Shown here: piece after piece, positions 1-64,000 of the stretch
Layout of the letters: the number at the start of each line of letters is the position of its first letter
Position numbering within the stretch: the stretch's first letter is position 1
Source of the DNA: Amphiura filiformis
Taxonomy: Eukaryota; Echinodermata; Ophiuroidea; Amphilepidida; Amphiuridae
Assembly: GCF_039555335.1 (NCBI RefSeq)
Contig: NC_092628.1
Coordinates: 78,556,713-78,620,712, forward strand
DNA length: 64,000 bases
Direction: 5' to 3'
Notes under the pieces: generated by a model
Database searches by the model: none
What the model was told of the DNA's origin: nothing
Seen by the model: only the letters and a program-made list of their open reading frames with translations
Translations under genes and position numbers: made by a program

Positions 1-88
1 CCCCTTGCCCCGCAATCGACACGCCAGGCACCGTAATTGATTTATATAATAAGGCAACTGATTTTTATTAACTTTGGTTATTTCACAG
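1..88 (+). other. Intron 3' end and splice acceptor of repeat-protein gene copy 1
   Basis: The bases before position 89 end in the pyrimidine-rich acceptor TTATTTCACAG. The same acceptor stands before copy 2 (17224-17234). In both copies the reading frame is open from just after the AG. Homology between the copies starts at about position 24 (17170 in copy 2), so the duplication breakpoint lies in this intron and copy 1's upstream exon lies outside the window. Confidence 0.55.
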
Positions 89-3000
89 AAGATACTCCCG
101 CAAGCATCACGACTACATTCATGACATACTGAATGGGTCATTTGGGATAACACCTACAGCAAGAAAGATTTTTACAGTACGTCCCGCGAGTCTTTCAGAC
201 ATTAATGGACTGAGATCATCGTCGTTGTCACTGTCTGGTTTTTCGTCATCAGCCAAAGGCCCTGGATACCATGGATACGTGCTGAAAGGTCGATTCGGCA
301 TAAAGCCCGCAGCAAGAAAAACCACGAAAGCAAATCATGCTGAAGCGAGTCTGTCTGATATCTACGGACTGAAATCATCGTCGCTGTCACTGTCGGCTTC
401 TTTGCCCTCAACACCCAAGCAAGATTGTGTCCTGAATGGTAGATTCGGCGTGGAACCCACTAAACGAAAAGTAATCAAAGCAAGTCCAGCTAAAGCGAGT
501 CTGTCGGATATCTACGGACTGAAATCATCGTCGCTGTCGCTGTCGGCTTCTTTGCCCTCAACACCCAAGCAAGATTGTGTCCTGAAAGGTAGATTCGGCG
601 TGGAACCTGCTAAACGCAAAGTCTTCCAAGCAAGTCCAGCTAAAGCGAGTCTGTCGGATATCTACGGACTGAAATCATCGTCGCTGCTACTGTCGGCTTC
701 TTTACCCTCAACACCCAAGCAAGATTGTGTCCTGAAAGGTAGATTCGGTGTGGAACCCACAAAACGAAAAGTCGTCCAAGCAAGTCCAGCTAAAGCGTGT
801 CTGTCGGATATCTACGGACTAAAATCATCGTCGCTGCCACTGGCGGCTTCTTTGCCCTTAACACCCAAGCAAGATTGTGTCCTGAAAGGTAGATTCGGCG
901 TGGAACCCACAAAACGAAAAGTCGTCCAAGCAAGTCCAGCTAAAGCGTGTCTGTCGGATATCTACGGACTAAAATCATCGTCGCTGTCACTTTCGGCTTC
1001 TTTGCCCTCAACACCCAAGCAAGATTGTGTCCTGAAAGGTAGATTCGGCGTGGAACCCACAAAACGAAAAGTCGTCCAAGTAGGTCCAGCTAAAGCGTGT
1101 CTGTCAGATATCTACGGACTAAAATCATCGTCGCTGCCACCGTCGGCTTCTTTGCCCTTAACACCCAAGCAAGATTGTGTCCTGAAAGGTAGATTCGGCG
1201 TGGAACCCACAAAACGAAAAGTCGTCCAAGCAAGTCCAGCTAAAGCGTGTCTGTCGGATATCTACGGACTAAAATCATCGTCGCTGCCACTGTCGGCTTC
1301 TTTGCCCTCCACACCCAATCAAGATTGCGTCCTGAAAGGTAGATTTGGCGTGGAACCCACAAAACGAAAAGTCGTCCAAGCAAGTCCAGCTAAAGCGTGT
1401 CTGTCGGATATCTACGGACTTAAATCATCGTCGCTGCCACTGTCGGCTTCTTTGCCCTCCACACCCAAGCAAGATTGCGTCCTGAAAGGTAGATTTGGCG
1501 TGGAACCCACAAAACGAAAAGCCGTCCAAGCAAGTCCAGCTAAAGCGTGTCTGTCGGATATATACGGACTAAAATCATCGTCGCTGCCACTGTTGGCTTC
1601 TTTGCCCTCAACACCCAAGCAAGATTGCGTCCTGAAAGGTAGATTCGGCGTGGAACCCACAAAACGAAAAGTCGTCCAAGCAAGTCCAGCTAAAGCGTGT
1701 CTGTCGGATATATACGGACTAAAATCATCGTCGCTGCCACTGTCGGCTTCTTTGCCCTCAACACCCAAGCAAGATTGTGTCCTGAAAGGTAGATTTGGCG
1801 TGGAACCAACAAAACAAAAAGTCATCCAAGCAAGTCCAGCTAAAGCGAGTCTGTCGGATATCTACGGACTGAAATCATCGTCGCTGTCACTGTCGGCTTC
1901 TTTGCCCTCAACACACAAGCAAGATTGTGTCCTGAAAGGTAGATTTGGCGTGGAACCCACAAAACGAAAAGTGATCCAAGCAAGTCCAGCTAAAGCGAGT
2001 CTGTCGGATATCTACGGACTGAAATCATCGTCGCTGTCGCTGTCGCTGTCGGCTTCTTTGCCCTCAACACCCACGCAAGATTGTTTCCTGAAAGGTAGAT
2101 TCGGCGTGGAACCCACTAAACGAAATGTCATGCAAGCAAGTCCCGCTAAAGCGAGTCAGTCGGATATCTACGGACTGAAATCATCGTCGCTGTCACTGTC
2201 GGCTTCTTTGCCCTCAACACCCAAGCAAAATTGTGTCCTGAAAGGTACATTCGGCGTGGAACCCACTAAACCCAAAGTCATCCTAGCAAGTCCAGCTAAA
2301 GCGAGTCTATCGGATATCTACGGACTGAAATCATCGTCGCTGTCACTGTCGGCTTCTTTGCCCTCAACACCCAAGCAAGATTGTGTCGTGAAAGGTACAT
2401 TCGGCGTGGAACCCACTAAACCAAAAGTCGTCCTAGCAAGTCCAGCTAAAGCGAGTCTGTCGGATATCTATGGACTGAAATCATCGTCGCTGCAACTTTC
2501 TGATTTGCCGTCATCACGCAAGCGAGTTGCCCTGAATGGTAGATTCGGCATAAAGCCAGCTGCAAGACAAATCACCAAAGCAAGTCCGGTTGCCCTCAAA
2601 AATAGATACGGCAGAAAGCCAGCTGCAACAAATTTCACCAAAGCAAGTCTCGCTAAAGCCAGTGTGCACGATATCTACAGAATGAAATCATCGTCGCAGC
2701 CACTGTCTGGGTTTTCGTCAAACCCAAAGCGAGTTACCCTGAAAGGTAGATTCGACATAAAGTCCGCTGCAATACTAACCAACAAAGGCAAACCAAGTCC
2801 AGCTAAAGCGAGTCTGTCGGATATCTCCGGACTGAAATCATCGTCGCTGCAACTATCTGATTTGCCGTCATCACGCAAGCGAGTTGCCCTGAAAAGTAGA
2901 TTCGGCATAAAGCCAGCTGCAAAAAAAATCACCAAAGCAAATCCGGTTGCCTTCAAAAATAGATACGGCAGAGAGCTAGCTGCAAGAAAGATCACCAAAG

Positions 3001-4022
3001 CAGGTTCTCCTAAAGCGAGTCTGCAAGATATATACAGAGTGAAATCATCGTCGCTATCTGGTTTTTCGTCATCACACAAGCGATTTGCCCTGAAAGATAG
3101 ATTCGGCATAAAGCCAGCTGGAAGAAAAATCACCAAAGCAAGTCCGGTTGCCCTCAAAAATAGATACGGCAGAAAGCTAGCTGCAAGAAAAATCACCAAA
3201 GCAGGTTCCGCTAAAGCGAGTCTGCAAGATTTATACAGAGTGAAATCATCGTCGCTATCTGGTTTTTCGTCAACACGCAAGCGAGTTGCTCTGAAAGGTA
3301 GATTCGGCAAAAAATCAGCTGCAAGAAAAATCACCAAAGCAAGCCCCGCTAAACCAGTGGATACATACGGACTGAAACCATCGTCGCTGCCACTGTCTGG
3401 TTGTTCGTCACAACGCAAGCGAGTTGCCCTAAAAGGCATATCTGCCATAAAACCCGCTGCAAGAAAAATCACCAAAGCGAGTACTGATGAAGCGAACCTG
3501 CCCGATTTCTGCGGACTGAAAACATCGTTGCTGCCACTGCCTGCTTTTTCGGCGTCACAAAATCTAGTTGCCTTGAAAGATATTTTCGGCATCAAACATG
3601 ATCAACCAGCTAAAGAACCATTACACGTTAAGAACAACCGGCAAACCGATAACAACATCAAATCTCCAACAGACCTGTCAGATGTCGTCAAGGAGGAAAC
3701 ACCTCGGGAGAAACTGAGTGTTGATGAGAAAGTTGAGTGGAAAGCTGTGACACACTTTAACAAGGAGCCAGCAAAATACGTGTTTCAGTCAAAACATCAA
3801 GAGGATTCACTAGAAAGCCAGAGCAATTGCAGAGCACCTCACCATAGTCTCAAAAGCAAAGAATTATCTCAGATGTATCAGATTAGTCATGAAGACATGA
3901 GTGAACTAAATCATCGAATAATTTTTCATTTGGTTTTGGTTTTATTATCGCGTTCTTTTTCTATTACTTTTATTGGGCGTTTATGTTTTTGCGGCCATCT
4001 TTTGTTTAATATCGGCAAATAG
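89..4022 (+). CDS. Long 50-residue-repeat protein, copy 1 (5' exon missing, C-terminal anchor frameshifted)
   Basis: I do not recognise the family. The frame is open from the acceptor (first full codon at 90) to TAG at 4020-4022, 1310 codons. No in-frame ATG occurs before 2130; the position matching copy 2's ATG reads ATA at 126. The start codon therefore probably lies in an upstream exon outside the window. About 15 tandem 50-residue units (roughly 342-2500) each contain LSDIYGLKSSS, a Ser-rich stretch, a T-P motif, KGRFGVEP, a KRK-type basic cluster and ASPAK. More divergent units rich in RKRVALKGRFGIKPAARK follow to about 3600. A non-repetitive polar tail (KEETPRE, DEKVEWKAVTHFNKEP) leads to NHRIIFHLVLV. 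There one T is missing relative to copy 2 (about 3939-3944, four Ts against five), which replaces a hydrophobic anchor with a less hydrophobic tail. Known motif biology: S-P-x-K is the full CDK consensus and resembles histone-type SPKK motifs. Inference: a basic, phospho-regulated, tail-anchored membrane protein. Function is unproven. Confidence 0.6.
342..2500 (+). repeat. In-frame 150-bp tandem repeat inside copy 1
   Basis: CTGTCGGATAT recurs every 150 bp from 351 to 2001. A 6-bp insertion then shifts the remaining units to 2157, 2307 and 2457. The period is a multiple of three, so the frame is kept and the antisense strand also appears open. Units 4-10 share private variants (KACLSD, EPTKRKVVQ, LPLSASLP), a sign of homogenisation within this array. 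Confidence 0.9.
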
Positions 4023-4157
4023 TTTTCTAATTTTGATTGGATGCGTTCGGGGTTCTTATACATGTTAATGAATTAAAAATGAAATCTGCTAATTGTTATT
4101 TACACAACGTGGGAGGGTAAAATCGATTATTTTAAATACACAAAATGCATAGATATG

Positions 4158-4163
4158 AATAAA
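4158..4163 (+). terminator. Polyadenylation signal AATAAA, copy 1
   Basis: AATAAA lies 136 nt after the stop in a conserved 3' UTR. The same hexamer lies at 20802-20807 in copy 2, about 150 nt after its stop. Confidence 0.5.
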
Positions 4164-4374
4164 GAAAAATATAATTTAACATCTTATCATTATCATTGTA
4201 TTCGTGTGTAATTTTTTTTAAATCGACAGTGGCTGATAAACGTTGGTATTGATAAACCAGGTCTACTAATCCAGTGGCGGCACCGGGATAGTTCATACAG
4301 GCTGTATCAATATGTTTGGTACTCATCAGTTTTTAGTGTTGGTTGACAAGCCTATTCTTCAATATGCAACATTG

Positions 4375-7300
4375 TGTAAAAGGAACGGGGGTGGGCTGGC
4401 TGACCCTATTTTTGATTGATGGCCGAGCGGATTTGCCACAATTTTTGGAGCAGCGCCACCCCCCCCCCCCTTTTAAGAGAAAATAATAAAAGTAGCGAAG
4501 GCTGGTTTCTAAAAAACGCAGATTTATGCGAACAGAAATATTGCCACCATCAGGGTAAGTTGGTGTGGCAGAACACACCGAGGTATCCGTCAAAGGAATC
4601 CTGGTCAGGCTTATAAAGACAATAAACAATGAATGTTATTATTTGTTAACAAGTTTTATTAAAGTTCTTACCCTACAAAATGCCTCTTACTCTACTACAT
4701 GAATATACGGTTTATGTCACAAATGGCTTACCATACCTGGCTGAAAGGAATAATTTGATTTTAAAATGCACAGCTGTTTAATTGAACAATTAGCAACAGT
4801 GTGTTTTTATCTGCTGTGTTATGACGCAAATGGCATACCATACTTTATTATGACGCAAATGGCCTGCCATACTTTATTTTATGACACATTACATCATTTT
4901 ACATAAAGTTTCACAATTAACATTACAAAGAATACTTTTTATTTGGTTCATCAAAGCATCCTACACAATGACAAGTAATACATGGTACCTTTTTTTTAGG
5001 ATTCATCAAAGCACCTGACACATGTAAATACATAAACAAAGTTCACTGCACTATTAATTTCATGCACAAACTATTTCAAATGCCAAACCTTACAATTGAT
5101 TTTTACCTCACTCCTGAATCCAATTTGTCCATTACAACTGTACACTATTTCCTTCTACTGGTATCACCTGAGCACCTTTTTACCTTGAACTCGCCAATTC
5201 TCCAACTATTTTAATCTCACACAATCCTTAACAATACATGACTTTAAACTTGTACACAAATGTTAACTCGCAATTTGAGCGCCTCAAACCTTCGCGTCCC
5301 TAAACTCTCACAAAAGCTCTCTCACAACTCGCCTAATCTGCAACTCCTAAATGCATAAATCACAAAAGCGCAATTGCCAACATTAATATTACTTAATTAC
5401 AATTATTTCACAAAAATGACATTATGAATGCACACTGCAAGCATTATTTTTGAAACCATATGACGCCTACACACTGAACACATATTTAGCGAATGTCCTC
5501 ATGGAAATCTATGTTGCGCACAACCTTCGGGAGTTGATGCTGGGAGCCACATCAACACATTCTGCACCACTGCGCAGATTTCCACTTGAAAGACAATCTT
5601 TTTATATAAAAACAAGCTTTTTATACAATGACCAATTATGGCCACCACAGACTTCAAAGTGCACGAGGAGTCTGCATGGGCTTAAATAGAAGCCAGTGAA
5701 ACTTCCAGTATAGCAGTAATACGCCGTAGCCACTCGTCAGTGTAACTAGTATCTCTACTTCGGGTTTCTTCTGTCTTCTGCATGCCTTTAATGAAATACA
5801 ACCTGTTTACTCATCAACACACATGTTTGAGTTGGTACACAAATCCCGTGTAATTTTATCCAATACTCAACTTGACAGATTTCAACACACACAAATACAA
5901 GGTTTCAACAATGGCTGCATCACTTATTACATTAAAATGATCTATTTTTATCACACACCAATCATCAGTTTCAATGCTAATTTTGTCAACAATGGCTTGC
6001 CATACTCAAGTTATAAATACACATCTTTATGAAAATAGCTTACTATACATTTCACAAATTGAGCATTTTACATAAACCAAGGACTTTCATTCACAAAATG
6101 CACACAGAAATACAATGGGATATTAAGGGGTGCTTTACTGGGCTTAAAGGTAACTACCGGCTAGTGAAAGCAAGAAGACATGAAGTTGACAATTTTACTG
6201 TACTTTCCAACTAATTAAAGCAAGAGAGACCCAGAAGCACAAGAGTCTCCACCACAACCAGTTAAGGTAAGGGAAGGCCTAAAATATGACACCATCACAT
6301 ATCCAATATATAACACTGATAGATTATGCAAATCTTGAATCAAATGGTGCACTACATACTTTAATATACACAGAGCATTTAGCCTAAACCAAAATGTGAT
6401 CACGCAATCAGCATGCACAAAATCTGGTAAATTATGCAACCACATATTATTTAAAGTCACACATTATTTCAACCTGGCCTACTTTTACGCAAAGTGCACA
6501 ATATCGGAACCATGCTCACAATCGCAATTATGACGCTTTTGGCGCACCATACTTTAGCTACAAAATGTCAATCAACATAATAAAATAGCTTCAAATATTT
6601 ATTTACACAAAGTTTGACTTTCTGTACACAAAATGTCATGACAATTTCCAATCATCTGTGCTGCTTGTTTTACAAAACATAATATTTTAACCCATTTTAT
6701 TCTCCACAAGGTTTTGACCCAATCCCTGCCAACAATGACCTGAACTTGAACTCTGACCCAATTTCAGATATTTTGACTCTCAAAACAATGTTTAAAACAG
6801 CTTGCCCGTCGTTGCCGCGCAGTGCACTTCCGAAGTAATTAAAATCCGACATTTTGCTGGCCAGCTTTTTAATTGCGAAATGTCCATTGCAGAAATACAT
6901 GCGATGGAAGAAAACGGCGTCTTCGCTAAATCACTTGAATTATCATGTCCATTGCGTGCGTCATGAGCTGCCAAAACTCCATTGAAGATATAACTCCAAT
7001 CCAGGCGATAATATCCACTCAAATATAAAGGGAAAATATGAATCTTTCTCCATTTCTCAGCACATTACGAAAAATTAATTTATTAAAACTCGTCAACTTG
7101 TAAATTTGTATCGTCCATTCGCTGCTGTCAATTTACTTGGTCTTTTCCAATTCCACACGAAAATATTGTCACGGTAATCTCCATCTCTTCCAAACTCTCG
7201 TCTTACTCCTCCAGAAAGACATACAAAAGTAATATTATCTGTCCATTTGTCTTCTCTCGTCGCTTTCTACTCGCCTATCCATCACGTAACACGGTCTGCC

Positions 7301-7667
7301 CACGTCGTCGTCAGTCTCACATCACGGATCGGTCTTGGTCGCCCTGCATCAGTCCCCTGGTCTAGTCGTCTAAATCAGTCTCTCGTCTTGGTCTGAGAAG
7401 TTTCTCCAAATCGCGCACCTCCAGACCCACGCCAAAGTTTGGATCAGCTGACTTTTAACCAATCAGCGCGCTCGATTGCTAAATCCTCACAAAGGCGATG
7501 CCGCTTCCTGATTGACGGTGCTTATACGCGCTGAATACAATGGAAACTTCTAAAAATAACTGAAGTATGGTACATAAAATACCTTGATGTAGCCGCAAAA
7601 CACGTGATTATTTGGCTTGCAAAATAATGAAAAAACACGCTATTTATAGAGGGGAAATCCCGTTACA
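4375..7667 (-). mobile_element. Solo-LTR-like insertion, 3.3 kb, TG...CA ends, TSD ATTG
   Basis: The element starts TGTAAAAGGAAC and ends CCCGTTACA, so its termini are TGTAA-like and inverted. ATTG flanks both sides (4371-4374 and 7668-7671). The duplicated block at 21003-21006 holds a single ATTG joined directly to the downstream sequence, which is a preserved empty site. Ends and TSD length match the LTRs at 30064-36224. No gag, pol or paired internal LTR is visible, so a solo LTR or non-autonomous derivative fits best. The minus orientation is inferred from shared ends; a TATAAATAG box lies close to the minus 5' end (about 7641-7649). Several copies of a motif like ATGACGCAAATGGC followed by ATACCATAC occur inside (4716, 4820, 4850, 5990 and 6530 regions). 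No convincing gene is seen; small ORFs such as 6697-6900 (minus) have no recognisable domain. Confidence 0.75.
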
Positions 7668-7671
7668 ATTG

Positions 7672-8050
7672 GATCCTCTTCAAATGCCCATCATTTATAG
7701 TTTTGTGACCTTTCATAACATTCATCTATAAATAAGGTAGCTCCTATGCTGCACTTTGTTGTGGTAATATTGTCCATTTTCATTGGAAACTGATGGGTCC
7801 AATACTTTTGATACACACTGTATAAAGGGGGCGATTTCCCTTTTGGGGGGATCCGAAAATCTGGCTATAATTAGTTGGTCTAAAATCAGAAATTTTCCTG
7901 TATTTCTTTTTTGACTGGGTAAGGTGAAAGGATACAAAGCCCAAGATTGAGGAAATGCTCACCCCATCATGCCCTCATCTCTCCCCGGCCCCGCCATCTG
8001 CTACCCAATGCTGGTTGGCATCAATGAAGTACCCTGATATTAGTAGAAAT
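7672..8050 (+). repeat. Downstream block of the segmental duplication, copy 1
   Basis: It aligns with 21007-21396 through ATTTATAGTTTTGTGACC and ends near TAGAAATATAACAAAT. No coding feature is seen. Confidence 0.8.
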
Positions 8051-8053
8051 ATA

Positions 8054-8826
8054 ACAAATACCTGCTGATATTGGTATGGATAGCTATCTGTTGCTGTTGG
8101 TGTTGTATCTACTGCTGATATTGGTATTGATATAGTAACTAGCTACTGCCAATATTGGTATTGATGTATCTATCTCCTGCTGATATCGACATTGATAAAG
8201 TAGCTGTCTACTGATATAGCTATTGAAGGAATAAATATCTACTGCTGATATTGGTATTGGAAACATATTACTGATATTGTACTTGATGGAGTAGACTGCT
8301 GATATTGGTATGTATAAAGTAGCTATCTATTGCTGTTGGTATTGTATCTTCTCCTGATATTGGTATTGACGAACTACTGCTGATATTGGTATTGATAAAG
8401 TATCTATCTACTGCCGATATTGGTATTGATGTAGCTATCTACTGCTGATATTAGTATTGATAAAGTAGTTATCTACTATTGATATGGCTATTGATGAAGT
8501 AGCCATCTAGTGCTCATAGTAGCTATCTTCTGGTATTGGTATTGATGGTGTAGCTATACACTGCTAATATATGTATTGATGAAGTAGCTATCTACTGCCG
8601 ATGTTGATATGGATAAAGTAGCTATCTACTGCTGATGTTGGTATTGTATCTACTGCTGATATTGACATTGATGAAGTAATTATCTACTGCAGATATTGGC
8701 ATTGATGTAGGTATCTCCTGCTGATATTGGCGTTGATGAAATAGCTATCTACTGATATGGCTATTGAAGGAATAGATATCTACTGCTGATATTGGTATTG
8801 TAGACACACTACCGATATTGTGCTTC
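8054..8826 (+). repeat. 34-bp minisatellite, forward orientation
   Basis: The monomer reads roughly GATATTGGTATTGATGAAG then TAGCTATCTACTGCT, and is degenerate. It contains GTAG-CTAT-CTAC, a short inverted repeat. The same array follows copy 2 of the duplication from 22029. Confidence 0.9.
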
Positions 8827-9132
8827 CCAATAAAACCAATTATATTTCCAATTTAATGTTATTTAGGACATTAGGGTTTCCCTCTACACCTTGAAGTTGA
8901 AAAAGATTTTTTATCATTTTCTAAGGGTGCCCTAGGGGTTAAAATAGCCTGACCAAAGTAACCCCTCCTTTGGGGCAACTTTGGTCAGAGACAGAATATT
9001 ACATTCCATGAAGAAAAAAAAATGATCTTCGCTGTATATGGACAAGTTGTTGTTTTTGTGACATATGGCCTCTTGTTAAATAAACCAAACGTAAAAAAAT
9101 GCTCATTTTGGTCACAAATTCATTTTACGTTA
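8827..9132 (+). mobile_element. Truncated MITE copy at the minisatellite orientation switch
   Basis: It is similar to the inside of the complete MITE at 10805-11287: the CTACACCTTGAAGTTG, GGCAACTTTGGTCAGAG and CTGTATATGGACAAG blocks appear in the same order. It lacks the left terminal inverted repeat and ends at a degenerate right end, CATTTTACG. It has an extra segment of about 50 bp near 8930-8980. Confidence 0.65.
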
Positions 9133-10577
9133 CTTCATCAATACAAGTATATCATCAGTAGATAGCTACTTCATCAATACAAGTATCAGCAGTAGATAGC
9201 TACTTTTTCAATTCCAGTATCAGCAGTAGTTAGCTACTCCATCAATACAAATATCAGCAGTAGATAGCTACTCCATCAATACCAGTATCATCAGTAGATA
9301 GCTACTTCATCAATGGGCCTACCAGTATCAGCAGTAGATAGCTATTTCATTAATACAAGTATCATCAGTAGATAGCTACTCCATCAATACCAGTATCATC
9401 AGTAGATAGCTATTTTATCAATACAAGTATCAGCAGTAGATAGCTATTTTATCAATACAAGTATCATCAGTAGATAGCTACGCCATCGATACCAGTATCA
9501 TCAGTAGATAGCTACTTCTTCAATGGGCCTACCAGTGTCAGCAGTAGATAGCTACGTCATCAATACAAGTATCATCAATAGATAACTACTTCATCAATAC
9601 CAGTATCATCAGTAGAAAGCTACTTCATCAATACCAGTATCATCAGTAGATAGCTATATCATCAATACAAATATCATCAGTTAAGATAGCTACTTCATCA
9701 ATAGGCCTACCAGTATCAGCAGTAGATAGCTACTACGTCAATACCAATATCAGCAGTAGATAGATACTTCATCAATACAAGTATCAGCAGTAGATAGCTA
9801 CTTCATCAATACCATTATCAGCAGTAGATAGCTACTTCATCAATAGGCCTACCAGTATCAGCAGTAGATAGCTACTACGTCAATACCAATATCAGCAGCA
9901 GTAGATGGCTACTTCATCAATACCAGTATCAGCAGTAGATAGTTACTTCATCAAAACCATAATATCGTCAGTAGCCTAGATATCTACTTCATCAATACCA
10001 TTATCAGCAGTATATATACTACTTCATCAATATAAGTATCAGCAGTAGATAGCTACTTTTTCAATACTAGTATCAGCAGTAGATAGCTATTCCATCTACA
10101 AGTATCAGCAGTAGATAGCTATTTCATCAATACAAGTATCATCAGTAGATAGCTACGCCATCGATACCAATATCATCAGTAGATAGCTACTTCTTCAATG
10201 GCCTACCAGTGTCAGCAGTATATAGCTACTTCATCAATACCAGTATCATCAGTAGAAAGCTACTTCATTAATACCAGTATCATCAGTAGATAGCTATATC
10301 ATCAATACAAATATCATCGGTTAAGATAGTTACTTCATCAATAGGCCTACCAGTATCAGCAGTATATGGCTACTACGTCAATACCAATATCAGCAGTAGA
10401 TAGCTGCTTCTTCAATACCAGTATCAGCAGTAGATAGCTATTTCATCAATATCATTATCAGCAGTAGATAGCTACTTCATCAATAGGCCTACCAGTATCA
10501 GCAGTAGATAGCTACTACGTCAATGCCAATATCAGCAGTAGATAGCTACTTCATCAATACCAGTATCATCAGTAGCC
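9133..10577 (-). repeat. 34-bp minisatellite, reverse orientation
   Basis: This is the reverse complement of the 8054-8826 monomer: AGTAGATAGCTACTTCATCA with AATACCAGTATCAGC. Many units carry extra GGCCTACC. Blocks of several units recur (9500-9700 against 10150-10400), which indicates higher-order duplication. Confidence 0.9.
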
Positions 10578-10755
10578 TTGACCTTTGACCTCTTGCTGGG
10601 GCCAAAACGGGCAAAATGAAAGTTTTCGGGGTAGGGCCCTAGGTGTGCCACATACCGGACGTGATATTTTTTTTTAGTTTTAGGGCTGCTAGCTTTGACA
10701 CTCATGTGGACGGAGAAGGAGAACCTACCCAAGAATTATAAATGTGGCCATAAAT
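10578..10755. other. Unique 178-bp insert in the minisatellite
   Basis: A non-repeat segment starting TTGACCTTTGACCTC interrupts the array, which resumes at ATATCAGCAGTAG. A 66-codon minus ORF crosses it but shows no domain. I see no clear terminal repeats. Confidence 0.4.
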
Positions 10756-10804
10756 ATCAGCAGTAGATCGCTACATCATCAATACAAGTATATCAGTAAA
10801 TAGC

Positions 10805-11287
10805 TACCGTAAAATGAGGTAATTTCGATCAATTTTCAGAGTTTTTAAACCACTGCTTCCCAACAAAACCAATTGTAATATTATTTCTAATTTAATATTA
10901 TTTAGGACATTCGGGTTTCCCTCTACACCTTGAAGTTGAAAAAGATGTTTTTTAAAATAATTTTCTAAGGGGCAACTTTGGTCAGAGACAGAGTATTACA
11001 TTCTATGAAGAAAACAAATTTTTTTAAATAGATCTTCGCTGTATATGGACAAGTTGTTGTTTTTGTGGCATATGGCCCCTTCAAACGTAAAAAAATGCTC
11101 ATTTTTGGTCAAAAATCCCAATTATTTCCTCAATTTCGAGGAAACTGGACATGAGAGACTATAATTTCTTCCAAATATATTTCTTAACAAATTGACACCA
11201 AATATGACTAAAAAGAATATTGCTGTTTGGCAATATGACCGTTTAAAAAAGTTACCCCGCTGACCGAAGTTAACCCATTTTACGGTA
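10805..11287. mobile_element. Tc1/mariner-type MITE with TA target duplication
   Basis: The ends TACCGTAAAATGAGGTAA and TTAACCCATTTTACGGTA are inverted repeats. Minisatellite on both sides reconstructs an empty site GATAGC-TA-CTTCATC, so the target TA is duplicated. No transposase ORF is present. Confidence 0.8.
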
Positions 11288-11453
11288 CTTCATCAATACA
11301 AGTATGTCATCAGTAGATAGCTACTTCATCAATACAAGTATCAACAGTAGATAGCTACTCCATCAATACACGTATCATCAGTAGATAGCTACTTCATCAA
11401 TACCAGTATCATCAGTAGATAGCTATCTCATCAATATGCCTACCAGTATCAGC
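11288..11453 (-). repeat. 34-bp minisatellite, reverse orientation, continued
   Basis: It continues the array until GTATCAGC (11446-11453), where the next element is inserted. The array resumes at 15077. Confidence 0.85.
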
Positions 11454-13414
11454 TAGTCCATACAGGACCAACGCAATATTTAGCACCATAATCAACGCCG
11501 TCAGGCGTTGGTCCTTACAAATCCGTTCGCTACCCCCAGCAGTGCACCCTCATTATAATAAACAGTGACCAAAACCAAACCAGTCGATAAGTTACGTCAT
11601 GAATCCAAATATGGAAATTAGCCCCGCCCATCATTCGGGCCATCATTCAACCGCATCTATTACATAACTGGGACCCTCAAGTCATCTCAAGTACTTGGTA
11701 TCCCAATCGATTGATTTTGATAATGCAATCAAAGCAATACAAACTTTTGAGGTCGCTTATACCAGTGCATGGAAATAGTAGATATCTATATTTCCATGAC
11801 CAGTGTAAATCGGGCTGGTATGAATTAAATGAAAGTTTTTTGTTGCTATATCAGTGTAGAGATAATGTAGGCCTATTCAGTGTTAACAAAAAGTCATTTG
11901 TATGATTCTAGGTTTGTTTTCTTTTTATTTTATTTAATATTGTCACATTTGTCGATAGGCCTAACCGTGATACCATTAAAAAAAAGCTAAAAGAACATCA
12001 ATTCTACACACCGTTTATTTGGAAGTGAACTTTGATTTAAATTAAAGTCATATTGTACGATCTTAAAATATGACTTTGGTTAAAAAATTTTAAACCTGGT
12101 TTTATGGCATATTTGTAATGTAGGGCCTATACACATGTTACAACTTGCATCTAAATGGAATCAGCCAAATTTGTTGTGTTTGTAGGTAAACAGAGCAATT
12201 AAGTTCGACATAAAGTCATAATTCAAGAATTATGGCTTTATGTCCTCCTATAGAACTGCGTGTTAAACGGCCGAAATAACAAGCAGTGTTTACCTCGTTA
12301 TTTCAGTTCAAAATGGACAAAAACCATTCCCGATAATTAGGGCCTATTACTGGTATTATTTCAGCATTTTGAATATATAATGACACATTTAAAATTTGAA
12401 GAAACCGTACATTAAGCCTTTAACACCTAACTGGAAATAACAGAATGAGTAAAATAAAATAAAAAGGCGATACAACTCGCAAGTAGGCCTACTGTTGAAT
12501 GTGTTGATATTTCAAATGCATGTGAAAAAAAGGAACGGAAAAATCACAGTATATTTCTTTAATCCCGAAGGCATGAAAGGGCATGTGATTACTATTTGAA
12601 TTTAGGGTTTTGATTTAAACTATTTTAATATCAAATCTTTAAAAAACAACATGGTCTTCTCGTTTTAACCAAGGGGCATGGGATTCACCACTTTAAACTA
12701 CGTCATTCACGGACGGAGCTGAGGCAACGGCTCTCCGCTCCGTTGATAGTAATACTTTCCTGGTCTTTGCTTTATTTCAAAGTTACAAACAAGAAAAAGA
12801 CAAGACAAGACAAAATTTAAAAAAGTGCACTGCTTTCATCGTTTTTCAATTTTTGGCAGCCGTCTGTTTGTATGAGGCGAGGTCCAAAAGAGGAACACTG
12901 CAAAATCTAAATGTTTATAGGCCTAATTTGCCATTATTTGGTAGAGATACAGTACTTAAAGAGCTAAGGGAACGTTCATAAATACTTGGGGGCTGGAAAA
13001 TTTTGATTTCGGTATGTCAAAACTTTTTTGACCCCCCTACATATGTTAAACTTTTAGAACCACTTTTTTTTATAGATTCAAAATTTTTGGATCCCTTTTT
13101 TTAAAAAGCACCCGTTTTAGGCCTACTTATGAATTCCAAGGGGTCATAGGTCAAAAGGTCGCAGAAAAATGTTATGATTGACGTTTTTGATCCAAACATC
13201 CATCTTAGTAAACTGATACACTTTGCAAGATGCATATGTCAATTTTCAAAAAAAATTCCCATATGAAAATTTGTTCTTTTGGTCAAAACTGAACAAAAAT
13301 CACCAAAAAATGCCATTTTTACCCATAAATTAAATGTATTAAATTAAGCGATGGTCTTTTTTTGCCCTATTCCAGGGTCCTAAAATAATGGAGAAAATTT
13401 GAACATCATTAAAT

Positions 13415-13811
13415 GAAGAGTTTGGATCCAAAAGGCATTAAGTCCAAAGACTGTTTTGTGGGATTTTTATTTGAAAATATTGAGTAGCAGTAACCTTGCC
13501 ACTCTAATAACATTGGCGTAGTAGAATATATAGTTATAACAATTTTGGCGAATAATTGCAAATCCTTTAACTTCCCACGTGCGAAGAAGAAAAAAGGCAT
13601 CAAGTGCAATGGCAGCCATTTTAAAACCTTGGATTTGACAATTTTTGGGGACAAATCTATTATCGAAAGAGAATAAGCATGATAAGCCAGATGTGCAAAC
13701 ATATCCATTCCAATCGTTAAATGTCATTTAAACTTTAGAATGTAAAAATATTCCAGCAAAATGTTACACAAGGCAGCTATTGAACTAATGCCTTTTGGAA
13801 ACAAACTCTTC
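13415..13811. mobile_element. MITE with GAAGAGTTTG ends, nested
   Basis: The left end GAAGAGTTTGGATCCAAAAG is matched in inverted orientation by the right end, which closes CCTTTTGGAAACAAACTCTTC-like at 13790-13811. The element lies inside the hAT-like element. Its small minus ORFs are not credible genes. Confidence 0.6.
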
Positions 13812-13887
13812 AAATATTGTGTTAGTAAAGAAAGTGAATAGGGCTACTTCACTTTAATAGAAATTGGACTAAACTACAAATCAAGTA

Positions 13888-14096
13888 TTAGAATGAAAGT
13901 TCATCTGTGTTGGTAGTAAACATAATTTAGAGGTTTAAACCTTTGATCTCAACACAAAAATTTTGCGTACCTGGAATTTTCAGTCGACACTTGGCAATTG
14001 GGTTGCCAGTCTGCTGATGAAAGTCGAAGTGTCGACTGAAAATTCCAGGTACGCAAAATTTTTGTGTTGAGATCAAAGGTTTAAACCTCTAAATTA
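13888..14096. mobile_element. Foldback insertion with 71-bp arms and 13-bp direct repeats
   Basis: The arms at 13922-13992 and 14027-14097 are essentially perfect reverse complements, with a loop of about 34 nt. TACAAATCAAGTA occurs at 13875-13887 and 14097-14109. A 34-nt spacer separates the left direct repeat from the left arm, whereas the right arm abuts its direct repeat. Confidence 0.7.
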
Positions 14097-14442
14097 TACA
14101 AATCAAGTAAATGACTACATTTTATGGCGATGTCGACATTTTAAAGAAAATTAACACAAATTGGTGCTGACTGGAAAATAAAGCTCTTCCCATATCTTGT
14201 CGTTATTCCTGTAGTTTATTCGAAGCATGCAAAATAGCGGCGTCATCCATTTTTATATTATTGTAAAACAAATAATAATAACTGAGGCCTAATGATAAAA
14301 TGAAACGATGGCCACCCCCCAAAAAAAACCTGTATAATGTGCGCAACCTACAAAGTGAAGAACTTGAAAAAGAACATTTCAGCCCGAATCACGGGTCAAA
14401 TAATCGCCAAGTATCTTCTTAACCATTGATTTATATGGGACA

Positions 14443-14667
14443 GGAATAGAGGTTATCCATGTTCTATAAGCTGCATGTCCTATCAACGACTGCTATACCT
14501 TGTTTAGGACATTCTGCATGTGCAACCATGGCTGTTTCAAAATAGCCCGCCAAAGTCATGCAGGCAACTCCGAGGTCGTGCATTGAATTAGTTTGAATGA
14601 GGAATACTACGGGAACCAGTGCCTTTTGTTAGAAGTCACACATGAGTGAAGTGGATAACCTCTATTA
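14443..14667. mobile_element. Short MITE with AATAGAGGTTATCCA ends
   Basis: GGAATAGAGGTTATCCA (14443) and TGGATAACCTCTATT (to 14666) are inverted ends around about 190 bp of non-coding DNA. Confidence 0.5.
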
Positions 14668-15076
14668 TCAAAAGTCCCGGGGAAAATCTTCAATAGTTGC
14701 CCAATTGCCTACCACCTCGCGGGGTTAGTAACCCTGTGAAGAAGTAAAATCAGATCAATGCTCATTCACGTGGATGATGAACATTGATCGCGATTGAAGA
14801 GGACATAGATAAATTGAATAAATGAATGAATGGGCATGATTATCGATATTGTTACGCAATAGTGGTGTTAGATCCAAAGCTGGAAGCTAGTAGTTGGCAG
14901 GTGGAAGGCAAGTCTAATCTGATTGGCTAAATATCCTCAGTAGCTGTCAGTAGGCGTGGTTAGTCAGTTTGACATTTCCCTTGACTTTCCAAGGGAGGAT
15001 ATGTCGGATCTATAAGGACCAACGCCTGACGGCGTTGATTATAGTACTAAATATTGCGTTGGTCCTGTATGGACTA

Positions 15077-15135
15077 GTATCAGCAGTAGATAGCTACTTC
15101 ATCAATAGCGGCCTACAAGTATCATCAGTTCCTAA
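15077..15135 (-). repeat. Last units of the copy-1 minisatellite
   Basis: Two reverse-orientation units (GTAGATAGCTACTTCATCAA) follow the hAT-like element. They show that it split a continuous array. Confidence 0.8.
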
Positions 15136-16104
15136 GATAAACTGGGCCCGTGAAACGACCAAAACTATGGATAAAGTAAACATGATATTGAAGTAGGCTA
15201 GTATAATAAACGTCCTTTTGCTATAACTATTTGGTCGCAACAGCTCGGCATGCCTTAGGGTACATAACACAAAATAGCTTTCCATAGACTTTACGTGCAA
15301 AATAGGGGTCGCGTTTTAGGCCATAAGTCGAGTTACCTCTTACTTTGAAAGAATTATATATTTGATATCATCTTAATCAGAATAAAATTCTGCATAACAT
15401 ATCTGAAAATGACACAACATTTTAGGTCTACTTTTTGAGAAAATTAGCGTTATATAAAATGACCAGATTTTCCCGTGTTTGACCCCGTGTGTTCATGCGC
15501 CCATATCGTAAACATCACTCAAATGTTCGCATTTTATTTTAAAATTGGCAGAGATCACATTTACAAACTCTAGTAAAACACGATTTTTAACACTAAAATT
15601 GTTAATATTGTACCGATTTTCCACAATTTTTATGCAAAGTTGGGACTATAGGCGTGATAAACTTTTACCGGAAACCGCTTCACAGGCGGATTTAGTGGTA
15701 TGAACCCTTTAATGCAAGGTAATGCGAGCGCGTAAAGTCAGTGCGTGAACGCGCCACGCAAGCGTTTGAAGTCATGTTGCTGTGGTGTTAGCGTTTGTAA
15801 AGCGCACACGCGTATTACGCGTCACCATAACCACCGTGTTTATCTCTGCAAGTTACGCATACTTTATTTCTCGATGCAAACCAGAAGGAGTGTAGTGAGA
15901 ATTGCTTACAGAGAGATTCATGGATTACGAAAAAGTTGAAGAGTTTAAGAAGTTTTATTTGATCAAATTTTAATCATCATGCTGGTTTCAATGCTAACGA
16001 TCCTGTCGTTTGTTGGTGATATCTGGGTCGAAGTCATAGAAAGATACCAAAGGTAAGCGTGCGTTTTCATATCGTGTATTATTTACTCCAGCTCCACTTT
16101 TACC
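15136..16104. other. Stretch without recognised gene
   Basis: AT-rich sequence. Around 15720-15830 it becomes CpG-richer (ACGCGTATTACGCGTC). A 64-codon ORF at 15745-15939 shows no domain. Confidence 0.5.
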
Positions 16105-16163
16105 CATTATTATGTTTTGATGGATCCAAGTTGTGATAATATTGGATCCAAAACATAATAATG
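16105..16163. repeat. Short inverted repeat
   Basis: TTATTATGTTTTGATGGATC pairs with GGATCCAAAACATAATAA around a loop of about 12 nt. It directly adjoins the next hairpin. Confidence 0.6.
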
Positions 16164-16306
16164 ATAAAATTGGATGCTTTACGCCCAATATTTATTGGTC
16201 TCGCTATGAGTTGTAAAATATTGGACTCGACTACGTCTCGTCCAATATTTTAAAACTCATAGCTCTACCAATAAATATGGGCTCAACCAATCCAATTTTA
16301 TATCAT
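16161..16306. mobile_element. Foldback MITE
   Basis: The left arm (GATAAAATTGGATGC...CCAATATTTATTGGT) pairs over about 65 bp with the right arm ending TCCAATTTTATATCAT. The loop lies near 16226-16238. No ORF. Confidence 0.6.
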
Positions 16307-16503
16307 AATTGTATCAGATAGAGCGAAGGGGCGTTAATGTTGGACTAATAGACCGATTTGTTTTATTTGGTCTATTAATGTCACTTGGTTCAATTCTCAT
16401 TTCGCCCAATTATACTTCATCGTCTTCACTTTAAGTCAAGTGTTGAAACAAAATTACTTGATCTAAAATCACACTTGGGCCAATAATATTCCCACCTAGT
16501 CCA

Positions 16504-16721
16504 CTGCACAAACTTTGGTGTTAAAAGTAACTCGGGTTGGAGTCAAAAGAGGACCGCACGTCAAGTGTTTTAACACTTTTGGTGTTATTGTTATACCTTC
16601 CAGGTGTCAAAAATGACAACAAGAGTGTAAAAATAACATCCAAAAAAGAAAATAACACCCCTTGGGTTCGGTCCTATATTGACTCCAACAGGTGCTACTT
16701 TTAACACTCAAGTTTTTGCAG
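16504..16721. mobile_element. MITE with ~50-bp TIRs
   Basis: The left end CTGCACAAACTTTGGTGTTA matches the inverted right end TTAACACTCAAGTTTTTGCAG-like over about 50 bp. GTTGGAGTCAA and AGGACC are conserved in both arms. Confidence 0.65.
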
Positions 16722-16730
16722 GGAATGAAC

Positions 16731-16965
16731 CCCGGCAAACACGAACAAATGCTCTTAAATGTTCTTAATTATTGTTTATTCAAAGCGTTTTAATAACAAA
16801 TGTCGGGATATATAAAAGATCATGTTTTAAAACATTAGGCAGGTCCCCATTGTAAAATAATTTTTTTGTCAACAGTTGAATAACATTCTCTTGTTTTGCA
16901 TCATGTTTTCAAAAATGTTTTATGAATGAAAACGTTTTTATACCCTTTTTTATAACCCGACATTA
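16731..16965. mobile_element. Degenerate CCCAGCAAACA-family MITE fragment
   Basis: It begins CCCGGCAAACACGAAC and contains ATAACCCGACATT and repeated ACGTTTT/ATGTTTT segments, as in 26122-26814. No right terminus is found. Confidence 0.4.
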
Positions 16966-17169
16966 TGCTTTTGCAAAATCGATACTGAAGTAGGCCTATT
17001 CAACTTTATGGTTAACATCAACTTTTGAAAGCAGTTTTTATTCATCTACCATGTCTGTATAATTTATAGTTAAAGGCCTAAATCAAGATATTTGTAGCTC
17101 GTAGAGTCGCTAAAGTAGCAGTGTCGTGTAATAAAATGTTATACTGCACGAGCCAAAGAAGGAAACAGA
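16966..17169. other. Left flank of duplication copy 2
   Basis: Unique AT-rich sequence up to the breakpoint at 17170. No upstream exon for copy 2 can be identified here. Confidence 0.4.
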
Positions 17170-17234
17170 CCAGGCACCGTAATTGATTTATATGATAAGG
17201 CAACTGGTTATTATTAACTTTGGTTATTTCACAG

Positions 17235-20200
17235 GAGATACTCCCGCAAGCAACACGGCTACATTCATGACATGCTGAATGGGTCATTTGGGATAACACC
17301 TATTGCAAGAAAAATCTCAACAGTACGTCCCGCGAATCTTTCGGACATTAAAGGACTGAGATCATCGTCGTTGTCACTGTCTGGATTTTCGTCATCAGCC
17401 AAAGGCCCTGGATACGTGCTGAAAGGTCGTTTCGGCATAAAGTCCGCAGCAAGAAAAACCACAAAAGCAAATCATGCTAAAGCGAGTCTGTCGGATATCT
17501 ACGGACTGAAATCGTCGTCGCTGTCACTGTCGGCTTCTTTGCCCTCAACACCAGAGCAAGATTGTGTCCTGAAAGGTAGATTCGGCGTGGAACCCGCCAG
17601 ACGAAAAGTCTTCAAAGCAAGTCCAGCTAAAGCGAGTCTGTCGGATATCTACGGACTGAAATCGTCGTCGCTGTCACTGTCGGCTTCTTTGCCCTCAACA
17701 CCCGAGCAAAAAATTGTGTCCTGAAAGGTAGATTCGGCGTGGAACCCGCCAGACGAAAAGTCTTCCAAGCAAGTCCAGCTAAAGCGAGTCTGTCGGATAT
17801 CTACGGACTGAAATCGTCGTCGCTGTCACTGTCGGCTTCTTTGCCCTCAACACCCGAGCAAGATTGTGTCCTGAAAGGTAGATTCGGCGTGGAACCCGCC
17901 AGACGAAAAGTCTTCAAAGCAAGTCCAGCTAAAGCGAGTCTGTCGGATATCTACGGACTGAAATCGTCGTCGCTGTCACTGTCGGCTTCTTTGCCCTCAA
18001 CACCCGAGCAAAATTGTGTCCTGAAAGGTAGATTCGGCGTGGAACCCGCCAGACGAAAAGTCTTCCAAGCAAGTCCAGCTAAAGCGAGTCTGTCGGATAT
18101 CTACAGACTGAAATCGTCGTCGCTGTCACTGTCGGCTTCTTTGCCCTCAACACCCAAGCAAGATTGTGTCCTGAAAGGTAGATTCGGCGTGGAACCCGCC
18201 AGACGAAAAGTCTTCCAAGCAAGTCCAGCTAAAGCGAGTCTGTCGGATATCTACGGACTGAAATCGTCGTCGCTGTCACTGTCGGCTTCTTTGCCCTCAA
18301 CACCCGAGCAAAATTGTGTCCTGAAAGGTAGATTCGGCGTGGAACCCGCCAGACACGTAAAGGTCATCCAAGCAAGTCCAGCTAAAGCGAGTCTGTCGGA
18401 TATCTACGGACTGAAATCGTCGTCGCTGTCACTGTCGGCTTCTTTGCCCTCAACACCCAAGCAAGATTGTGTCCTGAAAGGTAGATTCGGCGTGGAACCC
18501 GCCAGACGACAAGTCTTCCAAGCAAGTCCAGCTAAAGCGAGTCTGTCGGATATCTACGGACTGAAATCGTCGTCGCTGTCACTGTCGGCTTCTTTGCCCT
18601 CAACACCCGAGCAAAATTGTGTCCTGAAAGGTAGATTCGGCGTGGAACCCGCCAGACGAAAAGTCTTCCAAGCAAGTCCAGCTAAAGCGAGTCTGTCGGA
18701 TATCTACGGACTGAAATCGTCGTCGCTGTCACTGTCGGCTTCTTTGCCCTCAACACCCAAGCAAGATTGTGTCCTGAAAGGTAGATTCGACGTGGAACCC
18801 GCCAGACGAAAAGTCTTCCAAGCAAGTCCAGCTAAAGCGAGTCTGTCGGATATCTACGGACTGAAATCGTCGTCGCTGTCACTGTCGGCTTCTTTGCCCT
18901 CAACACCCGAGCAAAATTGTGTCCTGAAAGGTAGATTCGGCGTGGAACCCGCCAGACGAAAAGTCTTCCAAGCAAGTCCAGCTAAAGCGAGTCTGTCGGA
19001 TATCTACGGACTGAAATCGTCGTCGCTGTCACTGTCGGCTTCTTTGCCCTCAACACCCAAGCAAGATTGTGTCCTGAAAGGTAGATTCGGCGTGGAACCC
19101 GCCAGACGAAAAGTCTTCCAAGCAAGTCCAGCTAAAGCGAGTCTGTCGGATATCTACGGACTGAAATCATCGTCGCTGTCACTGTCGGCTTCTTTGCCCT
19201 CAACACCCAAGCAAGATTATGTCCTGAAAGGTAGAGTCGGCATGGAACCTGCTAAACGCAAAATCTTCCAAGCAAGTCCAGCTAAAGCGAGTCTATCGGA
19301 TATCTACGGACTGAAATCATCGTCGCTGCAACTATCTGATTTGCCGTCATCACGCAAGCGAGTTGCATTGCCCTGAAAGGTAGATTCGGTATAAAGCCAG
19401 CTGCAAGAAAAATCACCAAAGCAAGCCCGGTTGCCCTCAAAAATAGATACGGCAGAAAGCCAGCTGCAACAAATTTCACCAAAGCAAGTCCCGCTAAAGC
19501 GAGTCTGCACGATATCTACAGAATGAAATCATCGTCGCAGCCACTGTCTGGGTTTTCGTCAAAACCAAAGCGAGTTACCATGAAAGGTAGAATCCGCATA
19601 AAGTCAGCTGCAATACTAACCAACAAAGGCAAACCAAGTCCAGCTAAAACAAGTCTGTCGGATATCTCCGGACTGAAATCATCGTCGCTGCAACTATCTG
19701 ATTTGCCGTCATCACGCAAGCGAGTTGCCCTGAAAAGTAGATTCGGCATAAAGCCAGCTGCAAGAAAAATCACCAAAGCAAATCCGGTTGCCTTCAAAAA
19801 TAGATACGGCAGAAAGCTAGCTGCAAGAAAGATCACCAAAGCAGGTTCTCCTAAAGCGAGTCTGCAAGATATATACAGAGTGAAATCATCGTCGCTATCT
19901 GGTTTTTCGTCATCACACAAGCGAGTTGCTCTGAAAGGTAGATTCGGCAAAAAATCAGCTGCAAGAAAAATCACCAAAGCAAGCCCCGCTAAACCAGTGG
20001 ATACTTACGGACTGAAACCATCGTCGCTGCCACTATCTGGTTGTTTGTCACAACGCAAGCGAGTTGCCCTGAAAGGCATATCCGGCATAAAACCCGCTGC
20101 AAGAAAAATCACCAAAGCGAGTACTGATGAAGCGAACCTGCCCGATTTCTGCGGACTGAACTCATCGTTGGTGTCACTGCCTGCTTTTTCGGCGTCACAA

Positions 20201-20653
20201 AATGATCTCGTTGCCTTGAAAGATATTTTCGGCACCAAACATGATCAACCAGCTAAAGAACCATTACACGTTGAGAACAACCGGCAAACCGATATCAACA
20301 TCAAATCTCCAACAGACCTGTCAGATGTCGTCAAGGAGGAAACCCCTCGGGAGATACTGAGTGTTGATGAGAAAGTTGAGTGGAAAGCTGTGACACACTT
20401 TAACAAGGAGCCAGCAAAATACGTATTTCAGTCAAAACATCAAGAGGATTCACTAGAAAGCCAGAGCACTTGCAGAGCACCTCACCATAGTCTCAAAAGC
20501 AAAGAATTATCTCAGATGTATCAGATTAGTCAGGAAGACATGAGTGAACTAAATCATCGAATAATTTTTCATTTGGTTTTGGTTTTTATTATCGCGTTCT
20601 TTTTCTATTACTTTTATTGGGTGTTTATGTTTTTGAGGCCATCTTTTATTTAA
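17235..20653 (+). pseudogene. Repeat-protein gene copy 2, two frameshifts, intact C-terminal anchor
   Basis: Paralogue of 89-4022 with the same acceptor (AG at 17233-17234) and the same open frame behind it; an in-frame ATG lies at 17272. The frame breaks near 17708-17713, where two extra A residues lead to TGA, and near 19361-19372, where a 5-bp insertion leads to another TGA. The three frames are 17272-17724, 17739-19376 and one ending at TAA 20651-20653, and together they cover the whole protein. About 13 units of 50 residues carry copy-specific EPARRKVFQ. The C-terminus HLVLVFIIAFFFYYFYWVF is a convincing single membrane segment with a short LRPSFI tail, so this copy shows the ancestral anchor. 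It could be a recent pseudogene, or homopolymer/repeat assembly errors could have broken a working gene; the sequence alone cannot decide. Confidence 0.65.
17475..19330 (+). repeat. 150-bp tandem array in copy 2 with 300-bp dimer pattern
   Basis: The units alternate between PEQNC and PKQDC versions over most of 18000-19080, so the effective repeat is a 300-bp dimer. One unit (near 18350) has an extra codon. Confidence 0.85.
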
Positions 20654-20801
20654 TATCGGTAAATAGTTTTCTAATTTTGATTGGATGGGTTCGGGGTTCT
20701 TATACATGTTAATGAATTAAAAATAAAATCTGCTAATTGTTATTTACACAACGTGGGAGGGTAAAATCGATTATTTTAAATACACAAAATGCATAGATAT
20801 G

Positions 20802-20807
20802 AATAAA
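20802..20807 (+). terminator. Polyadenylation signal AATAAA, copy 2
   Basis: It matches the position of the copy 1 signal within the conserved 3' UTR. Confidence 0.5.
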
Positions 20808-21006
20808 GAAAAAACATATCATTATCATTGTATTCGTGTGTAATTTTTTTTAAATCGACAGTGGCTGATAAACGTTGGTATTGATAAACCAGGTCTACTA
20901 ATCCAGTGGCGGCACCGGGATATTTCATACAGGCTGTATCAATATGTTTGGTACTCATCCGTTTTTAGTGTTTGTTGACAAGCCTATTCTTCAATATGCA
21001 ACATTG

Positions 21007-21396
21007 AATCATCTTCAAATGCCCATGATTTATAGTTTTGTGACCTTTCATAACATTAATCTATAAATAAGGTAGCTCCTATGCTGCATGCACTTTGTTG
21101 TGGTAATATTGTCCATTTTCACTGGAAACTGATGGGTCCAATCATTTTGATACACACTGTATAAAGGGGCGATTTCCCTTTTGGGGGGGGTCCGAAAATC
21201 TGGCTATAATTAGTTGGTCTAAAATCGGAAATTTTCCTGTATTTCTTTTTTGAATGGGTAAGGTGAAAGGGTTCAAAGCCCAAGATTGAGGAAATGCTCA
21301 CCCATCATGCCCTCATCTCTCCCTGGCCCCGCCATCTGCTACCCAATGCTGGTTGACATCAATGAAGTACCCTGATATTAGTAGAAATATAACAAA
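21007..21396 (+). repeat. Downstream block of the segmental duplication, copy 2
   Basis: It aligns with 7672-8050 and ends at ATATAACAAAT, where the copies diverge. Confidence 0.8.
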
Positions 21397-22028
21397 TTAC
21401 GTTTTGGCAGGGTGTGTCGCTGGAACTCTGAAACCCCTACCCGTTTTGACTACCATCTTATTTCTCAAATCGGGACCCATGTTTGATTTTTTACGTAAAA
21501 AACCGCTGATTAGACAGTTTTTGACAATTTTTTCTCAAATCAAGAACCTGCATGTTTAAGGATTGTTTTCTCAAATCGGGACCCATGTTTAGGGATTTGA
21601 TGCAGTTGCCACTTTAGTTTGGACTCCCAAACTTACAACTAGGAAAAATTCCCGGGAACTGGGCTAAAACTACCCGTAGTAACCTACACGTCCCTAAGGT
21701 ACCTATTCAGAATCATTACCATAATTATACAGTTCATTTTAAATATGCATGACAAATAATTCCTTGGTTTAAAACGTCACTATTTAACTTGTTGTAACTT
21801 GTAATTGGCGGCAATAATTTGATATTTGTCCCAGCTTATAATTTCCCGTTTCAAAGCTCTAAAAAGTTTTGGCCGGTAACTTTTCATCCGGGCCTGCAAC
21901 TTTCAGAGGCATATTTCGAACACTGCCCATAATCTGGGAACCCATCATTCGTCTCTTCCAAGCCCTGTCCTGCTACCACAGAACGCGATAGCGCGCGGAC
22001 GGACGGACGTTCACGCCGTAATTATGAT
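21397..22028. other. ~630-bp segment present only in copy 2
   Basis: In copy 1 the flanks join directly (AACAAATACCTGCTG). The segment starts AATTACG and ends CGTAATT, a 7-bp inverted pair, so an insertion is possible. A part (21408-21545: GAAACCCCTACCC, GACAATTTTTTCTCAAATC) recurs in diverged form at about 37890-37980, so it is dispersed repeat material. No gene is seen. Confidence 0.5.
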
Positions 22029-23455
22029 ACCTGCTGATATTGGTATGGATAAAGTAGCTATCTGATGCTGTTGGTTGGTGTTGTATCTACTGCTGATATT
22101 GGTATTGACGAAGTAGCTGTCTATTGCTGATATTGGTATTGACGAAGTAGCTATCTACTGCTGATATTGGTATTGATAAAGTAGCTATCTACTGCCAATA
22201 TTGGTATTGATGTATCTATCTCCTGCTGATATCAACATTGATAAAGTAGCTGTCTACTGATATGGCTATTGAAGGAATAGATATCTACTGCTGGTATTGG
22301 TATTGGAAACATATTACTGATATTGTGCTTGATGGAGTAGCTATCTATATACTGCTGATATCGGTATGGATAAAGTAGCTATCTATTGCTGTTGGTATTG
22401 TATCTACTCCTGATATTGGTATTGACGAACTACTGCTGATATCGGTATTGATAAAGTATCTATCTACTGCCGATATTGGTATTGATGTAGCTATCTATAC
22501 TGCTGATATTGGTATTGATAAAGTAGTTATCTACTATTGATATGGCTATTGATGAAGTAGCCATCTAGTGCTCATAGTAGCTATCTTCTGGTATTGGTAT
22601 TGATGGTGTTGCTATCTACTACTGATATCTGTATTGATGAAATATATATATATATAACTATTTATATTGCTGATATAGGTATGAATAAAGTATCTACTGC
22701 GGATATTGGTATTGACGAAGTAGCTATCTACTGCTGATATGATGAAGTAGCTGTCTATAATTGCTGTTGGTATTTTATCTACTGCTGATATTCGTATTGA
22801 TGAAGTAGCTATCTACTGCTGATATTGGTATTTATAAAGTAGTTATCTACTGCTGGTATGGCTATTGAGGAGGTAGCTTAAATGAAGTAGCCATCTAGTG
22901 CTCATAGTAGCTATCTTCTGGTATTGGTATTGATGGTGTATAGCTACTGCTGATATCTGTATTGATGAAGTAATTTCTTTTGCTGACGTTTGTATTGATC
23001 AAGTAGCTATCTACTTCTGATGTTGATATTGTATCTACTGATATATGTACTGGTATTGATAAAGTAGCATATGTTGTTGCTGATACTGGTATTGATAAAG
23101 TAGCTATATACTACTGCTAATATGGTGTTGATGAGTAGCGGATATTGGTATTAACAAAGTAGCTATCTACTGCTGATATTGGTATTGATAAAATAGCTAT
23201 CTACTGCCGATATTGGTATTGATGTATCTATCTGCTGCTGATATTAACATTGATAAAGTATCTATCTACTGATATGGCTATTGAAGGAATAGATATCTAC
23301 TGCTGATATTGGTATTGGAGACATATTAATGATATTGATGAAGTAGCTATCTACTGCTGATATTGGTATTGATAAAGTAGCTATCTCCTGCCGATATTGG
23401 TATTAATGTATATCTCCTGCTGATATTGACATTGATAAAGTAGCTATCTACTGAT
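22029..23455 (+). repeat. 34-bp minisatellite, forward orientation (copy 2)
   Basis: Monomers of the type TGATATTGGTATTGATGAAG followed by TAGCTATCTACTGC. The first units are nearly those of 8054-8826, so the duplication reaches into the array. Confidence 0.9.
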
Positions 23456-23545
23456 AATAATAATAATAATAACAGCACTTAATATAGCGCTTTTCCAACC
23501 TGATCAAAGCACTTTACAAAGATACAAAATATAAACAAAAACATA

Positions 23546-24272
23546 TCTATACTAATAAAATAATAAGCGGTCTCTATCTGTCTATCTGTCTATCTGTGTA
23601 TCTGTGTATCTGTGTATCTATCTATCTATCTGTCTGTCTGTCCGGCTATGCGTTTCGCCGCACTTCAACGCATCGTGCTGAAATTTAGGATATAGATAGG
23701 TCTTGGGAAAAGCATGTTGGCCATGTGGTTTTCAAGGTCATCGGAGGTCAAGGTCAAAGGTCAAAATTTCAAACTTTGTCCGATCGGGCCCAAACTTGGT
23801 GGGTGGGATCCTTGATACGAGGGAATATAATGCGTGAAATAAAATCGAGGTCAACCGAGGTCAAAGGTCATTACGGAGGGTCAAATTTTAAACTTTGCCT
23901 GATCGGGCTCAAACTTGGTGGGTCGAAACCTTCGTATGAGGGGAGCATGAAAAACATTATATGGAGGTCATCCGAGGTTAAAGGTCAAAGGTCATGGATG
24001 TCAAACTTTGTCCTATCGGGCTCAAACTTGGTGGGTGGAATCCTTGATACGAGGGGAATATATGTGCAAAACAAAATTGAGGTCAACCGAGGTCAAAGGT
24101 CATGTAGGGGCTAAATTTAAACTTTGCCCTATGAGCTTAAACTTGATAGGTGGAATCCTTCGTATGAGGGGAGCATGAAAAAATTACACCAAGGTCATCT
24201 GGGGTCAAACAGTATGGCTATCATGCCAGTGCTCTCACAGCATCAGGGCTCTCACAGCTGCAGGTGCACTAG
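23546..24272 (+). mobile_element. Helitron-like non-autonomous insertion
   Basis: It begins TCTATACTAATAAAATAATA after an A and ends CTAG before a T, which fits Helitron insertion A|TC...CTRR|T. CTATCTGT tandem units follow the 5' end, then four diverged AGGTCAAAGGTCA / CAAACTTGGTGGG modules of about 120 bp. A strong 3' hairpin is not obvious. It lies inside the LINE 3' UTR. Confidence 0.5.
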
Positions 24273-24307
24273 TAATACCAGAAAAAAAGGCATAAAAACA
24301 GCAACAA

Positions 24308-24745
24308 TCAGTACAAGTGAGTTTTTAGGTTACTCTTGAAACTATCTACAGTGGGGGAAACTCTGATGTTTAAAGGGATGTTGTTCCACAGTTTGGGTCC
24401 CTGTACACTGAAAGACCTATCACCAATTAATCTGTTGCTCCTGGGGACAACTAGACGAGTTGCGTCTAACGCCGAGCGTAAACCCTCTCTGGTTGGGATA
24501 TAGATCGTCAAACAATCAGACAGGTAGATTGGTGACAGATCATTCAGTGACTTGTAGATGTATAAGAGGATTTTGAACATGATGCGTTTTTCGATGGGTA
24601 GCCAGTGGAGGGAGTCAAGAAGCTCGGATGACGAGTAGCGGCGAGGGACTTGGAATACAATGCGAGCAGCTCTGTTCTGTAAACGCTGGAGACGAGCAAT
24701 ATCGGTAGACCTACAACCAGATAGAAGAGCATTAGCGTAGTCTAA
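24308..24745 (-). pseudogene. Reverse-transcriptase C-terminal fragment of a LINE
   Basis: On the minus strand the frame reads LDYANALLSGC, then RLQNRAARIV, LLDSLHWLPIEKRI, FKILLYIYKSLNDLSPIYL and finally PKLWNNIPLNIR with SFKSNLKTHLY before the stop at 24308-24310. This order is the usual C-terminal end of ORF2 in CR1/L2/Rex-type non-LTR retrotransposons in animals. The catalytic FxDD core and the endonuclease are absent, because the copy is truncated at 24745 where minisatellite begins. It cannot move on its own. Confidence 0.75.
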
Positions 24746-24857
24746 TTGATATGGCCATTGAAGGAATAAATATCTACTGCTGATATTGGTATTGTAGACA
24801 TATTACTGATATTGTGCTTAATGGAGTAGCTATCTATTGCTGAGTGATATTGGTATG
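24746..24857 (+). repeat. 34-bp minisatellite, continued
   Basis: Forward units between the LINE fragment and a foldback insertion. Confidence 0.8.
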
Positions 24858-24869
24858 AATAACGTAGCT

Positions 24870-25109
24870 AGAAGCATGGATTGGACTCTGTCATGTTTGA
24901 CATTTGCTTAAAAAGTTACATTTTTCAGAGTCTTGTAGCGACGTAGCTTGCGACACCATCACGGCGTCTTCATTCAGCGTGGCAATCCTCCGGTGGTCGT
25001 GTGACCGGAGGATTGTAAACAAAACATCACTACGCTGAATGAAGACGCCGTGATGGTGTCGCAACGTCGCTGCTCAATGAAGACTCTGAAAAGGGTAACT
25101 TTTTAAGCA
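24870..25109. mobile_element. Foldback insertion with 12-bp direct repeats
   Basis: AATAACGTAGCT lies at 24858-24869 and 25110-25121. A 33-nt spacer precedes the left arm (from 24903, TTTGCTTAAAAAGTTAC); the right arm ends at 25111. The arms are about 100 bp with a few indels, including GCGACACCATCACGGCGTCT and its complement. The centre is CCTCCGGT...ACCGGAGG. Confidence 0.7.
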
Positions 25110-25121
25110 AATAACGTAGCT

Positions 25122-26121
25122 GTCTATCGCTGTTGGTATTGTATCTACTGCGGAGATGATACTTGTATTGATGAAGTAGCTATCTACTGCTGATACTGGT
25201 CTTGATGAAGTAGCTATCTACTGACGACAGTGGTATTGATGAAGTAGCTATCTACTGCTGCATGATATTGGTATTGACGTAGTAGCTAACTACTGCTGAT
25301 ACTGGTAGGCCTATTGATGAATTTGCTATCTACTGCTGATACTGGTATTGATGAAGTAGCTATCTACTGCTGATATTGGTATTGACGTAGTAGCTATCTA
25401 CTGCTGATACTGGTAGGCCTATTGATGGAGTAGCTATCACTGCTGATACTAGTATTGATGAAGTAGCTATATATACGGCTGATAATGGTATTGATGAATA
25501 GCTATCTAGGCTACTGATGATATTGGTATTGATGAAGTAACTATCTACTGCTGATACTGGTATTGATGAAGTAGCCATCTACTGCTGATATTGGTATTGA
25601 CGTAGTAGCTATCAACTGCTGATACTGGTAGGCATATTGATGAAGTAGCTATCTTCTGCTGATATTGGTATTGATAAAGTATCTATCTACTGCCGATAGT
25701 GGTATTAATTAAGTAGTTTTCTACTATACTGATATGGCTATTGATGAAGTAGCCATCTAGTGCTGATATAGGTATTGCTGTTGGTATTTTATCTACTGCT
25801 GATATTGGTATTGATGAAGTAGCTATCTATACTGCTGATATTGGTATTGATAAAGTAGTTATCTACTGCTGATATGGCCATTGAGGAGGTAGCTTAAATG
25901 AGGTAACTATCTAGTGCTCATAGTCATAGTAGCTATCTCTTCTGGTATTGGTATTGATGGTGTATAGCTACTGCTGATATCTGTATTGATGAAGTAATTA
26001 TCTATTGCTGACGTTTGTATTGATCAAGTAGCTATCTACGTCTGATGTTGATATTGTATCTACTGATATACTGGTATTGATAAAGTAGCATATGCTGATA
26101 CTGGTATTGATAAAGTAGCTG
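25122..26121 (+). repeat. 34-bp minisatellite, continued
   Basis: Forward units, some with GGCCTA insertions as in the reverse array at 9.1-10.5 kb. Confidence 0.9.
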
Positions 26122-26814
26122 CCCAGCAAACACAAAACGTTTTCGACATCATTCGCAAAAGGATATAAAAGGTTGCCAGAAAACGTTTAAATGTCGGGTT
26201 ATATAAAGGGTACATTAATGGTATAAAACGTTTTCATAACATTAAATAACATTTGTTGGTAATTTACTGCACAGCAAATACAAATGTTTTACAGAAAACA
26301 TTTAAATGTCGGGTTATATAAAGGGTATAAAAACGTTTTAATAACATTCCAAAAACATTTTTGAAAAATTGGTACAAATCATTCTAAACAGAATGTTATT
26401 TTGGGGTTGAAAAATATTTTGCAAAAAATGTTTGCCCAAAATATTTACAATAACGTTTTTAAAATGTTTTCACGACCTTTATATAACCCGACATTTAAAT
26501 GTTATTAAAACGTTTTGTAAAAAACATTTTACGAACATTTCTGTGTTTGCTGGGTTCAAATATTTTAACATAATGTTATTTAAGTGTTGACAAAATATTT
26601 GGCCAAAAATGTTTGCAAAAATAGTTTACAATGACATTTCGAAAACATTTTTAAAATTATTGTTGTAGTGTGTTTTCATACAAAACGTTTTAAAACGATT
26701 TTATGACCTTTATATAACCCGACATTTTAATGTTATTAAAACGTTTTTACCTAAACCAAAACCCAACATATAACTTATTTAAGACGATTTAAAAACGTTT
26801 TTGTGTTTGCTGGG
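26122..26814. mobile_element. CCCAGCAAACA-family MITE
   Basis: The ends CCCAGCAAACACAAAACG and TTTTTGTGTTTGCTGGG are inverted. The inside repeats AAACGTTTTAATAACATT and ATATAACCCGACATTTAAAT many times in both orientations, with internal partial ends near 26271 and 26550. It interrupts GTAGCTG-TCTAC of the minisatellite with a 2-bp TG duplication. No ORF. Confidence 0.75.
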
Positions 26815-27045
26815 TGTCTACTATAATTGATATTGATGAAGTAGCTGGCTGATTCTGATGTTGGTATTGATGAAGTGGCTACTGCTGATTTTGGCATTAA
26901 TGAAGTAGCTATCTAATGCTGATATTGGCATTGGTGCAGTAACTGCATACTGCTGATATTGGTATTGGTGAAAGTAGCTATTATCTTCTGCTGAAATTGG
27001 TATTGAAGAGGTAGTCTACTGTATACTGCTGATATTGGCATTGGT
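26815..27045 (+). repeat. 34-bp minisatellite, degenerate end
   Basis: Diverged forward units fade out at about 27045. Confidence 0.75.
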
Positions 27046-28504
27046 GTGCGCAAATATCCTAGTAAAATTGGAATAAAAATAAAAACACTCGTCTCCCTCT
27101 AAATTATAATGCTTCCGCCGCCACTGCCTGTTTCAAATGTTTTAGAATTTGGTCACTCATGGTGATAAAACTGGGGCGAGTATGTATATGGCCAGTTTGC
27201 ATGCGTGGGGTGAGTTCAGCTGTAACTGTGACTTAATTCCGACTGAGCTTTCATTGACAAAAACATCAACCCCATAGTGCCCACTTATAAAAGCTTATAA
27301 AAAAATACGTTTCAAAACACCCTTGTTGGTTTTGAAATTTCGAATATTGGCGCTTAACATCCATACCAAATAGAAAATTGAATATACCCTACTCCGCCCG
27401 TTTTCAAGATTACATCATAATCGAATTGTACTTCAGCATGGTCATAGTTGAAACAAATGATTTCTTTGTTATACCGGCGTGTATATCTTAGGGTTATCAA
27501 GCAACCATATTTGAAAAATATTGGAAAAGAAAGAATGCATCCTTAATGTTTATATCCTTCAGGAATTTCAAACGTGCCCCTATTAATTTTGTTGCGCACT
27601 TCATCTGCTTACAACCCGGTGCTGCGCGATGATCCCGTTGCCATGAAAAACCAGTGGTTCATCACGTTTTGACCGTGACAGAGTCGTAGTATACTATGAT
27701 ATCATGGTGATAGTACTTATATACACTCGGTGTGCATTGAGGTTAATTTGCATGTTGGTATTTTCGTATTTGCATAATGTTAGGAGAAAATAACCCGTTC
27801 ATTTGATGAAGGTATCCAAGGCTGTATTTAACAGATTGGTACTGGCGTCTGCTCCGGATTGATACTTGCATGGGATCTGTGTTTAGGGCTTAGGGGCTCT
27901 CATTTTCTTCGGAAAGGGGTGGGTCCCAATTATACGGAGGGGGGGGGGGGGTTTTAAAGAAAAACAAATTGATGACCAAAATATAGAGAGTCACAAATGA
28001 CCACAGATAGTGTGTTTAATTTATTCAAAAGACTGATTTCAATAAAATTTTAGCGTAGGGGTAAGTAGGTGTATCGGTGAGGGGGGGGGGGGGGGGTCGC
28101 AATTTCATTGACGCTCACTTTTTGTAAATTTGGATCCCCCCCATCCAAAGAAAATTCTAGCCATAGGTGGTATAATATTTAGGCCTACTTTCGTTTGTTT
28201 GTTTAAATGGTCGTTCCGTGCGAGACACGCTTGGGTCTTGATATGACCAAGCTCAAACAAAATGTTGAAGCCAGGGCTAAAGAGCATTGGCCTACAGAAA
28301 AATAGGAGGCACGTGTGTTTTGGGCATCTTGCAATATTATACTTCATAAAAGGCACAGAAAAACAATAGGAAAACGGTGGCAAATAGTATGCACAATTTC
28401 CTGCTCGCTGTTGTCACGTTTTAGACAATATTTCAGTGTTTTTTAAACTATGCCACAGAATTAAGCCTATGCGGTTTCCAAATTCCAAAATGATCTGGCC
28501 TGTC
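27046..28504. other. Stretch without recognised gene
   Basis: Mostly unique sequence with two poly-G runs (about 27941-27952 and 28081-28096) in the style of decayed interspersed repeats. The 92-codon minus ORF at 28105-28383 has no recognisable domain. Confidence 0.5.
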
Positions 28505-29530
28505 ATTGTGTGTCAGGTAATGGATGGGGGCATTTTAAAGGTACGCGGCCCTACATGGGTTTCAGGGGGTTGGTTTGGAGTTTAAAGGGTACATGTTGGA
28601 GTTTCGTAGATGTCATGGGGTTTAAGGGCATGTGTTGTGGTTTACAGCTACAGGTACAGGTTGGGGATTTAGGGCAGGGCCTTCATATTGGGGTTTAAGG
28701 GTAGGCCTACAGGTTGGGTTTGGGTTTTAAAGGCAAGCCTGACTTTAGGTTAGAGTTTTAAAGGTACATATGTTGGGGTTAGGCCTACGTATAGGTCTAC
28801 AGTTTGGGGACAAGGGCCTACATGTTGGGGTTTAGGGAACTACGGGGTAGGCCTACAGGTTGGGTTTGGGTTTAAAGGGCAGGTCTGACTTGTGGGAGTT
28901 TTAAGGTACACGTACATGTTGGGGTTTAAGGGTAAATGTTGGGCTCTAAGGGTATGCCTACGTTTGGGGGTTAAGGGTACGTGTCGGGGTTTAAGGGTAC
29001 ATGCGGTTGGGCTTTAAGGGTACATGTTTGTATGTTGGGTTTCAGGGACTGGTTGGGGTTCAAGGCAGTTCAGGTTGGGTTTAAGGATAGGCCTTGGCCT
29101 ACGTGTTGGGGTTTAAAGGTGCAGTTTGGGGAATAATGGTACCTACGTGTTGGGGTTTAAGGGTAGGCCTACAGGTTGGGTTTGGGTTTAAAGGGTAGGT
29201 CTGACTTGTTGGACATATAGGTACATATAGTTTGGGGACCAGGGCCTACATGTTGGGGGTTAAGGAAGGGTACAGATAGGTTGGGTTTGGGTTTAAAGGT
29301 TAGGGCTAACTTGTTGGGAATTTTAAAGGTACATGTTTGGGTTTAAGGGTAAGTGTTGGGGTTTAAGGTTAGTCCTGCGTTTTGGAGGTTAAGGGTACGT
29401 GTTAGGGTTTAAGGGTACAAGTAGTTAGGCTTTAAGGGTACGTGTTTGTTGGGTTTAAGGGTACTGTTTGGGGTTTAAGGTAATTCAGGTTGGGTTTTTA
29501 GGGTACGGATTCTAGGTTTAATGGCATGTT
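28505..29530 (+). repeat. G-rich degenerate minisatellite
   Basis: Irregular units of about 20-35 bp built from TTGGGGTTTAAGGGTA, TAGGCCTACAGGTTGGG and similar. The plus strand is strongly G-skewed with many GGG/GGGG runs. ORFs inside it are by-products of repetition. Confidence 0.8.
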
Positions 29531-30059
29531 GGGGATGGGCTGGGTTTTCATTTGTATCCATCAATTTTGTTTGTGGTAGTCATAGTACTTCCATTGGCCT
29601 CCAAACACCCATTATTGATCTGATATATTGCTTCCTTCTTGAATGCCTGTCTTTAACAAGTTTGGATGGTCACTTTCTCTTTGAATTTCAATTAACAATA
29701 CATTCCACATTTATTTATGAAATGTTTGTAATTTAAACCAAAATTCATGACTTTTCAAGGCAGTACAGGACACGCATTATGAAAGCACAAGCCTTACGAA
29801 ACTACAACGCTGAAAGTGGTTTTGGAATAACATAATTATTTTTGATTTAGCAAACACATAACACATTTTATGATTTAGAATTAATTATTTGTGAAGATTT
29901 CATGATAGTGACCCAATAGTGATGTCAAAAATAGACATATCACATCCAGTCTCCTCCCTGAACCTTTCCATGATTTTTGTGCCTTTTTCAAAAAAAAAAA
30001 TATGTCATGAATTTTGCCGACATATTGCAACACTGGTGAATATATTTATAACCCTGATG
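29531..30059. other. Stretch without recognised gene
   Basis: AT-rich flank of the LTR element. A 71-codon ORF from 29521 shows no domain. Confidence 0.5.
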
Positions 30060-30063
30060 ATAG

Positions 30064-32629
30064 TGTAAAAGAATGGGCGTTCCGAGCGGTCGGCGCGTGG
30101 GCTGGTTATTTAAAACCAAATTTAGATTGAGGCAAAAATAATCATTACAAATATTTACACTCTAGAAATTGGCTAGTTTTAGCGTGGTTTTACACCAAAA
30201 CATTTTCGTGCACATAGACAAATATTAAAACAAAGATAAATCCAAAATGTAAACAGTGTCATATCTGAAGTAAAATTTTGGATCACTTCAAAGCTGCAAA
30301 ACTATTTTGAACAGACATTAAGATAAACAAACAAAACAAACCTTTTCTTTCCACAAACAAGACAAAAGTATATATCACAAGTTCATATCACAAATAAAAG
30401 CAATTTATAGTCCGATTTTTCAGTCAAAAGTCAGTATAAAATGAATTCTGTATATTTTATAGTTCAGCATGTTATTAACTGGTCTCTGGCATATATTTAT
30501 AGTGGCGAAGATGAAAATCGTGAAACAAATGTCCTCCAGACCGGAATAGAGTTTTTAGATTCTGATGATACCCGTTGTGGTTCAGGTTCACGATGATAGT
30601 CATTTGCCTTAGAAGAAATATAATTGCACGGAGTACGAGAGGAGATGGGCATCCCAGATAGCGGAGTTGATATGTCCAAATTCAGTTGTTGTGATGAATC
30701 CATGGGCCTACATGTACACTTGTCTACAGCTGGGGTGGGTGAAGTGCTTAGAACTTCAACTGGTGAACTTGATATTGAGAGTTGTATATTTTTGCACACT
30801 GATGATCCATTTGGAGGAATTGTTTTGGCATGTTTAGTGGGTAATTTACTACCAGTGACACAATTGCCATCACGTCCAGTTATATTTACTGCTTCTGAAG
30901 TCCTTCCTGAAACACTGATAATGTCAAAGACAATAATTTCACCTTGTCCAACACTGGCACGCTTGTGTCTAGGGTTCGGTTTAGCAATTCCTGATTTATG
31001 AATAAAAATGTCTTCTGCATTGTCTGTTCTGGTAACAAATCCGTACCCTTTAGTCACGTTAAACCATTTCACAGTTCCCTCAACATTTGTTGCAATTATT
31101 GATACAGGTGTATTATCAGGTGAGGTAGAAACATTTGAAGTCGAAGAAACATTCACTGTCTTTGGATTCTTGCATTTGCAAGGCTGCTGATGCACACGTT
31201 TATTTTCCAGTTCTTTAACTTTGCTTTCCAGTTGCTGTAATCTCTTTAATAAAGTCTCCATTGTAAAAACTGATGTTGATATAAAACGATACTACTTGGT
31301 GATAAAATGAAGAATAATACAGATGACACAGAGCTATTTGTTGACAACAATATATTTATTTTATATGAAAAGTCCTCAAATGCAAAGTGGTGGAGGTGGT
31401 CTAGCAAGGAGCTGGCATGTTGGAGACCAGAGCTAGACTGACAAAACATCCCAGGTCAAAAACAAAGGGAGCATTATGCTAATTATTAAATCTCTACTAC
31501 GAATTTAATTATCACCAAAACACACAATAACAATAGGCACTGAGTGGCATTGACCTTGTTAAAGAGATGGGTGACCTATGCAAATAAGAGCAAACATGAA
31601 ACTGGAAAGTGGAAAGGTCAACTTACATTACATAATCAGTTTCCAGGCAGAGAACATTATTATGGGATAGCACATGTCTTAAAGCATGACTGGGGTATTG
31701 ATGTAAACAAACCTTGACTGAACTTGGAACAACTCATGCATTTTTGAGGAAAGAAACACAAATAATTTGCAATACAAGTAAACTTTCAAAATGAAAACAA
31801 CATTTGTCACTTCCAACACATTTATGAGGAAGTATACCTTGATTAATAAGATGACACAAAATAATAGATAAATTAAGATCAGGTGATGACCTTAATAAAA
31901 AGTTTCTAAATTTAGAAATGTTGTCACTTTGTAGAACATTTTTAAGTCCTACCATAATCATGTCTTTCATAATGACATATCCAAACAACAAAACTAATAA
32001 ACTTTCAAAATATCAAAAACAAAACAATACATAATCAAATTCTGCTGATTGCTATGAGTATTAATTAAATAAATTGGTTGTGTACACAATTAGATCAATA
32101 TTTTTAATGATCCTCAACCAAAAACAATCATAAACCTTTCAGCCAAACAAAATAATATTAATTAGTGACCAAAGTTGATGACCTTACGAATTTACACTAA
32201 GGGCGCATACTACCAAAAACTTTTCAGGGCACATAACACTATAATAACATAAAAATAATACACATCAAGAAACAGCTGATCGTTAACAATGCCGGGTATT
32301 ACATGATTGCACAAATGGTGGATTTGACACCATGCGAAAAGATAAATAAACAGGAAAATTTGGCAAGTACAAGACATGTCCTTTAGCAGCCCTATTAATT
32401 TTGCGGGAAGAGATCATTAAGATTTTTCAGGCAGACCACACAGAAAATGACCAAGTTTAATGATTGGCGGAGCTTACTTCTCCCTAAACACAGGCTAGTC
32501 CTCTTTAAAAATCATACTGCAGTCACACTCATGCAGTTCCTTTAATTCGTTATCTAAATTAACCGTCAAAATTCCGTGCGAAAAAATACCCTACATTTGT
32601 CTTAATTACTCAGCCCAAATTTTGTTACA
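30064..32629 (-). repeat. 3' LTR (2566 bp), minus orientation
   Basis: On the minus strand it begins TGTAACAAAATTTGGGCTG and ends CCATTCTTTTACA. It contains the cold-shock ORF at 30497-31261. A TATAAAATAAATATA-like box lies about 100 nt before the ORF start (about 31351-31366). Confidence 0.85.
30497..31261 (-). CDS. Coiled-coil plus cold-shock (Y-box type) domain protein, in the 3' LTR
   Basis: 254 codons from ATG at 31259-31261. Residues 1-22 form a heptad-like coiled coil (METLLKRLQQLESKVKELEN). A CKC motif lies at 28-30. A cold-shock domain spans about residues 60-130: EGTVKWFNVTKGYGFVTR carries RNP1 (KGYGFV) and DIFIHKS carries RNP2; KPNPRHKRASVGQGE and EAVNITG match the loop and last strands of metazoan Y-box proteins. 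The remaining 120 residues are Ser/Pro-rich with a second C-x-C (KCTC) and no domain I recognise. Y-box domains bind single-stranded RNA and DNA; binding of the element's RNA is my inference. The whole ORF is inside an LTR, so the same protein is encoded twice. Alternative: a captured host gene no longer translated, but an intact frame in both copies argues for recent function. Confidence 0.85.
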   Translation of the reverse strand: METLLKRLQQLESKVKELENKRVHQQPCKCKNPKTVNVSSTSNVSTSPDNTPVSIIATNVEGTVKWFNVTKGYGFVTRTDNAEDIFIHKSGIAKPNPRHKRASVGQGEIIVFDIISVSGRTSEAVNITGRDGNCVTGSKLPTKHAKTIPPNGSSVCKNIQLSISSSPVEVLSTSPTPAVDKCTCRPMDSSQQLNLDISTPLSGMPISSRTPCNYISSKANDYHREPEPQRVSSESKNSIPVWRTFVSRFSSSPL

Positions 32630-32645
32630 GAGCCCCCACCGAAGA
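32630..32645 (-). promoter_or_regulatory. Candidate polypurine tract
   Basis: On the minus strand GGTGGGGGCTC directly precedes the 3' LTR start TGTAACA. It is G-rich but interrupted by pyrimidines, so it is a weak match. Confidence 0.4.
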
Positions 32646-33639
32646 CGATGCCGCCCCGGCATAAAGGCTGACATCAACAAAAAGAGACAAAATTTGGGCT
32701 GCTACACATCCTGTAACTTAAAAAAAATGGGTTAAGCAAAACAAGAGTTAACGATCAGTGTTATGACATAATAATGATTAATACAAGTACCGGCGCCGAT
32801 ACACAATAATAAATGAGCACATACAAACATGTTGCATAAGCATAAGTATAGTTGCTTCATAACACAAAAGTGAGTCTATCTTTAGCTCAGTTGCATTTAC
32901 ATTGTCTCTCATGATCTCCCACATGTATGCCCCATGTCCTTTGGTTACCGCTACTGTCTTTCAAACTTTTCACTGCCATAGGCTTACTATATCTTCCACT
33001 TCTTTTAACTTTTTCACTCCTGTACCACGTCGACAACATTTCTTCACAATGTACCCATGATCTGCCATAGCAAATAACCCTTCCTTGCGTGACGGGCGGC
33101 CCCGGCCGGTGACCGCATGCGATCACTCTCCAATACAATACGAATACCGGTACTTCTAGTGTCCTTTTTACTTTTTAGTATCAATCCATGGCCAGGGATC
33201 CACGGTATTGATTATCCACTCTTCGATGCCAACATTTGTGATTGTGGTACGTAGCACACACTCTTAAGTCTTCTTCTGAAGTGCAGATGCGACAATGTTT
33301 AAACTATTTATTGTTCGTCATCTGACAAAGCTATCTAGCAGGCTCACTATTAGATCTATTACTGGCTCAGAACCATTTTTACCAAAGTCAATTTCTTCAG
33401 CACAAGGCCTCCAGTATTTCAAAGAACTTGCTCCCTAAATGGCAACAATTTACGGAGTCCTGCAGTATTGGCGTACAATCTCTCTGCTACCAGCGGTACA
33501 TGAGAATATATACTTTTTTTAAAAACCAATGTCACTTCATGCAATGCAAAACAACATGTTCATTATTTGACAGTACTTTCACAAACATTTTTCAATCCAA
33601 ACACATGCATAAAATCCAACATACCAAAACCTCCAAATC

Positions 33640-33657
33640 ATCCCACTCCTGACACCA
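33640..33657 (-). promoter_or_regulatory. Primer-binding site, tRNA-Leu type
   Basis: The plus strand reads ATCCCACTCCTGACACCA, the 3' end of an animal tRNA-Leu including CCA. Its complement is therefore an 18-nt primer-binding site, three bases from the 5' LTR (33661). This is the expected place in a minus-strand LTR element. Confidence 0.85.
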
Positions 33658-33660
33658 TTT

Positions 33661-36224
33661 TGTAAAAGAATGGGCGTTCCGAGCGGTCGGCGCGTGGGCT
33701 GGTTATTTAAAACCAAATTTAGATTGAGGCAAAAATAATCATTACAAATATTTACACTCTAGAAATTGGCTAGTTTTAGCGTGGTTTTACACCAAAACAT
33801 TTTCGTGCACATAGACAAATATTAAAACAAAGATAAATCCAAAATGTAAACAGTGTCATATCTGAAGTAAAATTTTGGATCACTTCAAAGCTGCAAAACT
33901 ATTTTGAACAGACATTAAGATAAACAAACAAAACAAACCTTTTCTTTCCACAAACAAGACAAAAGTATATATCACAAGTTCATATCACAAATAAAAGCAA
34001 TTTATAGTCCGATTTTTCAGTCAAAAGTCAGTATAAAAATGAATTCTGTATATTTTATAGTTCAGCATGTTATTAACTGGTCTCTGGCATATATTTATAG
34101 TGGCGAAGATGAAAATCGTGAAACAAATGTCCTCCAGACCGGAATAGAGTTTTTAGATTCTGATGATACCCGTTGTGGTTCAGGTTCACGATGATAGTCA
34201 TTTGCCTTAGAAGAAATATAATTGCACGGAGTACGAGAGGAGATGGGCATCCCAGATAGCGGAGTTGATATGTCCAAATTCAGTTGTTGTGATGAATCCA
34301 TGGGCCTACATGTACACTTGTCTACAGCTGGGGTGGGTGAAGTGCTTAGAACTTCAACTGGTGAACTTGATATTGAGAGTTGTATATTTTTGCACACTGA
34401 TGATCCATTTGGAGGAATTGTTTTGGCATGTTTAGTGGGTAATTTACTACCAGTGACACAATTGCCATCACGTCCAGTTATATTTACTGCTTCTGAAGTC
34501 CTTCCTGAAACACTGATAATGTCAAAGACAATAATTTCACCTTGTCCAACACTGGCACGCTTGTGTCTAGGGTTCGGTTTAGCAATTCCTGATTTATGAA
34601 TAAAAATGTCTTCTGCATTGTCTGTTCTGGTAACAAATCCGTACCCTTTAGTCACGTTAAACCATTTCACAGTTCCCTCAACATTTGTTGCAATTATTGA
34701 TACAGGTGTATTATCAGGTGAGGTAGAAACATTTGAAGTCGAAGAAACATTCACTGTCTTTGGATTCTTGCATTTGCAAGGCTGCTGATGCACAAGTTTA
34801 TTTTCCAGTTCTTTAACTTTGCTTTCCAGTTGCTGTAATCTCTTTAATAAAGTCTCCATTGTAAAAACTGATGTTGATATAAAACGATACTACTTGGTGA
34901 TAAAATGAAGAATAATACAGATGACACAGAGCTATTTGTTGACAACAATATATTTATTTTATATGAAAAGTCCTCAAATGCAAAGTGGTGGAGGTGGTCT
35001 AGCAAGGAGCTGGCATGTTGGAGACCAGAGCTAGACTGACAAAACATCCCAGGTCAAAAACAAAGGGAGCATTATGCTAATTATTAAATCTCTACTACGA
35101 ATTTAATTATCACCAAAACACACAATAACAATAGGCACTGAGTGGCATTGACCTTGTTAAAGAGATGGGTGACCTATGCAAATAAGAGCAAACATGAAAC
35201 TGGAAAGTGGAAAGGTCAACTTACATTACATAATCAGTTTCAGGCAGAGAACATTATTATGGGATAGCACATGTCTTAAAGCATGACTGGGGTATTGATG
35301 TAAACAAACCTTGACTGAACTTGGAACAACTCATGCATTTTTGAGGAAAGAAACACAAATAATTTGCAATACAAGTAAACTTTCAAAATGAAAACAACAT
35401 TTGTCACTTCCAACACATTTATGAGGAAGTATACCTTGATTAATAAGATGACACAAAATAATAGATAAATTAAGATCAGGTGATGACCTTAATAAAAAGT
35501 TTCTAAATTTAGAAATGTTGTCACTTTGTAGAACATTTTAAGTCCTACCATAATCATGTCTTTCATAATGACATATCCAAACAACAAAACTAATAAACTT
35601 TCAAAATATCAAAAACAAAACAATACATAATCAAATTCTGCTGATTGCTATGAGTATTAATTAAATAAATTGGTTGTGTACACAATTAGATCAATATTTT
35701 TAATGATCCTCAACCAAAAACAATCATAAACCTTTCAGCCAAACAAAATAATATTAATTAGTGACCAAAGTTGATGACCTTACGAATTTACACTAAGGGC
35801 GCATACTACCAAAAACTTTTCAGGGCACATAACACTATAATAACATAAAAATAATACACATCAAGAAACAGCTGATCGTTAACAATGCGGGTATTACATG
35901 ATTGCACAAATGGTGGATTTGACACCATGCGAAAAGATAAATAAACAGGAAAATTTGGCAAGTACAAGACATGTCCTTTAGCAGCCCTATTAATTTTGCG
36001 GGAAGAGATCATTAAGATTTTTCAGGCAGACCACACAGAAAATGACCAAGTTTAATGATTGGCGGAGCTTACTTCTCCCTAAACACAGGCTAGTCCTCTT
36101 TAAAAATCATACTGCAGTCACACTCATGCAGTTCCTTTAATTCGTTATCTAAATTAACCGTCAAAATTCCGTGCGAAAAAATACCCTACATTTGTCTTAA
36201 TTACTCAGCCCAAATTTTGTTACA
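33661..36224 (-). repeat. 5' LTR (2564 bp), minus orientation
   Basis: It differs from the other LTR by one substitution (34795 against 31197) and four single-base indels (for example CCAGGCAG against CAGGCAG near 35238 and 31644). It contains the second cold-shock ORF. Confidence 0.85.
34095..34859 (-). CDS. Coiled-coil plus cold-shock (Y-box type) domain protein, in the 5' LTR
   Basis: It is identical to the product of 30497-31261 except residue 22, Leu here and Arg there; this is also the only base substitution found between the LTRs. ATG at 34857-34859, stop at 34095-34097, with 1365 bp of LTR between the element's 5' end and the ATG. As the 5' LTR copy it would be transcribed either from a U3 promoter or from a TATA-like box about 100 nt upstream (about 34949-34964). 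The other copy lies 3.6 kb away on the same strand, so a genome annotation may list the two as a tandem gene pair. Confidence 0.85.
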   Translation of the reverse strand: METLLKRLQQLESKVKELENKLVHQQPCKCKNPKTVNVSSTSNVSTSPDNTPVSIIATNVEGTVKWFNVTKGYGFVTRTDNAEDIFIHKSGIAKPNPRHKRASVGQGEIIVFDIISVSGRTSEAVNITGRDGNCVTGSKLPTKHAKTIPPNGSSVCKNIQLSISSSPVEVLSTSPTPAVDKCTCRPMDSSQQLNLDISTPLSGMPISSRTPCNYISSKANDYHREPEPQRVSSESKNSIPVWRTFVSRFSSSPL

Positions 36225-36228
36225 ATAG

Positions 36229-36626
36229 TCATGATACCTGGTAAGAGACAGTAAAACATGCAATAATTACACTGGCTAATGTTTAATTTCTCTCTTGAAC
36301 TGTTTATTATTATAGCATCATAATAGAACACTTAAAATTGAAATACTAAAAGTTACATAATTTCTCGTTTACATACAATAATAGCAATCATGTACTTGTG
36401 CAATTATTAGAACCACTCAACCATCTGTTTTTATGCATGTCACAATATACATACACATGCAATTTACTAACAATATTTTTCTTTGTTCCCATCAATCAAA
36501 TTTGGTTTGGTACACAAACTCAGTCAAGTAATAGATAACTTTATTTTTCTATAAATGCTATTTAATGTAACTGGTATGTTTTCAATTGACTATGATTTAT
36601 ATTTTCATTTAATTTATTATATTTAA
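36229..36626. other. Stretch without recognised gene
   Basis: AT-rich sequence between the LTR element and a MITE. Nothing coding seen. Confidence 0.5.
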
Positions 36627-36971
36627 GGGGTACCACACCTGCCCAATTTATGCCTATTTTTTGCATTTTTCTCAAAATTATAGAGCATTGGTGACAAGTA
36701 AGATATGTATATTATAGGGGCAAGGACTACAACTGCTACACTGGAAATTTTATTTCAGCACAGACAACAGATGTGGAGTTACAGTCACAAATGAGGGACA
36801 ACCGATATTTTATCAATAAATCAATAACTACTTGCCTTGAGTTGCTGAATTTTCAGTGCAGTAGTTGTAGTCCTTGCCCCTATAATATACATATCTTACT
36901 TGTCACCAATGCGCTATAATTTTCGAGAAAAACACAAAAATAGGCAAAATGGCTAGGGGTGTAGTACCCCC
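36627..36971. mobile_element. TTAA-flanked MITE (piggyBac-type target), family 1
   Basis: TTAA lies at 36623-36626 and 36972-36975. The inverted ends GGGGTACCACACC and GGTGTAGTACCCCC extend over about 110 bp each, including GGGGCAAGGACTACAACTGC. No transposase. Related copies are at 50050 and 50627-50878. Confidence 0.75.
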
Positions 36972-36975
36972 TTAA

Positions 36976-37754
36976 AGGGACTGTGCATTCTCAGAAATGC
37001 ATAATGGGCTAGTATTCAGTTGAAATCCACAGGGAGTATATTTTTCAAATGTAACTGCCTAACTGGTCAGGGTTTATCATTTTGAAACCCATACTCCCCT
37101 CTGTATTATGGCTTTACCTATATCTTCCACAGCTGGAGTGAGTATTTCAAATGAAGTTACCCAATGGTTTATTCTATTCAAAACTCATACTCCCTCTTTG
37201 AAAGACTTTAGCTAAATCTTCCACAGGGGTGGTGTGGATTTTAAATGGAATGGCCCAAAAGTTACTAATCCAAGATAAAAGTATACATTTTGGAAAGGAA
37301 ATTATCTAAATATAAATACAAATTTGGGGTGAAAAGAACAATTTTGAAGAAAATAAGAAAAAACCTCATGATTTTGCCTAAAATTGTTTGGAACACACTA
37401 TAGGAAGGAAAAATCCAAAATTTGGATTTAGTGTTTTTTGTAACCTAGACTCGCTTAGGCCTTATTTTGAATTATTGACCAAATAAGACGAAAATTCAAA
37501 AATTCAAAAATAAGACTAATATCCAAATCATGAAAAACCGTTCCATGAATGGAGTGTCTAATTACAAAAAAAAAAAAATGAAATCCAAATTTGGGTACAG
37601 TGTGTTCCAAATAATTTAAGGCAAAACAATGTGCTTTTTTGAAGTTTCTTCAAAAAATACTTTTGCATAACAAAAATATATACTTGCATTAAATTTTGTT
37701 TAATTTAAAGTTACAGCACTTTTAATTAATGCATTTCTGAGAATACACAGTCCC
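36976..37754. mobile_element. TTAA-flanked MITE, family 2, sharing a TTAA with its neighbour
   Basis: The ends AGGGACTGTGCATTCTCAG and CTGAGAATACACAGTCCC are inverted. TTAA lies at 36972-36975 and 37755-37758. Inside, GTTTGGAACACACTAT and a partial complement GTGTGTTCCAAAT flank an AT-rich middle. Confidence 0.65.
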
Positions 37755-37758
37755 TTAA

Positions 37759-38452
37759 TATGACACTTTGAATAAAACTTACTTTTAATCATATATGGCA
37801 GATTTATCCAAGATTCTCACTCTGACTTGATGCTCATTCATTTGAAACAAAAAATGTTGGGGGAGGGGGCTCAAATTAAATTTTAACAGGGGTGTGCTGA
37901 TGGCAATCTGAAACCCCTACCCATCTTAAGGGATTTTTTTTACCTAAAACTGCTGATTTGACAATTTTTTTTAAATCAGGTCATATTGTAAGATTTGCTG
38001 AGGAGAACAACCTCATGTTTTTCAAAACTTAACACACAATGTTCACAATACTCTCCATACAAGGCGTGCGGGACCGACACCAGTCACATTTGAAGGAGTG
38101 GCTCACATTGGCGGCTTATGTGCTGGTATTATACAGTGATTTTCTTTTTATTGCATCATTTGCTCAGGCCAAATTTAAAAGAGGACATATCTGACAGTGA
38201 AAACTAACATTTTGTGGAAAAGAAGTTAAATTCTATCTCTAATGGAAATGTTATAATGTTGCAATGTGGGTAGCTGTAAGGGCTATCTAGAAACACATTA
38301 CATTTAACTTTTGCTAATTTCAATCTGCATAATTTTCAATTATGACTAATTTTTTTTTTATGTTAAAATTAGCTCTAATTAATTATGCAGATTGAAATTT
38401 GCAAAACTTTTAAAGAAGTTCCTTACTGTTACCTAGCAAATTAAATTAATAT
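37759..38452. other. Interspersed-repeat remnants, no gene
   Basis: About 37885-37985 resembles 21408-21545 (GAAACCCCTACCC, GACAATTTTTTT). A hairpin with arms around TTTCAATCTGCATAATT lies near 38320-38400. Confidence 0.45.
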
Positions 38453-38453
38453 A

Positions 38454-39718
38454 CAGGGTGTTCCAGAAAAAAAGATTACAAGGTGAATGAATTTTGACAT
38501 AAGCTGACAAATAAGCATCCAAATCCAAAACATAAAAAACAGCATGTAGCCCCTCTTATTCTGCATCTTACACACTTGAATCGGTTGATTGATTGCAAAG
38601 ATATGAGCGATTACATAACATACATCTCAATTCATTTCATTAAGTTTGAAAGAAAGATCATTCAACACAATGCACACTAATGCTTATCAATTGACTTTGT
38701 GTTTTGTTTGGTGAAATTCTTTTTATTCTTCTTACACAATCTGTGTTTTGCTAAACATGTAATAAACTTTTGTTAAAATGTGAAAATACTATGTGATATT
38801 AAAGCTTGAATCTAAAATGGTGCTTGGTACTTGTAAATATATTTTTTCGTTAATATTAATATAATTATTGCATAAAGAATTATTGTATAAAGAATTCCAG
38901 CTGACAAAAAAAGTTTTCTCACACAATAATTAATGTTTTGGAATTTTCCAAGAAATGGCTATGTAAAATGTAAATCTTTTAAAATTTGAACATAATGTTG
39001 CATGGTATCAAAAATTACATGTAAAGATGTACAAGCACTTGATCATTGTCATTCTTGGCTCACATGTTCTTTGGAAAGTTGCAATATAACATATTGCACA
39101 ACACAAAGAATTAAAGCTGGAAAGCTTACAAAAATCAAAGTTTTCTTGGACAAAATGTTGCTTCAAATATTGCCATGAATGCAAAGTTTTAACTTAAAAA
39201 ATTAAAACATTAAACATAATATAGCACAGTATAAAAATTAGAAGCTCTAAGCTTAATCATGTATTTCTTGGGTTTTTGAAAGTTTAACATATTACGTAAA
39301 GAATTAAATCTGTTAATTGTATAGCTATCCAATTTCTGCAATCCATGTTAAGTTTCTTACAATTCAGGCACTGTGTATCAAAGTAAAGGCAGATCAAATG
39401 TTATATTCACTCACGTTTTTCACCTTCAGTGCAAGCATGAGTAACATAATACCATCGTATAAAATAGATCAGAGGACTGAATTGAATGAGATACACAAAC
39501 TTTACGAAGGGGTGAGCAAGTGTGACAAAAGTGCCTGTTAATCAAACTTGGAATGAGTTGTTGATGTGTGCATTGTGTGATCAATCACTCATTTCTTTGC
39601 ATCCAGCCAACCTAATTAAAATAAAATTTGTGTATAATGTGCACAATGAGCTACCCACTGCTTTTAAAATATTTTGATGATATTGTCTATTTCTGGAGAT
39701 GTTTTCTGGGACACCCTG
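38454..39718. mobile_element. Mariner-type element of 1.27 kb without transposase
   Basis: The ends CAGGGTGTTCCAGAAAA and TTTTCTGGGACACCCTG are inverted and flanked by TA (38452-38453 and 39719-39720). The ends and length are like mariner elements, but no DDE transposase frame is present. The 74-codon ORF at 39317 has no domain. Confidence 0.65.
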
Positions 39719-39952
39719 TACTGTGAGAATATAATTATAATAATTTGCATCCCTTTCAGTGTTTGACTTTGCTAATTCCAGCCTAATTGGAGTTAGCTGA
39801 AAGTTATGAAAGTTCCATGTCTGAATTTCATTGCTGTGTTAATGAAAATTTATCAAGAAACCTTTACATTCAAACCAATTTTTTTACCCAAATTATTTTT
39901 GGCAACAACAAAAACATTCTTCAGTAAAAATTTTTATTTTCAAAAAACCACT

Positions 39953-40269
39953 TATACGCTGTCGAAGTTTCGTAATTAATCGGAGTAACTACCATAGCAA
40001 TAGGTGCAAACAATTTTGAATATACCGCGCTGCACTACAAGCAGGTTGCACTCATCACCTGTCGTCAATCATATAGTAGATTGAATACAATACCGCTCTT
40101 TTCAAAGAGACTAATCTTACAGGTGCAAGTGATTAGCATTTCTTTGACATCTATGGTTCAATGCAGAGGTACCGCATGAACGTAGTAGTGCAGCGATATA
40201 ATCAAAATTGTTTGTACCTATTGCTATGGTAGTTAATCCGATTATTACGTAACTTCGCCAGCGCGTATA
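39953..40269. mobile_element. MITE with ~80-bp TIRs (TATACGCTG ends)
   Basis: The left end TATACGCTGTCGAAGTTTCG pairs with the right end CGTAACTTCGCCAGCGCGTATA-like. ACTACCATAGCAATAGGTG is repeated in inverted form. No ORF. Confidence 0.65.
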
Positions 40270-41640
40270 GATATCTAGGACCATTTACTTTTTAAAATTT
40301 TGATCAACTTCACCAAAAAAAAAATGAAAATTGAGCGAAAAATCAGGCTTTTTTTTCATGTTTTTTTTTTTCTGCAAAATTGAGCATTTTTCAACCAGTT
40401 TTGGTAAAAATTTCTCAAAGTTGGTCAAAATTTAAAAAATGAATAAAAATAGGTTTTTAAAATTAATTTTGTAAAGAATTTTTTTGGTACAATGCCCATG
40501 AAAATTTGGGTAAAATTGTTTTTTTTTTTTCTCCATAACTGAGCATTTTTGCCCAAATTTGACCTCGCATATGAATTCATCAAGTCTTTGTCATTTTAAA
40601 AGACCAAAAATTTAGCAGTTATGAGGCCCATAATTCCCTGAGGGTTAAGACCAACCTTAAGAATTATTTTTTTTTCTGTTATGTGACTATATGGTAATAC
40701 CAGTTATATTCACCAGATAGCCAGCTCACATAAAAATCATCACTTCAAATCACAGATGTTCCAATATCTGTGTTCAAATACAATGTTAACAGCTCTCCTA
40801 GCAATCATGCTAGAGAATGATTTGACCACTCGCCTAGCATCATACTAGAGAGTGAGTAACCACTCCCTTTAAAATCTAGACGACAAAGCCTGTCACAAGG
40901 ATCCATGATTGGCCCTGTTACATGTATGTCATTCACCATAATATTATACACTTGTCAATCAAGAAACCTCTCTATATGTTACGGTGATGACATTCAGTTA
41001 TACAGATATTTTAATGTATCTTATCCAAACTCCATGAAAACAGCCTCATCTAGCATCACTGAATAAAACACTGGATGACCATAAAATCTCTGGAAGCTAA
41101 ATGATGAGGAGATAGAGTTTTCTATTGGCGCATCAAATTATCATACACATAGCTTATCTCCTGCTATGCTAACAGTTGGCGATGATTCCATCAATCCAGC
41201 TCTGCAATCCAGTATGCAACCTCTGTGTTATATTTGATACACAGATGACAGTGGCTGCACATATCATATACATTGTATCCCTGTAATCTATTATAAATTA
41301 GCAACTACATAAAATATCAATTGGTTTCAAGGACCATGGCATCTACTATCTGGTGGTTTGTGCCTTGATCTTGTCCCAAATGGACTATGGCAATGGATTG
41401 TTATTAAGTTCCAATAATGACATCCAAAGACTTCAGGGCAGTTCTTATTTGCTGCATTCTTGATTCTCTATACTCTCTTGTTCTTTGTGTTGTTGCCTGT
41501 TAAAAGGCTGCTTCAATCTGCAAACTATTGAAGGAATCCTTACTCCTTAGACAGTGCTAGTGCCTGCAGAAAAGTTATTAATGAGAATAACATGAATATT
41601 AATAATAATTAACACAACATTTTCAGACCTTCCTTTTATT
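40270..41640. other. Stretch without recognised gene
   Basis: Poly-A/T-rich to about 40680, then unique sequence. A short diverged repeat CTCGCCTAGCATCATACTAGAGAG lies near 40790-40860 (only part quoted: CCTAGCATCATACTAGAG). Confidence 0.4.
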
Positions 41641-41643
41641 TAA

Positions 41644-41767
41644 GAAATAAAGGGTAATGCATTATCCTTTACACCCAAATAATGTGTCCTCACCCATTAT
41701 TTAGACGTTTTTACTGCCAAGGACACATTATTTGCGTGTAAAGGATAATGCTGCACCCTTTATTTCT
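41644..41767. repeat. Hairpin, arms ~47 bp
   Basis: GAAATAAAGGGT...ATTATCCTTTACAC pairs with GTGTAAAGGATAATG...ACCCTTTATTTC, with AATAATGTGTCCT and AGGACACATTATT near the loop. It is probably a foldback MITE. Confidence 0.6.
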
Positions 41768-42839
41768 ATTCTATTACCAGAAAATAGTGCGATTTAAAGA
41801 GAAAATATCATTTTTGGCACAAATATTTTCAGTTGTTTACTTCAAGGTGGAGCGTGTATCGCGGAAATATTGCACAGCGTAATGCTGTGCGTAGAGTGTG
41901 TTATTCTGAACTTGACCCATTATTGCAGAATAATGGGCTCTCATGTGACGTGTTTTAACAAATCACAGTACGCGATTTTGAATAATGGGTCGTAAGAGTA
42001 ATAGAATTATAAATAAGTCACAGAATTTTTAAAAATTATATACGGTAGATATTTAAGGTGGCAAACTTAACTATGGTGTTGTGCACAGAATTGCTTTAAA
42101 ATTATCGTACAGGATGTGATTTTTCAAAACAGCTTCTTGACTTATGCAAATTCACAAAATCCCATTTAAACACTTTTCTTTGCTGATTTAAGTTAAATGA
42201 ACATAATGGATTTGACATAGCTAGCTATTGTATCTGTAAGGTGTAGTATTTGAGTTAGCTATCTGAAAATACATATAGACAAAATGCCACCTAAAATGGT
42301 CAATATGTTCTATGTAATGTCTTTCATAAAGGCGAGTTAGATGGTAGCATGAACTAGCAGCATTTGCATTCGAATATTGAGACAAGTAAAGCTGACACAC
42401 ATGAGGAATGGTATTGGTTTTATGAAGGAAATCCCAATGATTGATATAAGTAGTGTCATTTCCACCCCATTTGCATGATGTTTTTTGGGAGGGTTAAAAT
42501 GGCAAAACTATTGCTTAGATATATTAAAAAATAAATCAAGAAATATCAAGAAATAATTGCAAATTTTCATTTATGAAACTTGCAAATCTAAGCTAAACTT
42601 ATTTAACATTCGGCCGAAAATTCTGCCCAAAACATATAGTGTAAACCTTAACTCACCTCTAGGAAGATCAATTGCAAAACATCAGATGCCCTGACACCCG
42701 AACTAGAGCCAATGGCTTCACATGTTCATTTACTTCATGAAGTTTGCACCATTCTTTAAAATATAAAACACAAAAAACATAAATGTTACATGTGGGTAAA
42801 ATATAGAAGATTAAAATTGTGCTTTACAAGATACCCATG
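41768..42839. other. Stretch without recognised gene
   Basis: AT-rich with no coding signal I can support. Confidence 0.4.
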
Positions 42840-45800
42840 AACACCGCAACTTTGTCACAGGTGGGATAGGATAGTAAAGATGATTTGATTTAAACAATAC
42901 AACATTCCCTTGTATACCACAACTTTGTCACAGGAGGGACAGGACACTAGAAATAATTTACATTATAGCACAATAGATAGTGTCCTGTTCCACCCATGAT
43001 AAAGTTGTAGTATACATGGGAGTGTTGTATAGCTCAATGGAAATCATCTTTGTGCTCTGTTCCACCCATGATAAAGTTGTAGTATACATGGGAGTGTTGT
43101 ATAGCTCAATGGAAATCATCTTTGTACTCTGTTCCACCCATGATAAAGTTGTAGTATACATGGGAGTGTTGTATAGCTCAATGGAAATCATCTTTGTGCT
43201 CTGTTCCACCCATGATAAAGTTGTAGTATACATGGGAGTGTTGTATAGCTCAATGGAAATCATCTTTGTACTCTGTTCCACCCATGATAAAGTTGTAGTA
43301 TACATGGGAGTGTTGTATAGCTCAATGGAAATCATCTTTGTGCTCTGTTCCACCCATGATAAAGTTGTAGTATACATGGGAGTGTTGTATAGCTCAATGG
43401 AAATCATCTTTGTACTCTGTTCCACCCATGATAAAGTTGTAGTATACATGGGAGTGTTGTATAGCTCAATGGAAATCATCTTTGTGCTCTGTTCCACCCA
43501 TGATAAAGTTGTAGTATACATGGGAGTGTTGTATAGCTCAATGGAAATCATCTTTGTACTCTGTTCCACCCATGATAAAGTTGTAGTATACATGGGAGTG
43601 TTGTATAGCTCAATGGAAATCATCTTTGTGCTCTGTTCCACCCATGATAAAGTTGTAGTATACATGGGAGTGTTGTATAGCTCAATGGAAATCATCTTTG
43701 TACTCTGTTCCACCCATGATAAAGTTGTAGTATACATGGGAGTGTTGTATAGCTCAATGGAAATCATCTTTGTGCTCTGTTCCACCCATGATAAAGTTGT
43801 AGTATACATGGGAGTGTTGTATAGCTCAATGGAAATCATCTATAGTACTCTGTTCCACCCATGATAAAGTTGTAGTATGCATGGGAGTGTTGAATAGCTC
43901 AATGGAAATCATCTTTGTGCTCTGTTCCACCCATGATAAAGTTGTAGTATACATGGGAGTGTTGTATAGCTCAATGGAAATCATCTTTGTGCTCTGTTCC
44001 ACCCATGATAAAGTTGTAGTATACATGGGAGTGTTGTATAGCTCAATGGAAATCATCTTTGTGCTCTGTTCCACCCATGATAAAGTTGTAGTATACATGG
44101 GAGTGTTGTATAGCTCAATGGAAATCATCTTTGTACTCTGTTCCACCCATGATAAAGTTGTAGTATACATGGGAGTGTTGTATAGCTCAATGGAAATCAT
44201 CTTTGTGCTCTGTTCCACCCATGATAAAGTTGTAGTATACATGGGAGTGTTGTATAGCTCAATGGAAATCATCTTTGTACTCTGTTCCACCCATGATAAA
44301 GTTGTAGTATACATGGGAGTGTTGTATAGCTCAATGGAAATCATCTTTGTGCTCTGTTCCACCCATGATAAAGTTGTAGTATACATGGGAGTGTTGTATA
44401 GCTCAATGGAAATCATCTATAGTACTCTGTTCCACCCATGATAAAGTTGTAGTATACATGGGAGTGTTGAATAGCTCAATGGAAATCATCTTTGTGCTCT
44501 GTTCCACCCATGTTAAAGTTGTAGTATACATGGGAGTGTTGTATAGCTCAATGGAAATCATCTACAGTACTCTGTTCCACCCATGATAAAGTTGTAGTAT
44601 ACATGGGAGTGTTGTATAGCTCAATGGAAATCATCTACAGTACTCTGTTCCACCCATGATAAAGTTGTAGTATACATGGGAGTGTTGTATAGCTCAATGG
44701 AAATCATCTTTGTACTCTGTTCCACCCATGATAAAGTTGTAGTATACATGGGAGTGTTGTATAGCTCAATAGAAATCATCTTTGTACTCTGTTCCACCCA
44801 TGATAAAGTTGTAGTATACATGGGAGTGTTGAATAGCTCAATGGAAATCATCTTTGTGCTCTGTTCCACCCATGATAAAGTTGTAGTATACATGGGAGTG
44901 TTGTATAGCACAATGGAAATCATCTATAGTACTCTGTTCCACCCGTGATAAAGTTGTAGCATACATGGGAGTGTTGTATAGCTCAATGGAAATCATCTAT
45001 AGTACTCTGTTCCACCCATGATAAAGTTGTAGTATACATGGGAGTGTTGTATAGCTCAATGGAAATCATCTTTGTGCTCTGTTCCACCCATGATAAAGTT
45101 GTAGTATACATGGGAGGGTTGTATGATAAAGTTGTAGTATACATGGGAGGGTTGTATGATAAAGTTGTAGTATACATGGGAGTGTTGTATAGCTCAATGG
45201 AAATCATCTTTGTGCTCTGTTCCATCCATGATAAAGTTGTAGTATACATGGGAGTGTTGTATAGCTGAATGGAAATCATCTATAGTACACTGTTCCACCC
45301 ATGATAAAGTTGTAGTATACATGGGAGTGTTGTATAGCTCAATGGAAATCATCTTTGTGCTCTGTTCCACCTGTGATAAAGTTGCAGCCTAGTATACATG
45401 GGAATGTTGTATAGCACAGTGGAAATCATCAATAGTACTCTGTTCCACCTGTAATAAAGTTGTAGTATACATGGGAGTGTTGTCTAACACAATGGAAATC
45501 ATCTATAGTGTTCAGTTCCACCTGTGATAAAGTTGTAGTATACATGGGAGTGTTGTATATCACAATGGAAATCATCTATAATGCTCCGCTCCACCTGTGA
45601 CAAAGTTGTAGTATACATGGGAGTGTTGTATAGCACAATGGAAATCATCTATAGTGCTCTGTTCCACCTGTGATAAAGTTGTAGTATACATGGGAGTGTT
45701 GTATTGCACAATGGAAATCATCTATAGTACTCTGTTCCACCTGTGATAAAAGTTGTAGTATACATGGGAATGTTGTATAGCACAATGGAAATCATCTATA

Positions 45801-45915
45801 GTGATAATATTGTTGTACACATGAGAGTGTGGTATACACATGTAGCACAATGGGAATCATGAACTTCAATGTCCTGTTTCACTTGTGAGCATGATAAAGT
45901 TGTGGCATACACTAG
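42840..45915. repeat. 72-bp satellite with 144-bp dimer substructure
   Basis: The core unit contains CTCTGTTCCACCCATGATAA, GTTGTAGTATACATGGGAG and AGCTCAATGGAAATCATC. The period is exactly 72 bp, so long frames are open on both strands. From about 43051 to 43830 the units alternate strictly between TTTGTGCTC and TTTGTACTC. Units are near-identical in the centre and degenerate toward both ends (CCACCTGTGATAAAG after 45360). A compound of 33-bp partial units lies at 45110-45180. Confidence 0.92.
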
Positions 45916-46310
45916 AGTGTTTATTCTAGTCTTTTGTTGCCTACTGAAAAGTTGAACGAAGATAATTTCTGTTTTCGGTTTCGGGAGTTATGTTAATTTC
46001 CGACATGAAAACGTGACATGAGAGAGTTGATGCTAATACAGACAAGAGAAGTGTCTAAATTTTATGGTCGTAAATTAGCGATAAATTGTACGGCTTCAAT
46101 TGACTTGCGTATTGACTTGCGTAGGGTGTATAGGTACTTCCGCCTAGGCGGGAGTGGCTCATGAAAAAAGCCCAGCATAGAAATATACACTAATCAGTGT
46201 TGCCATGAATTACGTATACTTGTTCGTGCAATCGCGAAAAAATAGGTCATATGGTTATGTAGAGATGAAACGGGGAATTCTTTTCGTCCAAAATACACCT
46301 TAAAACTTGT
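45916..46310. other. Stretch without recognised gene
   Basis: Unique sequence between two satellites. Nothing coding seen. Confidence 0.4.
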
Positions 46311-47855
46311 GTGTCCGAGATAGTAACTCAGGGCCCGACTGTAACTCGGGCCCGACTTAGTAACTCGGGTCCGAGATAGTAACTCAGGGCCCGACTTAGT
46401 AACCCGGGGCCTCGACTCGGGACCCGAGATAGTAACTCAGGGTCCAAGTAACTCGGGCCCCGACTTAGTAACTCGATATCTGAGTTAGTAACTCGGGCCC
46501 GGATTTAGTATCTTGGGTCCAAGATAGGCCGAGATAGTATCTCAGACTTAGTAACTCTGGGTCCAAGATAGTACTCGGGGTCCGAGATAGTAACTTGGGG
46601 CCTCGACTTAGTAACTCAGGGTCTAAGACAGTAACTCGGGGCCTCGACTTAGTAACTCGGGCCTCGACTTAGTAACTCGGGGTCCGAGATAGTAACTCGG
46701 GCCCCGACTTACTCGGGGGAGATAGTAACCTCGACTTAATAACTTGGGGTCTGAAACAGTAACACGGACCGCGAGATAGTAACTCGGGTCTGAGATAGTA
46801 ATTCAGGGCCCCGACCTAGTAACTCGGGTCCGAGATAGTAATTGGGGCCTTGACTTAGTAACTCGGGGTCCGAGATAGTAACTTGGGGCCTCAACTTAGT
46901 AACTTGGTATCCGAGATAGTAACACGGACCCTATATAGTAACTCGGGGGCCGAGATAGTAATTCGGGCCCCGGACTTTATAACTCAGGGTCCGGGATAGT
47001 AACTCGGGGTCAGAGATAGTAAGTCGGGGCCTCGACTTAGTAACTCGGGGTCTGAGATAGTAACACTGACCCCGAGATAGTAACTCCGGGTCCGAGATAG
47101 TAACTTGGGGCCTCGACTTAATAACTTGGGGTCCGAAACAGTAACACGGACCCCGAGATAGTAACTCGGGTCTGAGATAGTAATTCAGGGCCCCGACTTA
47201 GTAACTCGGGGTACGCGGTAGTAACTCGGGGTCCGAGATAGTAATTCGGGGCCTCGACTTAGTAACTTGGGGTCTGAGATAGTAACTCGACCCCGACTTA
47301 GTAACTCGGGGTCTGAGATAGTAACTCGGGGCCTCGACTTAGTAACTCGGGGTCCGTGATAGTAACTCGGGGCCTCGACTTATTAACACGGACTGAGATA
47401 GTAACACGCACCCAGAGATTGTAACTCGGGGTCTGAGATAGTAACTCGGGGCCCCGACTTAGTAATTAGGGGTTAGAGATAGTAACTCGGGGCCTCAACT
47501 TAGTAACTTGGGGTCTGAGATAGTAACACAGACCCCAAGATAGTAATCCGGGGTCCGAGATAGTAACTCAGGCCTCGACTTAGTAACTCGGGTCTGAAAT
47601 AATAACACGGACCCTGATATTGTAACTTGGGGTCCAAGATAGTAACTCGGGCCCCGACGTAGTAACTGGGGGTCAGAGATAGTAACTCGGGCCTCGACTT
47701 AGTACCTCGGGTCTGAGATAGTAACTTGGGGCCTCAACTTAGTAACTTGGTATCTGAGATAGTAACACAGACCCAAGATAGGAACTCGGGGTCCGAGATA
47801 GTAATCGGGCCCCGACTTAGTAACTCGGGGATAGTAACTTGGGGCCCGAGATACT
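46311..47855 (+). repeat. GC-rich ~41-bp minisatellite, left array
   Basis: Alternating half-units AGTAACTCGGGGTCCGAGAT and AGTAACTCGGGGCCTCGACT give a dimer of about 41 bp. Extensive G-run length variation. Confidence 0.9.
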
Positions 47856-49927
47856 AATTGGGGGTCCTGAATTACTATCTCAGACCCCGAGTTACTATCT
47901 CGGGGTCCGTGTTACTGTTTCAGACCCCGAGTTATTAAGTCGAGGCCCTGTTACTATCTCGGACCCCGAGTTAATAAGTCGGGCCCGAAGTTACTATCTC
48001 GACCCCGAGTTAATAAGTCAGGGCCCGAAGTTACTATCTCAGACCCGAGTTACTATCTCGGGTCAGTGTTACTATCTCAGACCCGAGTTACTAAGTCGAA
48101 GCCCTGTTACTATCTCGACCCGAGTTACTATCTCGGGTCAGTGTTACTATCTCAGACTCCGAAGTTACTAAGTCGAGGCCCAGAAGTTACTGTCTCGTAC
48201 CGAGTTACTAAGTTGGGCCCCAAGTTACTAACTCGGACCCTGAGTTACTATCTCGTGGTCCGTGCTACTATCTCAGACCCCGAGTTATTAAGTTGAGGCC
48301 CCGAGTTAGTATCTCGGACCCCGTGTTATTATATCTCTGACCCCAAGTTATTAAGTCGGAACCCCGAGTTACTATCTAAGGGCCCTGTGTTACTAAGTTG
48401 GGGCCCGAGTTACTATATCAGACCCTGAATTAGTATCTTGGGACCCTGAGCTACTATCTCGGACCCCCAATTAGTATCTCGGGGTCCCAAGTTATTATCT
48501 TGGACTCCGAGTTACTAAGTCGGGGCCCCGACTTACTATCTCTGACCCTGAGTTACCGTACTATCCCGGACCCTGAGTTATAAAGTCGGGGCCCGATTAT
48601 TATCTCGGACCCCGAGTTACTATCTCGGTCTGTGTTACTATCTCAGATACCAAGTTACTAAGTTGAGGCCCCAAGTTACTATCTCGACCCCGAGTTACTA
48701 AGTCGAGGCCCGAGTTACTATCTCTGACCGCCAGTTACTACGTCCGGGGCCCCGAGTTACTATCTTGGACCCCGAAGTTACAATCTCCGGGTCCGTGTTA
48801 TTATCTCAGACCCGAGTTACTAAGTCGACGCTCGAGTTACTATCTCGGACCCGGTTACTATCTCGGGTCCGTGTTACTATCTCAGACCCCAAGTTACTAA
48901 GTTGAGGCCCCGAGTTACTATCTCTAACCCCCAATTACTAAGTCGGGCCCGAAGTTACTATCTCGGACCCCGAGTTACAATCTCGGGTGCGTGTTACTAT
49001 CTCAGCCCCGAGTTAATAAGTCGCGGCCCCGAGTTACTATCACCGACCCCGAGTTACTAAGTCGAGGCCCGGTTTACTATCTCAGACCCGAGTTACTAAG
49101 TCGGGCCGAAGTTACTATTTCGGACCCGAGTTACTAAGTTGGGGCCCTAAGTTACTAAGTTAGGGCCCCAAGTTAGTAACTCAGACCCGAGTTACTATCT
49201 CATTGTCCGTGTTACTATCTCAGACCCCGAGTTACTAAGTTGAGGCCCCGAGTTACTATCTCGGGACCCGAAGTTACTAAGTTGGGGCCCCCAAGTTACT
49301 AACTCAGACCCCGAGTTACTATCTCGTTGTCCGTGTTACTATCTCAGACCCCGAGTTACTAAGTTGAGGCCCCGATTTACTATCTCGGACCCCGAGTTAT
49401 TATATCTCTGACCCCAAGATATTAAGTCGGAACCCTGAGTTACTATCTAAGGGCCCGTGTTATTAAGTCGGGGCCCGAGTTACTATATCAGACCCTGAAT
49501 TAGTATCTCGGGACCTTGAGCTACTATCTCGGATCCCAAAGTAGTATCTCGGGGCCCCGAATTACTATCTCGGACTCCGAAGTTACTAAGTCGGGCCCCG
49601 ACTTACTATCTCGGACCCTGAGTTACTATCCCGGACCCCGAGTTATAAAGTCGGGGCCTGATTATATCTCGGACCCCGAGTTACTATCTTGGGGTCCGTG
49701 TTACTATTTCAGCTACCAAGTTACTAAGTTGAGGCCCCAAGTTACTATCTCAGACCCGAAAGTTACTAAGTCGAGGTCCGTGTTACTATCTCAGACCCGA
49801 GTTACTAAGTCGAGGCCCCAAGTTACTATCTCAGACCCAGAGTTACTAAGTCGGGGCCCGAGTTACTTAAAGTCGAGTTACTATCTCGGGGTCCAAGTTA
49901 CTGTTTCAGACCCCGAGTTACTAAGTA
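47856..49927 (-). repeat. GC-rich minisatellite, right array, inverted
   Basis: The same half-units appear as reverse complement (CCGAGTTACTATCTCGGACC, CCGAGTTACTAAGTCGGGGC). Within it, about 48300-48620 and 49385-49690 are similar, so larger blocks have been duplicated. ORFs here (47839-48171, 49516-49932) are repeat artefacts. Confidence 0.9.
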
Positions 49928-50049
49928 ATTAAGGGCCCAGGGTGTAGACATCACCCTGGGTGTAGACATAATTATTGCACAGTCCCTATAGTATTGTGTT
50001 GTCGTGGATACATGGTAGTTGATAAATTACTCGATCAAATCATTTGATA

Positions 50050-50411
50050 ACGGGTACTACACCTGCCCAATTTTGTGCCTATTTTTACATTTTTCTCAAA
50101 AATTATAGAGCATTGGTGACAAGTAAGATATGTATATTATAGGGGCAAGGACTACAACTGCTACACTGGAAATTTTTATTTCAGCACAGACAGCAGTTGT
50201 GGAGTTACAGTCAAAAATTAGGGAAAACCAATATTTGATCAATAAATCAATAACTACTTGCCTTGAGTTGCTGAATTTTCAGTGCAGTAGTTATAGTCCT
50301 TGTCTCTATAATATACATATCTAGGCCCTATATCTTACTTGTCACCAATGCACTATGATTTTTGAGAAAAAACACAAAAATAAGCAAAAATTGGCTAGGG
50401 TGTAGTACCCC
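50050..50411. mobile_element. TTAA-type MITE, family 1, second copy
   Basis: It resembles 36627-36971. The left end CGGGTACTACACCTGCCC follows a degenerate TTAA; the right end is followed by TTAA (50412-50415). Confidence 0.65.
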
Positions 50412-51094
50412 TTAAACATAATAGATCCCACACAATTTAAAACCAACATAACCCAACATCTACAAGAAATCTATATACTAAAATTTGCATGCATGCGCAT
50501 ATCAACCTAACCATTTTACTCCTCTAGGACTGTTGGGCAGTATCAAGATCAAGATGATGTGCAAATTTCAAGTTAGACTTCATCATGTTCTTGCTGTCAT
50601 TGACATATTTGTAGAGACGACTAGAGTACACTGGAAATTTTTATTTCAGCACAGACAGCAGTTGTGGAGTTACAGTCAAAAATTAGGGAAAACCAATATT
50701 TGATCAATAAATCAATAACTACTTGCCTTGAGTTGCTGAATTTTCAGTGCAGTAGTTATAGTCCTTGTCTCTATAATATACACATCTAGGCCCTATATCT
50801 TACATGTCACCAATGCACTATGATTTTTGAGAAAAACACAAAAATAAGCAAAAAATTGGCTAGGGGTGTAGTACCCCCTTAAACATAATAGATCCCACAC
50901 AATTTAAAACCAACATAACCCAACATCTACAAGAAATCTATAGACTAAAATTTGCATGCATGCGCATATCAACCTAACCGTTTTACTCCTCTAGGACTGT
51001 TGGGCAGTATCAAGATCAAGATGATGTGCAAATTCCAAGTTAGACTTCATCATGTTCTTGCTGTCATTGACATATTTGTAGAGACGACTAGAGT
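50162..51094 (+). repeat. Tandem duplication of ~466 bp (half a MITE plus flank)
   Basis: TACACTGGAAATTTTTATTT starts both units (50162 and 50627) and GACGACTAGAGT ends both. Each unit holds the right half of the MITE and about 215 bp of flank. They differ at a few positions only. Confidence 0.85.
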
Positions 51095-51182
51095 CCCCGC
51101 TATATGTCGAATGTATGGACTACCTAGGGTAGCCCGAAACATCATGGCCCTGTTCCTTCCTCACTAGGGCCATGAATGCCCT

Positions 51183-51254
51183 ACGTCACGTAAAAACGGG
51201 CACCGTGAACTCACGTCATGGTGATGACGTCACACTGACTGACATCTATTTATA
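51183..51254 (+). promoter_or_regulatory. Candidate CRE/TATA promoter
   Basis: TACGTCAC (51183), CACGTCAT (about 51212) and a perfect palindromic CRE TGACGTCA (51225-51232) precede TATTTATA (51247-51254). The CRE-to-TATA spacing fits a CREB/ATF-driven plus-strand promoter. The nearest plus-strand gene is the GPCR, whose coding exon begins at an acceptor 4 kb downstream; the link is inference. Confidence 0.35.
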
Positions 51255-53442
51255 GAAAGAATTCAAAACATTTTCCATCCTCAAATGTGCTCAAAATTTA
51301 CGAACATGCACCAAATATGTTTTGTTTAAGTCTCATCTTCACGTGAGGAATGGTAGGAAGTGGTATTTATGAGAAAACGTGGTATTTTATGTGTACCCTG
51401 GACCAGATATGCTCAGGAGTCTCAGACCTTCGTGACGGAGAAGGACAGTGGAAATCAGGGGTAGGCCTACAGCATTAAGGCCCAAAAGTCGGGGTTGTTT
51501 TCCTGTGTTTTTCACTCCAGAGCTTGCAGAAAATCCAAATACATGGGGTGAAAATTAAATCTTGGGGGTGAAAAATATTTTGCAGTGTAGTCAGGGGTAG
51601 GAGTACGGTCCAAAAGTAGCTAGAGGGTCAGTTTTCACCCCCGAGCTTGCACATATTCCCAATAGAGGGTGAAAATTAATATTTTTTAAATTTAGGGGGT
51701 CATTCACCCCGCCCCGCTACCCCTGGTGGAAATCAGTAGTGACGGACGTGCGAGTACCTCGGCTAGGACTAGGGAGCCAATTGTCAAAAGCCGTAACTCA
51801 CACATATTATACGATACACCTATCGAATGTGTGTCATCGGTCCAGTCATCGGCCTTGTAGGAACCCATGGATTAGGTCCATGTACACATACGATGGGTGT
51901 ACCCGCTAGAGTCCCGGACTAGAGTTTTAAATTATACTATGTAGTATGTACAGTACTCGGAGAACGTGGTTGTGTATATTTTTTCTGTATACGTGCCGCT
52001 ATTTATAGAAAGGATAAATCAACTTGAGAAAATATTGTGACTTGCTCAAGTTGTTATACTCGCGTACATACTCACACTGTACAGAGTTGTACAGTATGTA
52101 CAGTGCAGTGAGTGCAGAAACTATCACAGCTTTTGGTATTAATATTGGTAAGCTTACACTACCATAATTCATTGCAACTGGTAAGAAACTGGACGAAATG
52201 TACACTTACTGTTGTTTAAAATGCTTGAATTCCGAAATTACTGGTTAGAAACTGGAACAAAAGTACACTTTTCTATAATACTGTGGTTTAAAATTCAACC
52301 GCCGTGTGTGTGTTAATTAATTTCACTGTGGTGACGAGCTAGATCTATTAATAACATCATTCACGATCTGTACGAGTCGATTATTAAAAAAATGTATGAC
52401 GCGGATGACGTAGAGTTCATTAATATTCATATATACTACTACGATTTCATCATGAGAGGGGTCTGGCACACGACACCGGTAACCCAGTGGCGTGCGCAAA
52501 GGGGGGCAACTTGTGTTGGTCATTCGGGGGAAATCAGTCATTTCTTACACCTTACACTAATCAGACTCCATTCGGGGGAACTGAACAACCTGCCCCCCCC
52601 CCCCCTGCGGTAACCCTGTCCTTTGTTATCACGATTTATGCGAGTGATTAGTTAGACAGTCTCAAAATAACTACTTACATTTGTAAGCTACTGAGGTACA
52701 TTAACAGCAATCGTAACAATCATGATCAAATAAATTGAGTCATTGGTCGTTTATCATTATTTCTTTCATTTTTTTCCTCCATATTAAACAGGTCACATTT
52801 TGCCGAAAACATCATCAAAATTGGACTTGTAGAAGTTGTAGGCCTACTTCCCGAAATAAACGATAATGAAATACAATAGCATGCAACATATTTTAAGTCT
52901 ATTACATTATATCATACAAATTTTAGCGACAATCGACTCATCTTAGTTAATCATTCTCATTTTATCTATGTCGATCTTGTGTCCCACCAATCATACGTGA
53001 TAAGAAATACAACCACGAACAAGGACAAAGTGCAAACTCGCAACTTTTTTTATGTATATTTCAACAAACACTACTATTTAATGTATAGTGTTTGATTGGT
53101 TATCAAGTTAAGTGCGTGCCGCAAGAAATAGGTGTACCTGGAGAGCTTTGTACTTTGAACGTGATATAATATGGCAAAAATTGGTCATCACGCCGGTACC
53201 ATTAAACGACCGTCAGTCATGCATCAAAATGATTAGTTTTCAGAAACCATTCTTAAAATTCACACTTCAATATTGGTAAAAACGGCGGGAAATATAGACC
53301 TTTTAACCAGGCTTGGATTTTTCTATAGCAACTCAAAGCTAATGGATATTAATTGAGAGCGTTGCGACTGAACTAAGTAAGGTAGGTACTTGTAACATTT
53401 TGTTAAAATTGGATATAATATTTTTTAAACTGGAAATGAATA
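51255..53442. other. Stretch without recognised gene
   Basis: Possible 5' intron of the GPCR gene. A decayed repeat with CAGTGGCGTGCGCAAAGGGG (a hAT-style end) and a poly-C run lies at about 52488-52620. Confidence 0.4.
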
Positions 53443-53734
53443 CTCTCTAAATGTAAGAATGAAAAACTCACTCCCCAAAAAATGTATTTTTAAAACCACA
53501 AAAAAAGGGAATGAATTTCAACTCTTTCAAGGAGTTAAATGAAGGACAGCTCTAAAACGTGTTGTCCTTCATTTAACTCCTTGAGCGAGTTGAAATTTAC
53601 TCTATTTTAGAGTGGTTTGGCTCTTTTTTGAGTGGTTTTAAAGTTGAAAAACACATTTCACTCTTTTTTTAGTGATTTTATAAGTGAATCACTCTTTTGA
53701 AGATTGAGTTTTTCACTCTTTTACATTTAGAGAG
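53443..53734. mobile_element. MITE with CTCTCTAAATGTA ends
   Basis: The left CTCTCTAAATGTAAGAATG and right CTTTTACATTTAGAGAG are inverted. The inside has repeated CACTCTTTT/AAAGAGTG motifs and an inner hairpin around AGGAGTTAAATGAAGGACA (53540-53585). Confidence 0.7.
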
Positions 53735-55101
53735 ATATAGTGCTCATATGCGTCCATCGAAAACACGTCCACTATTTCGAAAGTTAGGAGCAAATGAATT
53801 CTTACAATAATTCTTGTATATAACTAATTAGACATGCGGTACTTGACGTCAAACGATCGAAACATGTTTGCTTGAAAAAAAAAAATGTCTGTATATAGCG
53901 GCATTCTCAATGTTTGCCGGAATGTTTAAAGAACTGGCAAAAATGACTAACATAAATATACGAAACTCTGTTCCTGATGATCTGAAATTAGGTTTCTGTA
54001 ACATAAAGGTAATTTACATGGATTTAGGATGAGTTTATGGGATACGGGTTATGTAAGGTTAGATATAACAAAAAATGCCGGCCGGTATTACAAGCCTGAA
54101 CTAATTGATTGAAAATTAGCTCTCACGTTTAAGGAGAGCTTGATGCATAAAAGGTTGCTAGTAATACTTATTAAACTCCATAATCATTCCTGTAACAAGA
54201 CAGTTTGTTACCAATATTGTCGTTCAGAAGTTGTTACATAAACAAGATTTATACCCATTATGCAAAATGCCTGAATGTCAGGATTTGTGACCTCAACGAT
54301 TGTTATCAAACCGCTCTGTTAGTACGTACATAACAACTGTTTGAAAACATGCTTGTCCCAATTAATTGACCCTTGATTTGTTTCATATCAACAACTATAA
54401 TCTATTTATATCTGTATATATAAGCTACATATTTGTCTTATCATTAAAGATATATAACAGATGCATAAAGAATTACACGACTGCTGCCCGTGATTGCGTT
54501 GTTGTGATTGCAAAAATAAAATCCAAAGAAATTTATCTTTATTTTAATATATTGTGTGCGCAAATTGTTTTCAGTGAAAATGGAACTAGCATAAACATAT
54601 TTGCATTTTTGTCACACCACGGAATGGAAGATAATCATGATAATATTCTTTTGTTAAAAGGATGTCCTTTTCTTCATTTGTCAACAGCAATAACTCTGTA
54701 TTACATTGTATAGATTATCAAATTGGGGACAAGATACGAAACAAAATTTAATTAAATATACATAAATTAACATAAATTATGCATGCCGTGTTGCTTTTAT
54801 AAACATGATGTAACAGATACAACTATTCCCAATCGCCGCTAAGAATGAGGGAGCAAATGCGAGAGAGAATGAAATAAGATAAACTGATATTATCGTGCGT
54901 GATAAGGATAGACAGCGAGACGGAGAGAAAAAAGAGATAATCAGAAAGACTTAAATTCAAAAAGACAGGTACACGGAGAGACAGACAAAGACAGGTAGAG
55001 ATAAAGAATAAGTAAGACAGATATACATAATAGTTACATACATTCGTTAAATAAATTAGTTTCAATAAGCAATTCCCACGGCTCCTCTATACCCAAACGT
55101 C
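53735..55101. other. Stretch without recognised gene
   Basis: AT-rich. The ORF at 54366-54713 (115 codons) is Tyr/Ile-rich without a domain and looks like chance. Purine-rich GAGAGA-type sequence lies at 54840-55020. Confidence 0.4.
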
Positions 55102-55154
55102 TTGTGCTATCTTAGGTAGATAGCTATTATTGCTATCTACCGAAGATAGCACAA
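55102..55154. repeat. Compact 53-nt hairpin upstream of the GPCR exon
   Basis: TTGTGCTATCTTAGGTAGAT and its complement form a 23-bp stem with one mismatch and a 7-nt loop (TATTATT). It lies about 100 bp before the coding exon, inside the presumed 5' intron. Confidence 0.6.
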
Positions 55155-55237
55155 ACATATAGCACATAATATGGCGTTACATATTTTACTCTCCTTGAAG
55201 CTTGATCATGTTGATCGGTGCTAATTGTTCTTTATTC

Positions 55238-55251
55238 ATTTTTTCCATGCA
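55238..55251 (+). other. Splice acceptor before the GPCR coding exon
   Basis: A pyrimidine tract ending CATGCAG leaves an 18-nt 5' UTR before ATG 55270. It implies a non-coding upstream exon. Confidence 0.5.
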
Positions 55252-55269
55252 GATTCGGCACTCTTTACC

Positions 55270-56496
55270 ATGGGACTTTCATATCTTAACCACAGCAAAA
55301 CGGATGCCTCCTACTTCACCTATTTTTCTGAATTTGAGAGAATACGACCTTCTGCTCACATATGGGAAACGGTTCTCCTAAGTTTGGTCTTTACGGTGGG
55401 ATTTTTCGGCAATATACTCGTTATATCTTTCATAATTCGTTTTCCATCAATGCGACAAGTTACAAATTTTTACATAACCAACTTGGCTGTAAGTGATTTA
55501 ATTTTTAGTCTCACAGCACCATTTGTGATAGTTACAAGAAACACTCAAGAATGGTTATTAGGAAACGGCGTGTGTCACGTAATGGTTTATGTCATGTATG
55601 TATGTGGAATTACAAGTGTATGGACAATGGTCACGATCAGTATGGATCGCTATAAAAGTATCGTCAAATTTGAACGAGATAAATCAAGATTTGGCAAAGT
55701 TTTCATCAGAATGGCTGTAATTTGGGTATCTGCTATTATCTTTGCTCTACCAATTGGACTGTTTTTCAAAGAATTAACTTTGACATTACCCGATTTGACC
55801 GAAGTACAGGTGTGTACATTAGATTGGAGTAACAACATCGCCACTATCGTTTTCTGCACTTTGAATTTAATCTGCGTCTTTTGCATTCCGCTGACAGTGA
55901 TCGCAAGAAACTACCATCTGATCATGGACACCTTTAACAGCAGTCGTAAACGAATGCGCGAATATTCGCAATCTACCCCACAGGGTTCTTTACAAGACAC
56001 CATCCCTCGTCGAATGACGCGAGCGATATCCATTCGATCTACAGGTTCAATGCGTGAAATTCGCGTTATGACGATGTTGGTGTTAATGGTGTCCCTATTT
56101 GCCATAATGTGGTTTCCAATCATTCTAATTCAATTTTTCTTAATCATGGAGTGGCTTCATCTCCAATCCTGGCATTTTATAGCCACATTAGGTATAACAT
56201 ATCTAAACGTTGCGTTAAACCCTATCGTATATGGGCTACTCAACGAACAATACAGAAAACAATTTCGTCATGTCTTTCAGCAGATGCGCTGTCGATGTTG
56301 TACGTGCAAACTGTGTCCTACCAAAGGCAGTCTTGACCTGGAGATGGAGGACACATTTTCAGGGGATAGGACTCCAGTTGTAACTGTGTGCGCACGAGGG
56401 TTAGAATTGGCCGGGGATGTAGCATTGGCATCAAATGGAATCACATTCAGTAATCATAACTTTGTTAATCCAGGGTATACAGGTGACGATGATTGA
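55270..56496 (+). CDS. Class A (rhodopsin-like) GPCR, possibly FFAR4-like
   Basis: Plasma-membrane receptor of 408 residues. I chose ATG at 55270 (ACCATGG, strong initiation context); a frame-only start at 55225 is not an ATG and lies before a 3' splice site (TTTTTTCCATGCAG, ends 55251). Seven membrane segments lie at about 33-57, 66-90, 103-124, 145-166, 190-212, 265-291 and 303-325. Class A hallmarks: N48 (TM1), D76 (LAVSD), C102 and C182 (disulfide pair), D126-R127-Y128, W152, P207, W281-F-P283, and N317-P-I-V-Y321. N7 is a glycosylation sequon. The long basic third loop (221-262) and the CRCCTC cluster (341-346, likely palmitoylated) fit. WLLG...CH...YVM in TM3 recalls free fatty acid receptor 4; peptide receptors remain possible. 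The ligand is unknown. Confidence 0.9.
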   Translation: MGLSYLNHSKTDASYFTYFSEFERIRPSAHIWETVLLSLVFTVGFFGNILVISFIIRFPSMRQVTNFYITNLAVSDLIFSLTAPFVIVTRNTQEWLLGNGVCHVMVYVMYVCGITSVWTMVTISMDRYKSIVKFERDKSRFGKVFIRMAVIWVSAIIFALPIGLFFKELTLTLPDLTEVQVCTLDWSNNIATIVFCTLNLICVFCIPLTVIARNYHLIMDTFNSSRKRMREYSQSTPQGSLQDTIPRRMTRAISIRSTGSMREIRVMTMLVLMVSLFAIMWFPIILIQFFLIMEWLHLQSWHFIATLGITYLNVALNPIVYGLLNEQYRKQFRHVFQQMRCRCCTCKLCPTKGSLDLEMEDTFSGDRTPVVTVCARGLELAGDVALASNGITFSNHNFVNPGYTGDDD

Positions 56497-56674
56497 TTAA
56501 AACAAATCCAGCAAGTCCAACAACATTACGCAGTGTGTGCGCCTTGGAGTATCGTGATTGCCTTTAACGAATCTGCCATTGTCATTATTGTTGGCAATGC
56601 CGCTCCTTTTGCCAGCTTTCTGACACTTTTCTACCAGACACGTGCTATCTCATGCATATTCTTAAATGTAGTTT

Positions 56675-57207
56675 CCCAGCAAACACACAATGTTTTATAG
56701 AAAATGTCTGGTTATATATTCGGTATAAAACGTTTTAATAACATTCTATAATGAGTAGGATTTAATATTTCCCTAGAGAAGTCCTTTTCTAACTAAGGGC
56801 TGAGCTTTCGGAATTCTATAGCGAGTCATCTTCAGAGCTCTTAAGATGGCACTTGCCGCCAGAATTCCGAAAGCTCAGCCCTCTAAAGGACTTCTCTAGG
56901 GAAAGACTGAACTCAAGTTTACCGACCTAGAGTACCAAGTAATATTATTAAATCGAACATTCTATACTATTTTTAAAACTTGTGGAAAAACATGTTATTT
57001 AAGTGATGACAAAATATTTTCCAAAAATGTTTGCCAAGAAACGTTTTACAATAACATATTCGCAACATTTTTTAGATGACGTATTGTTTTTCCTTTATAA
57101 AACGTTTAAAAATATTCTCACGACCTTTCGACATTTAAATGTTATTAACGTTCTGACCAAAACCAAAACGCGTTTATAACACGTTTAAAAAAAATGTGTT
57201 TGCTGGG
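56675..57207. mobile_element. CCCAGCAAACA-family MITE, second copy
   Basis: The ends CCCAGCAAACACACAATG and ATGTGTTTGCTGGG are inverted, with internal AAACGTTTTAATAACATT as in 26122-26814. It is interrupted by a foldback insertion. Confidence 0.7.
56751..56955. mobile_element. Foldback insertion nested in the MITE, 11-bp direct repeats
   Basis: AACATTCTATA lies at 56740-56750 and 56956-56966. A palindrome of about 130 bp (56771-56901) runs from CCCTAGAGAAGTCCTTT to AAAGGACTTCTCTAGGG, with GAGCTTTCGGAATTCT and its complement inside. Confidence 0.65.
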
Positions 57208-57359
57208 GGGTTGCCACCAAATTCCTATTGCAGCCGCAGTTCAGTAAGAAATTTTATTGCAAGTGCCGAAGCTATGATTTCTTGTGTTGGTTCACTTTTT
57301 CACCATCCCTAAAAATTCACTAAACCGGTGCAGTTAGAGCTGAGGTTGTATCATTTAAA

Positions 57360-57599
57360 TTTCTGCAAACTGCAATGGAATTTGGAAGGATTTTATACGC
57401 ACAAATTGCTATTTCTGTGTTACTTCAACAACATAATGTCTTATTGCCTTGTGAATTGTTTCACGACTTGGAAGCCATAGACGAAACAAAAAGACAGTTA
57501 ATCAATGGTGTTGCAGGATGTGGTACAACTACTTTATTTGGTATTTTGTTGATTGACACAGAGCGCAGCGTTGTTATAATATCAGACTGGATATAACTG
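57360..57599 (+). pseudogene. Decayed P-loop NTPase-like fragment A
   Basis: The ORF from ATG 57375 to the stop at 57594-57596 reads LINGVAGCGTTTLFG, a Walker A motif (GxxGxGK[ST]) whose Lys is Thr here. VVIISDW could be a Walker B-like strand but lacks the acidic pair. Two further diverged copies follow (57661 and 59035). Which P-loop family it comes from is open: a NACHT-type or a superfamily 1 helicase-type motif would both fit. No complete domain exists. Confidence 0.3.
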
Positions 57600-57660
57600 C
57601 GTTCTTTATGATAGCAACATGATCATGACACAGTGCACTTGGTCTGCACTTTAAATGTAG

Positions 57661-57760
57661 GAGCTATACTGATCAGTGGTATTGCAGGATGTGGTAAAAC
57701 TACTTTATTTGGTATTTCCTTGATCAGCACAGAGCGCAACGTTGTCATAGACTGAACACA
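57661..57760 (+). pseudogene. Decayed P-loop fragment B
   Basis: The frame reads ISGIAGCGKTTLFG with the Walker A lysine intact, then an in-frame stop near 57752. It is a tandem partial copy of fragment A. Confidence 0.35.
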
Positions 57761-57779
57761 ACTGCGTTCTGTATCATTC

Positions 57780-58032
57780 TGCGTTCTGTATCATTTTGCT
57801 TTTGCTTTGAAAACAAAATTGTTTGTATAGGCTACATCCAATGTCATATTTTTCACTTTAAAAGGATACAAATTACAAGTGTGTTACACCACTAAAAAAA
57901 AAAGGGTAAATGAAACATCAAAAATGTGACGCAACATCCAAAGGAGGTAAAACAAATAAATACATGAAGTTAAAAAAGAAACTTTTACAGGGTTATGTAT
58001 TTATTTCTTTTATTTAACTAGAATGGTTAAAT
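57780..58032. other. Short stretch without recognised gene
   Basis: AT-rich, no coding signal. Confidence 0.4.
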
Positions 58033-58416
58033 CAGGGCTGGATTTACCTTTTGGGGCTCTGGGCCAGGCCAAAATTTGAAGGACCCCAAACTCACCGTGA
58101 AGAAGGCATGTATAGGCCTAATCAAGTGGCAAAGTTTTGGTTGACAATTTAGAGGTAGACGAGGGTATTTTTCTCCGATTTTGCTTGGATATTTGCGAGC
58201 AAAGCGCGCGAAAAAATGTAAATTTTAGCCCAAAATGAAGGTGAGGTGTAAAGGACCAAATATGCGCGCCAAATTTTGCAATTTTACCATATTTTGGTCC
58301 AAAACATGGTGTTTTCTGGCCCGGGTTTGGGGCTAAAAAGGAACAAGCACAGGGGCCCTCACATTATGGGGGCTCTGGGCCCCGGTCCGTTTGGCCCTAT
58401 GGTAAATCCGGCTCTG
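58033..58416. mobile_element. hAT-like MITE (CAGGGCTGGATTTACC ends)
   Basis: The left CAGGGCTGGATTTACC and right GGTAAATCCGGCTCTG are inverted. The flanks GGTTAAAT and GGTTATCG are an imperfect 8-bp match. The small ORF inside is not a gene. Confidence 0.55.
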
Positions 58417-58739
58417 GGTTATCGGTATAAAGGCGTGAGTATATCAGCAGGGGATTCCCCAACCCTGCCCCCATCAATCTGGAATGATACCAAACTGTTT
58501 GCTCATCTTGGTAGCTCTATATGATCACTAATAACCTCTTAGCTCTACCACATAAACAAGAGAAGACAGATGACAACCTTGTAATGTATTTCCGGTTTTT
58601 AAGTCAGGTCATCGATCAAAAGTAATAGTGATGCGGTTGTATATTATTTGGTTTGCACCGAAACGGTAAAAACGCTTATTGAATTAACGCCCTTATCATC
58701 AATGGACTGAAAATGTAAATTTATATATAGCCTAGAGAT

Positions 58740-59103
58740 CCTGATTTAAAACAGCAAGTACCGAAATGAAGCTAAGGTTTCTTGTGTTTTCCTTTTAACC
58801 AATCCATCAAAATTCACCAAAGCAGTTCAGATGGAGCCGAGATTGACTTAATTCACGAAATTTGGAAGGCTTTGTAAATGTACAAATCTCAATTTCAGCA
58901 TGTTCAGTGTTATTTGAACAAATGTGTTGCCTTGTACATGTTGTAGGGGCGGTTGTTATGTATTGGCATCACTCGCGGTGTAAGCCTTAAATTTGACGTC
59001 AAAAAGAAGATAAAAATGTATTATTATGGACTGCTTGAGAAGTGTTGTTCAATGGTATTGCAGCTGCAGGATGTGGTAAAACTACATTAATGCGCAAATG
59101 ATC
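58740..59103 (+). pseudogene. Decayed P-loop fragment C with its upstream region
   Basis: The segment is diverged from 57230-57560: AGGTTTCTTGTGTT, AAAATTCACCAAAGCAGTTCAG and GAAATTTGGAAGGCTTT have counterparts there. It reaches a Walker A-like GCAGGATGTGGTAAAACTAC at 59065-59084, then breaks off. Confidence 0.35.
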
Positions 59104-59680
59104 AATAAGGAAAAAAGATAAATTGCGTGCTTGCAGGGCAGTGGGCGCTGCAGCGCGCTGGTGTTCATGACGTGGAGAGGGATGGGTGGGTGGGGCGAAT
59201 GTGGGGTGTGTGTGGGGGTATTGAAACTATTTTGCATTTGTGCACAAGAAACCTCAAGGAGTATTCGACTAACACGCTAAACATTAAATTTTAGGAGCTG
59301 CAGTGTTGAATAAGAGGGATCAAACAACCAAAATTGGGGACCACATCGCACTATAGCCCCTTTGGACTTGTTTGTTGTCATCTTTGAAAACAGATCATTT
59401 TACCAGACAACTAATGAACTGGAGTATGAAAAACAAATTTTGTATATCAACGATAACCATTTCCAGTTTCAAATATTGTTTTGGCACATAAACTACTGTC
59501 TAAAAGTTCTATCGTATAGAGCGTCCACATCAACCAGTCCCATCTGGGCCAATGGGCAAGCTGAAAAGTTTTAAGCATGAATCATGTGGGGATCCCTGCT
59601 CTTGGTTCGGACCCATCACCTTTATATATACACCATGTTCAATGTTATCTTTTTATCACACATCAGAAAATACAAGACTA
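59104..59680. other. Stretch without recognised gene
   Basis: GT-rich near 59190-59220. ORFs at 59362 and 59552 lack domains. Confidence 0.4.
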
Positions 59681-60001
59681 CCCAGCAAATACAGAAAATG
59701 GTTAAATGCCAGTTTACACATCATAAAACGTTATATTATTAACGTTTTAATAACATTCAAAATCATTTTGAAAACTTGTTGCAAATCTTTCTCCCGTAAT
59801 GTTATTTAAGTGTTGACAAAATTGCCAAAAATAATTTACAATAACATGTTGACAACATTTTAAAATGTTGTACTGCTTTGTTCATATAAAACGTTTTCAT
59901 GACCTTATATGAAGCGGCATTTAAATAAGATCAAAACGTTTTGACAAAAACGAAACATGGGCAAGTTTGTATTGATTTAAAAACAGTTTGTGTTTGCTGG
60001 G
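59681..60001. mobile_element. CCCAGCAAACA-family MITE, third copy
   Basis: The ends CCCAGCAAATACAG and TTTGTGTTTGCTGGG are inverted and flanked by TA on both sides (59679-59680 and 60002-60003). It is shorter than the other copies and has no ORF. Confidence 0.7.
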
Positions 60002-62045
60002 TATACAGAGTGATCATGACGATTCAGTATTTCCTAAATGACCATGTTATTTAGCCTGCCGGCCGGCCGGGCAACAACGTCACGGCCAGGCCCCTGTCAA
60101 ACCTGTCTGTACAAATACTACAAGAGTATCATGGTTATATATAAAACTAAGCAAACAGAACCATCTCATCTCAGTTGACTGAATGGTTTGTTCTATCTAT
60201 GATCTTTGATCATCCGGACCATACAGGGTTACCCAAACTTGTAAATAACTTAAAATTATTAATAATAAACTCATGATCATGCGCTTGGAAATATCTGGCA
60301 AAAATTGGACGCAGGGGAGTATAGAAAAGAGAGAGGGGGAAACTTGGAATTCTTGAAGTACCTCCAGCACCTTTTAGCGAAAGAATAAGTTTATGGTACA
60401 AATGCGCGCGAACTGCGCGAAACATTTGGAAGCTTAGGCCTAACTTTTGAAATATGGTGCAAAAGTGGAATAAATTCGTGCAAAGCGGGCAAAAATTTAC
60501 ACTTTTGGGCCTAAAATGGCCAAATATGAGGTAAATTTTATCAGAAACCCACAGCTGGGGGAGGGGGGGGTGATTGTATGGACCACGCCCCAGCAAAATA
60601 TTGGGAGATTTAGATATTGCAAGAGAAACAAGGGGGGGTAATAGCATACGTTGAGTCGCATACAATTTCATATATGACTTTGCGTCAGTGTCGTTGAACA
60701 AAATTGAAATTAAAATGACCCATATTATTTTCCATATTGCAGCCAGATATCCTGGATGTATAGTATTGTGCTGTTGATAAAATGTCATTAAATAAAAAAG
60801 CTTTTACAACCACCCTTTAGACTCTGATCTTGTATTTAGCACAAGTGGTCTGATTCAGTGATCATTTTAAAACAAATCATCTCATCAGTACAAGATGAAA
60901 TTGTGGCACAACTCGATAGCTGCCTTAAGTATATTTACAGCCATCAGTGTTCTAATGTAATGTCATCAGGTAAAACGATTCATGCCAAAGTTGGATTTGA
61001 TCATGGATCATCTAAGATGTGTCCATAAGAGATTTTCCTATTACGTAATTTTCTGTTTTAAAATGTTCACATCTCACAAACTCTTGGCCCTACGTCCAAT
61101 GGTGGGATTCTCACCATTCTGTGACCTGTTATAAGGAAATAATTCAATGAAGGAAATTGACTCATTTGATCATTATTCATGTCAAAAATATCATTCTGAC
61201 TCGAACTTGACCCATTATATGACATGTGTGTGTAACGCTCCTAACGGCAGCTATAACACTTTCAATTACAGATACATAGATGGATGGGGTATGATCATAG
61301 TCCACTCATCTCATGAAACAAGTGAAGGGATAGCACAGCTGATGTAAACATGGAAAAATATATGTTACTAAAGATAAATGACAGTAATACCATCATGCAA
61401 AAATTGACAATAGCCAAGTCATGAGAATGTCACTGCATTTCAACAAAAATGGTGGCAAATTGCTCATGGTATAGAATTTGCCTTCTAAACTGTTTACTTC
61501 AGTCTTCACTTGTTATGTATGTGCAATGGAAGACAAAGATCAATTGTGGCCTATGGCCACCCAATGGCCTTTGACCTTTTTGCCCCTTTTTGCACTATAT
61601 CTCAATGGGTTAACACAATAGATAGGCAAAACTATACTTTTTCTGATTCTATTCAGCTACACGAACAATTTGCTACCATTTTGGTCCAAAAAATGTGACA
61701 CTTTTAAAACCAAAAAATGAGGTTTTTGTAGAATAACGATAGGTCGTAGATAGCACAACTATACATTTTTTTCTATTCTTGTGATCAGACGAGTATTTTG
61801 ATTTTTTCAACAAAATTGGAGCATTTTCAATTTGTTACCCCGTATATGACTGTGAGCCAGGGGTCAATTCCAAAATGTCTTTACATCTTAAAATCAACAT
61901 TGGACTTAGTACTTCATGCGTGGAAACTCTCATACTTCTAACAGAAAGTGCACAAGGTTAGCAGCTGCACTAAGTGCAAAGTTGCAATAACTTTTCTTAA
62001 CAATAATCATTTTGGTGCACTTCATATTCTTTTCTTCTGCTGCAG
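60002..62045. other. Stretch without supported gene
   Basis: Contains a GC-rich GCCGGCCGGCCGGGC patch at about 60059. The 192-codon minus ORF at 60210-60788 lies over repeat-like sequence with poly-G runs and shows no domain, so I do not call it a gene. 61100-62000 is unique AT-rich DNA. Confidence 0.45.
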
Positions 62046-62240
62046 CCAGTGCCGCTGAGAGCCATTACGGGCCCGGGGGTAAAATGATAGCACAGGCCCC
62101 CCTTTTACGGGGCCCCCAAGGTCTCTTTTCTTTGCTTTTATGGACCCATTAAGGTATGCTTTCTTTATTTTTACAGGCCCCCTAGGACCCCGGGGGTAAT
62201 GCACCCCCTTTACCCCCCCTTGTTGGCCGCAGCTTTGCCC
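62046..62240. mobile_element. hAT-style repeat fragment, GGGCCCGGGGG-rich
   Basis: It begins CAGTGCCGCTGAGAGCC, a hAT-style end, followed by C/G-run blocks (CGGGCCCGGGGGTAAAA and ACCCCGGGGGTAATG). The far end is unclear. Confidence 0.35.
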
Positions 62241-63345
62241 GGAACTTCAATAAATTGTAGAATGCAATTCTCAATGGCAGTTTTTGTAGGCTAGATTCAA
62301 ATAAAATCCATTGAGAGAATATTGTGATTCTATAGCTCATGCAAAGGCATATTTAATGTCATACACTCTTGATAAGCAATTCTGATAAGCTTCAGGCTTA
62401 ACATAGTTTAACATGGTACACTAATGCATTCTGGGATTGATAAATCACTATGATTCTACATTTACATAAACTGATTAACTACATCAATTTAGACTTGTGG
62501 TTTGCTTAATTAATGATAATGTCTTGCTAATTGTTTAAACTTTAAATGATAACAAGCAATTTAATCTTGCATGTAACATTGAGAATTGATAAAAACGATA
62601 CATATAACGCTATGCATATTCCACTTATGACTTTAACCAAAAGCGGAATATGCACAGTGTTAAATGCATTGTTTTTATCAGCATATAAATGTTTGATATC
62701 CAAGTCCTATTGCGGCCCATACAATCAAAATGATCAATATCATAGACCCTAGATACAAGAGTGGATACAAAATCTACCATTGTGCACTGTACACATAAAC
62801 ATTAATGGTAAATTTTGTATCTACTCCTGCCTCTAAGTTCCCTAATATTGATCAATAAAATTGATTGTGTATGGGCTGCATATGAAGACTGTAGCCTAAC
62901 AATAACACCTACATACCTGCAAGTGAGATATGAGTACCCATCTATACCATTTTTCGCTCCGATGTGCCAGTGACATCACCAAGTTGAGGCAGCCGTTTTG
63001 CGGTCACATCTATGCAGCTTTTTTAAGCTGGTATATATGCATTTAATTTGAGCAAACGCTAGCGATTTCAAGATGCACCAAATGAAGTGCGCACTGATGT
63101 CACTGCCACATCCGGGCAGTTATTTGCGCAGTGAGGCAGGTAACTTTTTTAATTTCACATGAATTAAAATAGCCTACTGGCTAGCTGTTAAAACAGTCTA
63201 CTGGCTAGTGACAAAAATATGATACAGCACACCTTTGATGATTGATGATTTTTGCATTTTGAGATCTACATGAGACTAAACTTCTGGAGTTACATGCTCC
63301 TCATATTCTGTCATCTCATTTCCTCTCTTTCCTTATACTCCCAAT
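62241..63345. other. Stretch without recognised gene
   Basis: An inverted pair around ATGGTAGATTTTGTATCCAC-like sequence lies near 62760-62830. No coding signal. Confidence 0.35.
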
Positions 63346-63351
63346 TTTATT
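63346..63351 (-). terminator. Polyadenylation signal for the mannosidase-like gene
   Basis: The minus strand reads AATAAA here, about 98 nt after the stop at 63449. A CT-rich microsatellite (about 63361-63443) lies between. Confidence 0.45.
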
Positions 63352-63360
63352 CAATAAATG

Positions 63361-63443
63361 TTCTCTCTCTCACACTCTGTTTTTTGGTACTTACCATCTC
63401 TGTCTCTCACTCTCTTCACACCACACTCTCTCTCTCTCTCTCT
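63361..63443. repeat. CT/TC-rich microsatellite
   Basis: Runs of CTCTCT and TCTCTCTC, the longest at 63426-63443, in the 3' UTR of the minus-strand gene. Confidence 0.7.
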
Positions 63444-63448
63444 TACTT

Positions 63449-63585
63449 TTATTTATTTCTTTGAAAAGTAACAAAAAATGTTTTTATTTCTTGAGGATTT
63501 AGAGTGACCTCATGGGCACTAGATGGAGGAGATGCATCGTTATCATCAGAACCACCAACATCATCTTCTGGAAAACTGCTGGCAA
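63449..63585 (-). CDS. Last coding exon of a lysosomal alpha-mannosidase-like gene (GH38), partial
   Basis: The minus strand has a 3' splice site (TTATGTTATTTTTCAG, the AG adjoining 63585), two bases completing a split codon, 44 codons and TAA at 63449-63451. The peptide starts ASSFPEDDVGGSDDNDASPP and ends HEVTLNPQEIKTFFVTFQ-RNK. The end closely resembles the C-terminus of animal lysosomal alpha-mannosidase (MAN2B1), where a T-L-x-P-M-E-I-R-T-F motif closes the final beta domain. The enzyme trims mannose from N-glycans in lysosomes. The acidic Asp/Ser linker before the motif is variable sequence. The rest of the gene lies to the right of the window. The call rests on a short motif, so MAN2B2-type paralogues are possible. 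Confidence 0.65.
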
Positions 63586-64000
63586 CTGAAAAATAACATA
63601 AATATGTTGTTATTAGCAAAATGAATTTAGCACTATAGAAGAAATGCACATTTTATTCTTCACGGTGGTGGTGCTTATAGTGTTTGAAGAGAGGATCTTC
63701 AAATGGAAAGGATTTTAAATTTCTGCTTGGAAATGAACAGGTACTTAAATAACTGATTTGGAATAAGGACTGATTTAGGTCAAATGGTGGGTCTTGGGCA
63801 CCTATTTGGAGCAAAAATGTCTGTGAAGGGAATTTGAGAAATGTTAGTCGAGTTGAAATAGGGTTGCCGGGTTTAAAATCTAAATTTAAAGGAGGGCAAT
63901 ATATAGCTGTTCTAGAAGATCCATCTTTACCTCCTCATAACTCGCATGCATCCTGTTCATACTGCCATATGTACAATTTGTAATGTCTTCCTAATAACAG
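63586..64000 (-). other. Intron of the mannosidase-like gene
   Basis: No further exon is recognisable up to the window edge on the minus strand. Confidence 0.4.

Follow-up and report, generated by a model that had tools for sequence, protein, structure and literature searches.

The locus raises the question of whether two near-identical open reading frames (ORFs) for a cold-shock-domain protein, lying 3.6 kb apart in the window (the whole 64-kb stretch of DNA that was analysed), are a duplicated host gene or part of a mobile element. The earlier note had placed each gene wholly within a long terminal repeat (LTR) bearing TG...CA ends, a 4-bp ATAG target-site duplication and a tRNA-Leu-type primer site. 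Alignment reproduced the coordinates exactly, and the ends, duplication and primer site were all found as described (Table 1). The two direct repeats are 99.8% identical over 2567 aligned columns, with one substitution and four single-base indels. On the plus strand they begin and end as TGTAAAAG...TTGTTACA, and ATAG flanks both on the outside. The locus is an LTR retrotransposon with a cold-shock gene inside its LTR. Because the LTRs differ by one substitution, the insertion is young. The window holds no further copy beyond this single locus.

Table 1. Features of the element and its LTR-borne ORFs, in window coordinates.
Feature	Position	Length	Strand	Basis or remark
Whole element	30064-36224	6161 bp	minus	LTR retrotransposon insertion
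5' LTR	33661-36224	2564 bp	minus	repeat alignment
3' LTR	30064-32629	2566 bp	minus	repeat alignment
Internal region	32630-33660	1031 bp	minus	
Target-site duplication ATAG, left	30060-30063		.	
Target-site duplication ATAG, right	36225-36228		.	
Primer binding site	33640-33657		minus	18/18 to tRNA-Leu(CAG) 3' end, 3 nt from 5' LTR
Polypurine-tract-like GGTGGGGG	32633-32640		minus	CTC between tract and 3' LTR; atypical
15-nt inverted copy of LTR start	32687-32701		plus	pairs with 32611-32625
TATAAA, candidate core promoter	34958-34963		minus	98 nt 5' of ORF start
Y-box-type cold-shock-domain ORF, 5' LTR	34095-34859	254 aa + stop	minus	
Y-box-type cold-shock-domain ORF, 3' LTR	30497-31261	254 aa + stop	minus	

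The primer site reads TGGTGTCAGGAGTGGGAT on the minus strand (33657-33640) and is the sole match in the window when up to 3 mismatches are allowed (0.02 expected). No tRNA gene was found in the window by ARAGORN. A reverse primer published for human tRNA-Leu(CAG) begins with exactly this 18-mer (PMC7229842). Neither the DNA patterns of the primer site nor those of the LTR start had any match in the viral contigs or in the genome contigs, which are prokaryotic only. The purine tract near the 3' LTR, GGTGGGGG, is short and interrupted, and is spanned by a stem formed between the inverted copy of the LTR start and its partner (z -3.72). The internal region holds no recognisable gag or pol, as none of the three overlapping ORFs of at least 70 aa has a Pfam match at E <=1; the description of the element as gag-less is borne out. 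Neither reverse transcriptase (RT) nor integrase was found in the element, which lacks the gag and pol of an autonomous element. A search of Rfam for ribozyme or tRNA-like sequence over 29900-36400 gave no matches at E <=1. A sigma-70 scan returned 12 sites against 11.2 expected and is uninformative in a eukaryote. Another LTR ORF (35806-36021) has a VP1_VP3 Pfam match at E 0.016, below the cut-off.

The cold-shock ORF runs in the sense of the element in both LTRs. The sole LTR substitution falls within it and alters a residue, so that the copies differ only at residue 22 (L in the 5' LTR, R in the 3' LTR). None of 1000 dinucleotide-shuffled LTRs contained an ATG-initiated ORF of at least 254 aa (longest 154, mean 74). 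The start context is ACAATGG, and ATG is absent from the 98 nt between TATAAA and the ORF, against 32 occurrences in the 1261 nt before TATAAA. The LTR 3' of the ORF contains neither AATAAA nor ATTAAA, and one CCAATC site, about the chance expectation, was the only Y-box DNA motif in the LTR.

The protein consists of an N-terminal helix, a cold-shock domain (CSD) and a Ser/Thr-rich tail. Both ORF copies match Pfam CSD (E 1.9e-14 and 1.8e-14); weak matches to OB_RNB, TMCCDC2 and fn3_3 fall below the cut-off. Among PDB sequences the best match is human YB-1 (E 2e-23; 45 of 92 residues identical, i.e., 49% CSD identity), and the best 8 of 41 are all Y-box proteins (E 2.3e-23 to 1.8e-20; next 4.1e-11). 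With a predicted structure, the top 13 Foldseek matches are YB-1 and YBX2 chains, mostly RNA- or DNA-bound; a first model, built without an alignment, had a mean pLDDT of 37 and failed beyond the N-terminal helix. By sequence similarity the domain is a Y-box-type CSD, and the same label in the earlier note agrees with the top PDB and Foldseek matches. The aromatic positions that look conserved in the PDB alignment are presumably those that bind nucleic acid. The element protein shares with YB-1 and YBX2 the CSD type, an NPR-containing insertion and the predicted fold, and differs from them in its N-terminal helix. The tail of YB-1 has alternating basic and acidic clusters, whereas the 114-residue tail of the element protein (32 S/T, 6 R, 6 K, 8 D/E) lacks this Y-box feature. 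An origin from a bacterial cold-shock protein (CSP) was ruled out, since Y-box proteins outscore bacterial CSPs by far and the six viral-contig CSPs that were aligned have no NPR insertion. Viral relatives were limited to short regions of local similarity with small cold-shock domains, at seven loci among 11 matched stretches, none of them close; the loci L005 and L006 were inspected more closely. The six aligned CSPs come from these seven loci, L006 having been left out. A phage collection gave three records with 40.3% identity over 26% of the protein, and the top match of a BFVD fold search was phage CspC (E 8.1e-4).

On balance, we lean towards the view that this is a young, non-autonomous LTR retrotransposon with an intronless coding copy of a Y-box-type cold-shock protein absorbed into its LTR. 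Gag, RT and integrase would be supplied in trans by an autonomous element primed by tRNA-Leu. The ORF may have entered one LTR by retrocopy insertion or template switching, and would then have been duplicated to the second through normal LTR synthesis. With the gene inside the LTR, every insertion brings two copies of it along, and one would remain even in a solo LTR. The CSD mRNA would be driven by the LTR's own promoter, and it is somewhat more likely than not that the gene is expressed and that selection on the element maintains it. In the predicted division of labour, the helix would serve self-association and the CSD would bind single-stranded RNA or DNA. The protein might bind element RNA and so favour its stability, its translation or its entry into foreign particles; alternatively, it might bind LTR DNA. 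That it acts on the element RNA or the LTR is plausible, though a little short of probable, and the RNA chaperone or packaging factor suggested in the earlier note would be one such role. The cited parts of two studies report that YB-1 supports HIV replication (PMC6040738) and is present on HTLV-1 LTRs (PMC10487795). These reports speak for the preferred reading, as do the LTR anatomy, the length of the ORF against shuffled LTRs, the domain matches, the start context with its ATG-free leader and the rarity of stop-free ORFs after neutral drift to 49% CSD identity. Against it stand the single locus, the residue-changing LTR substitution, the lack of AATAAA or ATTAAA 3' of the ORF and the atypical purine tract. 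More tentatively, the LTR could be a mobile, self-contained Y-box gene, with which a gag-less family spreads an RNA-binding protein. The protein would coat the element RNA and steer it into the particles of the autonomous element (or activate its own LTR), and solo LTRs would keep producing it, making the family a parasite of a parasite with its own trans-acting protein.

A different reading, which we consider rather unlikely, is that a host Y-box-type mRNA was caught in the LTR shortly before insertion, has no role in the element and is intact merely because it is recent. The youth of the insertion is in keeping with this reading, and a review describes how template switching can bring cellular mRNAs into such elements, with Bs1 as the documented case (PMC5408686). 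In simulations of neutral drift, with indels left uncounted, only 2 of 2000 ORFs were stop-free at 49% CSD identity. Because drift to this divergence nearly always gives stops, the frame was under constraint for most of its history, before or after capture. Drift to 95, 90 and 80% identity left 814, 437 and 104 of 2000 ORFs intact, so that the data also allow for a host gene under constraint that was captured recently and has no role for the element, 5 to 10% drift after capture fitting the intact frame. However, such a capture requires a host gene that was beforehand at only 49% CSD identity to YB-1, and the Y-box domains of animals are well conserved. Nor would random capture need the clean start context, the sense orientation and the ATG-free leader.

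It is likewise rather unlikely, in our estimate, that the element is a remnant of a larger autonomous family in which the CSD gene is an LTR accessory gene, as in complex retroviruses, and that gag-pol was lost from the present copy. Such accessory genes are known in MMTV, and the primer site is present and the internal region short; the lack of any Pfam match in the three internal ORFs argues against it. Retroelements with captured RNA-acting ORFs do exist, as two reports describe (PMC5408684, PMC9289625). This reading may hold alongside that of a non-autonomous element with an absorbed gene. That a host cold-shock gene was simply duplicated in tandem, or that the assembly is at fault, is suggested by the closely spaced gene pair and by sequencing-error-like indels (two of four in A or T runs, two CC to C), but is extremely improbable because TG/CA, the ATAG duplication and the primer site all fall at the ends of the repeats; the earlier note's claim that the gene is LTR and not a tandem duplicate stands on this coincidence.

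LTRs are normally regulatory DNA, and MMTV sag lies wholly, and lentiviral nef partly, within the LTR. The present element likewise has a protein gene there; MMTV and the lentiviruses, in contrast, are coding-competent retroviruses with unrelated proteins, whereas this element is gag-pol-less and encodes a Y-box-type CSD. If the preferred reading of an absorbed Y-box-type copy is true, an LTR protein gene would outlive the loss of internal DNA, double with each insertion and keep its promoter attached. With its own version of YB-1, such an element would make it possible to test by what means the RNA of non-autonomous LTR elements is packaged or protected. No published element with a Y-box-type protein gene in its LTR was found among the literature matches listed. 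One close comparison is with Cassandra, Helenus and Ajax, which are TRIMs whose LTRs contain sequences from small-RNA genes (PMC10886601). As described in the cited parts of that paper, they too are non-autonomous, have a primer site, carry a foreign gene sequence in both LTRs and are proposed to have acquired it in one LTR before copying to the other; animal Helenus also has 4-bp duplications. They differ in having a Pol III promoter sequence and short LTRs, in contrast to the protein gene and 2.56 kb LTRs here. TRIMs are defined as elements <1000 bp with short terminal repeats (PMC6934838), and at 6161 bp, with LTRs of 2.56 kb, the present element lies outside this definition. Captured RNA-acting genes have also been reported in LTR elements, namely an AlkB m6A demethylase in an orchid Ty3/Gypsy element (PMC9289625) and ORF3s in bdelloid elements (PMC5408684). 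Going by the abstracts, these are extra ORFs of gag-pol elements, with no LTR location mentioned for any of them. Kinship with Steamer through the primer tRNA is unsupported, since the Mytilus Steamer-like element is described, in the cited passage, with a primer site for tRNA-Asn and 185-bp LTRs (PMC11046912). In three of the six literature matches to the primer-site 18-mer, the sequence is the same tRNA-Leu primer (two) or a sea urchin morpholino (one).

The two direct repeats described in the earlier note were confirmed at exactly 30064-32629 and 33661-36224 and are 99.8% identical over an alignment of 2567 columns. They differ by a single substitution (31197/34795) and four 1-base indels, of which two sit within homopolymer stretches of A or T and the others change CC to C. 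All four indels fall outside the ORF, which is expected by chance about 1 time in 4 (the ORF occupies 765 of 2566 LTR bases), so their placement is no evidence of selection. The anatomy is also as claimed: both repeats begin with TG and end with CA, ATAG flanks the insertion on either side, and a primer site of tRNA-Leu type follows the 5' LTR. The primer site is the sole match at ≤3 mismatches in the window (0.02 expected) and is identical to the first 18 nt of a reverse primer for human tRNA-Leu(CAG) in an excerpt of PMC7229842; the same primer is also present in PMC11201714. The 18-mer occurs too in a sea urchin morpholino (PMC6160229), which is taken for coincidence. Directly ahead of the 3' LTR stands GGTGGGGG followed by CTC, which would be acceptable as a polypurine tract, yet an atypical one. 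Because of the target-site duplication, the primer site and the ends, the element is, on sequence grounds, one mobilised by the LTR route, and the insertion is young, the LTRs differing by one substitution.

Features of the element and of the rest of the window
Feature	Position	Strand	Remark
5' LTR	36224-33661	-	minus-strand reading
Primer site TGGTGTCAGGAGTGGGAT	33657-33640	-	3 nt past 5' LTR end
ORF in 5' LTR	34095-34859	-	254 aa
ORF in 3' LTR	30497-31261	-	254 aa
Inverted repeat, LTR start	32611-32625		15 nt, perfect
Inverted repeat, inverted copy	32687-32701		
Repeat ORF	72-4022		1316 aa, mostly 50-aa repeats (150-bp units)
Repeat ORF, second copy	17218-20653		~17 kb off, split between frames
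34-bp tandem repeats	9131-10575, 22084-23453, 25157-26120		related
Right-flank repeat	36624-36976		
Copy of right-flank repeat	50048-50416		89% identity, tandem arrangement
72-bp satellite	42985-45797		38.9 copies
Array of 20/41-bp units	46315-49926		
GPCR ORF	55225-56496		rhodopsin class, uninterrupted

The protein gene reported inside the LTR was likewise found, with one ORF per LTR in sense orientation relative to the element. The longest ATG ORF in 1000 dinucleotide-shuffled LTRs was 154 aa (mean 74). The two copies match the Pfam cold-shock domain (CSD) at E = 1.8e-14 and 1.9e-14. Among 41 PDB sequence matches, the top eight are Y-box proteins (E 2.3e-23 to 1.8e-20), followed by a match at 4.1e-11 and with Lin28 at 1.6e-4; identity to human YB-1 is 45/92 aligned residues. 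In a structure model for which the window protein was aligned to six cold-shock proteins from viral contigs, block means of pLDDT lie between 77 and 95 across residues 51-130 and are 94 and 96 for a predicted helix at residues 2-23; the overall mean is 65.2, with most of the tail unmodelled. Foldseek placed YB-1 and YBX2 chains at ranks 1-13 (best E 2.7e-9). The YB-1 tail consists of charged clusters, unlike the 114-residue tail here, which has 32 S/T and only 12 R/K. Animal Y-box genes contain introns, and the intronless state of the ORF suggests derivation from an mRNA copy.

Neutral substitution was simulated from the present ORF (n = 2000, indels not counted). Stop-free frames numbered 814, 437 and 104 at 95, 90 and 80% identity, and 2 at 49% CSD identity, so the frame would have been maintained through most of the divergence from YB-1-like sequences if all of it is assigned to this lineage. 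The simulation does not separate selection as a host gene from selection on the element.

A TATAAA lies 98 nt 5' of the ORF start (context ACAATGG). The leader between them holds no ATG, which is only suggestive because about 2.6 would be expected at the upstream density (32 in 1261 nt). Transcription from near 34930 would make this the first ORF on the element RNA. Within the LTR 3' of the ORF, TATAAA occurs three times and neither AATAAA nor ATTAAA was found. A sigma-70 scan carries no information for a eukaryote. The arms of the inverted repeat enclose the polypurine-like tract as well as the start of the 3' LTR; a 110-nt RNA containing them has a stable predicted fold of -39.2 kcal/mol (z -3.72), equalled by 0/200 shuffles. 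The hairpin may mark the RNA 3' end for packaging or priming.

The internal region is 1031 bp long and is overlapped by three stop-to-stop ORFs of at least 70 aa, for all of which Pfam gave no match at E ≤1. The element is thus without recognisable gag or pol, in line with its earlier description as gag-less. A loose motif scan detected no convincing RT in the window, and a search for a second copy there gave only five weak matches (best E 0.003 across 45 bp). Given movement by the LTR route and no such genes in the element, gag, RT and integrase must have been supplied by another element. By analogy, the gene may have entered one LTR and then been copied to the other, the path proposed for Cassandra in an excerpt of PMC10886601; capture of cellular mRNA by template switching is the subject of a review (PMC5408686). 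Among the matches listed (titles and abstract starts of open-licence papers), none describes an LTR, or an element bounded by LTRs, with a cold-shock or Y-box gene. Binding to RNA or to the LTR would be a reasonable role for the protein by analogy with YB-1, which is reported to support HIV replication (PMC6040738) and to sit on HTLV-1 LTRs (PMC10487795); the function of the element is one that we infer. A protein gene in the LTR of an element without any other gene is an unusual anatomy, and the element, known from one locus, is classed as a new form of non-autonomous LTR retrotransposon.

Elsewhere in the window, Pfam matches of the 1316-aa ORF to EAR, PLA2G12 and adenovirus E3A look like repeat artefacts. 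The GPCR ORF matches 7tm_1 at E = 7.9e-47. The satellite has long open frames on both strands, the 20/41-bp array forms a 3.6-kb near-palindrome with halves in opposite directions, and one of the 34-bp arrays is inverted relative to the other two.
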